A stretch of 64,000 nucleotides of DNA, taken from the NCBI RefSeq assembly GCF_029457495.1, contig NZ_CP120361.1, positions 1,690,001 through 1,754,000 of the forward strand, read 5' to 3'. Below are positions 1 through 64,000 of this stretch, one piece after another. The notes under the pieces were generated by a model, which was given only the letters and a program-made list of their open reading frames with translations, made no database searches and was not told the origin of the DNA. Source of the stretch: Chelativorans sp. AA-79. GTDB lineage: Bacteria > Pseudomonadota > Alphaproteobacteria > Rhizobiales > Rhizobiaceae. The translations under genes were made by a program, and so were the position numbers. Position 1 is the stretch's first letter, and each line of letters opens with the position of its first letter.

Positions 1-306
1 CCTGATGATGACCAGACCTGTCAGCGTATGCAGGAGCGCGAGGCCGCCCACAAGGGCAAGCTTGGCCGAGAGCCAGCCCTCAAAGACGCCGCGGGCGAAA
101 ATGAGAGCGATGCCGGTGCCTATGGCTAGGAAGGCCGCCGGGGAAACAAGCGCCAGATAGGCGAAGCGCACCATCCGCTGCAACCGGAAGAGCTGGTCGG
201 CGTCCTTTACGTGAGCGCGCTGAACGTAAAGACCCGGCAGGCTGACGAGCCCCGCCATCCAGACGGCGATCGCGCCGATATGGACGAGCTTCAGCCATGC
301 GATCAA
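1..306 (-). CDS. HemJ/CopD-like multi-pass membrane protein, N-terminal part, cut by window edge
   Basis: This is an open reading frame of 102 codons running off the left edge. It begins at a TTG (304-306) with a strong AGGGGG ribosome site a few bases upstream; the nearby ATG is in another frame and is closed at once by TGA. The protein starts LIAWLKLVHIGAIAVWMAGL, so the first membrane helix carries a conserved His, as in the HemJ (protoporphyrinogen oxidase) and CopD-like families. A second helix lies around residues 48-65 and a third near the cut end. Those families bind haem or copper and sit in the inner membrane. The neighbouring genes are remnants of a cytochrome-linked dehydrogenase, so an electron-transfer role is possible but is inference. 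The family assignment rests on the N-terminal pattern only. Confidence 0.6.
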   Translation of the reverse strand, partial: MIAWLKLVHIGAIAVWMAGLVSLPGLYVQRAHVKDADQLFRLQRMVRFAYLALVSPAAFLAIGTGIALIFARGVFEGWLSAKLALVGGLALLHTLTGLVIIR

Positions 307-434
307 GGCATGTCCCCCTTTTCACCATGAAAGGCATCCGCATCGGCAACTAAGTCACTAACCTACTCATTCAAGGGGAGTTGTTGCCGGAGGAGGAGTC
401 CGCGGCGGCCGCCGGGCCGCCGCCGCAGAGGGCG

Positions 435-574
435 TCATTGGTTCAGCGCGTTGCGCCAATAAGTTTCGACTTCGTTTTGCTCGATGGATCTGGTCTGGCT
501 TGGGTCGACGAAGTTCTCCTGAGCGACATTCGGAGCCTGCTCCATCGTCGCTTCGTCGACAGGCAGCCGCGGGC
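435..574 (-). pseudogene. C-terminal tail of an unrecognised protein
   Basis: On the minus strand one frame reads PRLPVDEATMEQAPNVAQEN and continues to a TGA at 435-437, ending WRNALNQ. It has no start codon or credible upstream part. The transposase fragment begins exactly where it stops making sense, near 575. It looks like the 3' end of a minus-strand gene separated from the rest by the insertion. I do not recognise the family. It could also be chance coding, because it is only about 46 codons long. Confidence 0.25.
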
Positions 575-575
575 G

Positions 576-840
576 ATGTCGAAATCCTCGACAATCTGGC
601 CCCACAAGAGCCCCAAGGCCGAAGCCGCCATCAAGGCGCGCGGCGCATGGATACTCTTCCTGCCGCCCTATAGCCCCGATCTCAATCCGATCGGAATGGC
701 TTTTCGCCGAGCTGAAGGCTCACCTTCGGGCACGCGCCATCCGCACCATCGACGGTCTCAGGAAGGCCATCGGCGACATCTGTGCCCTCTATTCACCCAC
801 AGAATGCCAGAACTACTTCAAAACCGCCGGATATGTCTGA
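576..840 (+). mobile_element. IS630-family transposase C-terminal remnant, frameshifted
   Basis: Read across three frames, this stretch gives the end of an IS630-type DDE transposase: ILDNLAPHKSPKAEAAIKAR, then WILFLPPYSPDLNPIGMAF, then AELKAHLRARAIRTIDGL and a C-terminus at a TGA (838-840). The segment PPYSPDLNPI is the family hallmark around the last catalytic acid. A frame change lies near 600 (in the run ctggccccacaag) and another near 705 (gctttt). The N-terminal two thirds are missing. No inverted repeats could be identified with confidence. It is a dead fragment, and it marks one flank of the decayed dehydrogenase operon. Confidence 0.8.
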
Positions 841-917
841 ATGCACGTTGCTCTAGTCCGCCGCCGAAAACGGTCGCCCCGCCGGAGGGCTGACCGACGC
901 GCGGATCACAGCGCTGA

Positions 918-1397
918 TCATAGGTCAGTAAACAATGCCCGCTTCCCGGCAGAACTGCAGCGAGATGCGGGACGGATCGGCTGCGTTTCACCGCCGGGGT
1001 CTTCGCCGGGGGGAGCGCCCGCATCAGCGCCTTCGCCGGCAGGTTCCTGTTCGCCGCCGTCCGACGCTAAGCCGTCGATGTCGATGGTCAGCAGGTCACG
1101 ATCAATGACGGTCTCGCTTTCGGAGCGCGCATCCGGTGGCTCCCGCGCGGCCGATGGTTCGTCCCCCGCTTCTGCCGCCTCCGGTCGGTCCACGGCGGAG
1201 GGCGTCGTCTCTGGGGTGCTGGACGCTACTGTGGCGAAATCGTCCTCGGCAAGCTCGGCGCACCGCTCCAGGATGGCGGCCATGGTGTCGCGATTGCCGG
1301 TATCGAACTCCTGCTCGCCCAGATAGATGGGTTGAGCGAAGCTGGTTCCGGCGAGGCCGAAGAGCAGGACGAAGGATAGCTGGACAAGGCGCGACAT
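918..1397 (-). CDS. Small secreted acidic protein, probably frameshifted near its 3' end
   Basis: This is 159 codons with a clear signal peptide (MSRLVQLSFVLLFGLAGTSF, cut after AQ). An N-terminal block contains ILERCAELAE, and a long low-complexity stretch follows, rich in Glu, Ala and Pro. It starts 10 bases after the stop of the cytochrome gene, so it belongs to the same minus-strand operon. The annotated end reads ASRCSSAGKRALFTDL. The next frame instead gives ADPSRISLQFCREAGIVY and a stop at about 930, which looks more like a natural C-terminus. A frameshift near 970 is therefore likely. The function is unknown; position suggests an accessory protein of the dehydrogenase. Confidence 0.5.
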   Translation of the reverse strand: MSRLVQLSFVLLFGLAGTSFAQPIYLGEQEFDTGNRDTMAAILERCAELAEDDFATVASSTPETTPSAVDRPEAAEAGDEPSAAREPPDARSESETVIDRDLLTIDIDGLASDGGEQEPAGEGADAGAPPGEDPGGETQPIRPASRCSSAGKRALFTDL

Positions 1398-1407
1398 AAG
1401 CTAGCCC

Positions 1408-2657
1408 TCAATGTTCGTTGGCAAGGTATTCGCGCATCTCCGCAATCTCCGACGCCGAAACGGAGCCCGCGTTCCTGTCCCCCGACTGGCGGAGGTAGGT
1501 CAGCAGGTCTGCGATCTGGTCGTCGGACAGCTTCCAGGCGAATGGCGGCATGGCAAGCACGCTTGGCGCCGCCTCTGTCGGTTGCGCGCGGGCGCCCCCG
1601 AGAATGATACGGATTGCTGTCGACGGGTCTTCGGCAAGCACCTTGTTCGAGGTTTCGAGCGGGGCAAAGAAATTGGGGACGCCCGAACGATCGGCCGCGT
1701 GGCAGGCCGCGTAGTTGTCGAAGTAGATGCCTTCCCCGGTCTCTACACGCGCGACGTCGGGCTGGTCTTGTTCCTCCCGCGGGTCGTCCTCGAGGCTCTT
1801 GAGGTACGTAGCGATCGCTTCCAGATCGTCCTCGTGCAGGAACTGCGTGGCGATGGCGACCACCTCGCCCATACGCTGCATGGGAGCGGTATGTCTGGCG
1901 CGCCCGTCTCCCAGGAACTCGACGATGTCGCTGTGCTCCCAGTCGACGATACCGCCGTTCTCGCCGCCGAGGATGTTCGGCGCGAACCAATTCTCCAGAA
2001 CGCCGCCGCGCAGATACTCGTCGTCGTCGGCGGCGCCGAGCGCATTCTTGCCCGTGTGGCAGCCGCCGCAATGAAGAGGCCCATCAACAAGATAGCGACC
2101 CCGATTCCATTCCTCCGACCTCTCGGGGCTCGCCACGAACTCCTCGTCGTCGAAGAATAACAGTTTCCAGCCCCACACGGATTGCCGGATACTCAGGGGG
2201 AAGGGGAGATCGTTCTCCGGCAACTCCGACCTAACTGGTTCGAGCGTGCGCAAGTAGGCATAGATCGCATCCGTATCTTCCCGCGTCATCAGCGTGAAAT
2301 AGGGATAGGGCATTGCTGGATAGAGGTGGCGCTCCTCCCGATCGATACCCTCGTTGAGCGCGTTGAAGAAGTCTTCGCGCGACCAGCGACCGAGACCCGT
2401 TTCCTCGTCGGGCGTCAGGTTGGATGAATAGATTGTGCCGAACGGGGTCTCCAGCCCCCGTCCACCGGCAAAAGGCCGGCCGTCATTTTCAAGGTCGGTG
2501 TGGCAAGCCATCAGCCGCCGGCGGTCGTCAGATAGCGGCCGCGTTCCACCTGCGAGTATGAGAGCTCCTGTGCCTGGGCCGCGTCCGCGCTGAATAACAG
2601 CCCCCCGAGCCCGACGGCCGTAGCGATGGAGAGGAATGTGCGCTTGGACGACCTCAT
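1408..2657 (-). pseudogene. Triple-haem c-type cytochrome subunit of a membrane-bound gluconate/alcohol dehydrogenase, broken
   Basis: The natural start is the ATG at 2655-2657, overlapping the GMC stop as ATGA. It gives a signal peptide beginning MRSSKRTFLSIATAVGLGG. The reading then hits TGA at about 2511, in the middle of the first haem site. One missing base turns the expected C-x-x-C-H (CMACH) into a stop, after which the frame continues MACHTDLENDGRPFAGGRG. The second site is intact (CGGCH). The third reads YAACH, with the first Cys replaced by Tyr. Such cytochromes accept electrons from the GMC flavoprotein and pass them to ubiquinone in the membrane. With one frameshift and one lost haem ligand this copy cannot be functional. 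Confidence 0.85.
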
Positions 2658-3230
2658 GTCTGCACCAGTGGATCGCGTTGGCGGAGGTATTGGTTGATGA
2701 TGGCGTCAACCGACCAGTGGGCCAGAGCTCCGACCGTGCCGGTGGGATTGTATCCGGCGTTTTGGGGGAACAGACCGGCACCTGTCACAAACAGGTTCGG
2801 TAGGTCCCAACTCTGGCAGTAGCGGTTGACTGCACTCGTCGTGGGGTCCGTTCCCATGATCGTCCCGCCAGTGTGTGCGTCGTCTGGTAGGGCACCGAAT
2901 CGTACGAGCTGCGCCGCGCGTTGACCTTACCTCTCGTCCGCCCATTCCGCGTGCGATCTGCTCGGCGATGGGCGTTATATGCTGAGTCAGCCGCCGGTCG
3001 TTGAGCGTGAAATCATAGGTCATGCGCAAGAGCGGGCGCCCGTGGACGTCCGTGTAGGTCGGATCAAGATCGAGATAGTTGCTGCGGTGGGCCATTGATG
3101 CGCCGTGCACGCCGACGCTGGTGGTCTTGAGGAAGTTCTCGCGCACCGCGCGCTTCCATCGGCTGCCCCAGTTAGGAAGGCCATCGGGGACGGGGTGGCT
3201 CTCGAACCTCCGATCGCGTTTTTTCAGAGG
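2654..3230 (-). pseudogene. GMC-family flavoprotein subunit (gluconate 2-dehydrogenase-like), C-terminal fragment
   Basis: Only about the last 190 codons remain. From upstream to downstream: LPNWGSRWKRAVRENFLKTT, SNYLDLDPTYTDVHGRPLLR, a frame change near 2940, KVNARRSSYDSVPYQTTHT, another near 2875, then TGGTIMGTDPTTSAVNRYCQ and the GMC C-terminus VTGAGLFPQNAGYNPTGT. The last block holds the His/Asn catalytic region typical of GMC oxidoreductases. The FAD-binding N-terminus is absent. The fragment is joined almost directly to the truncated subunit 3 gene at about 3230, so roughly two thirds of this gene and the end of the preceding one were deleted. It would have oxidised a sugar acid or alcohol in the periplasm. 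Confidence 0.85.
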
Positions 3231-3769
3231 AGGTCGAAGAAGGTTTTCGCCGAGACGCCGTCGAACTCGATCCTTTCCTCGTCCAGGCCGGTGAGGACCT
3301 CGTCCTGTCGCTCTGCCGGGAGTTCAACGAAGGGAGAGTCATGCTCGGTGCGGCAATACGCATCCAGTTCCGCGAGCGCGAGCCTGTAGAGCATCGCCGG
3401 CGGGTGTTCGCTCTGGTAGCCCTGCGTCGCGGCGGCTTCGCCTAACGGCCCCTTCATATACCAGTGCTGGCCACGCCCGTAGAAGCCGGCCATCTGCCGG
3501 TCCAGGAAGGTCACGACGTCGGCTTCCGTGGCGCCCGGCCCGTCGTCGTCGCTGGGAATCAGCCGGGCGCGGATCGCTGCGACGGCCGCGCGTTCGTCCC
3601 GAGTGAAAAAGCGATCGTGGTTGGTTCCGAAATAAGGAGTTTCTCCCTTCAGGGGCGACCACGGCATTCCCTTGCCACGACCGTATTCCGCGGCAAGCAA
3701 GCTAGGTGGTACCGCGAAAGCTGTGCTCCCAAGAAGCAAGAACTGCAGCACGCGGCGTTGAGTTTGCAA
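3224..3769 (-). pseudogene. Gluconate 2-dehydrogenase subunit 3 family protein, C-terminally truncated
   Basis: This is 181 codons with an N-terminal export signal (MQTQRRVLQFLLLGSTAFAV). The body resembles the gluconate 2-dehydrogenase small subunit: TPYFGTNHDRFFTRDERAAV, FLDRQMAGFYGRGQHWYMKG and FDGVSAKTFFDLL. In intact relatives the last motif is followed by roughly 40 more residues. Here a TGA follows at once, and the sequence beyond belongs to the GMC gene, so this is the left edge of the internal deletion. The subunit normally supports maturation and export of the flavoprotein. It is the first gene of the decayed operon. Confidence 0.85.
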
Positions 3770-4133
3770 ACAAGAAACATCCTCTCTTCCCGGGGCATAA
3801 CCGGAGATATGGAGGTTCGTTCCTCTTCCCCACCCAAAAAATGGCTAGACGATCCGCTAAAAGGCTGGCCTGCACCGACAGGTCCTGCACTCGGACCCGT
3901 TGCGGAACCAACACACGCGCCAAGATGCCAGAGGCGGCGGCATTCCGAAATCTATGACTCTACTGCCAAGCAGGTCTTTGCCGCCCACGCGGCAGTGGCG
4001 GACGCGAAGGACCGAGCCGGAGGATGTCGTTGCAGCCATCTGGCGGAGTGACCGAGCCGGACTGCCCATTGCGCAGGCTGCACGCGCCGACGCGACGGCT
4101 TTTGCCGCATGACGGCAGGAGAAACCCTTGGGG
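3770..4133. other. Gene-free stretch between dehydrogenase remnant and IS3 remnant
   Basis: No credible gene was found on either strand. Short open frames here show no recognisable motif. The right part may contain the degraded 3' end of the neighbouring IS3-type element, but no terminal repeat could be fixed. The promoter of the former dehydrogenase operon should lie here on the minus strand; I did not find convincing -35/-10 boxes. Confidence 0.4.
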
Positions 4134-4475
4134 TTAGATCGAGGCCCAGAAACACTTTGACTGAGCCGCGAGTTTTTCGCTTCGCCCGTAGGACCCGCCG
4201 GAATGGCGGAGCCCGCCCAGGCGCCGGCAAAGGCGTAAGCCAGCCGCAAGGGAACTGCTGCTTGTTTTGTTGCCGATCACGCTGTGCGGGCGGACAGTGG
4301 TGTAGTCCTTGCGCCATTCCTCCATCTTTGAGCGGGCATCGTCAAGGCTGAGGAACCAGTGGGCGTTGAGGCATTCGGCCCGGAACTTGCCATTGGACGA
4401 CTCGATGAAGGCGTTGTCCGTGGGCTTTCCGGGGCGGGAGAAGTCGAGCTCCACACCGCGCTGATAGGCCCACAA
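4134..4475 (-). pseudogene. IS3-family transposase OrfB, C-terminal fragment
   Basis: The frame carries the well-known end of the IS3 integrase: LDFSRPGKPTDNAFIESSNG, then FRAECLNAHWFLSLDDARSK and YTTVRPHSVIGNKT. It includes the last catalytic Glu in AFIES. After NKT the reading departs from the family, which suggests a frameshift near 4265. Upstream, the frame opens only about 20 bases after the orfA stop, leaving out the usual N-terminal integrase half. It is not functional. Confidence 0.85.
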
Positions 4476-4495
4476 GCCGGCGCCGGCGGCAGGCC

Positions 4496-4760
4496 TTAGA
4501 GCTTTCGCTTGAGAACGTCCTGCAGCATCGCCGTGTCGAGCGACAGGTCCGCCACGATCTTCTTCACCCGGGTGTTCTCGTCCTCGAGTGACGCATGCGC
4601 TTCACCTCCGACGGCGTCAGCCCGCCGTAGCGCTTGCGCCAATTATAGAACGTGGCGTCGGAGATGCCGGCCTTGCGACAGACCTCCGCCACCGGCGTGC
4701 ACTCATCGCCTGGCGCAGGATGAAGGCGATTTGCGCTTCCGAGGACTTCGACTTCTTCAT
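4496..4760 (-). pseudogene. IS3-family OrfA, frameshifted
   Basis: It starts at the ATG 4758-4760 with MKKSKSSEAQIAFILRQA. A frame change near 4705 leads to TPVAEVCRKAGISDATFYNW and RKRYGGLTPSEVKRMR. A second frame change near 4590 leads to the usual end MLQDVLKRKL and TAA at 4496-4498. The middle block is the helix-turn-helix typical of IS3 OrfA. At least two frameshifts make it a pseudogene. Confidence 0.85.
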
Positions 4761-4863
4761 GGAATTCTCCCTCTCGCAATCCGCGGATCATAATCTGGAA
4801 AATTCAGCTCCGAACCGGTCCGAAAAGCGGGGAGCAGGCAGGACGCTTGACTTTCTTGTCTTA

Positions 4864-4874
4864 TGGTATGACAA
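4864..4874. promoter_or_regulatory. GntR/FadR-subfamily operator candidate upstream of the TRAP operon
   Basis: The sequence TGGTATGACAA fits the published FadR-subfamily consensus TNGTNNNACNA at every fixed position. It lies inside a wider inverted repeat, TTGTC-N9-GACAA (4856-4874), about 30 bases before the TRAP binding-protein start at 4906. A GntR/FCD regulator is encoded 4 kb downstream at 8648, at the end of the same gene run. Binding of that regulator here is inference. Confidence 0.55.
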
Positions 4875-4905
4875 ATGAGAGTGGATGTGAAAGGGAGGAT
4901 ATTCC

Positions 4906-5895
4906 ATGTTCAAATCACTTTTGACGACCTGTGCCTTACTCGGCCTCGCAACGGCACCGGCGATCGCGCAGGACACAAAGACGATCCGCTTTGGCTTCTC
5001 ATCGGTGAAGGATCTGGAAAACGACAATGGCGCTGCGGCCATCCTGTTCGAGCAGTACGTCGAGACCCACAGCGACACGCTCGAAGTGGAGATATATGGC
5101 TCGAGCGAGATTGGTGACGATCAGGACGTGATCCAAGCCCTGCAACTGGGTTCGGGCGCGACGATGCATATCGGCGGCACCGCGACCTACAATACCTTTG
5201 TCCCGAGGGCTGGCGTTCTCGATCTGCCGTTCCTGTGGACGGACTATGCCCACGCCGGACGGGCGCTCGACGGGGATGCCGGTGCGGAACTGGCCGCCGA
5301 TTTCGAACAGGCCGGTTTCAAGGTTCTGGGCTATGGATTTTCCTGGGGCTACCGCAACGTCGTGACCAACGGTGTGGCGGTGACCGAGCCCGAAGATCTC
5401 AAGGGACTGAAACTGCGTACCATTCAGTCGCCGATCTATGTCGCGGCGCTCAACGCCATGGGCGCGAACGCGACCCCGATGGGCTTTGACGAAGTCTATA
5501 CTGCTTTGCAGACCAAAGTACTCGACGGTTTCGAGCACGCCGCCTCGATGGTCTATTCCTCAAAACTCTACGAAGTGACGGATCATGTGGCTCTGACACG
5601 GCACCTGTTCGGCCCCACGGTCATGACCTACTCGCTGCCGCTCTGGAATCAGCTGGCCGAAGAGGAACGCCAAGTCGTTCAGGACGCCGCCGACTTCGCG
5701 CTCGAAATTGCCCGGGCCATGGCGCCGGGTCGCGAGCAGGAGGCTCTCGACAAGCTGGTGGAAGAAGGGATGACGATCACCGAGGTCGACACCAGTCCAT
5801 TCATGGAAGCTGCTCAGCCGCTGCAGGATGAACTTGCGGGCACGATCGACGCTTCTGATCTGCTCGAACAGATTAGGGCCGCTGCTGAACAATAG
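4906..5895 (+). CDS. TRAP transporter substrate-binding protein, DctP family
   Basis: This is 329 residues with a signal peptide (MFKSLLTTCALLGLATAPAI, then AQ). The body is a DctP-type periplasmic binding protein: FGFSSVKDLENDNGAAAILF at the N-terminus, LDLPFLWTDYAHA, and the ligand-carboxylate region LKGLKLRTIQSPIYVAALNA, with the conserved Arg near residue 171 that normally salt-bridges an acid ligand. GFDEVYTALQTKVLDGFEHA follows. It delivers an organic or sugar acid to the DctQM permease encoded next. A ribosome site (GGGAGG) lies 7 bases before the ATG. The downstream SDR and FCD-type GntR regulator favour a sugar-acid-like ligand, which is inference. Confidence 0.95.
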   Translation: MFKSLLTTCALLGLATAPAIAQDTKTIRFGFSSVKDLENDNGAAAILFEQYVETHSDTLEVEIYGSSEIGDDQDVIQALQLGSGATMHIGGTATYNTFVPRAGVLDLPFLWTDYAHAGRALDGDAGAELAADFEQAGFKVLGYGFSWGYRNVVTNGVAVTEPEDLKGLKLRTIQSPIYVAALNAMGANATPMGFDEVYTALQTKVLDGFEHAASMVYSSKLYEVTDHVALTRHLFGPTVMTYSLPLWNQLAEEERQVVQDAADFALEIARAMAPGREQEALDKLVEEGMTITEVDTSPFMEAAQPLQDELAGTIDASDLLEQIRAAAEQ

Positions 5896-5903
5896 GCTGC
5901 GGT

Positions 5904-5938
5904 GATCGGACGGCCTGTCGCGTGCGGGCCGTCCGGTC
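5904..5938 (+). promoter_or_regulatory. Intercistronic hairpin between dctP-like and dctQ-like genes
   Basis: There is a 12-pair stem with an 11-base loop: GATCGGACGGCC pairs with GGCCGTCCGGTC, with one G-U pair. It stands 9 bases after the binding-protein stop and 20 bases before the small-permease start. No U-tract follows, so it is not a classical terminator. Such stems usually protect the upstream message and raise binding protein over permease. Confidence 0.6.
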
Positions 5939-5957
5939 TTGCCTCAGGGAGGGTATC

Positions 5958-6449
5958 ATGACCCGTATGCTCGACGGCATTGATCGGCTGGTCGAAGCGC
6001 TTGTCGTCATTTGCTTTGGTGCCATCGTCCTTGTGGGCGCGGCACAAGTGTTCAACCGGTATTTCTTCAACTTCTCACTTAGCTGGAGCGAAGAGTTTCA
6101 GCGCTACGGCCAGATCTGGATGATCTTTCTGGCGATCCCCGTCGCCTACCGTCGAGGCATGCACATCGGCATGGAGACCCTGCACCCGATTCTATCGGAC
6201 ACGGGCCGCCGTGTCTTTCTCGCCGTTGTCGATATTCTCTGGCTCGCGCTGGCCGTAGCGATGCTGACCGGACTTGAGCGTCTGGTCCAGGTCCTGCAAA
6301 TGCAACGAAGTCCCGGCCTGGGGCTGCCCATGCACTGGGTGTATGGCGGCATGATCCTGGGGGCGCTTTATATGGCGTTCGTCGCCGTGCGCCGACTGGC
6401 CGCCAACGCCATGGGCCAGAATCCCGATCGCAGAATCGAGCAGGCGTAA
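5958..6449 (+). CDS. TRAP transporter small permease, DctQ family
   Basis: This is 163 residues with four predicted membrane helices. The ATG at 5958 follows a GGGAGGG ribosome site; an earlier in-frame ATG at 5922 lies inside the hairpin region and lacks one. The family motif around helix 2 is clear: NRYFFNFSLSWSEEFQRYG, then the IWMIFLAIPVAYRRG segment. DctQ forms the membrane complex with DctM and contacts the loaded binding protein. The next gene begins 5 bases after its stop. Confidence 0.93.
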   Translation: MTRMLDGIDRLVEALVVICFGAIVLVGAAQVFNRYFFNFSLSWSEEFQRYGQIWMIFLAIPVAYRRGMHIGMETLHPILSDTGRRVFLAVVDILWLALAVAMLTGLERLVQVLQMQRSPGLGLPMHWVYGGMILGALYMAFVAVRRLAANAMGQNPDRRIEQA

Positions 6450-6454
6450 GCATC

Positions 6455-7750
6455 ATGATGCTAATCGTCCTGTTTGCCGTCCTCCTGGCGCTTATCTTTC
6501 TGGGCGTTCCGATCATCCTGACGCTGGGCCTGATCGGCCTTGGCGGGATCCTGCTCGTTCCTGAACTGGTTCTGGCGCTCTACCCCCAAAAAATGTTTTC
6601 AACCCTCGACTCCTTCAGCCTCCTGGCCCTGCCTTATTTTATCCTGGCCGGCGAGCTCATGCTGCGCGGGGGGATCAGCAGGAAGCTCGTGGATTTCGCC
6701 GAGACCGTGGTCGGTCATTTGAGGGGCGGGCTGGCCCAGGCCAACATCGTCGCCAGTATGGTGTTTTCCGGCGTTTCGGGATCCTCCACTGCCGACACCT
6801 CTGCGATCGGCTCGGTGCTTATCCCGGCGATGAAGGAAAAGGGCTACAAGGCCGGATATGCCGCAGCGATCACCGCAACCAGCGGCACGATCGGCGCCAT
6901 CATCCCTCCCTCCATGACCATGATCGTTTATGGCGCGCTGGCCAATGTCTCGGTGGGCGGGCTGTTCTTGGGCGGCATTGTCCCGGGAATCCTGATCGGT
7001 CTGGCGCTGATGGGTGTCGTTTATATCCAATCGCGCTCCGCGTCCCGATATCCGGAGATGCAGACCGGCGACGGCCAGTTCTCGGCGCGGGCGGTGCTGA
7101 GAGCCTCGCTCAAGGTCTGGGCGGCGCTGCTTGCGCCCCTTATCATTGTGGGCGGAATTCTGGGCGGCGTGTTCACGGCGACCGAGGCCGGGGTGGTGGC
7201 CTGCGTTTATTCTTTCCTGATCTCGTTCTTCGTCTACCGCACCATCCGGCTTGCCGATCTGCCCCGCATATTGCTCGCCGCCGCGATGACCACTTGCATG
7301 GTCTCGGGCATCATCGCGCTGGCGGGCGGGTTCGGCTGGCTGCTGGCCTATCTCAACTTCAACAAGGTCGTGCTGTCCACGATTCTCGGCCTCACCGATG
7401 AACCGATGGTCGTTTTCGCGCTGCTCATGGCGGCCATGCTGGTGCTGACTATGTTCGTGGACAGCATGGCCGTGCTCATCATCATGGTGCCGTTGGCCGT
7501 CTATATCGGCCAGACTTTTGGTCTCGATCAGTTCCAGCTCGGCGTGGCGCTGGTCATGGCCACCCAGATCGGCTCGACAACGCCGCCGGTCGCCGTGCTG
7601 CTGTTTGTGGCCTCCAGCATCGCCAAGTGCCGGTACAGCGAGACCGTGCGCTTCGTCTGGCCGTTCATCGCCGCCGAAATCCTGGTGCTGGTGCTCGTCA
7701 TGCTCTTCAAGCCGCTTGCCAGCGCGATCCCGCAATGGGCTCTCGGCTAA
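6455..7750 (+). CDS. TRAP transporter large permease, DctM family
   Basis: This is 431 residues, the usual length, mostly hydrophobic, with about twelve helices. Family signatures include ILAGELMLRGGISRKLVDFA, MVFSGVSGSSTADTSAIGSV and GTIGAIIPPSMTMIVYGALA, the last two being the Na+/substrate-site loops. It is the transport subunit, driving uptake with the sodium or proton gradient. It follows the DctQ gene closely and is followed 32 bases later by the SDR gene, so all four are probably one transcript. Confidence 0.95.
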   Translation: MMLIVLFAVLLALIFLGVPIILTLGLIGLGGILLVPELVLALYPQKMFSTLDSFSLLALPYFILAGELMLRGGISRKLVDFAETVVGHLRGGLAQANIVASMVFSGVSGSSTADTSAIGSVLIPAMKEKGYKAGYAAAITATSGTIGAIIPPSMTMIVYGALANVSVGGLFLGGIVPGILIGLALMGVVYIQSRSASRYPEMQTGDGQFSARAVLRASLKVWAALLAPLIIVGGILGGVFTATEAGVVACVYSFLISFFVYRTIRLADLPRILLAAAMTTCMVSGIIALAGGFGWLLAYLNFNKVVLSTILGLTDEPMVVFALLMAAMLVLTMFVDSMAVLIIMVPLAVYIGQTFGLDQFQLGVALVMATQIGSTTPPVAVLLFVASSIAKCRYSETVRFVWPFIAAEILVLVLVMLFKPLASAIPQWALG

Positions 7751-7782
7751 CAGATCAATCATACCCGCAAAAGGAAAGTTGG

Positions 7783-8529
7783 ATGTATTCAGTTTCGGAC
7801 AAAGTTGCTCTCGTTACAGGTGGTTCGCGCGGAATCGGGCTCGCCTTGTGCCGCCGCATTCTTGAGCAAGGCGGCAAGGTCGGCGTGAACGGGCGCAACG
7901 AGACCGAAGATGCCTTTGGTTTGCAGCGCGAATTCGGTAATGACCGGGTGGCACTGATCTGGGGCGACGTTTCCAAGCCGGACGAGGCTATGCGGACAGT
8001 CGAGGAGGTGGCCAAGGCCTTCGGCCGGCTCGATGTACTGGTTCACGCCGCAGGCGGGCCGGCGCCGGGCAAGATCACCGAGCTCTCGCAAGCGGACTGG
8101 ATGGAGGCCTTTGACATACACGTGCATCCCGTCTTTCACCTGTTCAAAGCTGCGCACCCTCATCTCAAGAAGGAAGGCGGTGCGGTGGTGCTGGTGTCTT
8201 CGGTTGCCGGGTTGCGCGGATGCCCCGGCACAGTGGCATACCAGACCGTCAAGGGTGCTCTGATCCCGCTGGCCCGCGCGTTGGCATTCGATCACGGCCC
8301 GGAAAACATCCGCGTCAACGTGATTGCGCCCGGAATCATCCGCACCCGATTCCATGAGGCCATGACCGAGGAGGCCAAGACTCACAATATCGGCAGCCGC
8401 ATTCCGTTGCGCCGGGAGGGCACGGTCGAGGACGTGGCGCGGGCAATTCTGGAACTGATCGAGAATGATTTCATCACGGGAGAGGTGCTCACCATTGATG
8501 GCGGCATGTCGATGCGGGTGACCGGCTGA
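7783..8529 (+). CDS. Short-chain dehydrogenase/reductase (SDR)
   Basis: This is 248 residues. It starts at ATG 7783 after AAGGAAAG; a longer in-frame start would overlap the permease gene. It has the cofactor loop TGGSRGIG (residues 15-22), HAAGG in place of NNAG, the Ser of SSVAG and the catalytic YQTVK. IDGGMSMR at the end is typical of FabG/KduD-like enzymes. It oxidises or reduces an alcohol/ketone with NAD(P). Co-transcription with the TRAP genes suggests it acts on the imported acid. The exact substrate cannot be read from the sequence. Confidence 0.9.
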   Translation: MYSVSDKVALVTGGSRGIGLALCRRILEQGGKVGVNGRNETEDAFGLQREFGNDRVALIWGDVSKPDEAMRTVEEVAKAFGRLDVLVHAAGGPAPGKITELSQADWMEAFDIHVHPVFHLFKAAHPHLKKEGGAVVLVSSVAGLRGCPGTVAYQTVKGALIPLARALAFDHGPENIRVNVIAPGIIRTRFHEAMTEEAKTHNIGSRIPLRREGTVEDVARAILELIENDFITGEVLTIDGGMSMRVTG

Positions 8530-8647
8530 AGAGAAATCACAGTTGCTTTGCGCCCTCCGATCTACTCTATAGGCTCGCGGACTTGGTGTTTTCGGACCTG
8601 GCGCGTAAGTCGCGACGCTCGCGCGGCGTCGTCAACAAGGAAGAGCA

Positions 8648-9373
8648 ATGTCCCGAACGGCTGATCCCGGCCTCCAATTCGTGCCCTCGCGCAACCTCCA
8701 TGCCCGCCTTGCCGATGAGCTGGGATTGGCCATCGTGCGCGGCGATTACCTGCCGGGAGAGCCGCTGCCGCCGGAGGTGCGCCTTTGCGAAACACTGGGA
8801 GTCAGCCGTACGGCCGCGCGTGAGGCGATCAAGGGGTTGATTGCCAAAGGGTTGATTGAAGCACGTCCCAAGACTGGAACCCGTGTCCGGCAGTCCATGG
8901 ACTGGAACCATCTCGACCCCGATGTGTTGCGCTGGCGCCTGGAAGTGACCGATACCGACGCTTATCTTGCAAAAATGTTCCAGTTGCGCCGGGCGACGGA
9001 GCCGGCGGCCTGTGCGCTGGCGGCGCAGAACGCGGATGCCGAGGACCGCAGACGGCTCGAAGCCAATTTCCACGCGATGATCGACGCAGGCGACGACAAC
9101 GCGGCATGGGTGGAAGCGGACCTTGCTTTTCACAAAACCATCTACCTGGCCACGCGAAACGAGTTCTTCTGGCCGATCGGACAGCTGTTTGGTTTTGGCC
9201 TCAAGCACATGTTCAAGATCGCGGCCACAGGGACCCATCGTCCCCGAGCTGTGGTCGAACATGGCACTCTCATGCGCGCCATCGTAGACGGTAACCCCGA
9301 GGCTGCAACGCAGGCAGCACTTGTTTTATTGGAGAACGCCGTTGCCGACATCGATCGCATCAGGGGGCGGTAG
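8648..9373 (+). CDS. GntR-family regulator with FCD ligand domain
   Basis: This is 241 residues. The winged helix-turn-helix occupies about residues 15-80 (LADELGLAIVRGDYLPGEPL, ETLGVSRTAAREAIKGLIAK). The all-helical FCD domain follows, with acidic and His metal/ligand positions in EADLAFHKTIYLATRNEFFW and EHGTLMRAIVDG. Regulators of this type repress acid or sugar-acid catabolic operons and release DNA on binding the acid. It lies 118 bases after the SDR gene on the same strand. A perfect FadR-subfamily consensus site precedes the TRAP operon (4864-4874), making that operon its likely target. Confidence 0.92.
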   Translation: MSRTADPGLQFVPSRNLHARLADELGLAIVRGDYLPGEPLPPEVRLCETLGVSRTAAREAIKGLIAKGLIEARPKTGTRVRQSMDWNHLDPDVLRWRLEVTDTDAYLAKMFQLRRATEPAACALAAQNADAEDRRRLEANFHAMIDAGDDNAAWVEADLAFHKTIYLATRNEFFWPIGQLFGFGLKHMFKIAATGTHRPRAVVEHGTLMRAIVDGNPEAATQAALVLLENAVADIDRIRGR

Positions 9374-9585
9374 ATCATTTTCTTCGGCAAGAAGTAGACA
9401 GAGACGTTTGATTTCTTTTGCGAACTCGGCCTCAAGCTCGAAGGGCGGCAGGCAGCCCTCCGGCATGCCGGCTTGCGCCGGACCTGCGCTGTTCCGGCAG
9501 GCGAAACATTTGATGCTCGCCATCGACAATGAAGCGAGCCGGGCGCCAATAATTACCTCGATAACAGCCTGCGGGAGGAAAGAAC

Positions 9586-10554
9586 ATGAAACAACTGGCT
9601 GCGGTATTAACCGCGGTTGTCGCTTTGGCACTTTCGATATCCACGCCGGTGGCACAAGAACAGCAACCCTATCCAGTCGATACGGTCACGATCGTCGTCC
9701 CGTACGCGGCCGGTGGCACCGGCGACACGGTGGGCCGTATCGTGGCCGAAGAGTTGAGCAAGCGGTTTACCGCCAATTTCGTCGTAGAGAATGTCGGAGG
9801 CGCCAGCGGCACAATCGGTGCCGAGCGCGTGGCGAGGGCAGCGCCTGACGGTTCGGTCCTGCTTTTGGCGGGCAATGCGATCATTACCACCGCTCCGCAT
9901 TTGGCGCCGGTGGGCTTCGATCCACTGACCGATCTCGTCGCGATCGCCAATATCAGCGAAGCGCCACGCATGCTGGTTGCCTCCAAATCCCTTCCGGTGA
10001 GCAATTTCGAAGAGTTCGTCGCCTATGCCAGGGAGCACCCTGGCGAGCTCAACTTCGGCTCCGTCGGTGTGGGCTCGACGGGCCACATTGCCACGGTGGA
10101 CATGCTCGCCAATATCGGCGTCGAAGCGAACCACATTCCTTATTCGGGTGCTTCGCAGGTGGTTCAGGCCGTTCTTGCGGGTGATGTGCAGTTCATGCTC
10201 GACGCGGCGGCCATTCCGCAAGCCCGACAGGATGCCGTCACGCCGCTGGCGGTGCCCGGGGACAAACGCTTCGATGATTTTCCCGATGTCCCGACACTGG
10301 CCGAGGTCGGCTACCCCTCCATCCGGGGCACGGGCCTGCAAATGATCATGGGGCCGGGCGGGATGCCTGAGGAAATCATCACGCTGCTTGAACGTGCATT
10401 GCAAGATGCCAGCAACTCACCCGAGTTCACCCGGCTTCTGGTCCGCTCCGGCGTCACGCCGCGGTTCATGAGTGCAAGCAGCCTCAAGGATGCTTTGGAG
10501 GTTGAGCATCAGAATTACGATCAACTGCTCACCAAGATGGGGCTGAAGCAGTAG
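9586..10554 (+). CDS. Tripartite tricarboxylate transporter (Bug/TctC-family) binding protein
   Basis: This is 322 residues with a signal peptide (MKQLAAVLTAVVALALSIST). Family marks are VTIVVPYAAGGTGDTVGRIV near residue 35, FVVENVGGASGTIGAERVAR, and PYSGASQVVQAVLAGDVQFM with the DxxAS-like ligand loop. It carries a carboxylate to a TctAB permease. No tctAB follows directly; the nearest pair is at 12155-14114 on the other strand. The ATG follows GGGAGGAAAGAAC. A 212-base gap with no gene separates it from the GntR gene. It is followed by a stable hairpin and the MmgE/PrpD gene. Confidence 0.93.
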   Translation: MKQLAAVLTAVVALALSISTPVAQEQQPYPVDTVTIVVPYAAGGTGDTVGRIVAEELSKRFTANFVVENVGGASGTIGAERVARAAPDGSVLLLAGNAIITTAPHLAPVGFDPLTDLVAIANISEAPRMLVASKSLPVSNFEEFVAYAREHPGELNFGSVGVGSTGHIATVDMLANIGVEANHIPYSGASQVVQAVLAGDVQFMLDAAAIPQARQDAVTPLAVPGDKRFDDFPDVPTLAEVGYPSIRGTGLQMIMGPGGMPEEIITLLERALQDASNSPEFTRLLVRSGVTPRFMSASSLKDALEVEHQNYDQLLTKMGLKQ

Positions 10555-10575
10555 CCTTTTCCGTGACATGGAGCC

Positions 10576-10598
10576 CCGGCAGCCTTGGCGGCTGCCGG
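10576..10598 (+). promoter_or_regulatory. Hairpin between the TTT binding-protein gene and the MmgE/PrpD gene
   Basis: Nine perfect pairs (CCGGCAGCC with GGCTGCCGG) close a five-base loop. There is no U-tract, so full termination is unlikely. The position just after a binding-protein gene suggests mRNA stabilisation or partial attenuation. Confidence 0.5.
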
Positions 10599-10638
10599 AC
10601 CTCCGCTTCGCTTATCTGCAAATCTGAGCACCTGCCAC

Positions 10639-12039
10639 ATGGTTACATTGAGCACGCAGCTGGCAGAGTGGAGCTTGACGTTTTCGCTCGAGCACGCTCC
10701 CAGTGAGGTGGTCGAGAATGCAAAGCTGCGAATTCTCGACATCATCGGGGTTATGATCGCCTCATACGATCATCCAACCGTCGGAGCTTCGGAGCGCGCG
10801 CAGGCCGATGCCGATGGGGGCGGTCGCGGTGCTCATGCACTCATGTCTCGAGGCGAAACTTCTCTTGCAGGAGCAGCTTTCATCAATGGAGTCGCCTCGG
10901 CCGTTCTCGAATTCGACGATACCCATATCGCCAGCAACATCCACCCTACCGGTGTGATCGCCGCCGCGAGCATTCCGGTCGCCCAGGCTCTGGGCCTTTC
11001 CGGCCGTCAATTGCTGGAGGCCCTCATTGTCGGCTCGGAAATTCTGTGTCGGCTGGGGCTGGTTTCGCCTGTGCGGATGCATGAGGTCGGGCTTCACCCC
11101 ACCAGCGTTTATGGCGTGTTCGGAGCGACATATTCCGTTGCGCGTTTGCGCGGGCTTTCCCCTCGGCAGACCGTCGATGCCGTGGGAACGGCGGCGAGTC
11201 TTTCGGCAGGGTCGATCGCTTCGTTTGAGGACGGTACCTCGACCAAGACACTGCATGTGGGGTTTGCGGCGGCGGCTGCCGTCCGGTCAATGGCGCTGGC
11301 TGCGCAAGGGATTTCCGGACCGGGCAAAGTTTTCGAGGGCAAGTTCGGCTGGTTCAAGAGCTATATTCAATCAGAACCGGAGTTCAGGTTCTCACAGGTT
11401 GCGAGCGGGCTTGGAACACACTGGGAAGCACTTTCTATCGCGACCAAGCTTTATCCCTGCGCCTATACGCTGATGCCCTTCATTTCGGCCGCGCTGAAAC
11501 TGCGTGCCGACAATCGGATCGACTTGGATCAGATCGCGGAGGTCCGTTGTGAGATCATGCCGCGCTCGTTTCACACCGTCTGTGAACCAGTCGATGAAAA
11601 GCGGCGCCCTCTTACTCCCTGGCATGGCCGCATCAGTCTTCAGCACACGGTGGCCGAGGCGTATGTGCTCGGTCGGTTCGACAAGAACGCCTACGCCGAA
11701 GCAAGCCTCACAGACCCTCGCATCAATGCGCTGGCAGACAAGGTCGTTCACATCGCCGACCCGATCGCTGCCGCCGATACGTCGCGATCGCGCGGCGTGG
11801 TCTCGATTCTCTTCAAGGATGGGCGCAGGCTCACCCACACGATCGAGGATATGCTGGGGACGGCGAAGAACCCGGCGCCCGCCGCGGTCTACATCGAGAA
11901 ATTTCGTGCCAATGTCGATGGCGTCATCCCCGCCTCGCTGGCCGGCAGGATAATCGATGCCGTTCTCGGCCTTGACGATGTTTCCCATCTCGATGATCTC
12001 TTCTCCCCGCTGAGAGAAGCAGGGTTACGAGCTTGCTAA
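10639..12039 (+). CDS. MmgE/PrpD family protein (2-methylcitrate dehydratase-like)
   Basis: This is 466 residues from the ATG at 10639 (MVTLSTQLAEWSLTFSLEHA). Family features are the helical first domain with LEFDDTHIASNIHPTGVIAA (conserved acidic/His site), HPTSVYGVFGATYSVARL, and KLYPCAYTLMPFISAALKLR in the second domain. Members dehydrate or isomerise tricarboxylic acids such as 2-methylcitrate or cis-aconitate derivatives, but many are of unknown substrate. The gene follows a tricarboxylate-type binding protein on the same strand, which fits a role on an imported acid. No prpB or prpC is present nearby, so it is probably not the classical methylcitrate cycle enzyme. Confidence 0.88.
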   Translation: MVTLSTQLAEWSLTFSLEHAPSEVVENAKLRILDIIGVMIASYDHPTVGASERAQADADGGGRGAHALMSRGETSLAGAAFINGVASAVLEFDDTHIASNIHPTGVIAAASIPVAQALGLSGRQLLEALIVGSEILCRLGLVSPVRMHEVGLHPTSVYGVFGATYSVARLRGLSPRQTVDAVGTAASLSAGSIASFEDGTSTKTLHVGFAAAAAVRSMALAAQGISGPGKVFEGKFGWFKSYIQSEPEFRFSQVASGLGTHWEALSIATKLYPCAYTLMPFISAALKLRADNRIDLDQIAEVRCEIMPRSFHTVCEPVDEKRRPLTPWHGRISLQHTVAEAYVLGRFDKNAYAEASLTDPRINALADKVVHIADPIAAADTSRSRGVVSILFKDGRRLTHTIEDMLGTAKNPAPAAVYIEKFRANVDGVIPASLAGRIIDAVLGLDDVSHLDDLFSPLREAGLRAC

Positions 12040-12154
12040 AAGCCGTGGCGGTAGCCCGGATCTAAAAGCAGCGCCAATCTCTTCGGACCCGGAGCCAGAA
12101 CCGCTCCACAGATGGTGCTTACGCCGAGGGAAGCCCTAAACTGCGGCGCGGGCC

Positions 12155-13654
12155 TCAACCCTCAGCCGCTTCCTCGCGACCGCGGCGCACGAAGGACGTC
12201 GTCGCGAGGGCGAGAACCGAAAGGCCGAGCAGGACGAAGATGAGGCTGATCGGACGCTGAAGGAAAACCAGCGGATCGCCATGAGAAATGGCCATCGCGC
12301 GCCGGAAGTTTTCTTCGAACATCGGCCCGAGAATGAAGCCGAGGATGAAGAGCGCGGGACTGAGCCCCGCCGCTTTCAGCAGGTAACCGAGGAAGCCGAA
12401 GAAGATGAGCACGTAAATCTGGAAGGCAGACGTTCCCATCGTGAACACGCCGACACAGGCGAAGGCGAGCACGAAAACGTAGAGCCAGTGGTAGGGGACA
12501 TTGAGAAGGCGCACCCAGAGGCCGATCAGCGGCAGGTTGAGAACGACCAGGAACAGGTTCCCGATCCACATGGAGGCGATCAGCCCCCAAAAGAGCGGCG
12601 CGTGCTCGCTCATCATCCGCGGTCCCGGCGCCACGCCATGTATCATGAATGCGCCGAGCAGCAGCGCCATGACCGGGCTGCCGGGAATGCCGAGCAGCAG
12701 CGTGGGGATGAACCCGGTCTGCGCAGCCGCGTTGTTGGCCGATTCCGGTGCGGCGACACCCTCGATGGCGCCTTCTCCGAAGCGCTCGGGTTGCTCGGCG
12801 ATGTTCTTTTCGACCATGTAGGCCGAAAACGAGCTCATCGCGACGCCTGCTCCGGGCAGCACGCCAAGCAGCGCGCCGATGCCGGTGCCGCGCACGACGG
12901 CCGGCCAGGCCCTGCGGAAATCGTCTCTGGTCGGCCACAGATTGCCGATGGCGCTCGTTGCGATTTTTCCCTGCGGGCCGGAGGACGTGTTGCCGATGAT
13001 CTCTGCTATGGCGAACAGGCCCACCGCCAGCGCCGCGAAGTCGACGCCGTCGCGCAGTTCGGGAATGTCGAAGGTGAAGCGGAAGACGCCGGTCATGACG
13101 TCCGATCCCGCCAGCCCGAATATGACGCCGAGCAACGCGACGCCGATCCCCTTGATCGCCCCGCCGCGGGTCATGGTGGCGACCATGAGCAAGGCGGCAA
13201 AGACCAGAGCGGCGTATTCGGCCGCGCCGAAGCGCATGGCGACGGCCGCCAGCGGCGGGCCAGCGAGGGCGATCAGCAGGGTTCCGACCGTCCCGGCGAA
13301 GAAGGATCCGAGCGCAGCCACGGCAAGGGCTACACCCGCTCTGCCGTTTTTGGCCATCTGGTGGCCGTCGATGCAGGTCACCGCGGAAGAGGCCTCGCCT
13401 GGCAGGTTGACCAGGATGGAGGTCGTCGAGCCGCCGTAGGAGGCACCGTAATAGATGCCGGCCAGAAGAATGATCGAGGCCTCTGTCGGCAGGCCGAAGC
13501 TGAGCGGCAGCAACAGCGCGATGGTGATAATGGGGCCGACTCCCGGCAGAACACCGATTGCGGTGCCCAGGCTCACGCCCAGCAGACAATAGAGCAGATT
13601 GACGGGATTTAGGGCGACCTGCATTCCCGTGGCGAGGAGAGAGACGAGGTCCAT
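12155..13654 (-). CDS. Tripartite tricarboxylate transporter large permease, TctA family
   Basis: This is 499 residues with about twelve helices. The TctA hallmarks are GTAIGVLPGVGPIITIALLL near residue 30, the glycine-rich GASYGGSTTSILVNLPGEAS, and the second repeat GALLGVLPGAGVAMSSFSAY followed by GVAAPESANNAAAQTGFIPT. It is the ion-coupled transport subunit for tri- or dicarboxylates. The small subunit gene lies 4 bases upstream. The nearest binding proteins are at 9586 (plus strand) and 15554 (minus strand); the latter has its own TctAB, so the 9586 product is a candidate partner. Confidence 0.95.
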   Translation of the reverse strand: MDLVSLLATGMQVALNPVNLLYCLLGVSLGTAIGVLPGVGPIITIALLLPLSFGLPTEASIILLAGIYYGASYGGSTTSILVNLPGEASSAVTCIDGHQMAKNGRAGVALAVAALGSFFAGTVGTLLIALAGPPLAAVAMRFGAAEYAALVFAALLMVATMTRGGAIKGIGVALLGVIFGLAGSDVMTGVFRFTFDIPELRDGVDFAALAVGLFAIAEIIGNTSSGPQGKIATSAIGNLWPTRDDFRRAWPAVVRGTGIGALLGVLPGAGVAMSSFSAYMVEKNIAEQPERFGEGAIEGVAAPESANNAAAQTGFIPTLLLGIPGSPVMALLLGAFMIHGVAPGPRMMSEHAPLFWGLIASMWIGNLFLVVLNLPLIGLWVRLLNVPYHWLYVFVLAFACVGVFTMGTSAFQIYVLIFFGFLGYLLKAAGLSPALFILGFILGPMFEENFRRAMAISHGDPLVFLQRPISLIFVLLGLSVLALATTSFVRRGREEAAEG

Positions 13655-13658
13655 GGTC

Positions 13659-14114
13659 TCAGAACCCCCAGACGAAGAGGCGCAGCGGAAGGCCCAAGCC
13701 GTATTTGAAGATCGCGGTGACGAGGACGATGACGACGATCATCGCCCCGGCGATCTCCCATTTGGCTCCGCCCTTTTGAGCGAACCACCCGATCGCAACG
13801 AGCGCGACCAGCGCCGGGACGAGGCCGGTCGGCAGGATCAATACTGCAAAGGCGAGCACCGCGCCCAGGATCGACAGCAAGGGCCGCAGTTCGAAGCGGG
13901 AGAACGCCGGTACGGCGGCTGATGCAGCGCTTCGGACTGCACTGAGGAGCTGGACGACACCCAGCGCGCTGAGCGCCCCGCCGGCGACGACAGGCAGGGC
14001 TCCACTGCCCAATTGAGTCATGGTGCCCAGGCCATAACCCCAGCCGACAATCACGGTGGCCATGCCGAAAAACAGGAATATGGCCCCGGCGAGTGTGTTC
14101 GAGCTGACGGTCAT
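13659..14114 (-). CDS. Tripartite tricarboxylate transporter small permease, TctB family
   Basis: This is 151 residues with four predicted helices. The ATG at 14114 gives MTVSSNTLAGAIFLFFGMAT, a normal TctB start; the frame is open further upstream but without helix or motif. The C-terminus FKYGLGLPLRLFVWGF is typical. The start overlaps, as ATGA, the stop of an out-of-frame 11-codon open frame (14111-14146) that begins some 12 bases after GGGAGGAGA. Translation might therefore be coupled, but the spacing is long. Confidence 0.88.
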   Translation of the reverse strand: MTVSSNTLAGAIFLFFGMATVIVGWGYGLGTMTQLGSGALPVVAGGALSALGVVQLLSAVRSAASAAVPAFSRFELRPLLSILGAVLAFAVLILPTGLVPALVALVAIGWFAQKGGAKWEIAGAMIVVIVLVTAIFKYGLGLPLRLFVWGF

Positions 14115-14205
14115 GTCCGCTGTCCTGCTGAATAAACGTCGCGCATGTTTTCGTATCTCCTCCCGACGACTCTTCACGATCGTCCGAGACTTTGCGGGCG
14201 GGCGT

Positions 14206-14216
14206 CGGTCATACAA
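14206..14216. promoter_or_regulatory. Possible GntR-type half-matched operator upstream of tctBA
   Basis: CGGTCATACAA shares the core GTCATAC with the site at 4864 (read there as TTGTCATACCA on the other strand) and misses the FadR-subfamily consensus by one base. It lies about 95 bases before the TctB start. It may be a weak site for the same regulator or a chance match. Confidence 0.3.
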
Positions 14217-14388
14217 TTCTCAAAATCCACCGATTCCGGCAGATGGAACATAGCTTGGCGGCCGTGGCTGGCCAAATCTCCTCGAGCAGCCCGAGTCCGC
14301 TCCTCGCCGGCGCCGGTATTGTGTACTCGTGCTTGAGCGCCGATGCGAACTTCGTACACGAGGCGAAGGACACCGAGCGGCATCTCCT

Positions 14389-15480
14389 TCATGACTGCCT
14401 GGGAACGGCCTCAGCCGTCGGGTGCTCCTCCATGAAGCGCGGAATGGCCACACCAAGGGCTTGCGCTCTCTCGCGCAGTGCATGCGCGACGGTGGGCGCG
14501 AGCTCGATCATTCCGTTGTTTTTTTCAAGCGCTTCCGCGCTTCGCTCCCCGGGCGTGAACAGGCGCTCGACGCCCTCGGCCCGACGCGATTGGCGCACCC
14601 GCCTGACCGCTTCGTCGGCCTCCTCAAGGAAGTCTGATAGCGGGCGGAAATGTGCGATATCGAGAACGATGAACAGGTATGATGATAACTGCGGCTTGGT
14701 TGTGTCGTCGTCGAGTTCCCCCAGCTTCGCGCCCCAAGCGCCACTGGAGAGCAGACCAGCCATCAGATCGATTGCGAACGAAAGTGCAAACCCCTTAGCT
14801 CCGCCCATCGGCAGCAGCAATCCCTTCATTGCCGCGGCGGGATCCGTGGTCGGTCTGCCATATGCATCGAGCGCCCATCCCTCGGGGAGGGTTTGTCCCG
14901 CGGCATGCGCATGGCGAATGCGACCATATGTTCCTGCGCTTGTGGCCATGTCCAGAACGATCGGGTGGTCAGTGGTCGGGATGCCGATGGCGATGGGGTT
15001 GGTGCCGACCAGGCGCTCGGCACCACCCGGCGCGGGCATGACCGGCTTGGTGTTGCCCATCGCCAACGCGGCGCACCCGGCTTCCGCGGCCATTCGAACA
15101 TAGCGCCCCGCAACGCCCATGTGCTGGCCGCGGCGCACTGCGACGGCAGCGACTCCGTTGTCCTGCGCCTTCGCAATCGCGATCGCGATGGCTTCCTCTG
15201 CGGCGAGATGCCCCTCCATGCCGGCTGCATCAAGAACCACCGCCCCGCCGGACTCACTGATGATGCGCGGTTGCTCGGCCGTCGACATCGCACCCGCAAC
15301 GAGGCGGGCGAGATAATTGTCGGCCTGCAGGACGCCGTGCGAGCTCCGTCCGGAGAGATCGGCTTCGATCAATGCGTCGGATACACGTTCCGCGGCCCGG
15401 ACGGATAGACCCGCCGCCTCGAAGAGTTCCGCGACGAATTGACCCAAATCTTTCGCAGGAACGAGATGCTGGATCGTCAT
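14389..15480 (-). CDS. Ldh2-family NAD(P)-dependent oxidoreductase (malate/L-lactate dehydrogenase family)
   Basis: This is 363 residues. Family signatures are the catalytic-His block SGRSSHGVLQADNYLARLVA near residue 45, VAVRRGQHMGVAGRYVRMA, and ERLVGTNPIAIGIPTTDHPI. Enzymes of this family reduce 2-oxo acids or cyclic imino acids (malate, sulfolactate, ureidoglycolate, delta1-piperideine-2-carboxylate) with NAD(P)H in the cytosol. It is on the minus strand between two TTT transporter sets, with a 73-base gap to the binding-protein gene upstream. It probably acts on the acid imported by one of them. Which 2-hydroxy acid cannot be read from the sequence. Confidence 0.9.
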   Translation of the reverse strand: MTIQHLVPAKDLGQFVAELFEAAGLSVRAAERVSDALIEADLSGRSSHGVLQADNYLARLVAGAMSTAEQPRIISESGGAVVLDAAGMEGHLAAEEAIAIAIAKAQDNGVAAVAVRRGQHMGVAGRYVRMAAEAGCAALAMGNTKPVMPAPGGAERLVGTNPIAIGIPTTDHPIVLDMATSAGTYGRIRHAHAAGQTLPEGWALDAYGRPTTDPAAAMKGLLLPMGGAKGFALSFAIDLMAGLLSSGAWGAKLGELDDDTTKPQLSSYLFIVLDIAHFRPLSDFLEEADEAVRRVRQSRRAEGVERLFTPGERSAEALEKNNGMIELAPTVAHALRERAQALGVAIPRFMEEHPTAEAVPRQS

Positions 15481-15553
15481 GATCGAACCCCGGATGGTGA
15501 GCGGCTATTTGGGCGCGACGCCGCGAACGCGTCGCGTCGGGCGCCGGCTAGTG

Positions 15554-16525
15554 CTACTGCGCCGTGATCCCGGCATGTTCGATCACCTCGGCGAACTTCT
15601 CGTAGTCGCCCACGATTATCGCCTTGAACTCTTCCGGGGTGCTGGCGTCGATCTTTGTCCCAAGTTTGGCGAAGAACGTCTTGGCCTTCTCTGTCTGGAG
15701 ATATTCGGTAATCGCCTCGTTGAGCCTGACGATGATTTCGCGCGGGGTTCCGGCTGGCGCCACGAAACCGTTCCAGGCAGTGAGTTCGTAGCCGGGAATC
15801 TCTTCGGCCACCGTCGGCACGTCCGGTAGGATTTCGGAGCGTTCGGCGCTCGTGATCGCAAGCGGAATCAGCGCTCCGGATTCGATATGAGGTACCGCTG
15901 TCGTCAGGGTGTCGAAGGCGAACGGCACTTGGCCGGAGATGAGAGCACTGAGAAGATTGCCGCTGCCGGTGTAGGGGACGTGAACGGCCTCGCCATCCAT
16001 GGCCTGTAGCAGCATCTCCATCGACAGATGCTGGCTATAGCCGATCCCTCCACTGCCATAGTCGAACTTGCCGGGACTCTCCTTTACCTTCTCGATCCAT
16101 TCCGCAAGCGTGGATACCTCGAAGGAAGGGTGCACCAACAGCAGGTTGGGTGCAGACGACACCATGGCGATCGGTTCGAAGTCCGATACCGGGTCGTAGC
16201 CGACCTCTGGGTTGAGGGACGGCAGGATCGAGAACGAAGAAAATATGAACTGAATGGTATACCCGTCCGGCGCGGCCGACTTGACGGTCTTGGCCGCCAG
16301 TGCACCCCCAGCGCCCGGGAGGTTCTCGACAACGAATGTCTGGCCGAACTTTTCGGTAAGGGCGTCGGCGATCAGTCTGGAAACGGTATCGGCGGTGCCC
16401 CCCGGCGACGACCCGACCACGACGCGGACGAGATCGTTGGGATAGTCGGACTCTTGCGCGATCGCGCTGGACCCCAGCCCGGTCAGGGCCAAGGAGAACG
16501 ATGCGATCAAGGATAGCAGTTTCAT
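15554..16525 (-). CDS. Tripartite tricarboxylate transporter (Bug/TctC-family) binding protein
   Basis: This is 323 residues with a signal peptide (MKLLSLIASFSLALTGLGSS, then AIAQ). Typical blocks are VRVVVGSSPGGTADTVSRLI, FVVENLPGAGGALAAKTVKS and HVPYTGSGNLLSALISGQVP. A second domain ends AGITAQ. It is the fourth gene of a minus-strand run TctB, TctA, CoA-transferase, binding protein, starting 23 bases after the CoA-transferase stop. That makes a complete TTT system with one enzyme inserted. The ligand should be a carboxylate that can be activated to a CoA ester, which is inference from the neighbour. Confidence 0.93.
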   Translation of the reverse strand: MKLLSLIASFSLALTGLGSSAIAQESDYPNDLVRVVVGSSPGGTADTVSRLIADALTEKFGQTFVVENLPGAGGALAAKTVKSAAPDGYTIQFIFSSFSILPSLNPEVGYDPVSDFEPIAMVSSAPNLLLVHPSFEVSTLAEWIEKVKESPGKFDYGSGGIGYSQHLSMEMLLQAMDGEAVHVPYTGSGNLLSALISGQVPFAFDTLTTAVPHIESGALIPLAITSAERSEILPDVPTVAEEIPGYELTAWNGFVAPAGTPREIIVRLNEAITEYLQTEKAKTFFAKLGTKIDASTPEEFKAIIVGDYEKFAEVIEHAGITAQ

Positions 16526-16548
16526 TGAGGTTCCTCCCGTTTGGTTTG

Positions 16549-17751
16549 TCAGATCGCGCCGGCATCGCGGAACGCGGCGACTTCTTCCGCCGAGTAGCCG
16601 AGTTCCGCGAGCAGCGCCTCGCTATGCTCGCCCATCCGCGGCGGCGGGCGATCCATCCGCGCGCCGCCATGAGCAAGTTTGAATGCCGCCTTGGGCACTG
16701 TGATCGTGCCGGGAATGCCCGGTTCATCGACAAAGCGATGAAGGATGTCGCGGTGCTCAAGCTGCGGATGAGCAAGGGTTTCCGGCAGGGTCCATATGCG
16801 TGCTGCGGGGATATGGTGCGCCTGGAACCAGTCCTCCCATTGCTGCGCGGTTTTCGTGAGCAGGATGCGCTGCAGGATTTCCCGCTCACGCGCAGCGTCC
16901 GATCGGCGCGCGTCATTGTTGGCCTTGACCAGTTCCGGATGCCCGAGCAGGCGCCAGAAGCGGCGCTGCTGCCGCATATTGATCGCGGCAATCTGGATTT
17001 GGCCATCGGCGGTGTCATAGAGTCCGACGGTCGCGAACTCGTGCCGATTGCCTCCCGCACTGGGATGGCGTCCGGAGCGGCTGTAGTTGGTCAGATGCGC
17101 GCCGAGAAGTATCAAGGCGGTATCGAGCATGGACAAATCGATATATTGCCCTCGCCCGGTCCGTTCGCGCTGCAAAAGGGCTGAAGCGACGGCGAAGGCG
17201 CCCATTGCGCCAGTCGCATAGTCGATTGCCGGCGTGCCGACCTTCATGGGCACCATGTCGGTGGTTCCGTTGACCATCATCAGGCCAGAGACGGCCTGGA
17301 TCACCTGGTCGTAGCCGGTTTGCTTGCCCCGTGGCCCATCCTGTCCGAATGCCGACATGGACGCATAGATCAGGCGGGGATTGATCTCGCGCAGGTCCTC
17401 ATAGCTCAACTCGAGCGCCTTCATGGCGCCGGGCCGGAAATTTTCGACCAGCACATCGGCGGTGCGGACCAAGCGTCGCAGGATCTCGCGACCATCAGGT
17501 GTCTTGAGATTGAGCGTCAGCGAGCGTTTGCCGCCGTTCTGGATGATGAAGTGCGTTCCGATCCTGTCGGACGAGAGCGCGGGGTCGCTGCCGTCGATCC
17601 GGGTCTGGTCGGGCTCTTGCGGGTTTTCGATCCTTATAACATCGGCACCGAACACCGCGAGTTGATAGGTGGCGAACGGCGCGGCAAGGACATGGGTTAT
17701 ATCAAGAACCCTTGTTCCTTCAAAAGGACGCATGGTCCGGCAATCGTCCAT
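16549..17751 (-). CDS. Class III CoA-transferase, CaiB/BaiF family
   Basis: This is 400 residues. The N-terminal motif reads EGTRVLDITHVLAAPFATYQ. It continues with GADVIRIENPQEPDQTR, VLVENFRPGAMKALELSYED, and GTPAIDYATGAMGAFAVASA, whose Asp (about residue 177) matches the catalytic Asp of formyl-CoA transferase. The enzyme moves CoA between carboxylic acids, or less often racemises acyl-CoAs. The start at 17751 has a GAGGAG site 7-9 bases upstream, just after the TctA stop. The position inside a TTT transporter operon points to activation of the imported acid. Confidence 0.92.
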   Translation of the reverse strand: MDDCRTMRPFEGTRVLDITHVLAAPFATYQLAVFGADVIRIENPQEPDQTRIDGSDPALSSDRIGTHFIIQNGGKRSLTLNLKTPDGREILRRLVRTADVLVENFRPGAMKALELSYEDLREINPRLIYASMSAFGQDGPRGKQTGYDQVIQAVSGLMMVNGTTDMVPMKVGTPAIDYATGAMGAFAVASALLQRERTGRGQYIDLSMLDTALILLGAHLTNYSRSGRHPSAGGNRHEFATVGLYDTADGQIQIAAINMRQQRRFWRLLGHPELVKANNDARRSDAAREREILQRILLTKTAQQWEDWFQAHHIPAARIWTLPETLAHPQLEHRDILHRFVDEPGIPGTITVPKAAFKLAHGGARMDRPPPRMGEHSEALLAELGYSAEEVAAFRDAGAI

Positions 17752-17754
17752 GGT

Positions 17755-19257
17755 TCACTCCTCGCTAAAGGCTTCTTCACGCCGGCGGGCGATGGCCGGA
17801 GCGGTCATGAGCAGCAACGCTGCTAACGCGACGATGAGGAAGGAAAGACTGATGGGTTCGGTGAGGAAGACGGTCGGATCGCCGCGCGACATCAGCATAC
17901 TGCGGCGCAACTGCTCTTCCATCATGGGCCCGAGAATGAATCCCAGGATCAGCGGCGCCGGTTCACATCCCAGGCGCATGAAGACATAGCCGAGCAGGCC
18001 AAAGAACCCCAACTCGTACATGGAAAACAGCGTGCCGGAGGCTGAATAGATTCCAACGGCGCTGAAGGCCATCACAGCGACGACAAGCACCGGATAGGGC
18101 ACTGTCAGGAACCGGACCCATAGTCCGACAAGCGGCAGATTGAGTAGGACCAGCATCAGATTGCCGATCCACATCGAAACGATCAGACCCCAGAACATGT
18201 CGGGTTGCTTAAGGATGATATCGGGCCCGGGCTGGACGCCCTGAATGATCATTGCGCCGATCATGAGCGCCATCACTGCGTTGGATGGCAGACCCAGCGT
18301 AAGCATGGGAATGAAGGCGGTTTGCGAGCCGGCATTGTTGGCGCTTTCTGGCGCAGCAACGCCTTCTATCGCACCCCTGCCCATTTCGTCGCGGTTTTTC
18401 GACACCTTCTTTTCGACGATATAAGCCGCAAAGGATGCCAACATCGCCCCGCCGCCGGGAAGGATGCCCAGAGCCGAGCCGATGGCCGTGCCGCGCAGGG
18501 AGGGCATGGCGATCCGCCTGAAGTCGTGAAGGGACAGCCACAATCCTTCGACCCTGCCTTTGAGAACTTCACGGCTTTCCGGGTTTTCCAGATTGCGCAG
18601 AATTTCGGCGATGCCGAACAAGCCGATCGCGAGCGCCACGAAGTTCACGCCATCGGCAAGCTCGAGCATCCCCATGTCCAAGCGCGTGGTGCCGGTATAG
18701 ATATCGGTGCCGATGATCCCCAAGAGGAGACCGAGCAGGACCATGGCGATGGCCTTGGGAACCGAGCCATGGGCCAGCACGACGGAGGCGACGAGACCCA
18801 GCACCATCAGCGAGAAGTAGGAGGGGGGCCGGAAAGCCATAGCCACCTGTGTCAGGGGCGCTGCGAAAATCGCCACGATGATGGTGGCGACCGTGCCGGC
18901 GAAGAACGAGGACAGCGCGGCGGTGGCCAGAGCAGCGCCGGCACGCCCCCGCCTGGCCATCTGGTAACCGTCCAGGGTCGTGACTGCCGAGGAGGCCTCG
19001 CCGGGAAGATTGAGCAGGATGGCCGTTGTCGATCCGCCGTACTGGGCGCCGTAATAGATGCCGGCGAGCATGATCAGCGCCGAATCCGGCGCCATCGAAA
19101 AGGTCACGGGGAGCAGGATCGCGATGGTGGCGAGCGGCCCGACACCCGGCAGGACGCCCACGAGCGTGCCCCCGAGAACACCCACGAAGCAGAACAGGAT
19201 GTTCTGCGCCGCAAGGGCGACCGAGAAGCCGAGAGCGAGATTCGAGATGAAGTCCAA
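17755..19257 (-). CDS. Tripartite tricarboxylate transporter large permease, TctA family
   Basis: This is 500 residues and a paralogue of the permease at 12155. Shared marks are GTLVGVLPGVGPLATIAILL, GAQYGGSTTAILLNLPGEAS, GSALGILPGGGAMLASFAAY and GVAAPESANNAGSQTAFIPM. About twelve helices are predicted. It is preceded by its small subunit (9-base gap) and followed by the CoA-transferase and binding protein, all on the minus strand. Confidence 0.95.
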   Translation of the reverse strand: MDFISNLALGFSVALAAQNILFCFVGVLGGTLVGVLPGVGPLATIAILLPVTFSMAPDSALIMLAGIYYGAQYGGSTTAILLNLPGEASSAVTTLDGYQMARRGRAGAALATAALSSFFAGTVATIIVAIFAAPLTQVAMAFRPPSYFSLMVLGLVASVVLAHGSVPKAIAMVLLGLLLGIIGTDIYTGTTRLDMGMLELADGVNFVALAIGLFGIAEILRNLENPESREVLKGRVEGLWLSLHDFRRIAMPSLRGTAIGSALGILPGGGAMLASFAAYIVEKKVSKNRDEMGRGAIEGVAAPESANNAGSQTAFIPMLTLGLPSNAVMALMIGAMIIQGVQPGPDIILKQPDMFWGLIVSMWIGNLMLVLLNLPLVGLWVRFLTVPYPVLVVAVMAFSAVGIYSASGTLFSMYELGFFGLLGYVFMRLGCEPAPLILGFILGPMMEEQLRRSMLMSRGDPTVFLTEPISLSFLIVALAALLLMTAPAIARRREEAFSEE

Positions 19258-19266
19258 GGCAGCCTC

Positions 19267-19731
19267 CTATCGCAGCCAGTCGCCGACGAGGGGCAGGTTC
19301 AGCCCGAGGCCAAGTTTAAAGATGCCGATGCAAAGCGTTGTGATGGCTGCGGACAAGACGGCAGCCCTGACCAGTGTCATGCCCTTGAGCGCAACCGAAG
19401 AGCAGAAGCAGAGCGTCAGAAGTGCGATTGCCAGGCCTAACGGTCGCATCACCGCGCCGAACAAGATCAGGCCAATCGGAAACAGCGCGATGGCCCGCCA
19501 GGGAATGCTGCGGAGCTTGATCATCGCGCCTTCGGCACGCCAGCCCTTTATCGCGATAAAAATTCCCATAGCGAAGAGGAGCCCGCCGACGAGAGCGGGA
19601 AAGAAGCCCGGTCCCATGCGAAACGCGTTGCCAAGTGCAAGGCCGGCGATGGACGTCGCACAGAACCAGCCGCCGAAAACCGCAAACAGCAGTCCCGAGG
19701 CGATGTCGGCGTTGAGTTTGAGTTTCTGCAT
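19267..19731 (-). CDS. Tripartite tricarboxylate transporter small permease, TctB family
   Basis: This is 154 residues with four helices, ending LGLNLPLVGDWLR. The start is set at the ATG 19731 (MQKLKLNADIASGLLFAVFG). A GTG five codons upstream (19746) is possible, since no good ribosome site precedes the ATG. The perfect 10-base palindrome GTGACGTCAC (19737-19746) covers this region and could be an operator. The gene is first in its operon and is divergent from the mandelate-racemase-like gene. Confidence 0.85.
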   Translation of the reverse strand: MQKLKLNADIASGLLFAVFGGWFCATSIAGLALGNAFRMGPGFFPALVGGLLFAMGIFIAIKGWRAEGAMIKLRSIPWRAIALFPIGLILFGAVMRPLGLAIALLTLCFCSSVALKGMTLVRAAVLSAAITTLCIGIFKLGLGLNLPLVGDWLR

Positions 19732-19931
19732 ATTCAGTGACGTCACCAGTCCGGTTGGTCGTGGTCGATGGGCAGCAACCATAGTCCTCAACCCGGTCTC
19801 CGGAATGCAAATCGAAGATGTGTTCCGTCTGACGAAATGCCCTGATGGCGGGAGACGGATATCTGCAGGAGCACGCCATAGTGGCGCATTCGCCAACAAC
19901 TTCAGCGATCGCCACAGGAGCGAAGCACATC

Positions 19932-21068
19932 ATGAAGATAAGCCGCATAACCTGCAGCGCATTCCGAATGCCTCTCAAGCAAGCGGTTTCATCCAGCCGC
20001 GTGACAATGACTCACCGCGAACTGGTCGTGGTCGAGGTCGAAGTGGACAATGGTGAGATAGGCGTCGGCTGGTGCACGACCGCCGGGGTCGGCGCAGCGG
20101 CGGTGCACGCGCTGATATCCGGGTATCTCGCTCCGATGCTTTTGGGATCGGATCCACGCAACACCGAGCAGATCTGGCAACGGCTGTGGATGGAGTGCCA
20201 TGCGGCCGGTCCGGGCGGGATCACGACGCTGGCTATTTCCGCAATCGATATCGCGATGTGGGATATCAAGGCCAAGAATGCTGGCGAGCCTTTGTACAGG
20301 CTGCTCGGCGGCGCCCGAACCAGTGTCCAGGTCTATGCGAGTGCGATCAATCTGCACCTTTCGATGGAAGACCTGGTGGAACAGGTTCGCGCGCAATCGA
20401 GTGACGGCTATACCGCTTTCAAGATAAAGGTCGGTCGTCCCGGCCTCTATGAAGACCGCGAGCGCTGCCTCGCCATACGCAAGATCATCGGGGACAACGG
20501 TTGTCTGATGCTGGATGCCAATCAGAAGTGGTCGGTCGGTGAAGCGACCCAGCGCATCCGTATCCTGTTGGATGCTGCACCTCTCTTTATCGAGGAGCCG
20601 CTTTTGTCCGACGACGTTGGTGGGCACATGAAGCTTCGCAACGCTACGGGAATGCCGATCGCGGTTGGCGAGCAGCTATGCAACCGGTTCGAGTTCTGGA
20701 ACTATGTCCACGATGGCGCTACCGACTACCTCCAGCCTGATGTCTGGAAGGTCGGGGGGATCACCGAGTTCCTCAAGATCGCAGCGCTAGGCGCCGCCGC
20801 CGGCCTGCCCATTTCCCCCCATGGCGCGATGGAGCTATCCGTCCATCTTGCAGCTGCACTGCCCAATGCGCTGCATGTCGAGAACATTTTTGGACTCAAC
20901 CTTTTCGACTTTGGTGCGACGTCCGGACCCATGGCGATCGCGAACGGAAGGTATGTGCTTGGTTCGGGGCGCGGCCATGGCGTCACCTTCAGCGCTGCGG
21001 CGCTCGAGGAACATAAGTTGTCCTTGGGAGAGGCGATCGAGCGGGAGCCCCTTTACGCCTTCTCCTAG
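19932..21068 (+). CDS. Enolase-superfamily enzyme, mandelate racemase subgroup
   Basis: This is 378 residues from ATG 19932 (MKISRITCSAFRMPLKQAVS). The barrel carries KIK at residues 164-166, DANQKW with Asp195 and Asn197, Glu221 in FIEEPL, Glu247 in VGEQL, Asp270 in LQPDV, His297 in ISPHG and Glu317 in HVENIF. These are the catalytic and Mg2+ residues of mandelate racemase, and even the numbering agrees. The family abstracts the proton next to a carboxylate and either racemises or dehydrates. Neighbouring carboxylate transporters fit an acid substrate. Mandelate itself is only one possibility; sugar-acid or hydroxy-acid dehydratases share the same residues. Confidence 0.93.
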   Translation: MKISRITCSAFRMPLKQAVSSSRVTMTHRELVVVEVEVDNGEIGVGWCTTAGVGAAAVHALISGYLAPMLLGSDPRNTEQIWQRLWMECHAAGPGGITTLAISAIDIAMWDIKAKNAGEPLYRLLGGARTSVQVYASAINLHLSMEDLVEQVRAQSSDGYTAFKIKVGRPGLYEDRERCLAIRKIIGDNGCLMLDANQKWSVGEATQRIRILLDAAPLFIEEPLLSDDVGGHMKLRNATGMPIAVGEQLCNRFEFWNYVHDGATDYLQPDVWKVGGITEFLKIAALGAAAGLPISPHGAMELSVHLAAALPNALHVENIFGLNLFDFGATSGPMAIANGRYVLGSGRGHGVTFSAAALEEHKLSLGEAIEREPLYAFS

Positions 21069-21331
21069 GTCCTGCGAGATTCAGGAATTCACTTCGGCGA
21101 CTTTCGAGTTTGCGCGCATCCAAAGATAAAGCGCGTTTTAGATGTGAGTAGAACGTTTCGTCTCGTGGAACGCGCCGCGTCTCCGGTTCCGCGACCGCAC
21201 GTAAGGTGTTTTGATTTCACTTAAAGAACCAGAAACCAGCCGGAATTGTCGGTGGGTGCCGGGTCGCGGTTCCAAGTCGCCGTTTCCATGAATTCGGAGC
21301 CACTTGGGAGAATAATCAGGGAGGAGAAGTG

Positions 21332-22462
21332 ATGAAGAACCTATCGTCCATCCTTGCACTATCTGCGCTGATGGCGGCACCGGCGTTTGCTGCCGGCGGT
21401 GATGTCAAGCTGCCCGATACGCTTACGTGGACAAGTTTCGATGTGGGCGGAACCGGCTACAACCAATCGATCGCCGTCGGCAAAGCGCTTCAGGATGCCT
21501 ACGGCATTTCGCTGCGCGTAATTGCTGTCAGCAACGACCAGGCGCGTATCGCACCGGTTCGAGAGGGCCGCATTCCATTCGCGCTGGCTGGGAGCGACGT
21601 GTTCTTCGCATTCGAGGGGGTAGAGGCCTATGCTTCACCTGAATGGGGACCGCAAAATCTGCGCGCCATCAACCTGGCGGGGGCCGAAAACTGCGTCAGC
21701 CTAGGCGTGGCGGCCGACGCTGGCATCGACACGCCAGCCGACGTGAAGGGCAAGCGGGTCGGTTGGGTCGTGAGTTCAGGTTCCCTGCAGGCCAACGTCC
21801 GCGCTTTCCTGGCATTCGCTGGTCTGACCACGGATGAGGTGGAATTGGTCGAACTCCCCGGCTATGCCCAGGCCTGGACGGCGATGATCAACGACCAGAT
21901 CGATGCCATGACCGGCGTGACCACCAGCGGCGTTGTCGAGCAGGCGGCCGCCAGCGCCCGCGGCCTGAAATGGCTGGCCTTTCCTCATGACGATCAGGAA
22001 GGCTGGCACCGTCTGCGCGATGTGAACCCGCATTTTTCCAAGCGCGTGGCAACGGTTGGCGCTGCCTTCACCGGCCCGCTTGAGTGCGCGGGCGTCCCTT
22101 ATCCGGATCTGATCACCTACCATGCTGAGGAAGATCTGGTCTACAATCTCACCAAGGCGCTGGATGCGCAGGTCGGCGTCTACTCGAAGGCCGATGCCGG
22201 CACCGCAGGCTATGCGGCGGAAAAGCAGATGTTCGACTGGGTCGTACCGTACCACGAGGGCGCCATCCGCTATTACAAGGAAGCCGGCGTCTGGTCCGAC
22301 GACCTTGAGGCACACACCGAATCCTTGATCGAGCGGGCGGGCGTCCTTGCCGAGGCATGGAAGAAGATGGAAGGCAAAAGCGGCGAAGGCTTTGCCGAGG
22401 AGTGGATGAAGGTCCGCGCCGAAGCGCTCGAAGCGGCCGGTTTGCCGGTCTATTTCCGCTAG
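21332..22462 (+). CDS. TAXI-family TRAP transporter binding protein
   Basis: This is 376 residues from the ATG at 21332, preceded by GGGAGGAGAAG. The signal peptide is MKNLSSILALSALMAAPAFA. The body has the TAXI pattern: TWTSFDVGGTGYNQSIAVGK near the N-terminus, LRVIAVSNDQARIAPVREGR, and VKGKRVGWVVSSGSLQANVR. TAXI proteins feed fused QM permeases with acids such as glutamate or other organic anions. The upstream 263-base region (21069-21331) contains no gene; I saw no clear promoter boxes. The permease gene follows 15 bases later. Confidence 0.93.
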   Translation: MKNLSSILALSALMAAPAFAAGGDVKLPDTLTWTSFDVGGTGYNQSIAVGKALQDAYGISLRVIAVSNDQARIAPVREGRIPFALAGSDVFFAFEGVEAYASPEWGPQNLRAINLAGAENCVSLGVAADAGIDTPADVKGKRVGWVVSSGSLQANVRAFLAFAGLTTDEVELVELPGYAQAWTAMINDQIDAMTGVTTSGVVEQAAASARGLKWLAFPHDDQEGWHRLRDVNPHFSKRVATVGAAFTGPLECAGVPYPDLITYHAEEDLVYNLTKALDAQVGVYSKADAGTAGYAAEKQMFDWVVPYHEGAIRYYKEAGVWSDDLEAHTESLIERAGVLAEAWKKMEGKSGEGFAEEWMKVRAEALEAAGLPVYFR

Positions 22463-22477
22463 ATCCGCTGAATCCAT

Positions 22478-24469
22478 ATGACGGGCCAGATACCCTCCAT
22501 TCCCGACGGGGAGACCGTCCCCGTCAGGAACATCGGCACGGTGGCGCGCTGGGTCACGCGCATCGCCACCATCGCCTTGATTGTCCTGGGCACGAACCAG
22601 ACCTTCAATATCAGCTCCAGGCTCAATTACACGATCATCGAGAACCAGTACCTCTACGGCATTCTGGCGCTTGCCATCCCGATGGTCTTCCTGCTGTTTC
22701 CGCTGCATGGCAAACTGACGGACAGCAAGCCGACCGTGATTGACTGGGCGCTGGCCGCACTTGCCTTCGGGTGCCTCGGCTATTTCGTCTACTACGCATA
22801 TCCGATCGTGCTGTTGGGCTGGGAGATGATCCCGCCGCCTTCCGCCATCGTCATGGGGGCCATCCTCTGGGGGTTGATCATCGAGGCCGGGCGCCGCACC
22901 GGCGGAATCATTCTCGCCTGCATCGTGGCCTTTTTCTCCTTCTATCCGTTGTTCGCGGACAAGATGCCGGGTCCCATTTCGGCATTCTCGTCCCCGTTCT
23001 CCTTCGCCGCGGCCTACCATTCGATGAGCCTGGAGAGCATCCTCGGCATTCCGCTCAAGGCCTTTGCCAATCTGGTGTTCGGGTTCATCATTTTCGGCGC
23101 GGCGCTCGAACATACCGGCGCAGGCCGGTTCTTCATCAATCTCGCCTTCGCGCTTCTGGGGCATGTACGTGGCGGCCCGGCCAAGGTCGCCATTGTATCG
23201 AGCGGCCTGATGGGATCGCTCAGCGGCTCGGTCGTCACCAATGTGATGACCACCGGTGTGATGACCATTCCCGCCATGCGGCGCTCCGGCATGAAGGGCG
23301 TCACCGCCGCGGGGATCGAAACCTGCGCTTCCACCGGTGGCGTGCTGATGCCGCCGGTGATGGGTGCGGCCGCCTTCGTCATGGCCCATTTTCTACAGAC
23401 GCCTTATGCCAATATCGCGATCGCGGCGGCCGTTCCTGCGTTCCTCTATTTCTTCGGTCTGTTCATCCAGATCGATGCGCGTGCCGCCCGCGATGGGCTC
23501 AAGGGTATGCCCGATGACGAGCTGCCTGAGCTCAGGCAAACGCTCAAGGAAGGCTGGCACCACATCTTTGCCATCGTGCTCCTGGTATTCATGCTCCTCG
23601 TGATGCGGCGGGAGTCGCTGGCGCCGTTCTACGCGACCCTGGTCCTGTTGGCGATCAATCAGATTTTTTCAAGGACCAATCGCTGGGGCAAAGCGGAAGT
23701 CCTGGCATTCCTCGACAGTCTGGCCAGGCTCTTCGCCATCCTTGCCGCTACGCTTGGTGCGGTCGGCATGATCGTGGGCGGTTTGTCTATGACCGGCCTC
23801 GCCGGCACGTTGGTCAACGACCTGTTGTTCATCGCCGGCGGCTCACCCTACCTGCTGCTGCTCATGGGCGCCGTCACCAGCCTGATCCTCGGCGTGGGGA
23901 TGACAGCCACGGCTTGCTATATCTTCCTGGCCATTATGCTAGCGCCGGCACTTATCCAAGTCGGTCTCGACCCACTCGCCGTGCACCTGTTCATCTTCTA
24001 CTGGGGCATGCTGAGCTTCATCACGCCGCCTGTGGCGCTCGGCGCCTTTGCCGCCGCGTCCGTTGCCAACACACCGCCCATGCGAACCGGTTTCGAGTCC
24101 ATGCGGATCGGCTCCGTGATCTACTTCATCCCGTTCTTCTTCGTCTTCGATCCCGGGCTTATTCTGGTCGGTGAATGGCAGAACATCGTGTTCTCCATCG
24201 TACTAGCGCTGTTCGGGGTCTTCGTCTTCGCGTGCGCCATCCAGGGCTACATGGCGGGTATCGGCCCGCTGTTTTCCCGGAACGCATTGGGCACCCTGCT
24301 TCGACTGCCGATCCTGGTGGGCGCGGTGCTGATCGCGCTCCCGGGCGAGGCCATTCCGAACTGGAGCGACACCGATCTCCTGATAATCGGCCTGGTGCTG
24401 ATCGTGCCGGTCCTGGCCATGGCGTATTTCCTGAACACGCGAGCGCGGGCAACGGTGGCAACAATATGA
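22478..24469 (+). CDS. TRAP transporter fused permease (DctQM, 4TM/12TM type)
   Basis: This is 663 residues. The first about 190 residues hold four helices corresponding to DctQ. The remainder is a DctM-like body with SGLMGSLSGSVVTNVMTTGV, GIETCASTGGVLMPPVMGAA, VGMTATACYIFLAIMLAPAL and YWGMLSFITPPVALGAFAAA. This architecture pairs with TAXI binding proteins such as the one encoded just upstream. It is an inner-membrane, gradient-driven importer of an organic acid. Confidence 0.95.
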   Translation: MTGQIPSIPDGETVPVRNIGTVARWVTRIATIALIVLGTNQTFNISSRLNYTIIENQYLYGILALAIPMVFLLFPLHGKLTDSKPTVIDWALAALAFGCLGYFVYYAYPIVLLGWEMIPPPSAIVMGAILWGLIIEAGRRTGGIILACIVAFFSFYPLFADKMPGPISAFSSPFSFAAAYHSMSLESILGIPLKAFANLVFGFIIFGAALEHTGAGRFFINLAFALLGHVRGGPAKVAIVSSGLMGSLSGSVVTNVMTTGVMTIPAMRRSGMKGVTAAGIETCASTGGVLMPPVMGAAAFVMAHFLQTPYANIAIAAAVPAFLYFFGLFIQIDARAARDGLKGMPDDELPELRQTLKEGWHHIFAIVLLVFMLLVMRRESLAPFYATLVLLAINQIFSRTNRWGKAEVLAFLDSLARLFAILAATLGAVGMIVGGLSMTGLAGTLVNDLLFIAGGSPYLLLLMGAVTSLILGVGMTATACYIFLAIMLAPALIQVGLDPLAVHLFIFYWGMLSFITPPVALGAFAAASVANTPPMRTGFESMRIGSVIYFIPFFFVFDPGLILVGEWQNIVFSIVLALFGVFVFACAIQGYMAGIGPLFSRNALGTLLRLPILVGAVLIALPGEAIPNWSDTDLLIIGLVLIVPVLAMAYFLNTRARATVATI

Positions 24470-24530
24470 TCGGAACCTTCCGGAGTGCCCCCGTGTCGAG
24501 CACCCGCCAGGTGCGGTGTCCGCTAGGTGA

Positions 24531-25391
24531 TCAGAATCCGTATAGGCGGGCGGGGTTGTCGATGAGGATGGCGTTCCGGATTGCGTCGTCCGGCACCATC
24601 TCGAACAGCAGGTCGACGAGGTGTCCATCGTCGGGCATGGGCGTCGTCAATACCGGATGGGGCCAGTCGGTGCCCCACAAAATTCGTTGCGGCGCGATCT
24701 CCACAAGGGATTGCGCGATCGGGACCATGTCGGAGTAGGGTGCGCCTGTCTCGGATTCGCGCTCCGCGCCGGATATCTTCACCCAGGCCAAATCCCGCTC
24801 CATAATCGCGCACAGGTGGCGGAAATATGCGCCGCCGTAGTCGCGGCCGCGGAGGCGGCCCATATGGTCGATGACGTATGGTATAGGAAGCCTGTTGATC
24901 CAGTTCTTGAGTTCCGGGATCTGCTCGGCGTCGAAATGCAGCACCGCATGCCAGCCAAAAGGGGCGATGCGCTCCAGAACCCGGTCGATGGCCTTAAGGG
25001 GAGGGGCTTCGAGGATGCGGCTCATGAAGTTGAAACGTGCGCCACGCACGCCCACCCCGTCCAGCGCGGCGATCTGCTCTTCGGTACAATCAAGAGGGAC
25101 GTTGGCAACGCCTCTCGTCGTTTCGGGGAAATCCTTCAGGGCGTCGACCATGGCGCTGTTATCAAGACCGTGACAGCTCGCCTGGACGATCACAGCGCGC
25201 GAAATGCCAAGATGCCGGTGCAGTGCGAAGAGCCTTTCTTTTGGCGCATCCGGCGGGTCGTAGGCTCGGTCTTGGCTATAGGGAAAACGATCGGCAGGCC
25301 CGAGAATGTGGCAATGGCTGTCGCACGCGCCCGCGGGTAGGAGGAAACGCGGCTTGCTGGGATCGGGATCGGGTGGCGGGCAAGGGATCAT
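24531..25391 (-). CDS. Amidohydrolase of the 2-pyrone-4,6-dicarboxylate hydrolase (LigI) type
   Basis: This is 286 residues starting at ATG 25391 (MIPCPPPDPDPSKPRFLLPA). The frame stays open much further upstream, but only as the shadow of the plus-strand gene. The metal/His motif ACDSHCHILGPADRFPYSQD is the LigI-type start of the barrel. Later come IVQASCHGLDNSAMVDAL, VRGARFNF, YVIDHMGRL and ILWGTDWPHP with the catalytic Asp. LigI opens the lactone ring of PDC in protocatechuate 4,5-cleavage. This copy stands alone on its strand, convergent with the TRAP permease. A related lactone is a possible substrate. Confidence 0.85.
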   Translation of the reverse strand: MIPCPPPDPDPSKPRFLLPAGACDSHCHILGPADRFPYSQDRAYDPPDAPKERLFALHRHLGISRAVIVQASCHGLDNSAMVDALKDFPETTRGVANVPLDCTEEQIAALDGVGVRGARFNFMSRILEAPPLKAIDRVLERIAPFGWHAVLHFDAEQIPELKNWINRLPIPYVIDHMGRLRGRDYGGAYFRHLCAIMERDLAWVKISGAERESETGAPYSDMVPIAQSLVEIAPQRILWGTDWPHPVLTTPMPDDGHLVDLLFEMVPDDAIRNAILIDNPARLYGF

Positions 25392-25559
25392 CGTGAAGCG
25401 TGCTCTCCGGATTGACAGGCTATTTGCCACTGGGTTCGGCAGGATATGAAGATGCGATCCGGAACGTTTTATTAGGCGGAATGCACCGCCGGCGAGAATT
25501 GACAGAACTTCGCCCATCCGGGTCTTCTGTCCGCGAGCCACCGGTGGAGAAAATTGCAG

Positions 25560-26180
25560 ATGGCACCCGAACTCGAGAAACGAGTTGCACGAATGGCCGA
25601 CCGCGAGGAAATTCGCGATCTCGTCAGCAGGGAGCGGTTTGCGCGCGATCAGGGGCATTGGGATGTGATGGCCGAGTGCTTCCATCCGGACGCCCATATC
25701 CGCACGAGCTGGTATGATGGCAATGGCGTGGACTATATCTCGGCGACAAAGAAGCTTCTGGAAATGGCGCCGGGCAGCAAGCATTGGGTGTTTCCCGGTT
25801 TCGTGCAGATCAACGGAGACAGGGCGACGGTCGAAAGCCCCGGATTGATCATGAACCGCGCTGTGCTGGAAGGCGTGGAGGTCGACTACCAGATCTTTTG
25901 CAGATACCAGTCCCGTGTCGAGCGGCGGGAAGGTGTGTGGCGCCTCCTCACCTTTGAAGTGATCTTCGAACGTGACGTCATGAGAACCGTCGATCCGTCC
26001 AAGCCGCTGCCGATCGACTGGGACCGTCTGGCGACTTACAGGCCGACCTATCGCTTTCTTGCCTATCTGCAGGATCGTAGGGGCTTCGATCTCAGCAACG
26101 ATCTGCTGGGAGACGATCGGCCGGAAGCGCTGCAGAAGTTCCACGAAGGCGAAAGCCGCTGGCTTCACCAACTGGATTAG
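25560..26180 (+). CDS. NTF2-like (SnoaL-type) fold protein
   Basis: This is 206 residues. ADREEIRDLVSRERFARDQG and DVMAECFHPDAHIRTSWYDG match the start of NTF2/SnoaL-like proteins, a cone fold used for isomerases, dehydratases and dioxygenase small subunits. The start is ATG 25560; a TTG at 25554 with closer spacing to GGAG (25546-25549) is an alternative. It is divergent from the LigI-like gene, with a 168-base gap. No catalytic residues can be assigned. The role is unknown, presumably in the same catabolic route. Confidence 0.7.
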   Translation: MAPELEKRVARMADREEIRDLVSRERFARDQGHWDVMAECFHPDAHIRTSWYDGNGVDYISATKKLLEMAPGSKHWVFPGFVQINGDRATVESPGLIMNRAVLEGVEVDYQIFCRYQSRVERREGVWRLLTFEVIFERDVMRTVDPSKPLPIDWDRLATYRPTYRFLAYLQDRRGFDLSNDLLGDDRPEALQKFHEGESRWLHQLD

Positions 26181-26352
26181 GTTCTTGCACGCGGGTGCGC
26201 AGCCTGCGCATCCCACTGCTGCACACCCTCGATCAAGAGGCTTGAGCCACGTCAGTCTTTGTTTCGCTGCACGGAATGTTGCAGCCATAGGTTTGTCGTG
26301 TGGCGAGCGTCGGCGTAGTGCAGGGTGGTAGTTCGCGGGAGGAAGGGCGACA

Positions 26353-27222
26353 GTGGCGATCACCTACCAGGTCATCAGGCAGGCAGCCCACGACCTCTAC
26401 GGCTGGTCGCTCAAGAAGGTGCCGGATGACACGCAGAAAGCTCTGGCCGAAGCGGAGAAGAACGAGACCGGCGAAGCGTCACGGAAGACACTCCAATTCA
26501 TGCAGGCCGCTGCCCGCGCGGCCGAGACACAAGATCGCCACGCCTGTTCCGATGCCGGTTTCCCGACCTATTTCGTGAAGATCGGGACGAAGCTGACTCT
26601 CGACGGCGACATTCGCCGCGCATTCGTTGACGGTTTCGCGGACCTGGTGGAAACCGTCGAGCCGCCGATCCTGAAGTTCATCACGCATCCCCTGACCTTG
26701 GAGCGCAGCTACGAGGGCAAGGATATGCCCATCCTCTCCTTCGACGTGATCGACGGCGCGGACTACATGGAGATCACGTGCTCGCCCAAGGCGCTGGGAT
26801 CGGGCCGCTGGGCCGACCTGAAGGTTTTCAGCTATCCCAAGATCGCCGAGATCGAAGCCTATTTCATGGATTGCGTGCTAAAGGCAGGCTCGCAGCATTG
26901 CCCACCGGTCATCATCGGTATGGGCATCGGCGGATCGTTCGATCACGCCGCTAAAATGGCCAAGCTGGCGACCTTGCGGAAGATCGGCACGAAGCATTCT
27001 GATCCGATGATCGCGGCGATGGAGGAACGGCTGCTTGCGGCTGTCAACAAGACCGGATTCGGGCCGATGGGTACGGGGGGAGACACGACGGCGCTGGCCG
27101 TGCACGTGGACTATGCCCACGGCCACGGCTTCGTTCCCGTGGCGGTGTGCTTCAACTGCTGGATCAATCGGCGCACGGCGCTGCGCATCGATAACGATGG
27201 AAAGGTGACGAGGCTTGAGTAG
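26353..27222 (+). CDS. Class I fumarate hydratase-type/tartrate dehydratase alpha subunit
   Basis: This is 289 residues from a GTG start preceded by GGGAGGAAGGG. It matches the N-terminal (iron-sulfur) domain of class I fumarases and L-tartrate dehydratase. Conserved Cys at about residues 65 (HACSDAG), 183 (QHCPPVIIG) and 269 (CFNCWINRR) are the expected ligands of an oxygen-sensitive 4Fe-4S cluster. The GIGGSFDHAAKMAKLA and FGPMGTGGDTTALAVHVDYA motifs are also present. It adds or removes water from a dicarboxylic acid. The beta subunit overlaps by 8 bases. Substrate may be fumarate, tartrate or another unsaturated diacid from the neighbouring pathway. Confidence 0.92.
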   Translation: MAITYQVIRQAAHDLYGWSLKKVPDDTQKALAEAEKNETGEASRKTLQFMQAAARAAETQDRHACSDAGFPTYFVKIGTKLTLDGDIRRAFVDGFADLVETVEPPILKFITHPLTLERSYEGKDMPILSFDVIDGADYMEITCSPKALGSGRWADLKVFSYPKIAEIEAYFMDCVLKAGSQHCPPVIIGMGIGGSFDHAAKMAKLATLRKIGTKHSDPMIAAMEERLLAAVNKTGFGPMGTGGDTTALAVHVDYAHGHGFVPVAVCFNCWINRRTALRIDNDGKVTRLE

Positions 27223-27889
27223 GGCGACACAGCCGGACGTCCTGCGTCTGACATTGCCATTGTCTACGGAGGAGGCGCGGACGCTCCATCTGGGCGATAT
27301 GGCACTGCTGGACGGCGAGGTGACGGTCACCGCGGGATTCGTCACGCATGAGCGCGTCATTGCAGCGCTGGAGAAGGGAGAAGAACTCCCGCTCGACCTG
27401 CACGGCCAAGCGGTCTTTCACATGGGGGGCAGCTGCCGGCAGGAGAACGGCAAATGGCTGCCCAATTACGTCAATCCGACCACCTCCACCCGGTTCGACG
27501 CTTTCATGCCGACGATCATCCGGCGGTTGCGACTGACGTCCGTCGGCGGGAAGGGGGGCATGGGTGCCGAATGCGTCGAGGCGATGCGGGAGACCGGCTG
27601 TGTCTATTTCTCGATGCCGGGAGGTGCCGCGCCGCTTTTGTCCGCCGGTGCCGTGGAGCGCTTGGAGACGGGTTGGGACGATCTCATCGAGCAGTTCCGC
27701 CTGGCTCGCTATAGGCTCGAGTCCTTCGGCCCCGTGACCGTCGCCATCGATGCCCACGGCAACAGCATGTATCGTAATCTGCAGCAGCAGGCGGCAGGCC
27801 GATTGCCGGACATTCTGAGGGAACTTGAGGCGGCGCGAAGCACACCGAAACCTGTTCGGCCTGGAGATGACGATGCCCCGCTTTCTTGA
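27215..27889 (+). CDS. Class I fumarate hydratase-type/tartrate dehydratase beta subunit
   Basis: This is 224 residues from a TTG start inside the end of the alpha gene, so translation is coupled. Family motifs are LHLGDMALLDGEVTVTAGFV, VFHMGGSC, NPTTSTRFDAFMPTIIRRL and SVGGKGGMGAECVEAMRETG. It forms the swivelling C-terminal domain that closes over the cluster of the alpha subunit and supplies acid/base residues. Split alpha/beta forms are usual for tartrate dehydratase and for archaeal or alphaproteobacterial fumarases. The C-terminus overlaps the MaoC gene by 17 bases. Confidence 0.92.
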   Translation: MSRATQPDVLRLTLPLSTEEARTLHLGDMALLDGEVTVTAGFVTHERVIAALEKGEELPLDLHGQAVFHMGGSCRQENGKWLPNYVNPTTSTRFDAFMPTIIRRLRLTSVGGKGGMGAECVEAMRETGCVYFSMPGGAAPLLSAGAVERLETGWDDLIEQFRLARYRLESFGPVTVAIDAHGNSMYRNLQQQAAGRLPDILRELEAARSTPKPVRPGDDDAPLS

Positions 27890-28322
27890 AGACTTCGAGA
27901 TCGGCGAAACCTGGGTCAGCAGGCCCTATGAGATGACGCAGGAGGAAATCATCTCCTATGCGTTGCAGAACGATCCACAACCCATGCACACGGATCCGGA
28001 AAAAGCGGCCGCCGGCCGGTTCGGCACGGTGATTGCGAGCGGCTGGCAGATAGCCGCGCTCTCAATGCGTCTTTTCATCGAGGGCGGGGGCCACGGCGAC
28101 ACACCCGTTGTTGGGCTCGGCATAGACGAATTGCGCTGGCGCAAGCCCGTACGTCCGGGAGACGTGCTCAAGGTCACCCGCGAGGTGATATCGACGGAAC
28201 GCTCCAAAAGCCGCCCCGAATTCGGTGTCATCCGCAGCAGGGTTACCGTTGCCAATCAGAACGGTGAGGCCGTCATGACGCTCGTCAGCCTCGGGCAGGT
28301 GCCTGCGCGTGCGGCCAAATGA
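27873..28322 (+). CDS. MaoC-family hydratase (hot-dog fold)
   Basis: This is 149 residues from ATG 27873 (MPRFLEDFEIGETWVSRPYE), chosen because GGAG lies 6 bases upstream; ATG 27867 is too close to it. The hydratase motif NDPQPMHTDPEKAAAGRFGT carries the Asp/His dyad, and ASGWQIAALSMRLF follows. MaoC enzymes add water to enoyl-CoA or mesaconyl-CoA-like esters. It overlaps the fumarase beta gene, which suggests successive hydration steps in one pathway. Confidence 0.9.
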   Translation: MPRFLEDFEIGETWVSRPYEMTQEEIISYALQNDPQPMHTDPEKAAAGRFGTVIASGWQIAALSMRLFIEGGGHGDTPVVGLGIDELRWRKPVRPGDVLKVTREVISTERSKSRPEFGVIRSRVTVANQNGEAVMTLVSLGQVPARAAK

Positions 28323-28325
28323 GGC

Positions 28326-29084
28326 TCAGAGGTGCCGCCCTTCGTCGACATTGATGACGATCCCGGTGCTGCTGGTCAGATCGACGATGCCGGCGACGAT
28401 CGCCCGGGCGACATCGTCGGGAGAGGTGACCTTCCGCAACGGCATCGCCCCGGCCATGGCCTCGAGCTGCTCTCGCGTGCGGCCGGCGACGAATTTCGTG
28501 TCCACCCCTGCCGGCGAGACCGAGATGACACGGATACGCGGCGCCAGGACTCTCGCCAGACCGATGGTGAGCGTGTCCAGCCCGCCCTTCGCCGCGCAAT
28601 AGGCGAGATTGCTGCCGACCCCTTTCTGCGCCGAGAGCGATGACACGTTGACTATGGCGGCGTTCTCGCCTTTTTCCAGCAGCGGCCGCATGGCGCGGAT
28701 GACGGCGAACGGCCCGCGCAGATTCACGATCACGATCCGGTCGAAGATCTCGTCGGTGAGTTTGTCGAGCTCGTTCAGCGGTATGGTCTGGCTGCTGCCG
28801 CCGCTGTTGACCAGCGCATCCAGCTTGCCGTAGCGTCTTCCGATGGCCTCCGCGGCGTCGCAGACGCATCGGGTGTCGTCGATGGCGATGCGCAGGGCCA
28901 TGTGACCGCTGCCAGCCATCTGTGCGATCAGCGCATCCGCGTCGTCCTTGCTGCTGTGATAGCCGACGACGACCCGTGTCCCGCGTGCCGCCAGCCTGAG
29001 TGCGGTGGCGCGTCCGATGCCGCTGCTCCCGCCGGTGACGAGAGCGACGTCGGGATATCCGGTCGGCTCAGTCTGCTGGGCCAC
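28326..29084 (-). CDS. Short-chain dehydrogenase/reductase, FabG-like
   Basis: This is 252 residues with the cofactor loop TGGSSGIG (residues 18-25), NSGG, SSLSAQ and catalytic YCAAK. The C-terminus STGIVINVDEGRHL is FabG-like. It is the last gene of the minus-strand operon 34124-28326 and overlaps the acyl-CoA ligase gene by 17 bases. It converges with the MaoC gene at 28322, only 3 bases apart. It probably oxidises a 3-hydroxyacyl-CoA formed by the MaoC protein of the same operon. Confidence 0.9.
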   Translation of the reverse strand: MAQQTEPTGYPDVALVTGGSSGIGRATALRLAARGTRVVVGYHSSKDDADALIAQMAGSGHMALRIAIDDTRCVCDAAEAIGRRYGKLDALVNSGGSSQTIPLNELDKLTDEIFDRIVIVNLRGPFAVIRAMRPLLEKGENAAIVNVSSLSAQKGVGSNLAYCAAKGGLDTLTIGLARVLAPRIRVISVSPAGVDTKFVAGRTREQLEAMAGAMPLRKVTSPDDVARAIVAGIVDLTSSTGIVINVDEGRHL

Positions 29085-30621
29085 TGGCGTCCCCCCAATA
29101 GGGCTTCTTGAGTTCCTGTTTCAGGACCTTGCCGACGGCTGACCGCGGCAGTTCGCCCCGCAGTTCGATCCGCGAGACCCGCTGCATCTTGCCGAGACGC
29201 GCATTGACCCATTCGCGTATCTGGGCGGGTTCGATCCGTGCGCCCGGCCTGGCGACCACAACTCCGAGCGGGGTCTCGCCCCACTTCTCATTCGGTATCG
29301 CGATCACCACGGCATCCTCGATATCGGGATGCTCGCGCAGTTTCTCCTCGATGTCGGAGGCATAGATGTTGAAGCCGCCCGATATGATGACGTCCTTCTT
29401 GCGGTCGACCAGCGTCAGGAACCCGTCTTCGTCGAAGACGCCGATATCGCCCGTGCGGTGATAAAGGACGCCGTCCTTGTTGCGCCAGTAGAAGGCCTCG
29501 TCCGCGGCCGGGTTGCGAAAATAGCCGGACATCATCATCGCCGAACGGCCGATGACCTCGCCCCGCTCGCCGACCGGCACGTCGTAGCCCTCTTCGTCCA
29601 CGACCCGGATCTCGTTGCCGGGGGCCGGCTTGCCGACCGTGTGCGCCTTGTCTGGATGGGCCGTCACGTCCAGCATGCAGGTGCACCCGCCCTCGGTCAG
29701 CCCATACACTTCGATGAAGCGGCCCGGCCATTCCTGGGCTACGCGTAGTTTGTCGGTAGCGGGCAGGGGAGCGCCGGTGCTTTGTTTCACCCGGAAATGC
29801 GTAAGGTTCCGGCCGGCGAAGCTGTCGGCCGAGAGAATGCGTTGATACTGCACGGGAACCAACATGGTATGGGTTGCCGCGTATTTCTCCGCGAGGTCAA
29901 GATAGCCCTCGGCGTCGAATTTTTGCATCATGACGACGCGACCCCCGTGCAACAGCGTCATCAGCAGTGGCATCAGCGTCGTGTTGGAATAAAGCGGCGT
30001 CGCCAGAAGCATCGTGCTGAAGGGATCGAGGTCAAATACACCGCGTGACGCTTGGCGGTAGCGCATGGCATGCGAATGGACGATGCCCTTGGCCGTTCCG
30101 GTGGTGCCGGAACTGTAGATGATATTGAACGCGTTTTCCGGCGGCACCTGCCGCGGTGCCGGCAGTGGGTGCGATCCCGCGACGAAATCGTTGAGTTCAC
30201 CCGCCTCGCGATCCGGGCGAACCGTCACGATCTCCGGTGAGATGAACGGCTTCAGGGCCCCGAGATATTTGCCGTCGGCAAAGATGAGGCCAGGCGCGCA
30301 GTTGCCGATCATGCCGGCGAGGGCTTCGGGATGTGCCGACGTCTGCAGGGGGACGGCGCATTGGCCGGCGGCGATCACCGCGAGATAGGCCGTCACCAGC
30401 CCGATGCTCACGTCGCCGAGCAGGACCACACGATCGCCGGTCGATCCGGTTGCGGCAATCGCTCCTGCCATGGCCAGCGTTTCCGTGCGCAATTGCCTCC
30501 AGCTTCCTTGGGCATCGCCGCAGATCAAGGCGATGTCGTCGGGACGCTCGGCGGCATGCGCTAGAATGCCGTCGATCACCCGTCCGTCCTCATCCCTGTT
30601 CGGCGCAATAGCGAGGTTCAT
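29068..30621 (-). CDS. AMP-forming acyl-CoA ligase
   Basis: This is 517 residues. The full motif set is present: P-loop IIYSSGTTGTAKGIVHSH, YGLTEGGC, YHRTGDIGVFDEDG, VDRKKDVIISGGFNIYASDI, and the catalytic Lys in PRSAVGKVLKQEL. It activates a carboxylic acid to its CoA ester with ATP. It starts in an ATGA overlap with the MaoC gene stop, so the two are translationally coupled. The closest groups are long/medium-chain and aromatic acid ligases; specificity cannot be read from sequence alone. Confidence 0.94.
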   Translation of the reverse strand: MNLAIAPNRDEDGRVIDGILAHAAERPDDIALICGDAQGSWRQLRTETLAMAGAIAATGSTGDRVVLLGDVSIGLVTAYLAVIAAGQCAVPLQTSAHPEALAGMIGNCAPGLIFADGKYLGALKPFISPEIVTVRPDREAGELNDFVAGSHPLPAPRQVPPENAFNIIYSSGTTGTAKGIVHSHAMRYRQASRGVFDLDPFSTMLLATPLYSNTTLMPLLMTLLHGGRVVMMQKFDAEGYLDLAEKYAATHTMLVPVQYQRILSADSFAGRNLTHFRVKQSTGAPLPATDKLRVAQEWPGRFIEVYGLTEGGCTCMLDVTAHPDKAHTVGKPAPGNEIRVVDEEGYDVPVGERGEVIGRSAMMMSGYFRNPAADEAFYWRNKDGVLYHRTGDIGVFDEDGFLTLVDRKKDVIISGGFNIYASDIEEKLREHPDIEDAVVIAIPNEKWGETPLGVVVARPGARIEPAQIREWVNARLGKMQRVSRIELRGELPRSAVGKVLKQELKKPYWGDASGPAD

Positions 30622-31079
30622 GGATTCTCGATCAACAGAATATGCCGGGCGACAAGGGCGGGTTTCTCCCTCCCTTCGATCTCGATTTCCTCGTCGAATT
30701 CGAGCCGCGTGCCGACCGCATGCGCGGCCGCGCGCGCCAGCGACTGCCTGAGGCGGATATGGCTGCCCACGGGAACGGGTGCCACGAAGCGTAAACGGTC
30801 ATAGCCGTAGTTGAGGCCTCTTCCGCGTTTGCGGATGGCATAGATTTCACGCTGCAGGACCGGGACGAGCGAAAGCAGATAAAGGCCGTGCGCGATCGTG
30901 CGGCCCTCGGGCATCTCGCCGCGTGCGCGCTCGACATCGACGTGGATCCAGTGATCGTCGCCCGAAAGTCTGGCAAAATCGTCGATGGCCCGCTGGGTCA
31001 CCGCGATCCACCCGGAGGTCCCGAGAACCTGGCCGACATAGGCCTTGAGCTCCAGGGCGTGTTCGACCGTGAGCGTCAT
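30618..31079 (-). CDS. MaoC-like acyl dehydratase
   Basis: This is 153 residues from ATG 31079, which overlaps the reductase stop as ATGA; a GTG two codons upstream is also possible. The hydratase block reads DDFARLSGDDHWIHVDVERA, with the Asp/His dyad, then TIAHGLYLLSLVPVL. It hydrates an enoyl-CoA ester. It sits between a zinc-less MDR reductase and an acyl-CoA ligase, so a beta-oxidation-like sequence on an unusual acid is likely. Confidence 0.9.
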   Translation of the reverse strand: MTLTVEHALELKAYVGQVLGTSGWIAVTQRAIDDFARLSGDDHWIHVDVERARGEMPEGRTIAHGLYLLSLVPVLQREIYAIRKRGRGLNYGYDRLRFVAPVPVGSHIRLRQSLARAAAHAVGTRLEFDEEIEIEGREKPALVARHILLIENP

Positions 31080-32107
31080 GTGCACCCCCCGTTGCGCGCG
31101 GAACCCGGGCGCGTTTCAGCCAGCGACGTGTCGACGGCCAGCACCACTTTTCCGATCTGCTCGTTGCGGTCCAGAATGCCGTGCGCCTTGCGAACCTCCT
31201 CGAAAGGCAGGATCGCGTGGATGCGGTTCACGATGCGCCGGGCTTCGAGCAGTGGCCAGACCTCCCTGACCAGCGCCTCGGCCAGCCTGCCCTTGTATGC
31301 GGGAGGCTGCGGCCGGATAGTGGAACCCGAAAGGCTCAGCCGGCGCCGCACGATCTTGCGGATGTTCACCTCGGCCGTTTCGTCCTGGTGGCTGGCGATG
31401 AACACCAGACGGCCGTCGGCGTTCAGAAGATCGAGCTGTCTTTGCGTATAGGGTCCCGCCTGCGCATCGAGTATGACGTCGACGCCCTTGCCCGCCGTCA
31501 GCCTCAGGATTTCCTTGTCCCAATCGCCACGATAATCGACCGCCGCCTGTGCGCCCATCTCCAGGCAGATCCGGCGCTTCTCGTCCGTGCCGGCGGTGGC
31601 ATAGACGGTGGCGCGGCGAAGCTGCCGCGCGATCTGGATGGCGGCCATGCCGACTCCGCTGGTGCCGCCCTGGACGAGGAGGGACTCGCCTTCCGCCAGG
31701 CGCCCGCCCCAGATGACGTTGTTCCACGCGGTGAAGAAGGCTTCGGGCAGAGCGGCGGCTTCGGCGAAGGTGCACCCGGCCGGCACGGGCATGCACTGCA
31801 CCGCCGGAACGACGCAGAATTCGGCATAGCCGCCGCCATTGGTCAGCGCGCACACCGCATCGCCGACGGCGATGCCGCTCACCTCCGCGCCGACCGCATC
31901 GACGATGCCAGAGACGTCGAGACCGGGTATGGGTGACGCATCGGGCGGCGGCGGATAGAGCCCCCGTCGCTGCTGGATGTCGGGCCGGTTCACGCTGGCG
32001 GCGATCACGCGGATCACGACATCCGCCGGTCCCGGTTGCGGCTTCGGCTGTTCGGCGAGATGCAGGACCTCCGGGCCGCCTGCGCCACGGATTTCGACGA
32101 CGCGCAT
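31076..32107 (-). CDS. NAD(P)H:quinone oxidoreductase-like MDR protein
   Basis: This is 343 residues from ATG 32107 (MRVVEIRGAGGPEVLHLAEQ). It has a GroES-like N-terminal domain, VNRPDIQQRRGLYPPPPDAS, PGLDVSGIVDAVGAEV, then the nucleotide site LVQGGTSGVGMAAIQIARQL. No zinc ligands are visible, which fits the quinone-reductase/enoyl-reductase branch (PIG3-like). Such enzymes reduce quinones or the double bond of enones. Within this operon an enoyl-type reduction is a reasonable guess. It starts 35 bases after the FAH-family stop. Confidence 0.9.
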   Translation of the reverse strand: MRVVEIRGAGGPEVLHLAEQPKPQPGPADVVIRVIAASVNRPDIQQRRGLYPPPPDASPIPGLDVSGIVDAVGAEVSGIAVGDAVCALTNGGGYAEFCVVPAVQCMPVPAGCTFAEAAALPEAFFTAWNNVIWGGRLAEGESLLVQGGTSGVGMAAIQIARQLRRATVYATAGTDEKRRICLEMGAQAAVDYRGDWDKEILRLTAGKGVDVILDAQAGPYTQRQLDLLNADGRLVFIASHQDETAEVNIRKIVRRRLSLSGSTIRPQPPAYKGRLAEALVREVWPLLEARRIVNRIHAILPFEEVRKAHGILDRNEQIGKVVLAVDTSLAETRPGSARNGGCT

Positions 32108-32142
32108 CGATTCACCTCTCTTGGGAAACAGCCCGCATCGCA

Positions 32143-33129
32143 CTAGGCCTCCCAGTCGTGCACGACAGGATTTGACAGCCGGCCCAATCCTTCCACTTCG
32201 ATGTCGAGCCTCCCGCTGAGCTTGTGCAGATTGACCGACCGGTGTCCGTTGGGAAAGTTTCCGATGCCTTTTGCCGAAGTTCCGAAACAGATAACGTCTC
32301 CAGGCTCGAGGGTGAAGTAGCGACTGGCTTCCGCAACCACCTCTTCGACCTTGAAGCGGTAGCTCGAGGTGGAGTCGACGGCAAAAGGTTCGCCGTCGAA
32401 CCAACCCTTCACTTCGAGATTGTTTGGATCTGAAACCTCGTCCGCCGTCGTCAGCCATGGTCCCATCGGCCCGAAGGTGTCCGTCGCCTTGGAACGGGTA
32501 TGATAGACGAAATAAACGTCGCGATCGTCGTCGCCATGGCGCCGCCGCCACGCCAGATGGTGGGGACGGAGCAAGTTCGGTTCGCGGGTGGTGGCGATCG
32601 AATCCATGCCGAATTTCATGCCATGAGACGTGACGTCGTTGATGATGGAATAGCCGAAAATGGCCTTGCGCGCCTCTGACACGTCGATTTTCCGGCACTT
32701 CTTGCCGATCACGGCGGCAAGCTCCAGTTCGGGGATGGTCTCGCCGTAATGCTCTTCCATGACGATCGGCTTGTTGTGGCCGGTCAGACAGGACGGGGCT
32801 TTCAGGAAGAAGTTGGGCACGCCCGGGTCCACATGCGCCGATTTGCGGATGCCCATGTTGTTGAAGGCGACGCCCAGGATCTTCGAGGGGCGGTTCTGCG
32901 GGGCGAGCCAGTCGAGGGATTCAGGGTCGAGCGGCGCGGCCTCGCCCCTGCGAAGAGCCTCCTCCACCCGCGCACGTTCGTCCGCCCCGCCTTCGATCAG
33001 ATCCTGCATCGTGCGTGGCGCTTCGCCGAGATCCGCGCTTTCACACAGTTCGGACAGGAGCAGGGCCGAATTGCCTTTTTTGACGACCAGTGCGGGTTTG
33101 CCCTGCCGGCTTATGGTGCCAAGTTTCAT
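32143..33129 (-). CDS. Fumarylacetoacetate hydrolase (FAH) family protein
   Basis: This is 328 residues from ATG 33129 (MKLGTISRQGKPALVVKKGN). The FAH core shows KILGVAFNNMGIRKSAH, the metal-binding acids in GETIPELELAAVIGKKCRKI, and FGYSIINDVTSH. The end reads GDVICFGTSAKGIG. FAH-family enzymes cleave C-C bonds of acylpyruvates, or hydrate, decarboxylate or isomerise similar 2-oxo diacids with Mg2+. It is the second gene of the operon, 65 bases after the DUF6282-type gene. Substrate unknown. Confidence 0.9.
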   Translation of the reverse strand: MKLGTISRQGKPALVVKKGNSALLLSELCESADLGEAPRTMQDLIEGGADERARVEEALRRGEAAPLDPESLDWLAPQNRPSKILGVAFNNMGIRKSAHVDPGVPNFFLKAPSCLTGHNKPIVMEEHYGETIPELELAAVIGKKCRKIDVSEARKAIFGYSIINDVTSHGMKFGMDSIATTREPNLLRPHHLAWRRRHGDDDRDVYFVYHTRSKATDTFGPMGPWLTTADEVSDPNNLEVKGWFDGEPFAVDSTSSYRFKVEEVVAEASRYFTLEPGDVICFGTSAKGIGNFPNGHRSVNLHKLSGRLDIEVEGLGRLSNPVVHDWEA

Positions 33130-33194
33130 GTCGTCTCCTCTGACCTGGAACCGGCGCCGGCCGAGGCCGTCCGGTCGATGCCGCTGCGGCGGTA

Positions 33195-34124
33195 TTAGGC
33201 GATGCCGACGAGTTTCGCCGGATTGTCTCGTATCATCACGCGCACGTCGTCTTCGGAGAAGCCGAGCGCCAGGCACAGTTTCACGGCCTGCCTGAGGCCT
33301 TCGACGGGGGAGGGGTTGTCTACCTGTCCAAGGTCGGAGCCGATCGAGGAATGCGTCACGCCCGCCGCCTCGATGTGTTCCCTGAGTTCTCCCGGCGCAA
33401 AAACGTTGAAGCGGCAATCCACGTAAAGGCAGGCGGACTGCTCTATCAGGGCCCCGAATTCCGCGAGCTCACGGATATCCTCGTAAGTGAAATGCAGCCC
33501 GTACATCGGATGGTTGACCAGCAGGCGCTTGACACCGCGTTTCTTCGCCTCGGTGAAAAGGGTCCATATCTCCGAAATGTGCAGATGTCCCGAGGACAGG
33601 ATGGCGTCGAACTCGGCAATGGAATCGAGGATCTCCTTGACGACGTCGAGAAGTTCCCCATACGCGTCGACCACCGTGATGCCCGGTGACTTCTTCAGTT
33701 GAACGTTCGATGCAAGACGCGTCTTTCGGTGCGAGCTTCGGATGTGGTTCGCCGATTGCGCCGTGGGCATCCAGATGAGCTTGGCGCCCATCTTGAGTTG
33801 GGCGTCCACGACGAAGGGATTTAGCCCGCCGGTGGAGTTGTTCAGCACGAGCCCGCCGAACATCGCCACATTGTGATGGCCCAGCACGCGGTTCATTATC
33901 GGCAGAAAAGGAGCGACCGAATAGTGGTGATCCTTGAACAGGATGCCCCGCATGCCGGTTGCGGCCGCCTGTTCCACCGCTTCGAAATGGTCCAGCTGCC
34001 GGGGCATTGTCGAGGGTCCGGAATGGACGTGGAGATCGACCGCGCCCTGCAGCAGCTCGTCAACGATCGCATCGTCGATGTTCGCGATCAACGCGCGAAC
34101 CTCGGCGCGGTTCTTTTCAGACAT
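33195..34124 (-). CDS. DUF6282-type metal-dependent hydrolase
   Basis: This is 309 residues. It looks like a PHP/amidohydrolase-like barrel: AVDLHVHSGPSTMPRQLDHF with an HxH metal pair, ILFKDHHYSV, RLLVNHPMYGLHF, and SSIGSDLGQVDNPSP with a late Asp. I recall this pattern as DUF6282; members have no established substrate. It heads the minus-strand operon and is divergent from the IclR gene. A lactonase or amidase step feeding the FAH-family enzyme would fit, but that is inference. Confidence 0.75.
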   Translation of the reverse strand: MSEKNRAEVRALIANIDDAIVDELLQGAVDLHVHSGPSTMPRQLDHFEAVEQAAATGMRGILFKDHHYSVAPFLPIMNRVLGHHNVAMFGGLVLNNSTGGLNPFVVDAQLKMGAKLIWMPTAQSANHIRSSHRKTRLASNVQLKKSPGITVVDAYGELLDVVKEILDSIAEFDAILSSGHLHISEIWTLFTEAKKRGVKRLLVNHPMYGLHFTYEDIRELAEFGALIEQSACLYVDCRFNVFAPGELREHIEAAGVTHSSIGSDLGQVDNPSPVEGLRQAVKLCLALGFSEDDVRVMIRDNPAKLVGIA

Positions 34125-34168
34125 CTGCAGGACCCCTCGCTTCGTTTGGCCGGTTTTTGAATTAGAGC

Positions 34169-34220
34169 TTGACGGCTCGCGGCCACAATGTATCTAGCTG
34201 GCATGTTCCATCTGGCGGAA
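34169..34220 (+). promoter_or_regulatory. Promoter and inverted repeat before the IclR-type gene
   Basis: A sigma70-like pair, TTGACG (34169-34174) and TATCTA (34191-34196), is spaced by 16 bases. Downstream, TTCC-N7-GGAA (34206-34220) forms an inverted repeat just before the ribosome site GAGGAGGAG. Its position suggests autorepression. On the minus strand TTGTGG-N18-TAATTC could serve the divergent operon. Confidence 0.45.
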
Positions 34221-34231
34221 TGAGGAGGAGC

Positions 34232-35008
34232 ATGGGGGTCAGATCGGTCCAACGTGCGCTTGCCGTGTTGCAGGAACTGAACCTGCAGCCTTACACCTCG
34301 ATCGCGCGGCTGCATGCGCGTACGGGCTTGCCCAAGCCGACACTGGTGCGCCTCCTCAGGACGCTCGAAGAAGCCGGTTTCGTGGAGAACGATCAGCGGC
34401 TCGGCGGCTATCAGGTGAGCGCGTTGGTGAGCTCCCTGAGCTCCGGATTCCACAAGGAACCCATGGTCGTGGAGGCCGGGCGGCCCTGGGCCATCGCCGT
34501 GACGCGCAAGCACCAATGGCCGGTATCGATTTCGCTCCTCGACAGGGATGCCGTTGTCGTACGGTTCTCTACTGTGCCGGACAGCGCGATCTCACCGTTC
34601 CATGCCACCGTGAACATGCGGTTGCCGCTCATCACCCGCGGCATGGGGCTGGCCTACCTTGCCTTTACCTGCGAGCCGGAATTCGAGCTGATCGTGGACA
34701 TGCTGCGGGCATCGGACGACCCCGAGCACGCCCTGGCGCATCATTCGCGCGAGCTAAGGCGGCTCGTGGAACATGTCAGATCCGTGGGCTATGCAACACG
34801 TGCTCCGCATGTTGAGCCGAAAAATTCCAATACGATAGCCGTGCCGATCTTCGGCAGCGACAACAAGGTGAAAGCCAGTCTCGGGCTGACTTACTTCACC
34901 TCCGCCTTTAAATCCCAGGAGGAGGCCTGCGCGCGCTATGCGCCTGTTCTCAAGGCCGCAGCCTCCGAAATATCGCAAGACCTCGCTCGGCTCAATCGGG
35001 CGCCCTGA
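34232..35008 (+). CDS. IclR-family regulator
   Basis: This is 258 residues from ATG 34232 (MGVRSVQRALAVLQELNLQP) after a strong GAGGAGGAG site. The winged helix-turn-helix spans about residues 3-65 (IARLHARTGLPKPTLVRLLR). The C-terminal effector domain (about 80-255) includes TRGMGLAYLAF, VRSVGYATRAP and SNTIAVPIFGSDN. It is divergent from the six-gene acyl-CoA operon and is its probable regulator; members often sense aromatic or short-chain acids. Its 3' end overlaps the convergent phosphodiesterase-like gene by 73 bases. Confidence 0.93.
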   Translation: MGVRSVQRALAVLQELNLQPYTSIARLHARTGLPKPTLVRLLRTLEEAGFVENDQRLGGYQVSALVSSLSSGFHKEPMVVEAGRPWAIAVTRKHQWPVSISLLDRDAVVVRFSTVPDSAISPFHATVNMRLPLITRGMGLAYLAFTCEPEFELIVDMLRASDDPEHALAHHSRELRRLVEHVRSVGYATRAPHVEPKNSNTIAVPIFGSDNKVKASLGLTYFTSAFKSQEEACARYAPVLKAAASEISQDLARLNRAP

Positions 35009-36540
35009 CGCCCGGCACGCTGGTCCGTTTCGTTCCCGGCAGGAGACGACCGACCAACGACAGACTTGCAGGCAACCGCGCTGCCCTCCAGGTAAACCGT
35101 GCCATTGATGCGGATGCGCTGAAGCACCTGCTGATATCCATTGAGGCCCGTTTCCAACGTCTCAGGCACCTGAACGATTTCAGGGCGGCCAGAAACATCC
35201 GCAAGAACCTCATGGAGCACGCGGCCGGTGGCGGATGCCGGAAGAGGCAACCCCAACAGATGCAGGATGGTCGGGGTGAAGTCGCAGATTCCGGAGGGCA
35301 CGTCCGACGATACGCCGCAATCCTGGAACGCTGACCCCGCTACCACACCGACTGCAGCGAGCTCTTTCGGATGAAGACCGCCGTGAACACCGAGGCCGGG
35401 GCGGCGGTCGCTATCGTACCAGGCGCCGCCAATAAGCCCGAAGTCATCGACTTCGTCGTCGGCCCGGAAGCAGAAATAAGCGTCGGGCGCGCGCTCGTGG
35501 TCCGCAAAGACTAGACTGCTCGCGAGGCTGCCATGGGCAATCCCTTCGACGGCATTGCGCGGGGTTGTGAAGATCGGGCCGCACCAGGGCGCTTCGGTCA
35601 GGACTTCCACTAGACGACTGAGGTTCTTTTCCGAACGCTCGGCCAGATAAAGCGCGCCGACCTGTCCGGGCACGACAACGACATCCACGCCCGCGGCAGG
35701 CGCTGGAGCAAGTGCGAAACCAGCACCCTTCAACTCGTCGATGACGGAGACGCGGCTATGAGCAGTGATATGGCCGTGATCGGACACGATGATGAGTTGG
35801 ACGCCCCCGGCCTTTCCCTCAGCTTCCCACCAGTCGAGCACGCGGCCGAATTGGGCATCACAAAAGGAGATGATCTCGCGAGTGGCTTGTGCGCCTGTTC
35901 CATGAAAATGCGATGTGGTGTCCGGCTCCCCATAGGAAAGGATGGTGACGTCCGGCTTCAGCTTCGGCCAGACGAGATCGAGGAAAACCGAGGTAATCCA
36001 GGTCTGGCCGGTGAAATCGGGCTCGCCCTCCGGAGGTGCTGCCGGCAATGCGCCAAACTGCGCTTCGGCTTTGGCCAGCAGGTCGTTTGGGGTGCAGGTC
36101 TCTCGAAAATGCCCCGAAAACCGGAGATGTCCGAGCCCCTCGGCTTTGTGATTGAAGAGCCGCGTGGTCCCTGGCGTATTGGTTGCAAGCACTGCCAGGC
36201 TCTTGCCCGCGTTGTGGAGCAGTTCACCCAGCGTAGGGGACGTCATCAGGCCGCCATTGCTCTCGCGGTTCAAACGGTCGATGAGGGCCGCGTCGGCCGT
36301 GTCGACATAAAGCTGCGGCTTTGCGTTCCGTTCGACATATTTGTTTCCGACCATGCCGTGGGCGCTGGAGGTGGCGCCGGTGACCAGGCTCGGGAACGCG
36401 ACACGTGTTTCGCTCGGATAGACTGTTCGATGTCGGGAAAGCGTAGCGCCAATCTTTTGTACGCGAACGATGTTCGGCGTGAGTTCTGGCCCGATAAGAT
36501 CGGGGCGAAGCCCGTCGAAACTGGTAATCAGGAATTTCAC
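34936..36540 (-). CDS. Alkaline phosphatase-superfamily protein (nucleotide pyrophosphatase/phosphodiesterase-like)
   Basis: This is 534 residues with no signal peptide. Metal and nucleophile sites are visible: ITSFDGLRPD (Asp9), VYPSETRVAFPSLVTG (Thr45 as probable nucleophile), SYGEPDTTSHFHG, IVSDHGHITAHS and GVHGGLHPKE. These are the Asp/His/Thr set of type I phosphodiesterases and phosphonoacetate-hydrolase-like enzymes. Cytosolic location points to hydrolysis of a small phospho-compound. The last about 25 codons overlap the IclR gene and look unlike the family, so stop-codon loss and C-terminal extension are possible. It stands alone, and its job is unknown. Confidence 0.82.
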   Translation of the reverse strand: MKFLITSFDGLRPDLIGPELTPNIVRVQKIGATLSRHRTVYPSETRVAFPSLVTGATSSAHGMVGNKYVERNAKPQLYVDTADAALIDRLNRESNGGLMTSPTLGELLHNAGKSLAVLATNTPGTTRLFNHKAEGLGHLRFSGHFRETCTPNDLLAKAEAQFGALPAAPPEGEPDFTGQTWITSVFLDLVWPKLKPDVTILSYGEPDTTSHFHGTGAQATREIISFCDAQFGRVLDWWEAEGKAGGVQLIIVSDHGHITAHSRVSVIDELKGAGFALAPAPAAGVDVVVVPGQVGALYLAERSEKNLSRLVEVLTEAPWCGPIFTTPRNAVEGIAHGSLASSLVFADHERAPDAYFCFRADDEVDDFGLIGGAWYDSDRRPGLGVHGGLHPKELAAVGVVAGSAFQDCGVSSDVPSGICDFTPTILHLLGLPLPASATGRVLHEVLADVSGRPEIVQVPETLETGLNGYQQVLQRIRINGTVYLEGSAVACKSVVGRSSPAGNETDQRAGRQGARLSRARSCDISEAAALRTGA

Positions 36541-37026
36541 TCTGTGTGAACCTGCAAATTGCGCTACGGCGCTTTAGCGGGTCCACGCAACAGTTCTGCA
36601 ACAGTTGTCGATTAATGCGATTGTAACGTGCCAATTGTCGATAGATCGATTCACGGTGCAAAGGAGCATCTCGTTTGTGTCGGATCACCGAAGCAAGTCG
36701 GCATCAGATTCGACCGCATTATCGACGCATGCAGCAAACTCTTAAAGTAAGAGGCAGCATGAACCAGGGCAAGGGCCCGCTACAGACAAGTGCTGTGGTG
36801 ATCGGCAATGGGCGCGACTTTCCCGACCATCATGCGGATTTAACGGCGAGTTCCGTTGATCCTTGCTGTTCCCGCGTCCGGACAGCGGCGAGGGGAGGCG
36901 ATCTACGGTAGCATGCGGAACCGCAGCCCGTCTCCGGTTGCCGGATTCGGGCTGCCGTCCCGGCACCCCGAACAGAGATGTCGACAGGAATTCTCCCATG
37001 CCATTTCAGGCGGTCACCAATTGCTG
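36541..37026. other. Intergenic stretch without a recognised gene
   Basis: This is a stretch of 486 bases between the phosphodiesterase-like gene start and the arabinofuranosidase stop, both minus strand. A 51-codon plus-strand frame from ATG 36758 (MNQGKGPLQTSAVVIGNGRD) has an acceptable start but no recognisable family. TTGTCGAT occurs twice, at about 36606 and 36637, upstream of the phosphodiesterase-like gene, and could be part of its control region. Nothing else stands out. Confidence 0.35.
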
Positions 37027-38565
37027 TCAGCGTGTCCGCATGCGTATCACGGTCCATGACGCCTCTGGAAGCGTCACAACCACGGCGCTTCCGTGCACCT
37101 CGACGCCTGGCAGTTCCTCCGGGCGGACCCTGTCCGGCTCCCCCCTCGTGTTGGTCGCCTGAAGATCGGCGTTGTGCAGGGTGTGGGCGCGTTCAAGCGA
37201 CAACTCGCCGAAGCCGCGCGCGGTAACGTTCATCTTCATCGGCTCGTCGAGATGCCGGTTCAGCGCGAAGAGCGTCAGCGTGCCGTCACCGTGGGTAGCG
37301 GCGAGCTTCAGGTAGGGCACCTCTGGCAGCGGGAAGCGCAGGTCGTCCTTGCCACGCGGGTCGTAGTAGGTCGCCGAATAGGTCGGGCAGTCGACCTGAG
37401 CCGTCAGTACCGTGCCGTGGCCGAGATTGGCGAAGTCGGCGAAGGGCCAGAAGATCGTCTGCCGCCAGGCGGCTCCGCCCGGCTCTGTCATGATCGGGGC
37501 GATGGCGTTGACGAGTTGCGCGAGACAGGCGGCGCGGACGCGGTCGGCGTGGTTGAGCAGCGAGATGCAGGCGCCGCCGAAGGCCAGAGCATCCTCCATC
37601 GTGTAGACTTCCTCGAGGATCGGCGGTGCCACCGGCCAGCCTTCGCGCACTCGGGTGTTGCCGCGGCGGGTGCGATACCAGACGTTCCACTCGTCGAAGG
37701 ACAGCATGATGCGCTTGGAGGAGCGGCGCTCGGCGGCGACGGCGTCGGCGATTGCGACCACTTCCTCGATGAAGCTGTCCATGAGGTCGGGGCTGGCGAG
37801 GAACGCCGCCGTGTCCCCGGCATAGTTGTTCAGATAGGTGTGGAGCGAGATATACTCGACATGGTCGAAGGTGTGCTCGAGCACGACCCTCTCCCACTCG
37901 CCGAAGGTCGGCATCGTGCGGGAGGAGGAGCCGCAGGCGGCGAGTTCGATCGAGGGATCGACCAGCTTCATCATCTTGGCCGCCTCGGTCGCGACCCGGC
38001 CATACTCCGTCGGCGTCTTGCGCTCCATCTGCCACGGGCCATCCATCTCGTTGCCGAGACACCAGAATTTCACGCTATGCGGCTCCGGCCAGCCGTGCTC
38101 CCTGCGCAGATCCGACAGGGTCGTGCCGCTGGAGTGGTTGCAGTATTCGACGAGACGGCGCGCCGCATCGGGGCCCCGCGTGCCGAGGTTGACCGCGAGC
38201 ATGGGGTCGATGTTCGCCAAGCGGCACCAGTCCATGAACTCGTTGGTGCCGAATGTGTTCGGCTCGGTCGATTCCCAGGCGAGGTCGAGGCGACGCGGGC
38301 GCTTCTCGACCGGGCCGACACCATCCTCCCAGTCATAGCCCGAGACGAAGTTGCCGCCGGGGTAGCGCACGATCGTAGGGCCGAGCTCACGCACCAGCTC
38401 GAGCACGTCGCCGCGGAAGCCGCGGGCGTCCGCACTGGGGTGGTCCGGCTCGTAGATCCCGCCATAGACGCAGCGGCCAAGATGCTCGACGAAGGCGCCG
38501 AACAGACGCCGGTCGGTCTCGCCGATGGCAAAGTCGCGGTGGAGAAGAACTTCGCTGTGGGGCAT
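37027..38565 (-). CDS. Alpha-L-arabinofuranosidase, GH51 family
   Basis: This is 512 residues from ATG 38565, preceded by AAGGAGT. The GH51 core is complete: FGAFVEHLGRCVYGGIYEPD, VRYPGGNFVSGYDWEDGVGP, the acid/base Glu173 in WCLGNEMDGPW, and the nucleophile Glu292 in SFDEWNVWY. A beta-sandwich C-terminal domain follows. It releases terminal arabinose from arabino-oligosaccharides. No signal peptide is present, so it works in the cytosol on imported oligosaccharides. It is the last gene of the ABC transporter operon, 19 bases after the second ATPase, and this defines the probable cargo of the transporter. Confidence 0.96.
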   Translation of the reverse strand: MPHSEVLLHRDFAIGETDRRLFGAFVEHLGRCVYGGIYEPDHPSADARGFRGDVLELVRELGPTIVRYPGGNFVSGYDWEDGVGPVEKRPRRLDLAWESTEPNTFGTNEFMDWCRLANIDPMLAVNLGTRGPDAARRLVEYCNHSSGTTLSDLRREHGWPEPHSVKFWCLGNEMDGPWQMERKTPTEYGRVATEAAKMMKLVDPSIELAACGSSSRTMPTFGEWERVVLEHTFDHVEYISLHTYLNNYAGDTAAFLASPDLMDSFIEEVVAIADAVAAERRSSKRIMLSFDEWNVWYRTRRGNTRVREGWPVAPPILEEVYTMEDALAFGGACISLLNHADRVRAACLAQLVNAIAPIMTEPGGAAWRQTIFWPFADFANLGHGTVLTAQVDCPTYSATYYDPRGKDDLRFPLPEVPYLKLAATHGDGTLTLFALNRHLDEPMKMNVTARGFGELSLERAHTLHNADLQATNTRGEPDRVRPEELPGVEVHGSAVVVTLPEASWTVIRMRTR

Positions 38566-38584
38566 GGGATACTCCTTAAGCCTA

Positions 38585-39490
38585 TTATGACCGGGGTCGC
38601 GCACGCGTATGGGCAACGGCATCCCCGTCCGTCGCCATGGCCGGGGGCGGCCCTTGGCCTGGCCGGCGGGCAAGGCCTAGAATTCCCTCGCCGATGGTGT
38701 CGGGCGAGAGGACCGAGTCCTTGAGCAGGATGGAGTAGGGGTGCTGCGGGTTGTCGAGAACCTGCCGGGCCGGGCCGCTTTCGACCACCACGCCCTTCTG
38801 CATGATGATGATGCGGTCGCTGATGTAGTAGGCGGTGGCGAGGTCGTGGGTGATGTAGATGATCGAGACGCGCAGGTCGTCGCGAAGTGTCTTGAACAGG
38901 TTGACGATCGACATGCGCAACGAGGCGTCGACCATCGACACCGGCTCGTCAGCGACAAGCAGTGACGGACCGGGGATCAGCGCGCGGGCGATTGCCGTGC
39001 GCTGGAGCTGGCCGCCGGACAGCTCGTGGGGAAAGCGGCCCTTCACCTCGGCGAGCGACAGCCCGACCTTTTTCAGGGCGGCATCGGTGCAGGCCTCGAC
39101 CTCGGCCGTCGTCGCGGCGCCGGTGAAGCGGCGGGCGGTCATGAAGAGATAATGGTCGACCTGCTTCAGCGGATTGAACGCCTCGAACGGGTTCTGAAAG
39201 ATCGGCTGGACATGACGCATGAAGTCCATGCGGGCGCGCGAGCCGCGGATCGTGGCCAGGTCGGTGCCGTGGAAGCGGATGGCGCCGGAGGTCGGCGCGA
39301 TCAGGTTCAGGATCATTCGCGCCAGCGTCGTCTTGCCCGACCCCGACTCGCCGACGATGGTGAAGATCTCAGGCCGAGCGACCTCCAGCGTGAAGCTGAC
39401 ATTGTCGACGGCGTTGAATGCGCCCCGCGCGAAGAGGCCGCCGAAGGCGTAGCTCCTGGTGACTTTGTCAATGGCGAGGAGTTCGCTCAC
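38585..39490 (-). CDS. Peptide/oligosaccharide-type ABC transporter ATPase (DppF-like)
   Basis: This is 301 residues from GTG 39490, overlapping the previous stop as GTGA. It has Walker [11 protein letters not shown]-loop [11 protein letters not shown], signature LSGGQLQR, Walker [15 protein letters not shown] and H-loop ITHDLATA. C-terminal [20 protein letters not shown] matches the oligopeptide-transporter ATPase end, though a full OppF-type Cys-rich tail is lacking. It pairs with the ATPase encoded just upstream. The GH51 neighbour suggests arabino-oligosaccharide cargo. Confidence 0.94.
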
Positions 39491-40548
39491 GGCCGCACCT
39501 CCGCCGTCGCGGCGGCCTCCCGGGCCTCGGATGCCGGGCGGACCTCGGAGCTTGCGGCGAAGCATGCGACGCGGTGGCCCGGCCCAAGGGGCGTCAGGGC
39601 CGGGTTCTCGCGCCGGCAGATATCCATGGCGAGCGGACAGCGCGGATGGAAACGACAGCCCGGCGGCGGATCGGAAAGATTCGGCGGCGCCCCCGGTAGC
39701 GCCTTCTTCGGACTGAGATCGCCGATCCGCGGCAAGCTCTGGATGAGATGGGCTGTGTAGGGATGCAGCGGATTGGTGAAGATCTCACGGGTCGGGGCCT
39801 CCTCGACAAGGCGCCCCGCGTACATGATGCCGAGCCGGTCAGCCATGTTGGCGTGCACCGTCATGTCGTGGGTGACGAACAAGACGGAGGAGCCCATCTC
39901 CTGCTGCACCTCGCGGATCATCGACAGCACATCCTTCTGCACCACCACGTCGAGGGCAGTCGTCGGCTCGTCGGCGATGATGAACTCGGGCCGGCAGATG
40001 GTCGCCAGCGCGATTGTCACGCGCTGGCGCATGCCGCCCGAGAGCTCGTGCGGGTACGCCTTCAGGACCGCCGGAGACAAGCGAAGCCGCTCGAGGTGGC
40101 GCTCGACGATGTCGAAGAATTCCCGCTCGGGCCGGTTGATGTGGCGGAAGGCAAAGTCGACGAACGACTTGCGGATCCGTCGGACTGGATTGAGAACATT
40201 CATCGAGCCCTGCATGATGTAGGACAGATGCTTCCAGCGCACCCGTGAAACCTCGTCCTCGCTCATCCTGAAGATGTCGCGGTCGAGGAAGCTGTACCTC
40301 GCCGATCCGCCAAGGACATTGAGCGGTGGGCGGTTGGCGGCGGCGATCGTCTTGATCAAGGACGTCTTGCCGGAACTCGATTCCCCGGCGATGCCGTAGA
40401 TCTCATTCCTGTTGACGTGAAACGTGATGTCGTCGACGGCGCGGACCTCCCTAACAATGCCGAAATACTGCATCTGATAGTAGGCGCGCAGGTTGCGTAC
40501 CGAGAGTACGGCGCCGGCGGAGAACATGGGATCGTTGGCCGCGGTCAT
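39487..40548 (-). CDS. Peptide/oligosaccharide-type ABC transporter ATPase (DppD-like)
   Basis: This is 353 residues from ATG 40548, in an ATGA overlap with the permease stop. Walker A reads GESSSGKTS, with Ser in place of the usual Gly in the fourth position. The signature LSGGMRQR, Walker [13 protein letters not shown] and H-loop VTHDMTV are normal. The C-terminal oligopeptide-transporter domain has [20 protein letters not shown] with the Cys residues found in DppD/OppD. It energises uptake with the DppF-like partner. Confidence 0.95.
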
Positions 40549-41411
40549 CCCGCTCCCTTCCCCATGCGTGCGAGCCGGCTGCGCGGGTCGATGTACTCGT
40601 TCATCGACACCGCGAGCAGGAAGAGCGCAATGAAGGTCAACGTGATGAAGGCGGTCGGAAACACGAACCACCACCAGACCCCCGCGACCATGGCGCTGTG
40701 CTGGTTGGCCCAGAAGATCATGGTGCCGATGGTCGGGGTGTTGATGTCGGTGAAACCGAGCACCGAGAGCGTCACCTCAAGGCCGATCGACCAATTGATG
40801 TTGTTGAGCGTCGTGGAGAACACGATCGGCAGGACGTAAGGCAAATGCTCCCGGACGACGATCTCGCGCATCTTCATGGCCGAGAACACGCTGGTCCGGG
40901 TAAACTCGCGCGTCTTCAGGCTCATCATCACCGAGCGGATCAGGCGGGCATCGTAGGCCCAACCGAGGCAGGCGATGACGAGCGCGAGAAGCGCCCAGTT
41001 CATGTAGTCCCGCATCACGAAATAGAACAGGATCAGGAGCGGGAACAGCGGGATGACAATGAAGGTGTCGTTGATCGACATCAGCACGCGGTCGGTCAGG
41101 CCCCCCCGGTATCCCGCGATGAGCCCGACGATGAGCGAGAGCACCCGGCTGAGGATCGCCACCGCGAAGCCGAAGAGCAGCGTGTTCCTCAGCGCGAAAG
41201 TGAGCTGCCAGAACACGTCCTGGCCGCGCGAGCTCGTGCCGAAGGGGTGGGCCCACGATGGCGGCACGTCCGGCGGCACGACATAGATGTTGGCCGGCGG
41301 GTAGGGCGAGAAGGCCGACAGCGCCGCCATGCCGACGATCACCGCCATCAGCACGGCGCCGATCGCGAATTCGCGGTTGTAGCGGAACAGGTCGCGGAGG
41401 ATCTTCAGCAT
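40545..41411 (-). CDS. Peptide/oligosaccharide-type ABC transporter permease (DppC-like)
   Basis: This is 288 residues with about six helices. The N-terminal part includes [20 protein letters not shown], the DppC signature for the periplasmic loop (HPFGTDxxGRDV in relatives). The coupling region [20 protein letters not shown] contacts the ATPases. It is followed with ATGA overlap by the first ATPase gene and preceded by the DppB-like gene with a 9-base gap. Confidence 0.94.
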
Positions 41412-41420
41412 CGGCGGGCC

Positions 41421-42425
41421 TCAGGCGAGTTGCACGCGTGGATCGAACACCGGGTAGAGGATGTCGATCAGGAAGACGGCGGCGGAGACCGCGATGATGG
41501 AGATCGTCGTCACGCCGAGGACGAGGCCGTAGTCGCCGGCATAGACAGCCGCGATCAGCAGCCGCCCGAGTCCCGGATAGCTGAAGACGAACTCGACGAT
41601 GATCGCGCCGTTGAAGATCGCGCCGAGGGTCATGGCGAGGCCGGTGACCTGCGGCACCAGCGCGTTGCGCATGACATAGAAGGGCAGAATCCGGCTGCGC
41701 CTGACGCCGCCGAGCTCGGCGTAGGTGACGTAGTCCTCTGTGACGACGTTGGAGACGAGCGCTCGCATCCCCATGAACCAGCCGCCGAGGCCGACCAGAA
41801 TGATCGAGACCGCCGGCAGGATCGAATGGCGCAGCACGCTGAGGACGTAGTCGGCGTTCCAGCCCCGCGGGACGTTCGCCGCCGCCCCACCGCTCGTTGG
41901 CAGGATCGGCCATATCAGGCCGAAAATGATCAGGAGCACGAAGGCGATGATGTAATAGGGCACCGGATGAAAGCCCATGATGATAACCCCGATCACTTTG
42001 AGCGCGCGGCTTTGGCGGAAGTAGCCGGCGAGGCCGCCCAGCAGGTTGCCGAGAACCCAGGCGATCAACGTGCAGGTGAGCAGGAGGCCGATGGTCCAGG
42101 GCAATGCCCGGCCGATGAGTACGGAGACCGGTGTCGGGAAGGCCGAGAGCGATGGCCCGAAATCGGCCGAGAGAATGCGCCCCCAGTAGGTGAAGTACTG
42201 CTCCATCAGCGGGTCGCCGGTGCCGTAGAGGTCCTGCAGCGCCTGGCGCATCATTGCGACCGACTGCGGGTCGCTCTGCCCCATGGCGGTCATGCCTGCG
42301 ATCATCTGCTCGACCGGATCGATCGGTGACAGGTGCGTGATGAAGAACGTCAGCGAGACGCCGATGAAGACGACGAGGAGGAACTGCGCGAAGCGCGTGA
42401 AGACGTAGATGCCGTAGCTGCGCAT
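41421..42425 (-). CDS. Peptide/oligosaccharide-type ABC transporter permease (DppB-like)
   Basis: This is 334 residues from ATG 42425 (MRSYGIYVFTRFAQFLLVVF). About six helices are predicted. It has an insert after helix 1 typical of DppB and a coupling loop around EDYVTYAELGGVRRSRILPF, then VMRNALVPQVTGLAMTLGAI and FVFSYPGLGRLLIAAV. It forms the membrane channel with the DppC-like protein. The binding-protein gene ends 68 bases upstream. Confidence 0.94.
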   Translation of the reverse strand: MRSYGIYVFTRFAQFLLVVFIGVSLTFFITHLSPIDPVEQMIAGMTAMGQSDPQSVAMMRQALQDLYGTGDPLMEQYFTYWGRILSADFGPSLSAFPTPVSVLIGRALPWTIGLLLTCTLIAWVLGNLLGGLAGYFRQSRALKVIGVIIMGFHPVPYYIIAFVLLIIFGLIWPILPTSGGAAANVPRGWNADYVLSVLRHSILPAVSIILVGLGGWFMGMRALVSNVVTEDYVTYAELGGVRRSRILPFYVMRNALVPQVTGLAMTLGAIFNGAIIVEFVFSYPGLGRLLIAAVYAGDYGLVLGVTTISIIAVSAAVFLIDILYPVFDPRVQLA

Positions 42426-42493
42426 CGGACCGTTTCGTTGGAGAACACAGGGGTGGCGGGACGGAAAGCCCGCCCCACCTGGTCCCACTCGGG

Positions 42494-44371
42494 TTACTCT
42501 TGGGTCGGCCGCAGCCTGACCATCATGTAGCGCGAGTTCCCCCAATTGGGAACGGGATTGGTATAGGGGTCCTGCGCTGTCGGGTAGCCAGTCCAGTAGG
42601 TCTCGTCCATCACGGTGAAGACGTTGTAGGCCATGAGCGGAATGGTCGGCATCTCCTCGACGGTGAGCTTGACGAACTCATGCCCGAGTTCGATCCCCTT
42701 CGGGCTGTCGAACTCCACTTGACGGACTTGTTCGATGATCTTGTCGAGCTCCGGCGACGACCAGCGCTGCCAGTTGCGCGGCGACTGGACCTCACCCGGC
42801 GGCGCGACGAAGTCGGAATGCCAGCTGTCGAGAAAGAATGACAGGTCGGGATGACCGCCCCAGGTCTCCACGCTCCAGCTGATCGCCGCCTCGAAGTCGC
42901 CGCCGTTGCGACGGGTGAAGAAAGCTGCCTGCGCGTTCTCGGGCGTCGCGTCGATGCCGAAGTCACGCCACTGCTGCGCGATCATGGTGCCGGCGCGGGT
43001 CATCACCGGACGGCCGTCACCCTCGACCATCAGCCGGATCGAGAAGCGCTCGCCGTTCGGCATGTACCAGTCGTTGCCTCGACGGGTGAAGCCGGCCCGC
43101 TCGAGGAGTTGCGCGGCCGCCTCGAGGTTCTGAGTCCACCAGCCGGCGCCGAAGGCGCGCATGATTTCATCCTGATCCTCCGGGATCTGGTCGCCCATGG
43201 ACGGCCGCAGCATGTCCGCGATCTGCTGCCCTATGGTCGAATCGTAGGGCCGGATCACCTGCTGGCCGGTGTCGATCTCGAACTCGCTCAGCCATTCGGT
43301 CAAGGGTTGGTGGTAGTACTCGGGATGCGTGCCCGTGGGCGGGATCTGAATCGCCGATATGGTGGCAGCGCCGCGATAGGAGGCCATCGCCACCGCGCGG
43401 ATGTCGATCGCCAGCGCCAGCGCCCAGCGCACGTCGCGATCCTGGAACTTTTCGTGCTGGTGGTTGAGGAGCACCGCGGGAAGCGTCGGATCGGGATGGG
43501 CGTAGGGAAAGCCGTCGAACCACGCCTTTGAGCTCGGCGCCTCGCGCGCGAGGGTGAACATGCCCTCGGGCGATACGTCGTGAATGATGTCGAGCTCGTG
43601 GTTCATCTGGGCGATGACGCGCCTGTCGGGCGGGCCGGGATCGACATAGGTCACGAATTGCGGGCCCGGCTCGCCGAAGCGGGCCAGCGTGGTGCGCTCC
43701 CAATCCTCGCGCTTCTGCCAGGTGAACCACTGCCCGTTCGGGTCGTAGCTGTGCAGCGTGTAGGCGCCGAGCGAAACGGGCGGGTTGAAGTTGAACTGCA
43801 GCGGATCCTTACCCTCGAAGATATGCTTCGGCATCATCCATGCCGCGTTCCAGCGGACCGTGAACAGGGAATGGAAGCGCGAGTTCGGCTGCTTGAGGTT
43901 GAAGACGACGGTGTAGGGATCGGGCGCCTCCACGCTCTCGACGTTGAGCTGATAGGTCGGGCTTCGCACCAGCCCGTTGTTGTTCATGTGCGTCTCGGCG
44001 GTGAAGACGACATCGTCGGCAGTGAATTCGACACCGTCGCTCCAGTAGATGCCCTCGCGCAGGCGCACTGTCATCTGCGTGAAGTCGTCGTTGTAGATCG
44101 GGGGCTCGGCCGCCAGCGAATTGTCCCAGACGCCGTCGAGGCCGTGGTCCGGGTCGATGTACCAGAAGGTGTCCATGGCGAGCTGGTGGAGCCCGGTCGG
44201 CTGGTTCGAGTTACCGGCCGGGGTCCAGATGTTGAACCAGTCCGGGTTGGCCATCGTCCCGTTCGGGTTCTCGACGATGAGGTTCTGGTTGCGTGGAACT
44301 TCCTGCCCAAATGCTGCGGTGCTGAAAAACACCGCACCTGCCAGTACGGCGAGCGATAGCCTCCGTGGCAT
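42494..44371 (-). CDS. Peptide/oligosaccharide-type ABC transporter binding protein (DppA-like, family 5)
   Basis: This is 625 residues with a signal peptide (MPRRLSLAVLAGAVFFSTAA, then FGQ). Family 5 features include MTVRLREGIYWSDGVEFTAD, DVVFTAETHMNNN, VVFNLKQPNSRFHSLF, and WALALAIDIRAVAMASYRGA. This is the periplasmic receptor of the operon. Members bind peptides or oligosaccharides; the GH51 enzyme at the operon end favours an arabinose-containing sugar. A promoter with a palindromic operator lies directly upstream. Confidence 0.94.
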   Translation of the reverse strand: MPRRLSLAVLAGAVFFSTAAFGQEVPRNQNLIVENPNGTMANPDWFNIWTPAGNSNQPTGLHQLAMDTFWYIDPDHGLDGVWDNSLAAEPPIYNDDFTQMTVRLREGIYWSDGVEFTADDVVFTAETHMNNNGLVRSPTYQLNVESVEAPDPYTVVFNLKQPNSRFHSLFTVRWNAAWMMPKHIFEGKDPLQFNFNPPVSLGAYTLHSYDPNGQWFTWQKREDWERTTLARFGEPGPQFVTYVDPGPPDRRVIAQMNHELDIIHDVSPEGMFTLAREAPSSKAWFDGFPYAHPDPTLPAVLLNHQHEKFQDRDVRWALALAIDIRAVAMASYRGAATISAIQIPPTGTHPEYYHQPLTEWLSEFEIDTGQQVIRPYDSTIGQQIADMLRPSMGDQIPEDQDEIMRAFGAGWWTQNLEAAAQLLERAGFTRRGNDWYMPNGERFSIRLMVEGDGRPVMTRAGTMIAQQWRDFGIDATPENAQAAFFTRRNGGDFEAAISWSVETWGGHPDLSFFLDSWHSDFVAPPGEVQSPRNWQRWSSPELDKIIEQVRQVEFDSPKGIELGHEFVKLTVEEMPTIPLMAYNVFTVMDETYWTGYPTAQDPYTNPVPNWGNSRYMMVRLRPTQE

Positions 44372-44425
44372 GCTGCTTCCTCCCTGACGTTGCGGCGCGT
44401 GTTATGCGCCTTTTCAACGGGCGTC

Positions 44426-44487
44426 AGCATATGTCCGAGGAGTTCTGAAGTCAACGAACGGAGCGATATGTATCAATTCAAGTGATA
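44426..44487 (-). promoter_or_regulatory. Promoter and palindromic operator of the ABC transporter/GH51 operon
   Basis: On the minus strand TTGACT (44449-44454) and TATGCT (44426-44431) are separated by exactly 17 bases, a good sigma70 promoter. Seventeen bases upstream of the -35 box lies TATCA-N7-TGATA (44471-44487). The same palindrome with the same spacing precedes the ArsR-like regulator gene (45527-45543). A site upstream of -35 fits activation as well as repression. Confidence 0.75.
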
Positions 44488-44500
44488 TAAATACCTTTTC

Positions 44501-45493
44501 CTACTTCACCGGCACGGCTTCCCCGTCCCCGTCGGCAACCACCGTCTCGTTCGGAGTTCCGCAGTACAAACGCATGATGATGTCCTGGTCATAGTTGCCG
44601 AAGCCGCGGCCGAAGATATTGACGCCCCCTGGGTTCTGCGCGTGTTCCTCGATTCCGACACGCATGCGGATCGAATGGTGCTCATCAATGGCCAGATCCG
44701 ACAGAGCAACGCCGGATACGTTGGTGCCGTCGATGAAGCAGCCGCGGTCGGTAATCCGCCAGGTTTTCAACTTTCCGTACTGCGAGCCCTCCAGCTTCCA
44801 CCAGCGCGGCGTGTAGGCTCCGTGGCGGTCCCCGTAGTCGCCCGGCGAAGTCCACGTCCCGACCATCACGTCATTGACCCACAGACTGATGTCGGAGGGC
44901 CAGTCCTCGTTGGTTCCGGGAACCTCGGACGAGAGTTCCATCGAAAATTCGAGCGCCGCAACCGGCGTGCCGCGGACCTTTGCGTTGTTGGGGAACTTGT
45001 ATTCGACATAACCTCGCTCGAACCAGATCAAAGCCGCCTTCATTCGGCCGGGGTCGAGGAAGAAATCCGGCACATCCAGAAGCCCGATCACGCCCTCGGT
45101 CGAGCAAAGACCGCAAGGGGCGGACACGCTGCAGCTCGTGTAGAGGCCGAGCGGCATGGCGACCTCGATGACGCTGTCGTCCCTTCGGTCATCGTCCGTA
45201 AAGCGCAATACAATCTCGTCATAGCGCGCGGAGCAGATCTTCTGGTGGCCTCGGCTCGCCTTGATCGATTTCGTCGTGATGAGCCGCGCCCCTTCCAGGA
45301 TCTGCACGTTCGTAGCAACCGTTGACTGCGGAAGATCAAGCGCCCGGGCTATCTCATTGACATTGAGGGGACCGCTACGGTGCAGTAGCCGGAGAATATC
45401 GATACGCATCGGGGAGGCGAGGCCTTTGATCGCTTCCGTATTGTGGTCGGGATGGACGGTGAGAAAGTTTCGTCTGACACTGGTGTCGCTCAT
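44501..45493 (-). CDS. ArsR/winged-helix regulator with large C-terminal domain
   Basis: This is 330 residues from ATG 45493 (MSDTSVRRNFLTVHPDHNTE). An ArsR-type winged helix occupies about residues 20-90 (KGLASPMRIDILRLLHRSGP, IARALDLPQSTVATNVQILE, GARLITTK). The remaining about 230 residues form an unassigned domain with a Cys group SCSVSAPCGLC and Trp-rich segments (SDISLWVNDVMVGTWTSPGD). Regulators of this shape sit near plant-polysaccharide operons, so a sugar-sensing C-terminus is plausible. It is adjacent to the ABC/GH51 operon, on the same strand and upstream of it. Confidence 0.85.
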   Translation of the reverse strand: MSDTSVRRNFLTVHPDHNTEAIKGLASPMRIDILRLLHRSGPLNVNEIARALDLPQSTVATNVQILEGARLITTKSIKASRGHQKICSARYDEIVLRFTDDDRRDDSVIEVAMPLGLYTSCSVSAPCGLCSTEGVIGLLDVPDFFLDPGRMKAALIWFERGYVEYKFPNNAKVRGTPVAALEFSMELSSEVPGTNEDWPSDISLWVNDVMVGTWTSPGDYGDRHGAYTPRWWKLEGSQYGKLKTWRITDRGCFIDGTNVSGVALSDLAIDEHHSIRMRVGIEEHAQNPGGVNIFGRGFGNYDQDIIMRLYCGTPNETVVADGDGEAVPVK

Positions 45494-45526
45494 GGAATTC
45501 GCTCTTTTGCCCAATTAGCGGAATTA

Positions 45527-45543
45527 TATCAGTTGCTTTGATA
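45527..45543. promoter_or_regulatory. Palindromic operator upstream of the ArsR-like regulator
   Basis: TATCAGTTGCTTTGATA is a TATCA-N7-TGATA palindrome, extended to ATATCA/TGATAT. It is located 34-50 bases before the regulator ATG and is identical in arm sequence and spacing to 44471-44487. This is probably the binding site for autoregulation. Confidence 0.7.
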
Positions 45544-45740
45544 TTCTCCAGTTCGGGCTCTGCGTTTCATTGTTGTGATCGGAGACTTGAACACCCTTCC
45601 GCTTCCGGATTGCCGACGAAGCGTATCGGCGATCGCCGTCGGCTACGGCAGACCCTCGGTGTTCACAGCAACTCTCCGCCGAGTGACTGGCTGGAAGTTC
45701 ACGGTTTCCGCGTCGGTTCCGAATCTCGCCCTCCAAGTCA

Positions 45741-45850
45741 TGCCGCCGAAATATTGCGACAGGCGCCGCAACCCGGCGACGGCGACCGCCGTGTCGAAGG
45801 GCTACATCCAACGTGTCCAGTGCGAGCCACGAGCCCGACGCTTGCCGGCG
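45741..45850 (+). repeat. Diverged direct repeat, copy A
   Basis: The block beginning with GCCGAAATATTGCGACAG and running through CCGCAACCCGGCGACGGC to GTCCAGTGCGAGCCACGAGC aligns with 47891-48003 along its whole length, with few gaps. By eye about three bases in four agree. It lies about 270 bases before an SDR gene. It may be a duplicated promoter region. Confidence 0.6.
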
Positions 45851-46119
45851 CTGCGTTTCCGCGCGGCGGAACTTGCTGCAGGCACTATTTCTCCCGAATG
45901 GAGGGCATATGCATAAAAACAAGCGCGGCAGATCACCGGGGTCGATCAGCAATCCGCTTTCACATCGCAAGCAAATTGGCGGCGGCGAGCATGATCCTCC
46001 TGGTCGGTCCGCGCGACCTGGGACGGGGAGAGGAGGCTGCCAGCGCGACCGAGGGAGACGCGCACACCACGCGGGTACGCAACCCGTCGAGAAGGGTGCC
46101 CGAGAAGGGAGAGACAGGC

Positions 46120-46881
46120 ATGAAGATCATCGGCAACACAATGCTCTTCACGGGAGGCAGCTCGGGACTTGGCCGCGCGCTTGCGCGGCGCTTTCACGAC
46201 ATCGGAAATGACGTGATCGTTACGGGCCGCTGCACTGCGGGGCTTGACGAGACCGTAGCCGGACGCAGTCGCATGACCGCCTACCATCTCGAATTTACCG
46301 ATGCAGCCGCTATCGAGAGATTCGCGCGGCGGGTCGCGGCCGAACATCCGCGGCTCAACGTCCTGTTCAACAATGCCGGCATCATGCGGCGCGAGGACCT
46401 GACGATGGAACGGGACCTTTATGACGCTGAGAAGATGATCAAGGTGAACCTGCTCGGTCCCATACGGTTCACGAATGCGCTGATCTCGCACCTCACGCAC
46501 CAGGCCGATGCCGCGATCGTCAACATCTCGTCTGGCCACGCCTTCGTGCCGCTCACGGTCACACCCACCTATTCGGCCACCAAGGCTGCTCTGCACTCCT
46601 ATTCCGTTTCATTGCGTGAGCAGCTGAGGGGCAAAGTCGAGGTGATCGAACTCGTGCCGCCTGCTTTGCGCACCGAGTTGATGCCTCATCAGTCACTGCG
46701 CGCCGACTGCATGCAGGTCGATCAATTCGTGGAGGAGGCAATGCATCTCTTTCGCCGGCAGCCGACGCCGCCCGAGATCCTCGTCGAGCGCGTCAGGTTT
46801 TTGCGCGACGCGGAGGCTGAGAACCGGTTCAAGCGCGCTCTCGCGGCCGTCACTCTCGCGGAAGAGGAGCAATTGTACTGA
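46120..46881 (+). CDS. DltE-type short-chain dehydrogenase
   Basis: This is 253 residues from ATG 46120 (MKIIGNTMLFTGGSSGLGRA) after GGGAGAGACAGG. It has cofactor loop TGGSSGLG, NNAGIMRREDLT, SSGHAF and catalytic YSATK. It closely resembles the SDR at 50669, sharing NNAGIMRREDLT, LLGPIRxTNALI and a C-terminal PTPxEILVERVxFLR block, so the two are paralogues. The substrate is unknown. An AraC-type gene follows 77 bases later and may regulate it. Confidence 0.9.
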   Translation: MKIIGNTMLFTGGSSGLGRALARRFHDIGNDVIVTGRCTAGLDETVAGRSRMTAYHLEFTDAAAIERFARRVAAEHPRLNVLFNNAGIMRREDLTMERDLYDAEKMIKVNLLGPIRFTNALISHLTHQADAAIVNISSGHAFVPLTVTPTYSATKAALHSYSVSLREQLRGKVEVIELVPPALRTELMPHQSLRADCMQVDQFVEEAMHLFRRQPTPPEILVERVRFLRDAEAENRFKRALAAVTLAEEEQLY

Positions 46882-46958
46882 GGTCTTTTCCATTTTAGGG
46901 GTGATGGAGGATTGCCTCCTGCTACTGTAAGAGAACAGAATGCGATCGAGGCACCATC

Positions 46959-47870
46959 ATGCCCGAAGATCCGAAGATTACCGAAAACCAGCGCGACGGC
47001 ATCTCGGCGATCACCGAGATGGAACGCATTCTCGACACGCCGCCGGACCTCGCTCCGGCGATTCTCCGCGGCGACACACGCCTCACACGTCGCTGGCGGC
47101 ATGGCGCGCTGCATGATGCGCTTCCGGCGATGAGCGGTCATGTCGTGATGACGTACTACTCACAGCCACAGGATATCACGTGGCAGATGGGCCGTCAGCG
47201 GACCGTCGCCACCACGCGCTCCGGTACGATCACACTCATTCCCGACGGCACCGAAGGACGTTGGGACATTTCCGGCGGCATCGAAGTCTCGCATGTCTAT
47301 CTCACCCCGGAGCGGCTCCAGTCGTGCGCGGATCCACTCACGGACGGCAAGCCCGTGGAATTGCTCGGGCGGGTGGGGTTCGATGATCCCACATCCGCGC
47401 GGATCCTCGAGCTTCTGGCCCGTGAGGCCGCCACGGACGACGCCTCCTCTCGATTGTTCGTGGAGCAGGCGCTCGATCTCCTCTGCACGCAGCTTGTTCG
47501 CGGCCACTCGAGCTTCCAAACACTGGCACCGCCAGCGCCCAGGCGTGGGCTGGCCGATTGGCAGGTTCGCCGCGTGACCACCTATATGCGGGACAATCTC
47601 GGCGAGGAGGTCGGCCTTAACGAGCTGGCCGCGATTGCCGGCTTGAGCCGGTATCATTTCTGCACGGCGTTCCGCCTCGCGACTGGCCAGTCTCCACACG
47701 AGTGGCTGACGCGAGAACGCATCGAGCGCGCCCGCGCCATGCTTGCCGTGTCCAACGCGCCAATTACTGAAGTCGCGCTCTCCGTCGGTTACAGTACCCC
47801 TTCAGCGTTCGCCGCAGCCTTCCGCCGGTTGACCGGGCAGACGCCCACGGAATTCCGCCGTCAGCTCTGA
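46959..47870 (+). CDS. AraC-family regulator
   Basis: This is 303 residues. The N-terminal part (about 1-190) has SQPQDITWQMGRQRTVATTR and ISGGIEVSHVYLTPERLQSC, a cupin-like sensing domain. Two helix-turn-helix motifs lie in the last 100 residues (VGLNELAAIAGLSRYHFCTA, ITEVALSVGYSTPSAFAAAF, RRLTGQTPTEFRRQL). It lies just after an SDR gene and before a small secreted protein gene, on the same strand. Confidence 0.93.
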   Translation: MPEDPKITENQRDGISAITEMERILDTPPDLAPAILRGDTRLTRRWRHGALHDALPAMSGHVVMTYYSQPQDITWQMGRQRTVATTRSGTITLIPDGTEGRWDISGGIEVSHVYLTPERLQSCADPLTDGKPVELLGRVGFDDPTSARILELLAREAATDDASSRLFVEQALDLLCTQLVRGHSSFQTLAPPAPRRGLADWQVRRVTTYMRDNLGEEVGLNELAAIAGLSRYHFCTAFRLATGQSPHEWLTRERIERARAMLAVSNAPITEVALSVGYSTPSAFAAAFRRLTGQTPTEFRRQL

Positions 47871-47890
47871 ATTTCTCCTCTCGAAATCAC

Positions 47891-48003
47891 ATGGCCGAAA
47901 CGTCGCGACAGTCGCCGCAACCCTGCGACGGCGGGCGGTCGCGTGAAGCACTACAACCAACCTGTCCAATGTGAGCTACGAGCGCGACACCTTCCAGCGC
48001 TTC
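47891..48003 (+). repeat. Diverged direct repeat, copy B
   Basis: The block GCCGAAACGTCGCGACAG to GTCCAATGTGAGCTACGAGC is aligned with 45741-45850. It stands 81 bases upstream of the small secreted protein gene, in the same orientation as copy A relative to its downstream gene. Confidence 0.6.
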
Positions 48004-48083
48004 CACCTCACGGGATCGCGCTTGAGTGTTCATCGCTCGTCGAACTCGGACGCCTTCAACCTCGACACTGAAAGGAAACCATT

Positions 48084-48443
48084 ATGCGTAAGATCATGCC
48101 CGTCACTTCGACCCTCGTTGTATTGCTTTGGGCAGGCTCTGCCCTTGCCAGTAACGATTCCCCGCACCAGACACCGCAGGTGAGTGCGCCGGCGTTCCAG
48201 GCCAGCTCCAACGTCGCGCCTGGATTCTCCGCCGCGAACAGCTTTGGCCCGAGCGACCAAGACGACCTGCCGACGTCGCTCAGCCGCCGGCAGTTCGGTG
48301 GCATCGATGCCGGGGCCGCTACCCCCAGCACCTTCGGCTATCCCGTTGGCACGCAGATCGGTCGCACGGACCGGGTGTACAGGGGATACAACGCCTCGGA
48401 TGACTTCGGCATCAGCGATCAGAACGACCTGCCGGTTCGGTAG
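48084..48443 (+). CDS. Small secreted protein with internal repeat, unknown function
   Basis: This is 119 residues with a signal peptide (MRKIMPVTSTLVVLLWAGSA, cut after LA). The mature part contains two similar units, FGPSDQDDLPT near residue 53 and FGISDQNDLPV at the very end, separated by a Gly/Thr-rich stretch. There are no Cys residues. I recognise no family. The gene lies between two AraC genes; the upstream repeat copy B may carry its promoter. Confidence 0.7.
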   Translation: MRKIMPVTSTLVVLLWAGSALASNDSPHQTPQVSAPAFQASSNVAPGFSAANSFGPSDQDDLPTSLSRRQFGGIDAGAATPSTFGYPVGTQIGRTDRVYRGYNASDDFGISDQNDLPVR

Positions 48444-48685
48444 CTCTGATGCCGAGATGTTTCATCTCCAGCACCGGGTGGGGAGGGTGACGCCGTTGCC
48501 CTCCCCACGTGCACATTCCAGAACCACGCACGCGCTGCGATACATTAGGATTCGCGTCCGGTCCCGCCGGCCGATTTTGGCGGACAGCGCGACCATGCCC
48601 TCGCCACGATCGGCAGCAGCCAGGTCCGTGCTCATCGCGAAGAAATGGCCGGGATTCTCAACACCGTCTGAGGTGTCGTGAGAGG

Positions 48686-49621
48686 TTATGCGGCGTTCGC
48701 CTGTTCTGCCTGAAGCAGCCCCTCCGCGCCGTTCCCTGACGTTTCTCGAAAGCGAAGGACGGAACGCTTGGGCGAGGCCTTGAAGAGACGGCCATATTCG
48801 CGGGTGAACTGCGAGACGCTTTCATACCCCACCTCGAATGCCGCGCTGCTTGCCGAAAAGCCCTCTTCCAGCATCAGGCGGCGGGCTTCGATGAGGCGAA
48901 GCCGCTTTTGATACTGCCCCGGCGTCAGCGAGGTCATGTGCCTGAAATGCTTGTAAAAGGCGGTGAGGCTCATCGCGGCGGCCGTCGCCAGGCGCTCGAC
49001 GGGTATGCGCGATCGATATTCCTCCCTCAGGATCGCGATGGCCGCCGCCAGGCGACTCTCGTGGCCGTCGGGGGCGGCGAGGGCCCGCAGGGCCCTGCCG
49101 TGCTGTCCGGAGAGAAGCCAATAATGCAGCTCCCGCATAATCCCGGGGCGCAGCAGCGGCATCGCATCGGGCCTGTCGATCAGCTGCATCAGCCGCATTG
49201 CGCAATCCAGAACCGCGTCGTTCGTGTGTTCGGAGAACAAGGTGCGTATCTCCGAAGGACGCTGCGCGCGCGAGTCGCCCAGATGCGCTGCGAGTTCGCG
49301 CAGGGTCGCCATTTCCAGTTCGACAGCGATCGCTATGTAGGGCTCGTCCGGGCTCGCCTGCACGATCCGGCCCACGACCGGCATGTCAGCGCTCACGATC
49401 ACCGACTGCCCCGCGAAGAAGACGTGCTGCTCCCGTCCCACGGTCATGCGTTTGGCGCCCTGCAGAACGAGGCAAACCAGCGGGCGGTAGATCGAATGCA
49501 GATCGCCGGGCGGTGATTCGACACACATCATGCGCAGGCCCGGCACCGGCGTCAGCGCCAGCCCCTCGTTGTTTGCATGGTGAGCCGCGTAGTTGCGAAC
49601 GACATCCTTGAGCGCATCCAT
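48686..49621 (-). CDS. AraC-family regulator with AraC_N (cupin) domain
   Basis: This is 311 residues. The N-terminal domain shows SIYRPLVCLVLQGAKRMTVG and FAGQSVIVSADMPVVGRIVQ, the usual AraC_N type found beside SDR genes. The C-terminal double helix-turn-helix includes VERLATAAAMSLTAFYKHFR and ASSAAFEVGYESVSQFTREY. It is divergent from the Tat-signal SDR gene at 49790 and is its likely regulator. The 168-base intergenic region contains a direct repeat suited to AraC binding. Confidence 0.93.
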   Translation of the reverse strand: MDALKDVVRNYAAHHANNEGLALTPVPGLRMMCVESPPGDLHSIYRPLVCLVLQGAKRMTVGREQHVFFAGQSVIVSADMPVVGRIVQASPDEPYIAIAVELEMATLRELAAHLGDSRAQRPSEIRTLFSEHTNDAVLDCAMRLMQLIDRPDAMPLLRPGIMRELHYWLLSGQHGRALRALAAPDGHESRLAAAIAILREEYRSRIPVERLATAAAMSLTAFYKHFRHMTSLTPGQYQKRLRLIEARRLMLEEGFSASSAAFEVGYESVSQFTREYGRLFKASPKRSVLRFRETSGNGAEGLLQAEQANAA

Positions 49622-49690
49622 GGGATCTCTCCTGTAACCGCAACGACCCTAGCACGCGCGCGAGCAAATATCACCCGACCTGCAGGATCC

Positions 49691-49717
49691 GGCAAGTTTT
49701 GCGCATGCTTTGGCAAG
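49691..49717. promoter_or_regulatory. Direct repeat, candidate AraC-type binding site
   Basis: GGCAAG occurs at 49691-49696 and again at 49712-49717, exactly 21 bases apart (two helical turns), with a related GGCAAAAG at 49752. The two half sites lie between the divergent AraC and SDR genes. Direct repeats with this period are usual for AraC-family proteins. Confidence 0.5.
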
Positions 49718-49789
49718 CCCCGACACGCCCATGGGCGGTATGTGAGGTTGTGGCAAAAGCCAATTCTCTCGATGAGGAAGGAGACGACA

Positions 49790-50641
49790 ATGTCTGAACA
49801 AAACAAGCTACCGAGACGGACGGTGCTGGCGGGTGTTGCGATCGGCTCCGCCGCACTCGCCATGGGGGCCGCGCACGCTCAAACGACCAGCCCGATTCCG
49901 GCGCCGACGACGAACGGCAAAGTCGCCCTGGTGACCGGCTCTTCAAGGGGCATCGGTGCGGCGACCGCCAAGCGTCTCGCCCGCGACGGATATGCCGTAA
50001 CCGTCAATTGCGAGAAGAACCGCGATCTTGCGGCGGCGGTTGCGGGAGAGATCGAGGCTGCGGGCGGCCGCGCCATCTGGGTGCAGGCCGATGTCAGCGA
50101 TCCAGCCGCCGTGCAACGCCTGTTCGATGAGAACGAGCGCGCCTTCGGCGGCGTCGACGTGGTGGTGAGCAATGCCGGCATCATGAACCTCGCTTCTTTC
50201 AGCGACATGAGCGACGCCGATTTCAGCCGCATGGTCGACGTCAACCAGAAGGGCAGCTTCTTCGTGCTGCGGGAGGCGGCGCGGCGGGTACGCGACGGCG
50301 GCCGCATCATCGCGCTCTCGTCGAGCATCATACAGCTGCGTACCCCGACCTACGGACCTTACGCCGCCACCAAGGCCGCGCAGGGGCTCTTTGCCAGCGT
50401 TCTCGCCAAGGAGCTCGAAGGCCGGATGATCTCGGTGAATGCCATGGCGCCGGGCGTCGTCAACACGACGCTCTTCACCGACGGCAAGACGCCGGAGCAG
50501 ATCGCCGGCTTCGCCGCCCGCACGCCGCATGGCCGCATCGGCGAACCAGAAGACATTGCCGAAGCGATCGCAGCACTCTGCAGCGGCGACGGCACCTGGA
50601 TCAACGGACAGACGGTCTTCGCCAATGGCGGCATCGTCTGA
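49790..50641 (+). CDS. SDR with N-terminal twin-arginine-like signal
   Basis: This is 283 residues from ATG 49790 after GAGGAAGGAGA. The first about 31 residues read as a Tat-type signal: MSEQNKLPRRTVLAGVAIGS, then AAHAQ. The SDR body follows with TGSSRGIG, SNAGIMNLA, SSSIIQ and catalytic YAATK. SDRs are normally cytosolic, so export of a folded, cofactor-loaded enzyme would be unusual. The RR is preceded by Pro and followed by TVL, a reasonable but not perfect match. It forms a pair with the SDR 27 bases downstream. Confidence 0.88.
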   Translation: MSEQNKLPRRTVLAGVAIGSAALAMGAAHAQTTSPIPAPTTNGKVALVTGSSRGIGAATAKRLARDGYAVTVNCEKNRDLAAAVAGEIEAAGGRAIWVQADVSDPAAVQRLFDENERAFGGVDVVVSNAGIMNLASFSDMSDADFSRMVDVNQKGSFFVLREAARRVRDGGRIIALSSSIIQLRTPTYGPYAATKAAQGLFASVLAKELEGRMISVNAMAPGVVNTTLFTDGKTPEQIAGFAARTPHGRIGEPEDIAEAIAALCSGDGTWINGQTVFANGGIV

Positions 50642-50668
50642 TCCCTTTTGCAACAAGGAGCAAAGCCC

Positions 50669-51412
50669 ATGAAAACAACAGGAAACACCATCCTCATCAC
50701 CGGCGGCGGATCCGGAATCGGTCGGGAGCTGGCGCAGCACTTCTTCGAGCTCGGCAACACGGTGATCGTCGCCGGCCGCCGCATGGAGACGCTGGTGGAG
50801 ACCATCGCCGGACGGGATCGCATGCACGCGATGATCCTCGACGTCGAGGACCCGAAAGCGATCAGCGATTTTGCCCGGCGCGTGACCGCCGAGTATCCGG
50901 CGCTCAATGTCCTGATCAACAACGCCGGCATCATGCGCCGCGAGGATCTGACCAGGTCCCGCGATCTGCGCGATGCGGAAGAGACTGTTGTCACCAACCT
51001 GCTCGGGCCGATCCGACTCACCAACGCGCTGATCGATCATCTCCGAGGCCAGCCAAACGCCGCGATCGTCAACGTCACGTCGGGCCTCGCTTTCGTGCCG
51101 CTCAGCAGCACGCCAACCTACAACGCGACCAAGGCGGCAATCCACTCCTACACGGTCTCGCTGCGCCAGCAGCTCAAAGACAAGGTGGAGGTGATCGAGC
51201 TTGCGCCGCCTGCAGTTCGAACCGAGCTTACCCCCGGCCAGTCGGCGCGCGAGGAGTATATGCCCCTCGACGCGTTCATCGACGAGGCCATGGCGCTCTT
51301 TCAGAAGCAGCCGACGCCCAAGGAGATCCTGGTGGAGCGCGTGGGCTTCCTGCGCTGGGCGGAGCGAGAAGGCCGCTTTGATCACGCGGTGGAGACGCTC
51401 AGCGCCCACTGA
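50669..51412 (+). CDS. DltE-type short-chain dehydrogenase
   Basis: This is 247 residues from ATG 50669 (MKTTGNTILITGGGSGIGRE) after AAGGAG. It has cofactor loop TGGGSGIG, NNAGIMRREDLT, TSGLAF and catalytic YNATK. It is a paralogue of the SDR at 46120, co-transcribed with the Tat-signal SDR and followed by a strong terminator. Confidence 0.92.
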   Translation: MKTTGNTILITGGGSGIGRELAQHFFELGNTVIVAGRRMETLVETIAGRDRMHAMILDVEDPKAISDFARRVTAEYPALNVLINNAGIMRREDLTRSRDLRDAEETVVTNLLGPIRLTNALIDHLRGQPNAAIVNVTSGLAFVPLSSTPTYNATKAAIHSYTVSLRQQLKDKVEVIELAPPAVRTELTPGQSAREEYMPLDAFIDEAMALFQKQPTPKEILVERVGFLRWAEREGRFDHAVETLSAH

Positions 51413-51482
51413 ACGACGCCGTCGTTCAGTTGCTCGCGTAAACCGTCGGAGCCGCGCAACGGGATTTCCGGTTGCGCGGCTC
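51408..51482 (+). terminator. Two tandem hairpins ending the SDR operon
   Basis: The first hairpin, 51408-51430, includes the stop codon: ACTGAACGA pairs with TCGTTCAGT around CGCCG. The second, 51449-51482, is a perfect 12-pair stem (GAGCCGCGCAAC with GTTGCGCGGCTC) with a 10-base loop, followed by the T-rich tgctttcgtttgcttcc. The second is a good intrinsic terminator. Confidence 0.8.
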
Positions 51483-51550
51483 TGCTTTCGTTTGCTTCCA
51501 ATTGAGCCAGTCTAACGCCGTGCTGCAGTCGATACTGCCGCGCAACGCGA

Positions 51551-51988
51551 TCATCGGCTGCGATAGAGGATCATCCCGGCATGGTGCAGGACGCCGTCGA
51601 TGAAATCGCCGTCGGCCGTGAAGCCCGTGTCGTCCCAGTATTCGATATGGTCGCCGGTAATCTCGTAGCGGCCTTCATAGGCGCGCTCACGATTGCCGCG
51701 CGCCTCGACATAACGGCCGTTCGGCAGGAGCTCGTGGCGGATGTGGCCATCACCGGTTACCCACATGCCGATATAGGGATGGCTGGCGGCTTCCCGGGTC
51801 ACTTCCGGTCCTCCGCCGTCTCGAAAAAAGGGGCGATTTCCGTTCCCAGTCAACGCGTCCGTGCCGCTTTGAAGTTCGAGGGGCGCCTTCGCACCTTCTT
51901 GCTCGCGGACGTTCTCCTGTCCGGAAAGGGGACCGGCATCGGCAACGAGCACCAGGCCGGCGGCAAGGACAGTCGTGTGACGTTTCAT
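51551..51988 (-). CDS. Secreted protein of the Agrobacterium Atu4866 family
   Basis: This is 145 residues with a signal peptide (MKRHTTVLAAGLVLVADAGP). The C-terminal about 80 residues match the Atu4866 fold: YIGMWVTGDGHIRHELLPNG, EGRYEITGDHIEYWDDTGFT and DFIDGVLHHAGMILYRSR. The family is a small beta-barrel of unknown function, common in Rhizobiales beside SDR genes. It lies 29 bases after the SDR at 52018-52740 on the same strand. Confidence 0.85.
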   Translation of the reverse strand: MKRHTTVLAAGLVLVADAGPLSGQENVREQEGAKAPLELQSGTDALTGNGNRPFFRDGGGPEVTREAASHPYIGMWVTGDGHIRHELLPNGRYVEARGNRERAYEGRYEITGDHIEYWDDTGFTADGDFIDGVLHHAGMILYRSR

Positions 51989-52017
51989 GTGTGGATTCCT
52001 TCTCGGGTCGGATTGGT

Positions 52018-52740
52018 TCAGTTGGGAGACGCCGTCGGCCGGATGGTGATCTCGCTGGTGTCGACGGTTTCCGGCGCCTCGATGATCTGCCGCACGGCCA
52101 GGGCGATGTCGGCGGGCTTGAGCGCGATGCGCCGCCATTCCTCCATGGCTTTCGCGGTTTCCGGATCGGTGATGGTCGAAGCGAGTTCGGATTCGACGAC
52201 GCCCGGATTCACGCAGGTCACGCGGATGCGATCGCTCTCCTGGCGCAAACCTTCGGAGATGGCCCGCACGGCGAATTTGGTCGCGTAATAAACGGCGGCC
52301 GTGGGAACGACGCGGTGCGCGCCGATCGACGCGATGTTGATGATCTGGCCGGATTCCTGCCGCTCCATCGCCGGCAGCACGGCGCCGATGCCCCACAGCA
52401 CGCCCTTGATGTTGACGTCGACCATCCGTTCCCATTCGTCCAGCTTCAGGGCGCCAAGGGGCGAGAGCGGCATTATGCCGGCATTGTTGATGAGTACGTC
52501 GATGCGTCCCCAGCGCTCAACGGCCCTGTTCGCAAAGGCCGCCATGGCGTCCCGGTCCGTGACGTCGAGCGCCATGGCTTCGGCGGTGCCGCCGACTTCG
52601 TTGATTCCCGCCGCCAACGCCTCGATCCGGTCGAGGCGCCGCGCGCCCAGCAGGATATGCGCTCCTGCAGCACCCAGTTCCCGCGCGAGTCCGGCCCCGA
52701 TGCCGCTGGATGCGCCTGTGATCAATATGACCTTGTCCAT
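52018..52740 (-). CDS. Short-chain dehydrogenase/reductase
   Basis: This is 240 residues. The start is set at ATG 52740 (MDKVILITGASSGIGAGLAR), because GGAGACAGG lies just upstream; ATG 52752 lacks a site. It has cofactor loop TGASSGIG, NNAGIMPLSPLG, ASIGAH and catalytic YYATK. It is divergent from the LysR gene at 52847 and forms an operon with the Atu4866-type gene. The substrate is unknown. Confidence 0.92.
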   Translation of the reverse strand: MDKVILITGASSGIGAGLARELGAAGAHILLGARRLDRIEALAAGINEVGGTAEAMALDVTDRDAMAAFANRAVERWGRIDVLINNAGIMPLSPLGALKLDEWERMVDVNIKGVLWGIGAVLPAMERQESGQIINIASIGAHRVVPTAAVYYATKFAVRAISEGLRQESDRIRVTCVNPGVVESELASTITDPETAKAMEEWRRIALKPADIALAVRQIIEAPETVDTSEITIRPTASPN

Positions 52741-52846
52741 TCCTGTCTCCATTCAATTGAGAGGGTCTGACACGACAGAGCTAGGCAAAGGGCATTGTCG
52801 CCGGTATCCTCTCATTCCTAACCTCAATGGTTAGCTCCGAGCGACA

Positions 52847-53749
52847 ATGGCAATCGATCTGAACCTGCTGACCTTGTTTCTCGCCGTGGCCGAGGAGGCG
52901 AATTTCCGGGCCGCCGCCGACCGTCTCGGGATTACCCGCTCAGCCGTCAGCCAGGGTGTCCGGCGGCTGGAGGATGCCTGTGGGGTGGCGCTTGTCACCC
53001 GCACCACCCGCAGCGTGCGGTTGACGGAAGCCGGGGAGCGCCTCCACGTCGCCCTCTCCCGCCCGCTGGCGGAGGTGCACACAGCGATGGAGGAACTGGC
53101 GGGCGACACCGCCCCGCGCGGTCTGCTGCGAATCGCGGCGACCTCGATCGCCGAGCGCTTCCTTTCCGGGCCTCTCATCGCGTCGTTCGCGGAGGCTTAT
53201 CCCGAGATCACCATCGACGTCACCGTGACTGACGACGAGTTCGACATCGTTGCCGCCGGGTTCGATGCCGGCGTCCGGCTCGGCGATGTGATCGAACAGG
53301 ATATGATCGCCGTCCCCCTGACCGGCGATCAGCGGGAGGTCGCGGTCGCCGCACCGAAATATCTTGCCGTGCACGGATCGCCGGACCACCCTCGTGATCT
53401 CGTCAGTCACCGTTGCATCGGCTGGCGTCCCTCCCTCGGCGTCGCACCCTACAGATGGGAGTTCGAGGAAGACGGCCGTGCCTTCGACGTCGCGGTCGAG
53501 CCGCAGATCACGACAAACGACATGCTCCTGATGATCCGGACCGCATTGGCAGGCGGCGGCATCACATTCGGGATAGAGGAGACGTTTCGCCCCTATCTCG
53601 ACCGCGGCGAGCTGGTTTCCTTGCTTGAGGACTATCTCCCGCCATTCACGGGCTTCTACCTGTACTTCCCGCACCGCCGGAACATGGCACCCAAGCTGCG
53701 CGCGCTCATCGAGCACGTGCGGCAATACCGGCAGGCCGGCCCCTTCTGA
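52847..53749 (+). CDS. LysR-family regulator
   Basis: This is 300 residues. The N-terminal helix-turn-helix reads LNLLTLFLAVAEEANFRAAA and DRLGITRSAVSQGVRRLEDA. The effector domain shows LLRIAATSIAERFLSGPLIA and FDAGVRLGDVIEQDMIAVPL, the CrgA-like group. It is divergent from the SDR at 52740 with a 106-base gap and very probably controls it. Confidence 0.94.
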   Translation: MAIDLNLLTLFLAVAEEANFRAAADRLGITRSAVSQGVRRLEDACGVALVTRTTRSVRLTEAGERLHVALSRPLAEVHTAMEELAGDTAPRGLLRIAATSIAERFLSGPLIASFAEAYPEITIDVTVTDDEFDIVAAGFDAGVRLGDVIEQDMIAVPLTGDQREVAVAAPKYLAVHGSPDHPRDLVSHRCIGWRPSLGVAPYRWEFEEDGRAFDVAVEPQITTNDMLLMIRTALAGGGITFGIEETFRPYLDRGELVSLLEDYLPPFTGFYLYFPHRRNMAPKLRALIEHVRQYRQAGPF

Positions 53750-53883
53750 TCGCAGCCTCTCCGAATATCCACCCTGTCCAAGCATTCGGACGAAGTGCCG
53801 ATGTGCCAGCTCGAAACCCTGCACGGCAGGAATGTGCGTTTCCGAATCGCCGCCCTCGCGCCGATCGCGTTGCGCCAGGCGGG

Positions 53884-54993
53884 TCAATGCTCGGCAAGAA
53901 ATGCCATCAGCTCCTGTGCGGCAGCGCCGCCTGCGCGATTGGCGCCGATGGTGGATGCGGAGGGGCCGTGGCCCACCAGATGTACACGTGGGTCCTTGGA
54001 GACCTGCGTCGCCAGACGGCCCGTCATCTTGATGCCGCCGCCTTCGCCGCGCAACATTAACGGCGCCAAGTGGTCGAGCGAGCTGCGGAAGCCGGTGCAC
54101 CAGAGGATCACGTCCGCACGAAGCGTCGTTCCGTCCGGCCAGCGCACGCCATCTTCGGTGATCTCGCTGAATATGGGCAGCCGATTTAGGACGCCCCGCG
54201 CCTGCATCGCCTCGATAGCGGTCGTGACCGGAATCCCGGTGACCGAGACGACGGATGCCGGCGGCAGGCCTCGGCGAACGCGGTCTTCCACCAATGCCAC
54301 CGCGGCGCGGCCGGCCTCGGCGTCGAAGGTACCCCGCCGAAACTGCGGAGGCCGTCGCGTGACCCAACTGGTCACAGTCACCTGGGAAATCTCATCGAGC
54401 AACTGGATCGCCGAGATGCCGCCTCCGACGACGACGACATGTTCGCCCCGGAACGCATCGGCGGTGCGGTAATCCTTCGTATGGAGTTGTCTGCCCCTGA
54501 ACTGCTCGCGCCCGGGAACGTCGGGAATATAGGGGCTCTCCCAGGTCCCCGTGGCGTTGATGAGCCCGCGCGCGGAGAATTGGACGCGGTCCGTTTCGAC
54601 CCTGAAGCGGTCGCCTCTGTCGCAAACGACCTTCACGGTCACCGGCCGATAGACCGGAAGCTCGAACCTCTTCTCGTAGGCAGCGAAATAGGCCGGGACG
54701 GCGGTGCTGGCCGGTAGCTCCGTGGCAGTCGTGTCGAGCGCTTCTGAAAAGGGCATTCCCGGCAGGTCGTGGATGCGGTTTACGGTGCTGAGCGTCAGCG
54801 ATGGCCAGCGATGCTGCCACGCGCCGCCCGGCTCCGGTGACCGGTCGAGCACCACGAAACCTTTGTGCGGGGCCAAACCCCGCCTCTTCAGATGGTAGGC
54901 CGCCGATAGACCGGCCTGGCCGGCGCCGATAACGACGACCTGCACCTTGACGAGAGGGCTCGGTGCAGCGGTGCCGGGGCGGGCCTCAGACAT
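53884..54993 (-). CDS. Flavin-containing monooxygenase-like NAD(P)/FAD oxidoreductase
   Basis: This is 369 residues. The FAD-binding loop VVVIGAGQAGLSAAYHLKRR is near residue 20. The FMO/Baeyer-Villiger type fingerprint FRGRQLHTKDY is at about 165-175, and the second nucleotide loop VVVVGGGISAIQLL at about 186. It oxygenates an S, N or carbonyl group using NAD(P)H and O2. It is isolated between the LysR gene (convergent) and exonuclease III. Confidence 0.9.
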   Translation of the reverse strand: MSEARPGTAAPSPLVKVQVVVIGAGQAGLSAAYHLKRRGLAPHKGFVVLDRSPEPGGAWQHRWPSLTLSTVNRIHDLPGMPFSEALDTTATELPASTAVPAYFAAYEKRFELPVYRPVTVKVVCDRGDRFRVETDRVQFSARGLINATGTWESPYIPDVPGREQFRGRQLHTKDYRTADAFRGEHVVVVGGGISAIQLLDEISQVTVTSWVTRRPPQFRRGTFDAEAGRAAVALVEDRVRRGLPPASVVSVTGIPVTTAIEAMQARGVLNRLPIFSEITEDGVRWPDGTTLRADVILWCTGFRSSLDHLAPLMLRGEGGGIKMTGRLATQVSKDPRVHLVGHGPSASTIGANRAGGAAAQELMAFLAEH

Positions 54994-55017
54994 GAACGAT
55001 CCATCCTGCGCTTCGCA

Positions 55018-55794
55018 TCAGCCGAACCTCAACCTTATCCATGCCGGTGCATGGTCGCTTGCGCCTTCCCTGGCTCTCACCTCCCGATCAACCCCCGCAT
55101 CGACGAGGCGGTCGTGCAGGTTGGAACTCAGGAGCAGATGATCGAGCCTGAGCCCGGCGTCGCGTTGCCAGCGCATGCGCCTGTAGTCCCAGAACGTGTA
55201 TATGCGCTCACCGGGGTGGACTTGGCGGACCGCATCGGTCCAACTTCGCCCGACGAGCCGCCGGAAGGCAGCGCGGCTCTCCGGCTGAATGAGCGCATTG
55301 TCGTCCCAGGATTTGGTCGGGTAGATGTCGATCTCCGTAGGCGCGACGTTGAAATCGCCTGCCAGCACAACCGGCGCACCGGTCTTGCGCAAGGTTGTCG
55401 CGTGCTTTCGCAGGCGCTCAAGCCAGGTGAGCTTGTAGTCGAATTTCGGACCGGGCTGCGGGTTTCCGTTCGGTGCATAGATGGATGCGATGAGAATGCC
55501 GTTCACCGCCCCTTCGATGTAGCGCGCCTGTGTATCGGTTCTGTCACCGGGCAGATGGGTTCGGGTCAGCACAGGCCGCCCGGAGCGCGAGAGGATCGCC
55601 ACACCGTTCCAGGATTTTTGGCCCTTCCAGACAGCGCTATAGCCGGCATCCGCCATGGCATGCTCCGGAAAGGCATCATCAGCGGCCTTGAGTTCCTGGA
55701 GGCAGACCACATCCGGCTTCGACGCCTGCAGCCACTCCAGGAGGTTCGGCAGCCGCTTGTTGATGTGGTTGATGTTGAATGTCGCAATCTTCAT
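55018..55794 (-). CDS. xthA: Exodeoxyribonuclease III
   Basis: This is 258 residues from ATG 55794 (MKIATFNINHINKRLPNLLE). Catalytic motifs are complete: VCLQELKAADDAFP (Glu), SIYAPNGNPQ, VLAGDFNVAP and SDHAPAWIRL (Asp-His). It is a Mg2+-dependent AP endonuclease/3'-exonuclease of base-excision repair. Many alphaproteobacteria carry a second xthA copy in accessory regions, and this may be one. Confidence 0.95.
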   Translation of the reverse strand: MKIATFNINHINKRLPNLLEWLQASKPDVVCLQELKAADDAFPEHAMADAGYSAVWKGQKSWNGVAILSRSGRPVLTRTHLPGDRTDTQARYIEGAVNGILIASIYAPNGNPQPGPKFDYKLTWLERLRKHATTLRKTGAPVVLAGDFNVAPTEIDIYPTKSWDDNALIQPESRAAFRRLVGRSWTDAVRQVHPGERIYTFWDYRRMRWQRDAGLRLDHLLLSSNLHDRLVDAGVDREVRAREGASDHAPAWIRLRFG

Positions 55795-56019
55795 CGGGAG
55801 ATGATGCGTCCCACCCAGTCCCTTACGGCCTGGCCTCCGGGGTGGAGATCGTCGGCGATCGTCGAGGCGACACACCCGGCAACCGTACCGATAAGGGCGG
55901 GCTTCCTTCCTGGGCACGGCATTCGGGACGCCCTTTCTCCGTCAAACAGGCGGGGTGACCGATGGTGGCGCGGCATTGCGGGCATCGCGGCTGCTGTTGC
56001 GTGATCCCGGTGCTTCAAC

Positions 56020-57606
56020 TTAGGATCGACGCTCATCATCCATGTAGCTTGGAAAATATTGATAGAGCCAGGTTTCCGTGAGCGCTTGGCCGCTATTGTC
56101 TCGGATATACATCCGCATGTCGATCGGATCCGTACCTTCGACGGTCGTATCGAAGAATGCACGATAGAGGCCTGGTTGGTCGACCACAGGATGAGAATCC
56201 GTGAGGCTGACCGTTCCGCGCGAGAGGTCGATGACGGGTTTTGCATCGTCACGGTCGAGGGTGCCGACCGCCTCGCCGCGAAAATCGATGACGAAACGCA
56301 CTGCGTTCTTAGGTCTCGGCTGGCCGGGAACGCCACCTATCCCGGTGGATGTCATTACGACCTGCCCCAGGTCCGCCGGGTAGGGCTCGTCAGCGGTCCA
56401 GTAAAGCCGATAGTCGAATTCGAGCGGTCTGCCGGGTTCGACTGCGTCGTCAGGTACCCAATATGTGACAATGTTGTCGTGGATTTCGTCATCCGTCGGG
56501 ATCTCAACGAGTTGAACCTGGCCCTTGCCCCATTTGTTGGTCGGCTCGATCCATACAGAGGGACGACGGTCGTAGAACACCCCGTCGTCCTGATAATGCG
56601 TGAACTCCCTGTCCCGCTGCAGGAGACCGAAGCCTTTCGGATTTTCGTCGAGGAAGGCGTTGGTCACCGTTGTCGGCGGGTTGTTGAGCGGTCGCCAGAG
56701 GCGTTCCCCATTGCCCATCCAGATGGCAAATCCATCCGAATCGTGGATCTCCGGTCGCCAGTCGACAGCCTGTCTTCGGTTGGTTTCCGAGTACCAGTAC
56801 ATGGAAGTAAGCGGTGCGATGCCGAGGCGTTCGATGGCCTTGCGCGGATAGAGCGAGCACGTGACATCCATCACGGGTCCGCCGGATTTCACGCAATCAA
56901 AGCGGTAGGCGCCGGCAATGCTTTGGCTGTCGAGAAGGGCGTAGACGAGCACGCGCCCCTCCTGGCCTTCCAAGCGTTCCAGCCATATCTGGCTGAAGCG
57001 CGGGAACTCTTCCGGCTTTTGCAGAGCCGTGTCGATGGCGAGGCCGCGCGCGGAGAGGCCGTACTGGTCGAGCTCTCCGGAGGAGCGGAAATAGGACGCG
57101 CCCAAAAACGCGATCCAGTCCGTTTCCTGTGAAGGGTCCTGCAGCCGAAATCCGGAAAAGCCGATGTCGTCAGGCAATTTCTGGGCAGGATGATGCGCGG
57201 GCAAGTCGAAATAGCTGCGCCGATAAAGGATTTCGCGAGCGGTACCGTTCTCGACCACATGAATCTTGACCGGTTCCTGAAAGTAGCGGCCCAGATGGAA
57301 GAGCTGAACCGGCGCACCGCCCTTGTCGTCGGCCCAAAGGGCGTGGCCTTTCTTGAACCGGATCGCCTGGAACGCATCGTAATCGATCTTCTCGAGGATT
57401 TCGCTGTATGGCGATCTCCCATCCTGCCACACCGTTTCTGCCATCTCCGCCGCACGTCGCTTCAAGGTGTCGAAGTTGAAGGGCTCGGGAGAACCGAAGG
57501 TCATCCCATGATCGGCCGCCGCGGCACGGGCGCGCGCCGGCAGGACAGCTGCCAAAGGAGACGAAAGGAAAAGCGACAGGATATCGCGTCGATTGAACTC
57601 AGCCAT
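56020..57606 (-). CDS. opgD: Periplasmic glucan biosynthesis protein OpgD/OpgG family
   Basis: This is 528 residues from ATG 57606. The twin-arginine signal FNRRDILSLF in the first 20 residues is typical of OpgD. The body matches the family: FNFDTLKRRAAEMAETVWQD, WADDKGGAPVQLFHLGRYFQ, FLGASYFRSSGELDQYGLSA, WYSETNRRQAVDWRPEIHDS and YWVPDDAVEPGRPLEFDYRL. It acts in the periplasm on beta-glucan backbones of osmoregulated periplasmic glucans. OpgC is encoded 71 bases upstream. No opgH glucosyltransferase is in the window. Confidence 0.93.
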   Translation of the reverse strand: MAEFNRRDILSLFLSSPLAAVLPARARAAAADHGMTFGSPEPFNFDTLKRRAAEMAETVWQDGRSPYSEILEKIDYDAFQAIRFKKGHALWADDKGGAPVQLFHLGRYFQEPVKIHVVENGTAREILYRRSYFDLPAHHPAQKLPDDIGFSGFRLQDPSQETDWIAFLGASYFRSSGELDQYGLSARGLAIDTALQKPEEFPRFSQIWLERLEGQEGRVLVYALLDSQSIAGAYRFDCVKSGGPVMDVTCSLYPRKAIERLGIAPLTSMYWYSETNRRQAVDWRPEIHDSDGFAIWMGNGERLWRPLNNPPTTVTNAFLDENPKGFGLLQRDREFTHYQDDGVFYDRRPSVWIEPTNKWGKGQVQLVEIPTDDEIHDNIVTYWVPDDAVEPGRPLEFDYRLYWTADEPYPADLGQVVMTSTGIGGVPGQPRPKNAVRFVIDFRGEAVGTLDRDDAKPVIDLSRGTVSLTDSHPVVDQPGLYRAFFDTTVEGTDPIDMRMYIRDNSGQALTETWLYQYFPSYMDDERRS

Positions 57607-57677
57607 GGATGCACAGTCCCCTTGGTCATTCATGAGAGTTTTCGAATTGTGATTTCGGCAAGCCCGCCTTTCTTTCC

Positions 57678-58883
57678 TCAGCGGCCCGCTTGGCGTGCGC
57701 GCGCCAAAAGAGGATATTTGCCGAGGATGCTCATCCGCTCCCGGTACAGGGCCGGTATGGCAAGCGACCCGACGGCCAGCAGAGCAATTATCGTTTTGGT
57801 CCATTCCGTGAATGGACCATTGTGATATTCTAAGCCCTTCAGCAGATAGACGACGATCACGTGCCAAGCATAGACTTGGAGTGAATGGCGACCGATGAGG
57901 CGCAGTAACGACAGGCTGAATATGCGGCGAAGCCCTTTGCCCAAAATCCGAACCGCTCGATTGTCCGAGACTGAGCCGGCCATGATCATCCAGGCAACCA
58001 GATATCCCGTCGCCATGAAATTCACCAGATAGACGAAGCTGAACTCGACCCGGTTGTCGAGACCGGTGAAGCGTTCGGCCACGGCTTCGGGCAGGAAGCC
58101 AAAGGTGAAGCCGAAGCGTATGGTCATGAAGATCAGCACGAGCGCGAGAGCGGCCCATACCAAGGCGGTCTTTTCCGGCGTGATCACCTGTTTCCAATCG
58201 ATCTCTTTGGTTGCAGACAGCGCGCCGAGCACGAGACCGGACATGAAGACGATCTGCCACCCAAGAACGTTGAAGGCCGAGCGGAACATCTCGCCTTCAT
58301 GGATCCATTCCATGACGCTGTGCACGCCATTGCCCAGTGGAAGGTGTAGGCCGAGCTGCGCGGCGATCCACACGACGACCGAAGATACCGCAACCCACTT
58401 CCAGCGCCCCGTTACACATAACCAGATGAGCGGTGGCGAAACCAGCATGTAGAGGACGTACTGAGGCAGGATATCCATATAGGTGGGCTGGTAGAGCAGC
58501 AGCAGCGAAGCGATCGCATAGAAAGGGTCGTGGCTGGAAAGCTTCCAAAGCCAAGGCTCCCAGTAGACGGAAGACCTGGTCAAGACGAGGCCAAGGGCAA
58601 TGATCGCGAGAATGGAGCCTGCCGCGTAGCGATATATTTCCATCGCTCGCTTGCGGATCTTGTGGGCACCCGCCGCATAGCCCTCCTTCAGCATGCGGCG
58701 CGCATAGACCATTCCGACCAGGAGACCTGACAGGAACACGAAACCCTGCGCGTCCTGCACATAGCCCAGTTCACCGTGATTGAACTTCACCAACAAGTAT
58801 CCGCCGGTGAAGGTCAGGTGGTTCAGCATCATGAAAACGAGGAAATAACCTCGCATGCCGTCCAAGATTTCCAGGCGTCGCAT
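57678..58883 (-). CDS. opgC: OpgC-like glucan succinyltransferase, membrane protein
   Basis: This is 401 residues with about ten helices. The start RRLEILDGMRGYFLVFMMLN and GYVQDAQGFVFLSGLLVGMV match the OpgC acyltransferase family, and RHSLQVYAWHVIVVYLLKGL lies in the last third. OpgC adds succinyl groups to periplasmic glucans from the inner membrane. It is first in a two-gene operon with opgD. The 147-base gap upstream holds no gene. Confidence 0.9.
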   Translation of the reverse strand: MRRLEILDGMRGYFLVFMMLNHLTFTGGYLLVKFNHGELGYVQDAQGFVFLSGLLVGMVYARRMLKEGYAAGAHKIRKRAMEIYRYAAGSILAIIALGLVLTRSSVYWEPWLWKLSSHDPFYAIASLLLLYQPTYMDILPQYVLYMLVSPPLIWLCVTGRWKWVAVSSVVVWIAAQLGLHLPLGNGVHSVMEWIHEGEMFRSAFNVLGWQIVFMSGLVLGALSATKEIDWKQVITPEKTALVWAALALVLIFMTIRFGFTFGFLPEAVAERFTGLDNRVEFSFVYLVNFMATGYLVAWMIMAGSVSDNRAVRILGKGLRRIFSLSLLRLIGRHSLQVYAWHVIVVYLLKGLEYHNGPFTEWTKTIIALLAVGSLAIPALYRERMSILGKYPLLARARQAGR

Positions 58884-59030
58884 GATCCCTTTCGTCAGGC
58901 TTGAAGCCCCCGGCGAGGAACGGAATTAGCACGAGCAGGTTCCTTGAACGGCATCACGATCTGTTCGGCACGTTTGCACCGCCGTTATGCGTCGGCGGGT
59001 CCTGGCTCGGTGGGAAGCATCGTGCCGATG

Positions 59031-60449
59031 CTACGGAGAGTTGGAACGCGCAGTCGTGATCGGCCCGATTTTCCGACTGTTGAGGAGCTGATCCTTAAGC
59101 CACTGATTGGCGACAAGACTGTCGTCGCAGGCAATGAGTTCCTCGTAGAGCGTCCTGCGCATCTCCGCGAGGCGTGACGCCTGCGCCTGCCGCCCTGCAA
59201 GGTTGACCAACTCGTCGGGGTCGTGTCGGAGGTCGTAGAGCTCATCCACGTCCGTGGCGTTCCAGATATATTTCCAGTCGCGCTGCCGCAGCATCCGCTG
59301 GCTGTAAAGGCCGAACTGTTGTCCGTTGTAGGTAGCGATCACCGATTGCCGAGGCGCAGCATCGGTTCCCCCCCGCAGGACCGGCATCAGGGATCTGCCA
59401 TGCAACCCATCAGGCACTTCGAGACCCGCCGCCTCCAGCAAGGTGGGAGGCAGGTCCAGCATGTTGTAGACGAAATCGTCACACCGGTTCCCGTTGCGCC
59501 GGCCAGGCATGCGCACGATCAGGGGGACATGCACCACGTCATCGTAGAGAACGTAGTGCTTGTCGATCATGCGGTGCCCGCCGCACATGTCTCCGTGGTC
59601 GGAGGTGAAGATGACGACCGTGTCTTCTCCGGCTCCGGACTCTTCCAGAACGCTCAACAGACGTCCGAACGCGTCGTCCACTTGCGCGATGGTGTTGTAG
59701 TAGCGGGCGACGATGGGTGCCCAGTCCGCCCACTCATAGTCTTCGATCCGCCAGGTCACCAGCTGCTGGCGCTGGATGTAGGGCTTGTCGGCGAAGGTTT
59801 CCCGGAAGGATGTCCACTGCGGAACGTCGCCGGGGCCGAACAGGTCTGAAAACGGCTTCGCCGGCTGGCACGGCAGGTGCGGTTCCGAGAGATCGAGACG
59901 CACGAGCCATGGCTGCTTGGATTTTGCATGCCGACGGATCTCGTCCATCGACCGACCCGCCAGCCAGTGCGTCCGCGTGTCTTCGAGCGGGAGGGGATCA
60001 TCTTCGCCGAAATATCCGTTCCGGTATTCGAGGTCCGGGTAACGCCCCTGTCGGAACGACTCGTAGTCCGACTCGCTGACATAAGTGGCAAATCCAAAGG
60101 ACCGGGGATCATGGCGCGGGCTCACATGCCATTTGCCGACATACGACATGGCATATCCTGCATCGGCAAAAGCCTGCGTCCAGCTCCAGTGCGAAGGATC
60201 AATTGCCGGGATTTTCGGCCCGAGATCATAGTTCCAAAGAGTGCCGAGGGATTCCGCGCGTTTCCCGGTCAGAAACGACTGGCGGGCGGGGCAGCACGTG
60301 GGAATGGGGGTATAGGCGGACGAGAACCAGGTGCCCTCCGAAGCGAAGCGGTCGATATGAGGTGTGCGGACGGGATATCTTTCGGCAAAGCCGACACAGT
60401 CGAAGCGAAGCTGGTCGACGACGACCAGAAGGATATTCGGCGGGGCCAT
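59031..60449 (-). CDS. Sulfatase (formylglycine-dependent), no signal peptide
   Basis: This is 472 residues from ATG 60449 (MAPPNILLVVVDQLRFDCVG). The metal-binding Asp is near residue 12. The maturation motif C-C-P-A-R-x4-T-G-K-R places the formylglycine Cys at residue 52. GKWHVSPRHDPRSFGF and IFTSDHGDMCGGHRMIDKHY supply further sulfate/Ca2+ residues. It hydrolyses a sulfate ester. Lacking a signal peptide, it should act in the cytosol, and it follows the sugar-binding-protein gene by 57 bases. The substrate is therefore probably a sulfated compound brought in by the ABC transporter. A phosphonate monoester hydrolase is a less likely alternative. Confidence 0.9.
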   Translation of the reverse strand: MAPPNILLVVVDQLRFDCVGFAERYPVRTPHIDRFASEGTWFSSAYTPIPTCCPARQSFLTGKRAESLGTLWNYDLGPKIPAIDPSHWSWTQAFADAGYAMSYVGKWHVSPRHDPRSFGFATYVSESDYESFRQGRYPDLEYRNGYFGEDDPLPLEDTRTHWLAGRSMDEIRRHAKSKQPWLVRLDLSEPHLPCQPAKPFSDLFGPGDVPQWTSFRETFADKPYIQRQQLVTWRIEDYEWADWAPIVARYYNTIAQVDDAFGRLLSVLEESGAGEDTVVIFTSDHGDMCGGHRMIDKHYVLYDDVVHVPLIVRMPGRRNGNRCDDFVYNMLDLPPTLLEAAGLEVPDGLHGRSLMPVLRGGTDAAPRQSVIATYNGQQFGLYSQRMLRQRDWKYIWNATDVDELYDLRHDPDELVNLAGRQAQASRLAEMRRTLYEELIACDDSLVANQWLKDQLLNSRKIGPITTARSNSP

Positions 60450-60506
60450 GAACTTTCCTGCGGCTGGACGGGGCGGCCGTACGGAGCGGCCGCCCCGGGT
60501 CATAGT

Positions 60507-61778
60507 CTAGTCTCGAAAGCGATCGACGGTACGTTCGACGTTGGCAATTTCGGCGTCGATGTCTCCGCCCTTTATGACGGACTGCATTGCGACGGCGAGC
60601 GCATCGAGCATCGAGGTCGCCTGAACGTCGCGGATCGGCAGTGGATTGGCGTGCTCCAGCGTGGCGGCGAAGGCCTGAATGTAGGGATCCTCTTCCATCT
60701 TGCCGGCATTGAGCAGATCGGTCCGCGAGGTGGTGAGCTGGTTCGAGGTTTCGTAGAAGAACTCGACTGCCTGCGGATCGCTGACGATGAACTCCAGGAA
60801 GGCCGCCGCGGCGGGATTGTCCTTCGCGTTTTCGGACAGAACCAGCATGTTGGAATTGTCGAGATTGCGCGGCGAATTGCCATCGGCCGACGGCATGTCG
60901 GCGACCCAGACATCCGCATCGGCGCCCATTTCGAGGGTGCCGCCCGAAAGATTTTCGACAAGACCGCGGACCCAAGGCCCTTCGAAGATGAAGCCGGCGC
61001 GTCCCTGGCCGAAAACATTCCGCGATTGCTGGATGTCGAAGAACTCCGGAGCACACCCGCTGTTGATCGTGTCCCGATACCAGCCGAGCACGGCCTTTGT
61101 CTCGGGCGTGTCGAACGTGACGCGCCCCTCTTCATCGACAACCTCACCGCCCTGCGCCCAGATCAGCGGGATCGCCCAAAGCCCGGTGACGGGCTGCTGG
61201 GCCGATCGCAGTGCAACGCCATAGACCTTGCCGCCATTGCGGTCGCCAAGCGCGCAGATCTTCTGCACCGCATCGGTGAACTCCGCCCATGTGCGCGGCG
61301 GCGAGTCCGGATCCAGGCCGGCTTCCGACATCAGGTCGCGATTGTACACCATGGTGATCGGACCGGGGATCCATGGCAGCGCCACCAACCTGTCGCCAAA
61401 GGACATCGCCTTGCGATATCCCTCAGGCACTTGTGCCAGCGTCTCTTCGGAGATGAGCCCGCTCAGGTCCGCGAGCGCGCCCATCCCGTTCAACTGCGAG
61501 ACCCCGCCCGGATTGATCTGGATGATGTCGGGAGCATTGCCGCCATTGATCGCCACCACGGCCTGGTTCAGCGTCTGCTCGTTCGGCGTGCCTATGTAGC
61601 GCACCGTCATGCCGGGGTTCTGTTCCTCGAAGGAGCTGACGATGTTCTCCCATCCCGCCTTCTGGAAGTCGAAAAGTCCGACCCATCCCATGAACGTGAC
61701 CTCCTGTGCGTGCGCAGAGGCGCCCGCCACGGCCATCGCGGTGGCAAGGACGGATCCAAACAGCTTCTTTCTCATCAT
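60507..61778 (-). CDS. Sugar ABC transporter binding protein (family 1)
   Basis: This is 423 residues with a signal peptide (MMRKKLFGSVLATAMAVAGA, then SAHAQE). It resembles UgpB/MalE-type proteins: NIVSSFEEQNPGMTVRYIGT, VAINGGNAPDIIQINPGGVS, LVALPWIPGPITMVYNRDLM and FGQGRAGFIFEGPWVRGLVE. It is the periplasmic receptor for a sugar, presumably the sulfated substrate of the next gene. Two adjacent ATGs are possible starts after GGGAGGAAGC. Confidence 0.94.
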   Translation of the reverse strand: MMRKKLFGSVLATAMAVAGASAHAQEVTFMGWVGLFDFQKAGWENIVSSFEEQNPGMTVRYIGTPNEQTLNQAVVAINGGNAPDIIQINPGGVSQLNGMGALADLSGLISEETLAQVPEGYRKAMSFGDRLVALPWIPGPITMVYNRDLMSEAGLDPDSPPRTWAEFTDAVQKICALGDRNGGKVYGVALRSAQQPVTGLWAIPLIWAQGGEVVDEEGRVTFDTPETKAVLGWYRDTINSGCAPEFFDIQQSRNVFGQGRAGFIFEGPWVRGLVENLSGGTLEMGADADVWVADMPSADGNSPRNLDNSNMLVLSENAKDNPAAAAFLEFIVSDPQAVEFFYETSNQLTTSRTDLLNAGKMEEDPYIQAFAATLEHANPLPIRDVQATSMLDALAVAMQSVIKGGDIDAEIANVERTVDRFRD

Positions 61779-61794
61779 GCTTCCTCCCTTTTGG

Positions 61795-62676
61795 CTAGCT
61801 CTTCACGGCTCCGGCCGTGACCCCTTCGACGAAGTTCTTCTGGAACGCCAGGAAGAGTACGAGTACGGGCACGCTCGCCGTGGTCGCGACCGCCATCATC
61901 TGGGGCCACTGGTACTGGAACTCCTGCAGGAACAGCAGCGCGATGCCGGCCGGCAGAGGCCGCATGCTGTTCGACGTGGTGAATGTCAGCCCGAAGATGA
62001 ACTCGTTCCAGGAGGTGACGAATACGTAGATTGCGGCGGCCGTGAACCCCGGCTTCATCATCGGGATGATGATCGAGGAAACGATCCGGAGCAGACCCGC
62101 GCCGTCCATATAGGCGGCTTCCTCGACTTCGACCGGAAGACTGTCCGCGAACCCCTTCAGCAGCCATATGACCACCGGAAGCGTGAGCATCATATGCCCG
62201 ATCACGACGGCGAGATACGTGTCCAGAAGGCCGAAGGTGGAGATCGTCAGGTAGAGCGTGATCATCAGGAGCGGCAAGGGAAAGGCCAGCGACCCCAGGA
62301 AGAAGACGAGCAGAAGGTCGGTCGTCCAATGGCGCATCCGCGAGATGATGTAGGCGGCGCAAGCGCCGATGAGTGTCGTCGCGACCGCCGTGACGGCGGC
62401 GATGATCATGCTGTTCAGGAAAAAGCGCAGCATGATCGGCGAGAACGCGTAGGCGAACGGCTCGAGCGTCGGTCGACGCGGAATCCAGCGCGGCGGCACG
62501 GCAAAAACTTCGCCAGGACTCTTGAACGCCGTGGCCAGCATCCAGGCGACCGGAAAGAGCAGGATCAGCAGGCTGACGATCATGACGAGATAGCTCGCCG
62601 CCGACGCCGCGCTTCGCCGGCTGTCGAAGGTTTCAAATGCCGCATCGTCGCGACGTGCGAGTCCCAGATCAGTCAT
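61795..62676 (-). CDS. Sugar ABC transporter permease (MalG-like)
   Basis: This is 293 residues with six helices. The ATPase-contact loop reads VEVEEAAYMDGAGLLRIVSS, the EAA motif. SWNEFIFGLTFTTSNSMRPL is the usual MalG-type region. It overlaps the MalF-like gene by 8 bases. The ATPase for this transporter is not in the window and may be downstream of the LacI gene or shared. Confidence 0.95.
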   Translation of the reverse strand: MTDLGLARRDDAAFETFDSRRSAASAASYLVMIVSLLILLFPVAWMLATAFKSPGEVFAVPPRWIPRRPTLEPFAYAFSPIMLRFFLNSMIIAAVTAVATTLIGACAAYIISRMRHWTTDLLLVFFLGSLAFPLPLLMITLYLTISTFGLLDTYLAVVIGHMMLTLPVVIWLLKGFADSLPVEVEEAAYMDGAGLLRIVSSIIIPMMKPGFTAAAIYVFVTSWNEFIFGLTFTTSNSMRPLPAGIALLFLQEFQYQWPQMMAVATTASVPVLVLFLAFQKNFVEGVTAGAVKS

Positions 62677-63550
62677 AGCGGCGGCGCGTCAGTTGCATTG
62701 CCGTGAGCCCGAGAAGGCCGAGCAGGACAAGCCAGATCGTACCCGCTGTCGCGGCGAGCCCGTAGTCCCACTGCTGAAAGGCCAGCTTGTAGGTGTACAG
62801 GCTGAGGGTGGTGGTGCTGTTCACCGGACCGCCCTGGGTGAGAACCCAGGGGAGCGTGATCTCTTGGAACAGTTTTACGAGTTGCAGCAGGGCGAGCGTG
62901 ACGAGCATGGGGCGCAGAAGCGGCAGTGTGATCCGCAAGAAGCGCTGCACGGGGGTGGCCCCATCCACATCGGCTGCTTCGAGGATTTCCGAGGGGATGC
63001 TCTGAAGGGCGGCGAGCGAAACCACCATCATGAAGGGAATCATGCGCCAGGCGAAGCCGAGCACCACCACCAGGCGGGCCGTCGTGCTGTCGGAGAACCA
63101 TCTGACGTTCTCCGAGACCAGCCCGGTGCTCGTCAGCAGGTGGTTCACGATCCCGTAGTCGGCGTTGAAGATCCATCCCCACAGGATGGCGACGGAAATC
63201 CACGGCACGATCCATATCTGGAAAACGCCGGCGCGAAACAGGGTGGTGCCGGGCAGGCGTCGGTTCACCATCAGGGCCAGCGCGAGGCCGCCGACCATCG
63301 AAAGCAAGATCGCGCCTCCGACGAGGAGAGCACTGTTCCACAGGACGACGAAGAACTCGGGCGTGGAAAGAAGATACTGATAGTTGCCAAGGCCGATGAC
63401 ACGGTGCGTGGGCCTGAGCGCCGATGCGTTCGTGAAGCTGAGATAGACCCCGTTCAGGAGAGGGTAGAGCAGGAAGACCGCCGCAAAAAGCAGCGCCGGA
63501 GACAAAAGCAGTAGCGCTGTGCCCCAATGGCGGCGGAAGATATGCGTCAT
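62669..63550 (-). CDS. Sugar ABC transporter permease (MalF-like)
   Basis: This is 293 residues from ATG 63550 (MTHIFRRHWGTALLLLSPAL). Six helices and the EAA motif EILEAADVDGATPVQRFLRI are present. The ATG has only a weak ribosome site, but it overlaps as ATGA the stop of a 26-codon frame with an excellent site (63547-63627). Alternatively an in-frame ATG at 63631 adds 27 residues, but it abuts the ribosome site. First permease gene of the operon. Confidence 0.93.
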   Translation of the reverse strand: MTHIFRRHWGTALLLLSPALLFAAVFLLYPLLNGVYLSFTNASALRPTHRVIGLGNYQYLLSTPEFFVVLWNSALLVGGAILLSMVGGLALALMVNRRLPGTTLFRAGVFQIWIVPWISVAILWGWIFNADYGIVNHLLTSTGLVSENVRWFSDSTTARLVVVLGFAWRMIPFMMVVSLAALQSIPSEILEAADVDGATPVQRFLRITLPLLRPMLVTLALLQLVKLFQEITLPWVLTQGGPVNSTTTLSLYTYKLAFQQWDYGLAATAGTIWLVLLGLLGLTAMQLTRRRYD

Positions 63551-63627
63551 TGCTGCGCCGCCCGCCGATCGACATCGTCGACCGGACCCGGGTGACCCGA
63601 TCGGACCCAGCAGGCATGGCGATCCAT
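63547..63627 (-). CDS. Putative 26-codon leader peptide coupled to the MalF-like gene
   Basis: ATG 63627 follows GGGAGGAG (63632-63639) by 4 bases. The frame, beginning MDRHACWVRSGHPGP, ends at a TGA that shares bases with the MalF-like ATG. Translation of the permease may depend on this frame. The peptide has no recognisable family; it may be only a coupling device. Confidence 0.4.
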   Translation of the reverse strand: MDRHACWVRSGHPGPVDDVDRRAAQQ

Positions 63628-63641
63628 CCATCTCCTCCCAG

Positions 63642-63691
63642 AAAAGTTGCATCGTTATTACTTTTGTAGTGGAATGCTCGGCGGACGTCAA
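63642..63691 (-). promoter_or_regulatory. Promoter with inverted repeat for the sugar ABC/sulfatase operon
   Basis: On the minus strand TTGACG (63686-63691) and TACAAA (63663-63668) are 17 bases apart. AAAAGT-N12-ACTTTT (63642-63665) overlaps the -10 box and start region. A repressor of the divergent LacI type could bind there. The boxes are moderate matches. Confidence 0.45.
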
Positions 63692-63739
63692 CGGCCTTGA
63701 CAGGCGGTCGGATATGCTTCGTGAGAATGGGCAGAGATC

Positions 63740-64000
63740 ATGGCTGACGGACGCCCCACAATCAAAGATGTCGCCGCGCAAGCGGGCATGTCGACGCTCA
63801 CCGTATCGCGGGTGATCAACAATCACCCTTCGATCAAGCTCTCGACACGGCTGCGCGTGGAGGCGGCGATGCGCGCGCTCAACTACGAGCCGAATGCCGC
63901 GGCTCAAAGTATGCGGCGCGGCTCGTCGCGCACCATAGGCTTCCTGATGCCCGACTTCGCACATGGTGTGAGCGCGTTTGTCGCCCAGAATGTCGAACGC
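63740..64000 (+). CDS. LacI-family regulator, N-terminal part, cut by window edge
   Basis: This is 87 codons of an open frame from ATG 63740. The LacI helix-turn-helix is clear: PTIKDVAAQAGMSTLTVSRV, then INNHPSIKLSTRLRVEAAM and the hinge LNYEPNAAAQSMRRG. The ligand domain begins IGFLMPDFAHGVSAF. It is divergent from the sugar ABC/sulfatase operon and probably represses it. Confidence 0.95.
   Translation, partial: MADGRPTIKDVAAQAGMSTLTVSRVINNHPSIKLSTRLRVEAAMRALNYEPNAAAQSMRRGSSRTIGFLMPDFAHGVSAFVAQNVER

What the first reader, a model, noticed from the sequence alone, without database searches (positions are those of the whole stretch)
28326..33195. Six-gene coupled operon for an unidentified CoA-linked acid degradation
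From 34124 down to 28326 the minus strand carries DUF6282-type hydrolase, FAH-family enzyme, zinc-less MDR reductase, MaoC hydratase, AMP-forming ligase and FabG-like SDR. Three junctions overlap (ATGA, ATGA, 17 bases). An IclR gene is divergent. The order suggests hydrolysis, cleavage or hydration of an oxo-acid, CoA activation, reduction, hydration and oxidation. I know of no described pathway with this set, and the DUF6282 protein has no assigned reaction.
Basis: partly seen in the sequence, partly recalled or inferred. Interest (0 to 1): 0.8.

Follow-up and report, generated by a model that had tools for sequence, protein, structure and literature searches.

The report
Modular acid-degradation regulon, substrate unknown
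The six genes are one part of a larger, conserved and interchangeable set of genes that soil and marine bacteria probably use to take up and break down some still unidentified organic acid, all apparently switched by one regulator.

Summary
In detail: six same-strand genes (DUF6282, FAH-family, PIG3-type reductase, MaoC, AMP ligase, SDR) with overlaps ATGA, ATGA and 17 nt and a divergent IclR gene. The order is not private: 11 further loci keep it, 3 of them with one inserted transporter gene. The reading as one linear six-step CoA pathway is only partly supported. A 17-bp palindrome upstream of DUF6282, defined on 41 loci, recurs at 5 further places in the window, so the likely unit is a regulon at about 9.5-35.0 kb with acid transporters, FumA-type hydratase, second MaoC, PrpD and other genes. 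Comparison splits the operon in two. DUF6282 and the reductase pair with either this FAH or an HpaI aldolase, usually plus an unnamed bicupin, never both in one locus (60 loci: 17, 39, 0 both, 4 neither; 7 switches on a tree of 51). MaoC and ligase form a separate, sometimes unlinked or absent unit. The FAH subfamily keeps its metal ligands but 0 of 120 homologues has the usual His-Glu dyad. I matched no characterised pathway; the substrate stays unknown.

The parts
33195..34124 (-). DUF6282 protein, predicted metal-dependent TIM-barrel hydrolase of the amidohydrolase superfamily; core module
   Evidence: PF19799 3.6e-72; AlphaFold2 pLDDT 93.6; structural matches to amidohydrolases; H32,H34,K64,H66,H180,H182,H205,D264 invariant in 72 sequences
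32143..33129 (-). FAH-family protein lacking the usual His-Glu dyad, with an insert; core module
   Evidence: PF01557; alignments
31076..32107 (-). PIG3-type MDR (quinone oxidoreductase-like) reductase; core module
   Evidence: TIGR02824 above cut-off; start
30618..31079 (-). MaoC1 hydratase; CoA module
   Evidence: PF01575; ATGA overlaps
29068..30621 (-). AMP-forming acyl-CoA ligase; CoA module
   Evidence: PF00501/PF13193
28326..29084 (-). FabG-like SDR; CoA module
   Evidence: PF00106/PF13561; 17-nt overlap with ligase
34232..35008 (+). IclR-family regulator, divergent
   Evidence: PF09339, PF01614; an orthologue in the stretch in 49 of 51 loci
34205..34221 (.). putative IclR operator between IclR and DUF6282 (one of the 41 defining sites)
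   Evidence: score 18.5; 17.9 with the window left out of the matrix
26261..26277 (.). putative operator upstream of FumA-alpha
   Evidence: score 18.0
21155..21171 (.). putative operator upstream of the TAXI/TRAP transporter
   Evidence: score 18.0
19822..19838 (.). putative operator between the divergent TctB and enolase-superfamily genes
   Evidence: score 23.1
14233..14249 (.). putative operator upstream of TctB/TctA
   Evidence: score 17.0 rounded, just under the 17 threshold
9491..9507 (.). putative operator upstream of TctC and MmgE/PrpD
   Evidence: score 22.4
25466..25482 (.). weak operator-like site between the lactonase-like and SnoaL genes
   Evidence: score 13.3, no better than the best site of the reversed window, 13.6
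26353..27222 (+). class I fumarase/tartrate dehydratase alpha subunit
   Evidence: PF05681, TIGR00722
27215..27889 (+). class I fumarase/tartrate dehydratase beta subunit
   Evidence: PF05683
27867..28322 (+). MaoC2 hydratase (start by reading)
   Evidence: PF01575; present in 15 of 16 ligase loci, none of 35 others
25554..26180 (+). SnoaL-like protein
   Evidence: PF13577
24531..25391 (-). lactonase-like amidohydrolase (LigI/4-sulfomuconolactone hydrolase relative; start by reading)
   Evidence: PF04909; NF042924 228.7 bits, cut-off 500; PDB 4d8l 9.4e-66
21329..24469 (+). TAXI solute-binding protein and fused TRAP permease
   Evidence: TIGR02122, TIGR02123 above cut-offs
19932..21068 (+). enolase-superfamily dehydratase/cycloisomerase-like protein (start by reading)
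   Evidence: PF13378/PF02746; TalGalacDh 268.8 bits, cut-off 500
12155..19731 (-). TctA, TctB, Ldh2-family dehydrogenase, TctC, class III CoA-transferase, TctA, TctB (seven genes)
   Evidence: ORFs; PF02615, PF02515; the Tct names are by reading and similarity to clusters, not by a family search
9586..12039 (+). TctC-like binding protein (name by reading; no NCBIfam match) and MmgE/PrpD protein
   Evidence: ORFs; PF03972/PF19305

Best explanation
The six genes are one transcription unit of an IclR-controlled carboxylate-catabolism regulon of about 25 kb, made of exchangeable modules. Core module: an organic acid brought in by Tct or TAXI/TRAP transporters is hydrolysed or hydrated by the metal-dependent DUF6282 enzyme, reduced by the PIG3-type reductase, and cut at a carbon-carbon bond next to a 2-oxo group by the dyad-less FAH enzyme; relatives make the same cut with a bicupin (C5) plus an HpaI-family aldolase. 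Accessory module: a released or parallel acid is made a CoA thioester by the ligase, hydrated by MaoC1/MaoC2 and oxidised by the SDR, as in beta-oxidation. Shown by computation: gene content, order, exchange pattern, the shared palindrome. Inferred: that IclR binds it, every reaction, and the substrate class. My split of confidence: regulon and modularity about 0.85; FAH and HpaI+C5 doing the same step about 0.6; this order of chemistry about 0.35.
For: Operator: a palindrome (consensus GTTTCG-N5-CGAAAC) was found within about 170 nt upstream of DUF6282 in the 41 loci used (40 score 16.6 or more, L038 13.5). In the window 5 sites score >=17, 4 of them not used to define it, against 0.17 on average and at most 1 in 100 Markov simulations; 8 score >=14.5 against 0.53, at most 3; scores hold with the window left out of the matrix. 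In the 40 loci L009-L048 86 sites score >=16, about 48 beyond the defining ones, against 1-5 in six simulated sets. Whole genome: 28 matches to a pattern that I wrote to cover the window's sites, 6 of them within 24.7 kb of the window; backwards control 13. In relatives the site precedes HpaI, C5, BKACE, FumA, Ldh2, ALDH, IorA, QOR, lactonase-like and transporter genes and, in G219, an unlinked MaoC1-ligase pair (score 18.4). Exchange: in 51 loci FAH 14, HpaI 34, both 0, neither 3; 7 switches on the DUF6282 tree, and in 6 independent pairs HpaI goes the opposite way in 5.4 on average, does not differ in 0.6, never the same way. In 9 loci fetched afterwards: FAH 3, HpaI 5, both 0, neither 1. 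L009 and L011 have DUF6282 proteins identical at 298 of 309 positions, yet L009 has HpaI+C5 and L011 FAH. MaoC1 is present in 16 of 16 ligase loci and 0 of 35 others. Transporters in the cluster.
Against: No reaction, substrate or protein-DNA contact is demonstrated. The independent-pair sign test is modest (median p 0.0625, range 0.03-0.125). An ALDH lies in 4 of the 14 FAH loci (L010, L012, L013, L046) and in L113, which is unexpected if FAH yields an acid directly. Ligase and BKACE never share a locus (16 and 21 of 51), but that is one change on the tree, and genome G013 holds both, in separate islands. FAH genomes G000, G015, G219 and G312 also carry C5 paralogues of 40-47% identity elsewhere, so exclusion is per cluster, not per genome. 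Window sites at 45856 and 47871 (14.8, 15.0) lie outside the cluster and the site before the lactonase-like gene is weak (13.3). L038 and L121 show no convincing site at DUF6282, L067 and L093 only one at IclR. The Markov control does not model coding sequence. The lost dyad argues against ordinary FAH hydrolysis.
Confidence: 0.55

Rival explanations
1. One linear CoA pathway: all six enzymes act in sequence on one substrate that is activated to a CoA thioester.
For: Translational overlaps tie reductase, MaoC, ligase and SDR; the full order persists in 11 other loci, 3 with an inserted TRAP gene.
Against: DUF6282-FAH-reductase without ligase or MaoC in L068, L092, L094, with no ligase orthologue at E<=1e-90 in G163; ligase-MaoC1 unlinked in G219; 21 of 51 loci have DUF6282, SDR and BKACE but no ligase (reductase also present in 20 of these 21).
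Confidence: 0.15
2. FAH and HpaI act on the same 2-oxo-3-deoxy or 4-hydroxy-2-oxo acid but by different chemistry: FAH is a dehydratase (like the FAH-superfamily 2-keto-3-deoxyarabinonate dehydratase, recalled) and HpaI a retro-aldolase, so two different lower routes follow, as in the Weimberg and Dahms pathways (recalled).
For: Loss of the dyad in 120 of 120 listed homologues; ALDH genes in both FAH and HpaI clusters; HpaI scores best to 2-dehydro-3-deoxyglucarate aldolase models, below cut-off, and structures.
Against: No 2-keto-3-deoxyarabinonate dehydratase was among the 23 PDB sequence matches; ligase and MaoC have no role in those pathways (recalled).
Confidence: 0.2
3. FAH and HpaI+C5 are not equivalent: clusters of two different pathways share DUF6282, reductase and regulator, and the exclusion reflects different substrates.
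For: The own genome and others hold paralogous DUF6282 or FAH islands of both kinds; transporters differ between loci.
Against: Switch between DUF6282 proteins 96% identical (L009, L011), 7 switches in which one mostly replaces the other, and both under the same palindrome.
Confidence: 0.2
4. A reductive ring-opening pathway for a hydroxylated aromatic or pyrone acid, similar in plan to phloroglucinol degradation (recalled): reductase, metal hydrolase, dehydrogenase, BKACE or CoA cleavage.
For: The same set of enzyme types; BKACE scores 220.4 bits to the 3,5-dioxohexanoate model, cut-off 430, though higher (266.7, cut-off 382) to a lysine-fermentation model; a LigI-related gene in the window.
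Against: Those models do not reach their cut-offs; FAH, HpaI and acid transporters are not explained.
Confidence: 0.1

Closest known systems
FAH superfamily (PF01557), e.g. maleylpyruvate hydrolase 6jvv, HpaG 1gtt, L-2,4-diketo-3-deoxyrhamnonate hydrolase 8gsr
   Same: Domain family and metal ligands E134, E136, D165 (numbering of the window protein)
   Different: At the two dyad places 0 of 120 homologues have His and 0 of 120 Glu, while 6jvv and 8gsr show them in the alignments; insert with invariant H190, H191, W194, R195, D201, D202; best NCBIfam scores about 107 bits against cut-offs of 276 and 500
Amidohydrolase superfamily (renal dipeptidase, dihydroorotase, NagA, LigY, 2,6-dihydroxybenzoate decarboxylase)
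   Different: 9-16% identity in those rows, no specific match above the tied group; I found no reaction assigned to PF19799
HpaI/GarL aldolases and BKACE enzymes of related clusters
   Same: Neighbours under the same palindrome in relatives
   Different: Below equivalog cut-offs; not in this operon
IclR-family regulators, PRK09834 group (MhpR-like, name recalled)
   Same: 240.6 bits for NF007342, cut-off 251
   Different: Below cut-off; palindrome defined here, binding untested

Membership tests
FAH superfamily | PF01557 domain | tested here: met
   1e-42
FAH superfamily | metal ligands E-x-E and D | tested here: met
   E134, E136, D165 invariant in 9 orthologues; the two Glu in 118 and 120 of 120 homologues
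FAH hydrolases | His-Glu dyad of the lid (its role recalled from FAHD1 and relatives) | tested here: not met
   Met and Arg in the window protein; first place M 63, R 23, K 22, V 6, other 6, His 0 of 120; second place R 101, M 18, T 1, Glu 0 of 120
Amidohydrolase superfamily | TIM-barrel fold | tested here: met
Amidohydrolase superfamily | HxH plus further His/Asp metal ligands | tested here: met
   invariant positions in 72 sequences; their geometry in the model was not measured
ANL acyl-CoA ligases | AMP-binding and C-terminal domains | tested here: met
   PF00501, PF13193
ANL acyl-CoA ligases | substrate acid | not testable with these tools
   no equivalog cut-off among the 25 models shown; best PDB matches FadD5, malonyl-CoA synthetase
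CoA beta-oxidation operon | thiolase or acyl-CoA dehydrogenase in the unit | tested here: not met
   none among the six genes or the three convergent genes; elsewhere in the genome not tested
IclR regulators | HTH and IclR C-terminal domains | tested here: met
   PF09339, PF01614
IclR regulon | regulator binds the shared operator | not testable with these tools
   palindrome conservation only
4-hydroxyphenylacetate (Hpa) pathway | HpaG/HpaI/HpaE equivalog scores | tested here: not met
   HpaG 106.6/276.4, HpaI 110.9/368.8, HpaE 440/638, bits/cut-off; the last two on proteins of relatives

The most novel reading that the evidence does not exclude
An undescribed catabolic pathway whose central carbon-carbon cut is made either by a dyad-less FAH enzyme of a new catalytic type or by an unnamed bicupin plus HpaI aldolase, two unrelated solutions repeatedly exchanged under one IclR regulator, acting on an organic acid that no described pathway covers; DUF6282 would gain its first reaction.
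Probability: 0.3. Interest if true: 0.7.

Novelty: new variant of a known kind. Interest (0 to 1): 0.5.

Why it matters
It turns a vague 'unknown operon' into a bounded, testable unit: one regulator, a defined operator, a short list of genes, and a clear swap test (FAH against HpaI+C5). It would give a first reaction to DUF6282 and to an unnamed bicupin family, and would show that a dyad-less FAH subfamily does different chemistry from its annotation.

Tried and rejected
Literature: seven searches (DUF6282, PF19799 and combinations of neighbour names) listed no paper; no paper was read. Most subscription papers are not held, so this does not show that nothing is in print. One search failed on a disallowed term and was reworded.

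I dropped the claim that ligase and BKACE are equivalent: one change on the tree and both in genome G013. ALDH and IorA never share a locus (15 and 11 of 51; 3 changes); IorA scores best to aldehyde-oxidoreductase-type models, below cut-off; this only hints at an aldehyde.

Distant DUF6282 contexts do not all carry an aldolase: none is annotated in the stretches of Novosphingobium, Alicyclobacillus, Natrinema and Priestia, and none was matched in L096 and L098. The Neorhizobium plasmid stretch has no annotation.

L070, L071, L078-L084, L090 and L096-L098, L100-L102 were read for context but not put into the 51-locus table (DUF6282 mostly below about 50% identity or a different island). Of the 9 later loci L114 shares 7.8 kb at up to 95% identity with L014, and L028 resembles L029 in the same way; L119 and L120 are of the same genus as L073. 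So Fisher values overstate independence. Presence thresholds were set by me per gene; presence was read from the listed identities.


Full report
What is there. The six genes, their strand, order and the three overlaps are as described, with refined starts for FAH (33129), reductase (32107), MaoC1 (31079) and IclR (34232). Pfam and NCBIfam confirm the families. Among the six only the PIG3-type reductase model (TIGR02824), a subfamily model, reaches its curated cut-off; no equivalog cut-off is reached in the rows shown. Convergent to the operon lie FumA-alpha, FumA-beta and a second MaoC (26353-28322), ending 3 nt from the SDR stop.

Conservation. A scan of genome contigs with DUF6282 gave 40 loci. 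The complete order DUF6282-FAH-reductase-MaoC1-ligase-SDR is found in 11 loci besides the window: L011-L015, L091, L113, L114 without an insert and L010, L046, L112 with a TRAP permease gene between DUF6282 and FAH. L114 resembles L014 at up to 95% DNA identity over 7.8 kb. The system is patchy: 14 of 397 genomes sampled in the order at E<=1e-75, 21 of 394 in the family at E<=1e-110, 1 of 385 in the class at E<=1e-110, namely the own genome; each count includes the own genome. It can be mobile: Mameliella alba carries a version with HpaI instead of FAH on a plasmid typed as conjugative.

Regulon. Within about 170 nt upstream of DUF6282 a 17-bp palindrome was found in the 41 loci used to define it; 40 of them score 16.6 or more, one (L038) 13.5. 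In L041 the IclR gene is not next to DUF6282. Scanning the window gives the sites listed under parts; 5 reach 17 (4 of them not used to define the site), while 100 Markov simulations of the window gave 0.17 on average and at most 1; the reversed window gave 13.6 at best. Leaving the window out of the matrix changes little. In the 40 loci L009-L048 86 sites reach 16, about 48 of them beyond the defining ones; six simulated sets gave 1 to 5. Genome-wide there are 28 matches to a pattern written to cover the window's sites, 6 of them between window positions 9491 and 34221; the backwards control gives 13. In relatives the site stands before HpaI, C5, BKACE, ALDH, FumA, Ldh2, QOR, IorA, lactonase-like and transporter genes. 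In G219 MaoC1-ligase lies on another contig, with a site scoring 18.4 about 80 bp upstream of MaoC1. This ties the units together better than adjacency does. IclR binding is inferred.

Modules. In 51 loci FAH occurs in 14, HpaI in 34, both in none, neither in 3: L031 is a 4.3-kb contig that has C5, L041 is cut 2.2 kb after DUF6282, and the genome of L047 (G013) has C5, BKACE and HpaI in another island and no FAH at E<=1e-40. C5 is present in 32 of 34 HpaI loci. On the DUF6282 tree FAH and HpaI switch 7 times; in 6 independent pairs HpaI goes the opposite way in 5.4 on average and does not differ in 0.6 (sign test median p 0.0625, range 0.03-0.125, so the independent evidence is modest). Nine loci fetched afterwards gave FAH 3, HpaI 5, both 0, neither 1 (L121, which has a distant FAH of 33%); 8 of the 9 have a site at DUF6282. 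MaoC1 is present with 16 of 16 ligases and MaoC2 with 15 of 16. The SDR was seen without ligase or BKACE only in L020, a cut contig; ligase without SDR in L016, L038, L041, L042.

Enzymes. DUF6282 is predicted with high confidence as an amidohydrolase-type TIM barrel with conserved metal-ligand-like residues. The FAH subfamily keeps its metal ligands but 0 of the 120 listed homologues has His or Glu at the two dyad places, and the nine orthologues aligned share an insert with invariant residues. That the dyad is needed in known hydrolases is recalled, not tested. C5, without Pfam or NCBIfam match, is a predicted bicupin.

Mechanism. In more distant relatives DUF6282 stands beside an HpaI-type aldolase gene, with SSADH or C5 near by, in plasmids of Agrobacterium, Paracoccus, Roseateles, Gemmobacter, Microvirga and Leisingera; in four still more distant ones no aldolase is annotated. 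I therefore place DUF6282 before the C-C cut. The reductase and the cut complete the core; ligase, MaoC1, MaoC2 and SDR form a beta-oxidation-like accessory. The order of the chemistry is inference (about 0.35).

Limits. Orthology was called by tblastn identity thresholds set by me; loci are related and mostly about 20 kb, so absence can mean distance. No experiment supports any reaction. The most useful outcome is the bounded regulon and the FAH/HpaI+C5 exchange, both directly testable.

Noticed in passing
own genome G000:C1:3787000-3810000 (L090, L105): A second island with three DUF6282 genes, C5, HpaI, several Tct-like transporter genes and an IclR 40% identical to the window's, with five palindromes of a variant type (TTTCA-N5-TGAAA).
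   Followed up: partly
own genome G000:C1:3661300-3668500 (L106): A second FAH (64-65% identical) with an IclR gene, a protein resembling flavin reductases by eye, a half-cupin related to C5 and Tct-like genes, with palindromes at 3663752 and 3668493.
   Followed up: partly
window 34936-35008: The phosphodiesterase-like ORF 34936-36540 (-) overlaps the 3' end of IclR by 73 nt.
   Followed up: no
window 37027-44371: By reading, an alpha-L-arabinofuranosidase-like gene with peptide/oligosaccharide-type ABC transporter genes; no site of 13 or more in this stretch among the top window sites listed.
   Followed up: no
L083 (Natrinema plasmid): A distant DUF6282 gene stands beside a BenE transporter, AMP ligases and xanthine-dehydrogenase-type genes, suggesting other substrates for the family.
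   Followed up: no
G092:C1:332500-334017: The ligase orthologue match is reported with one internal TGA.
   Followed up: no
L122 and L024: L122 has two C5 hits (72% and 92%) in a row; L024 has a second, truncated DUF6282 at its edge next to an HpaI homologue.
   Followed up: no
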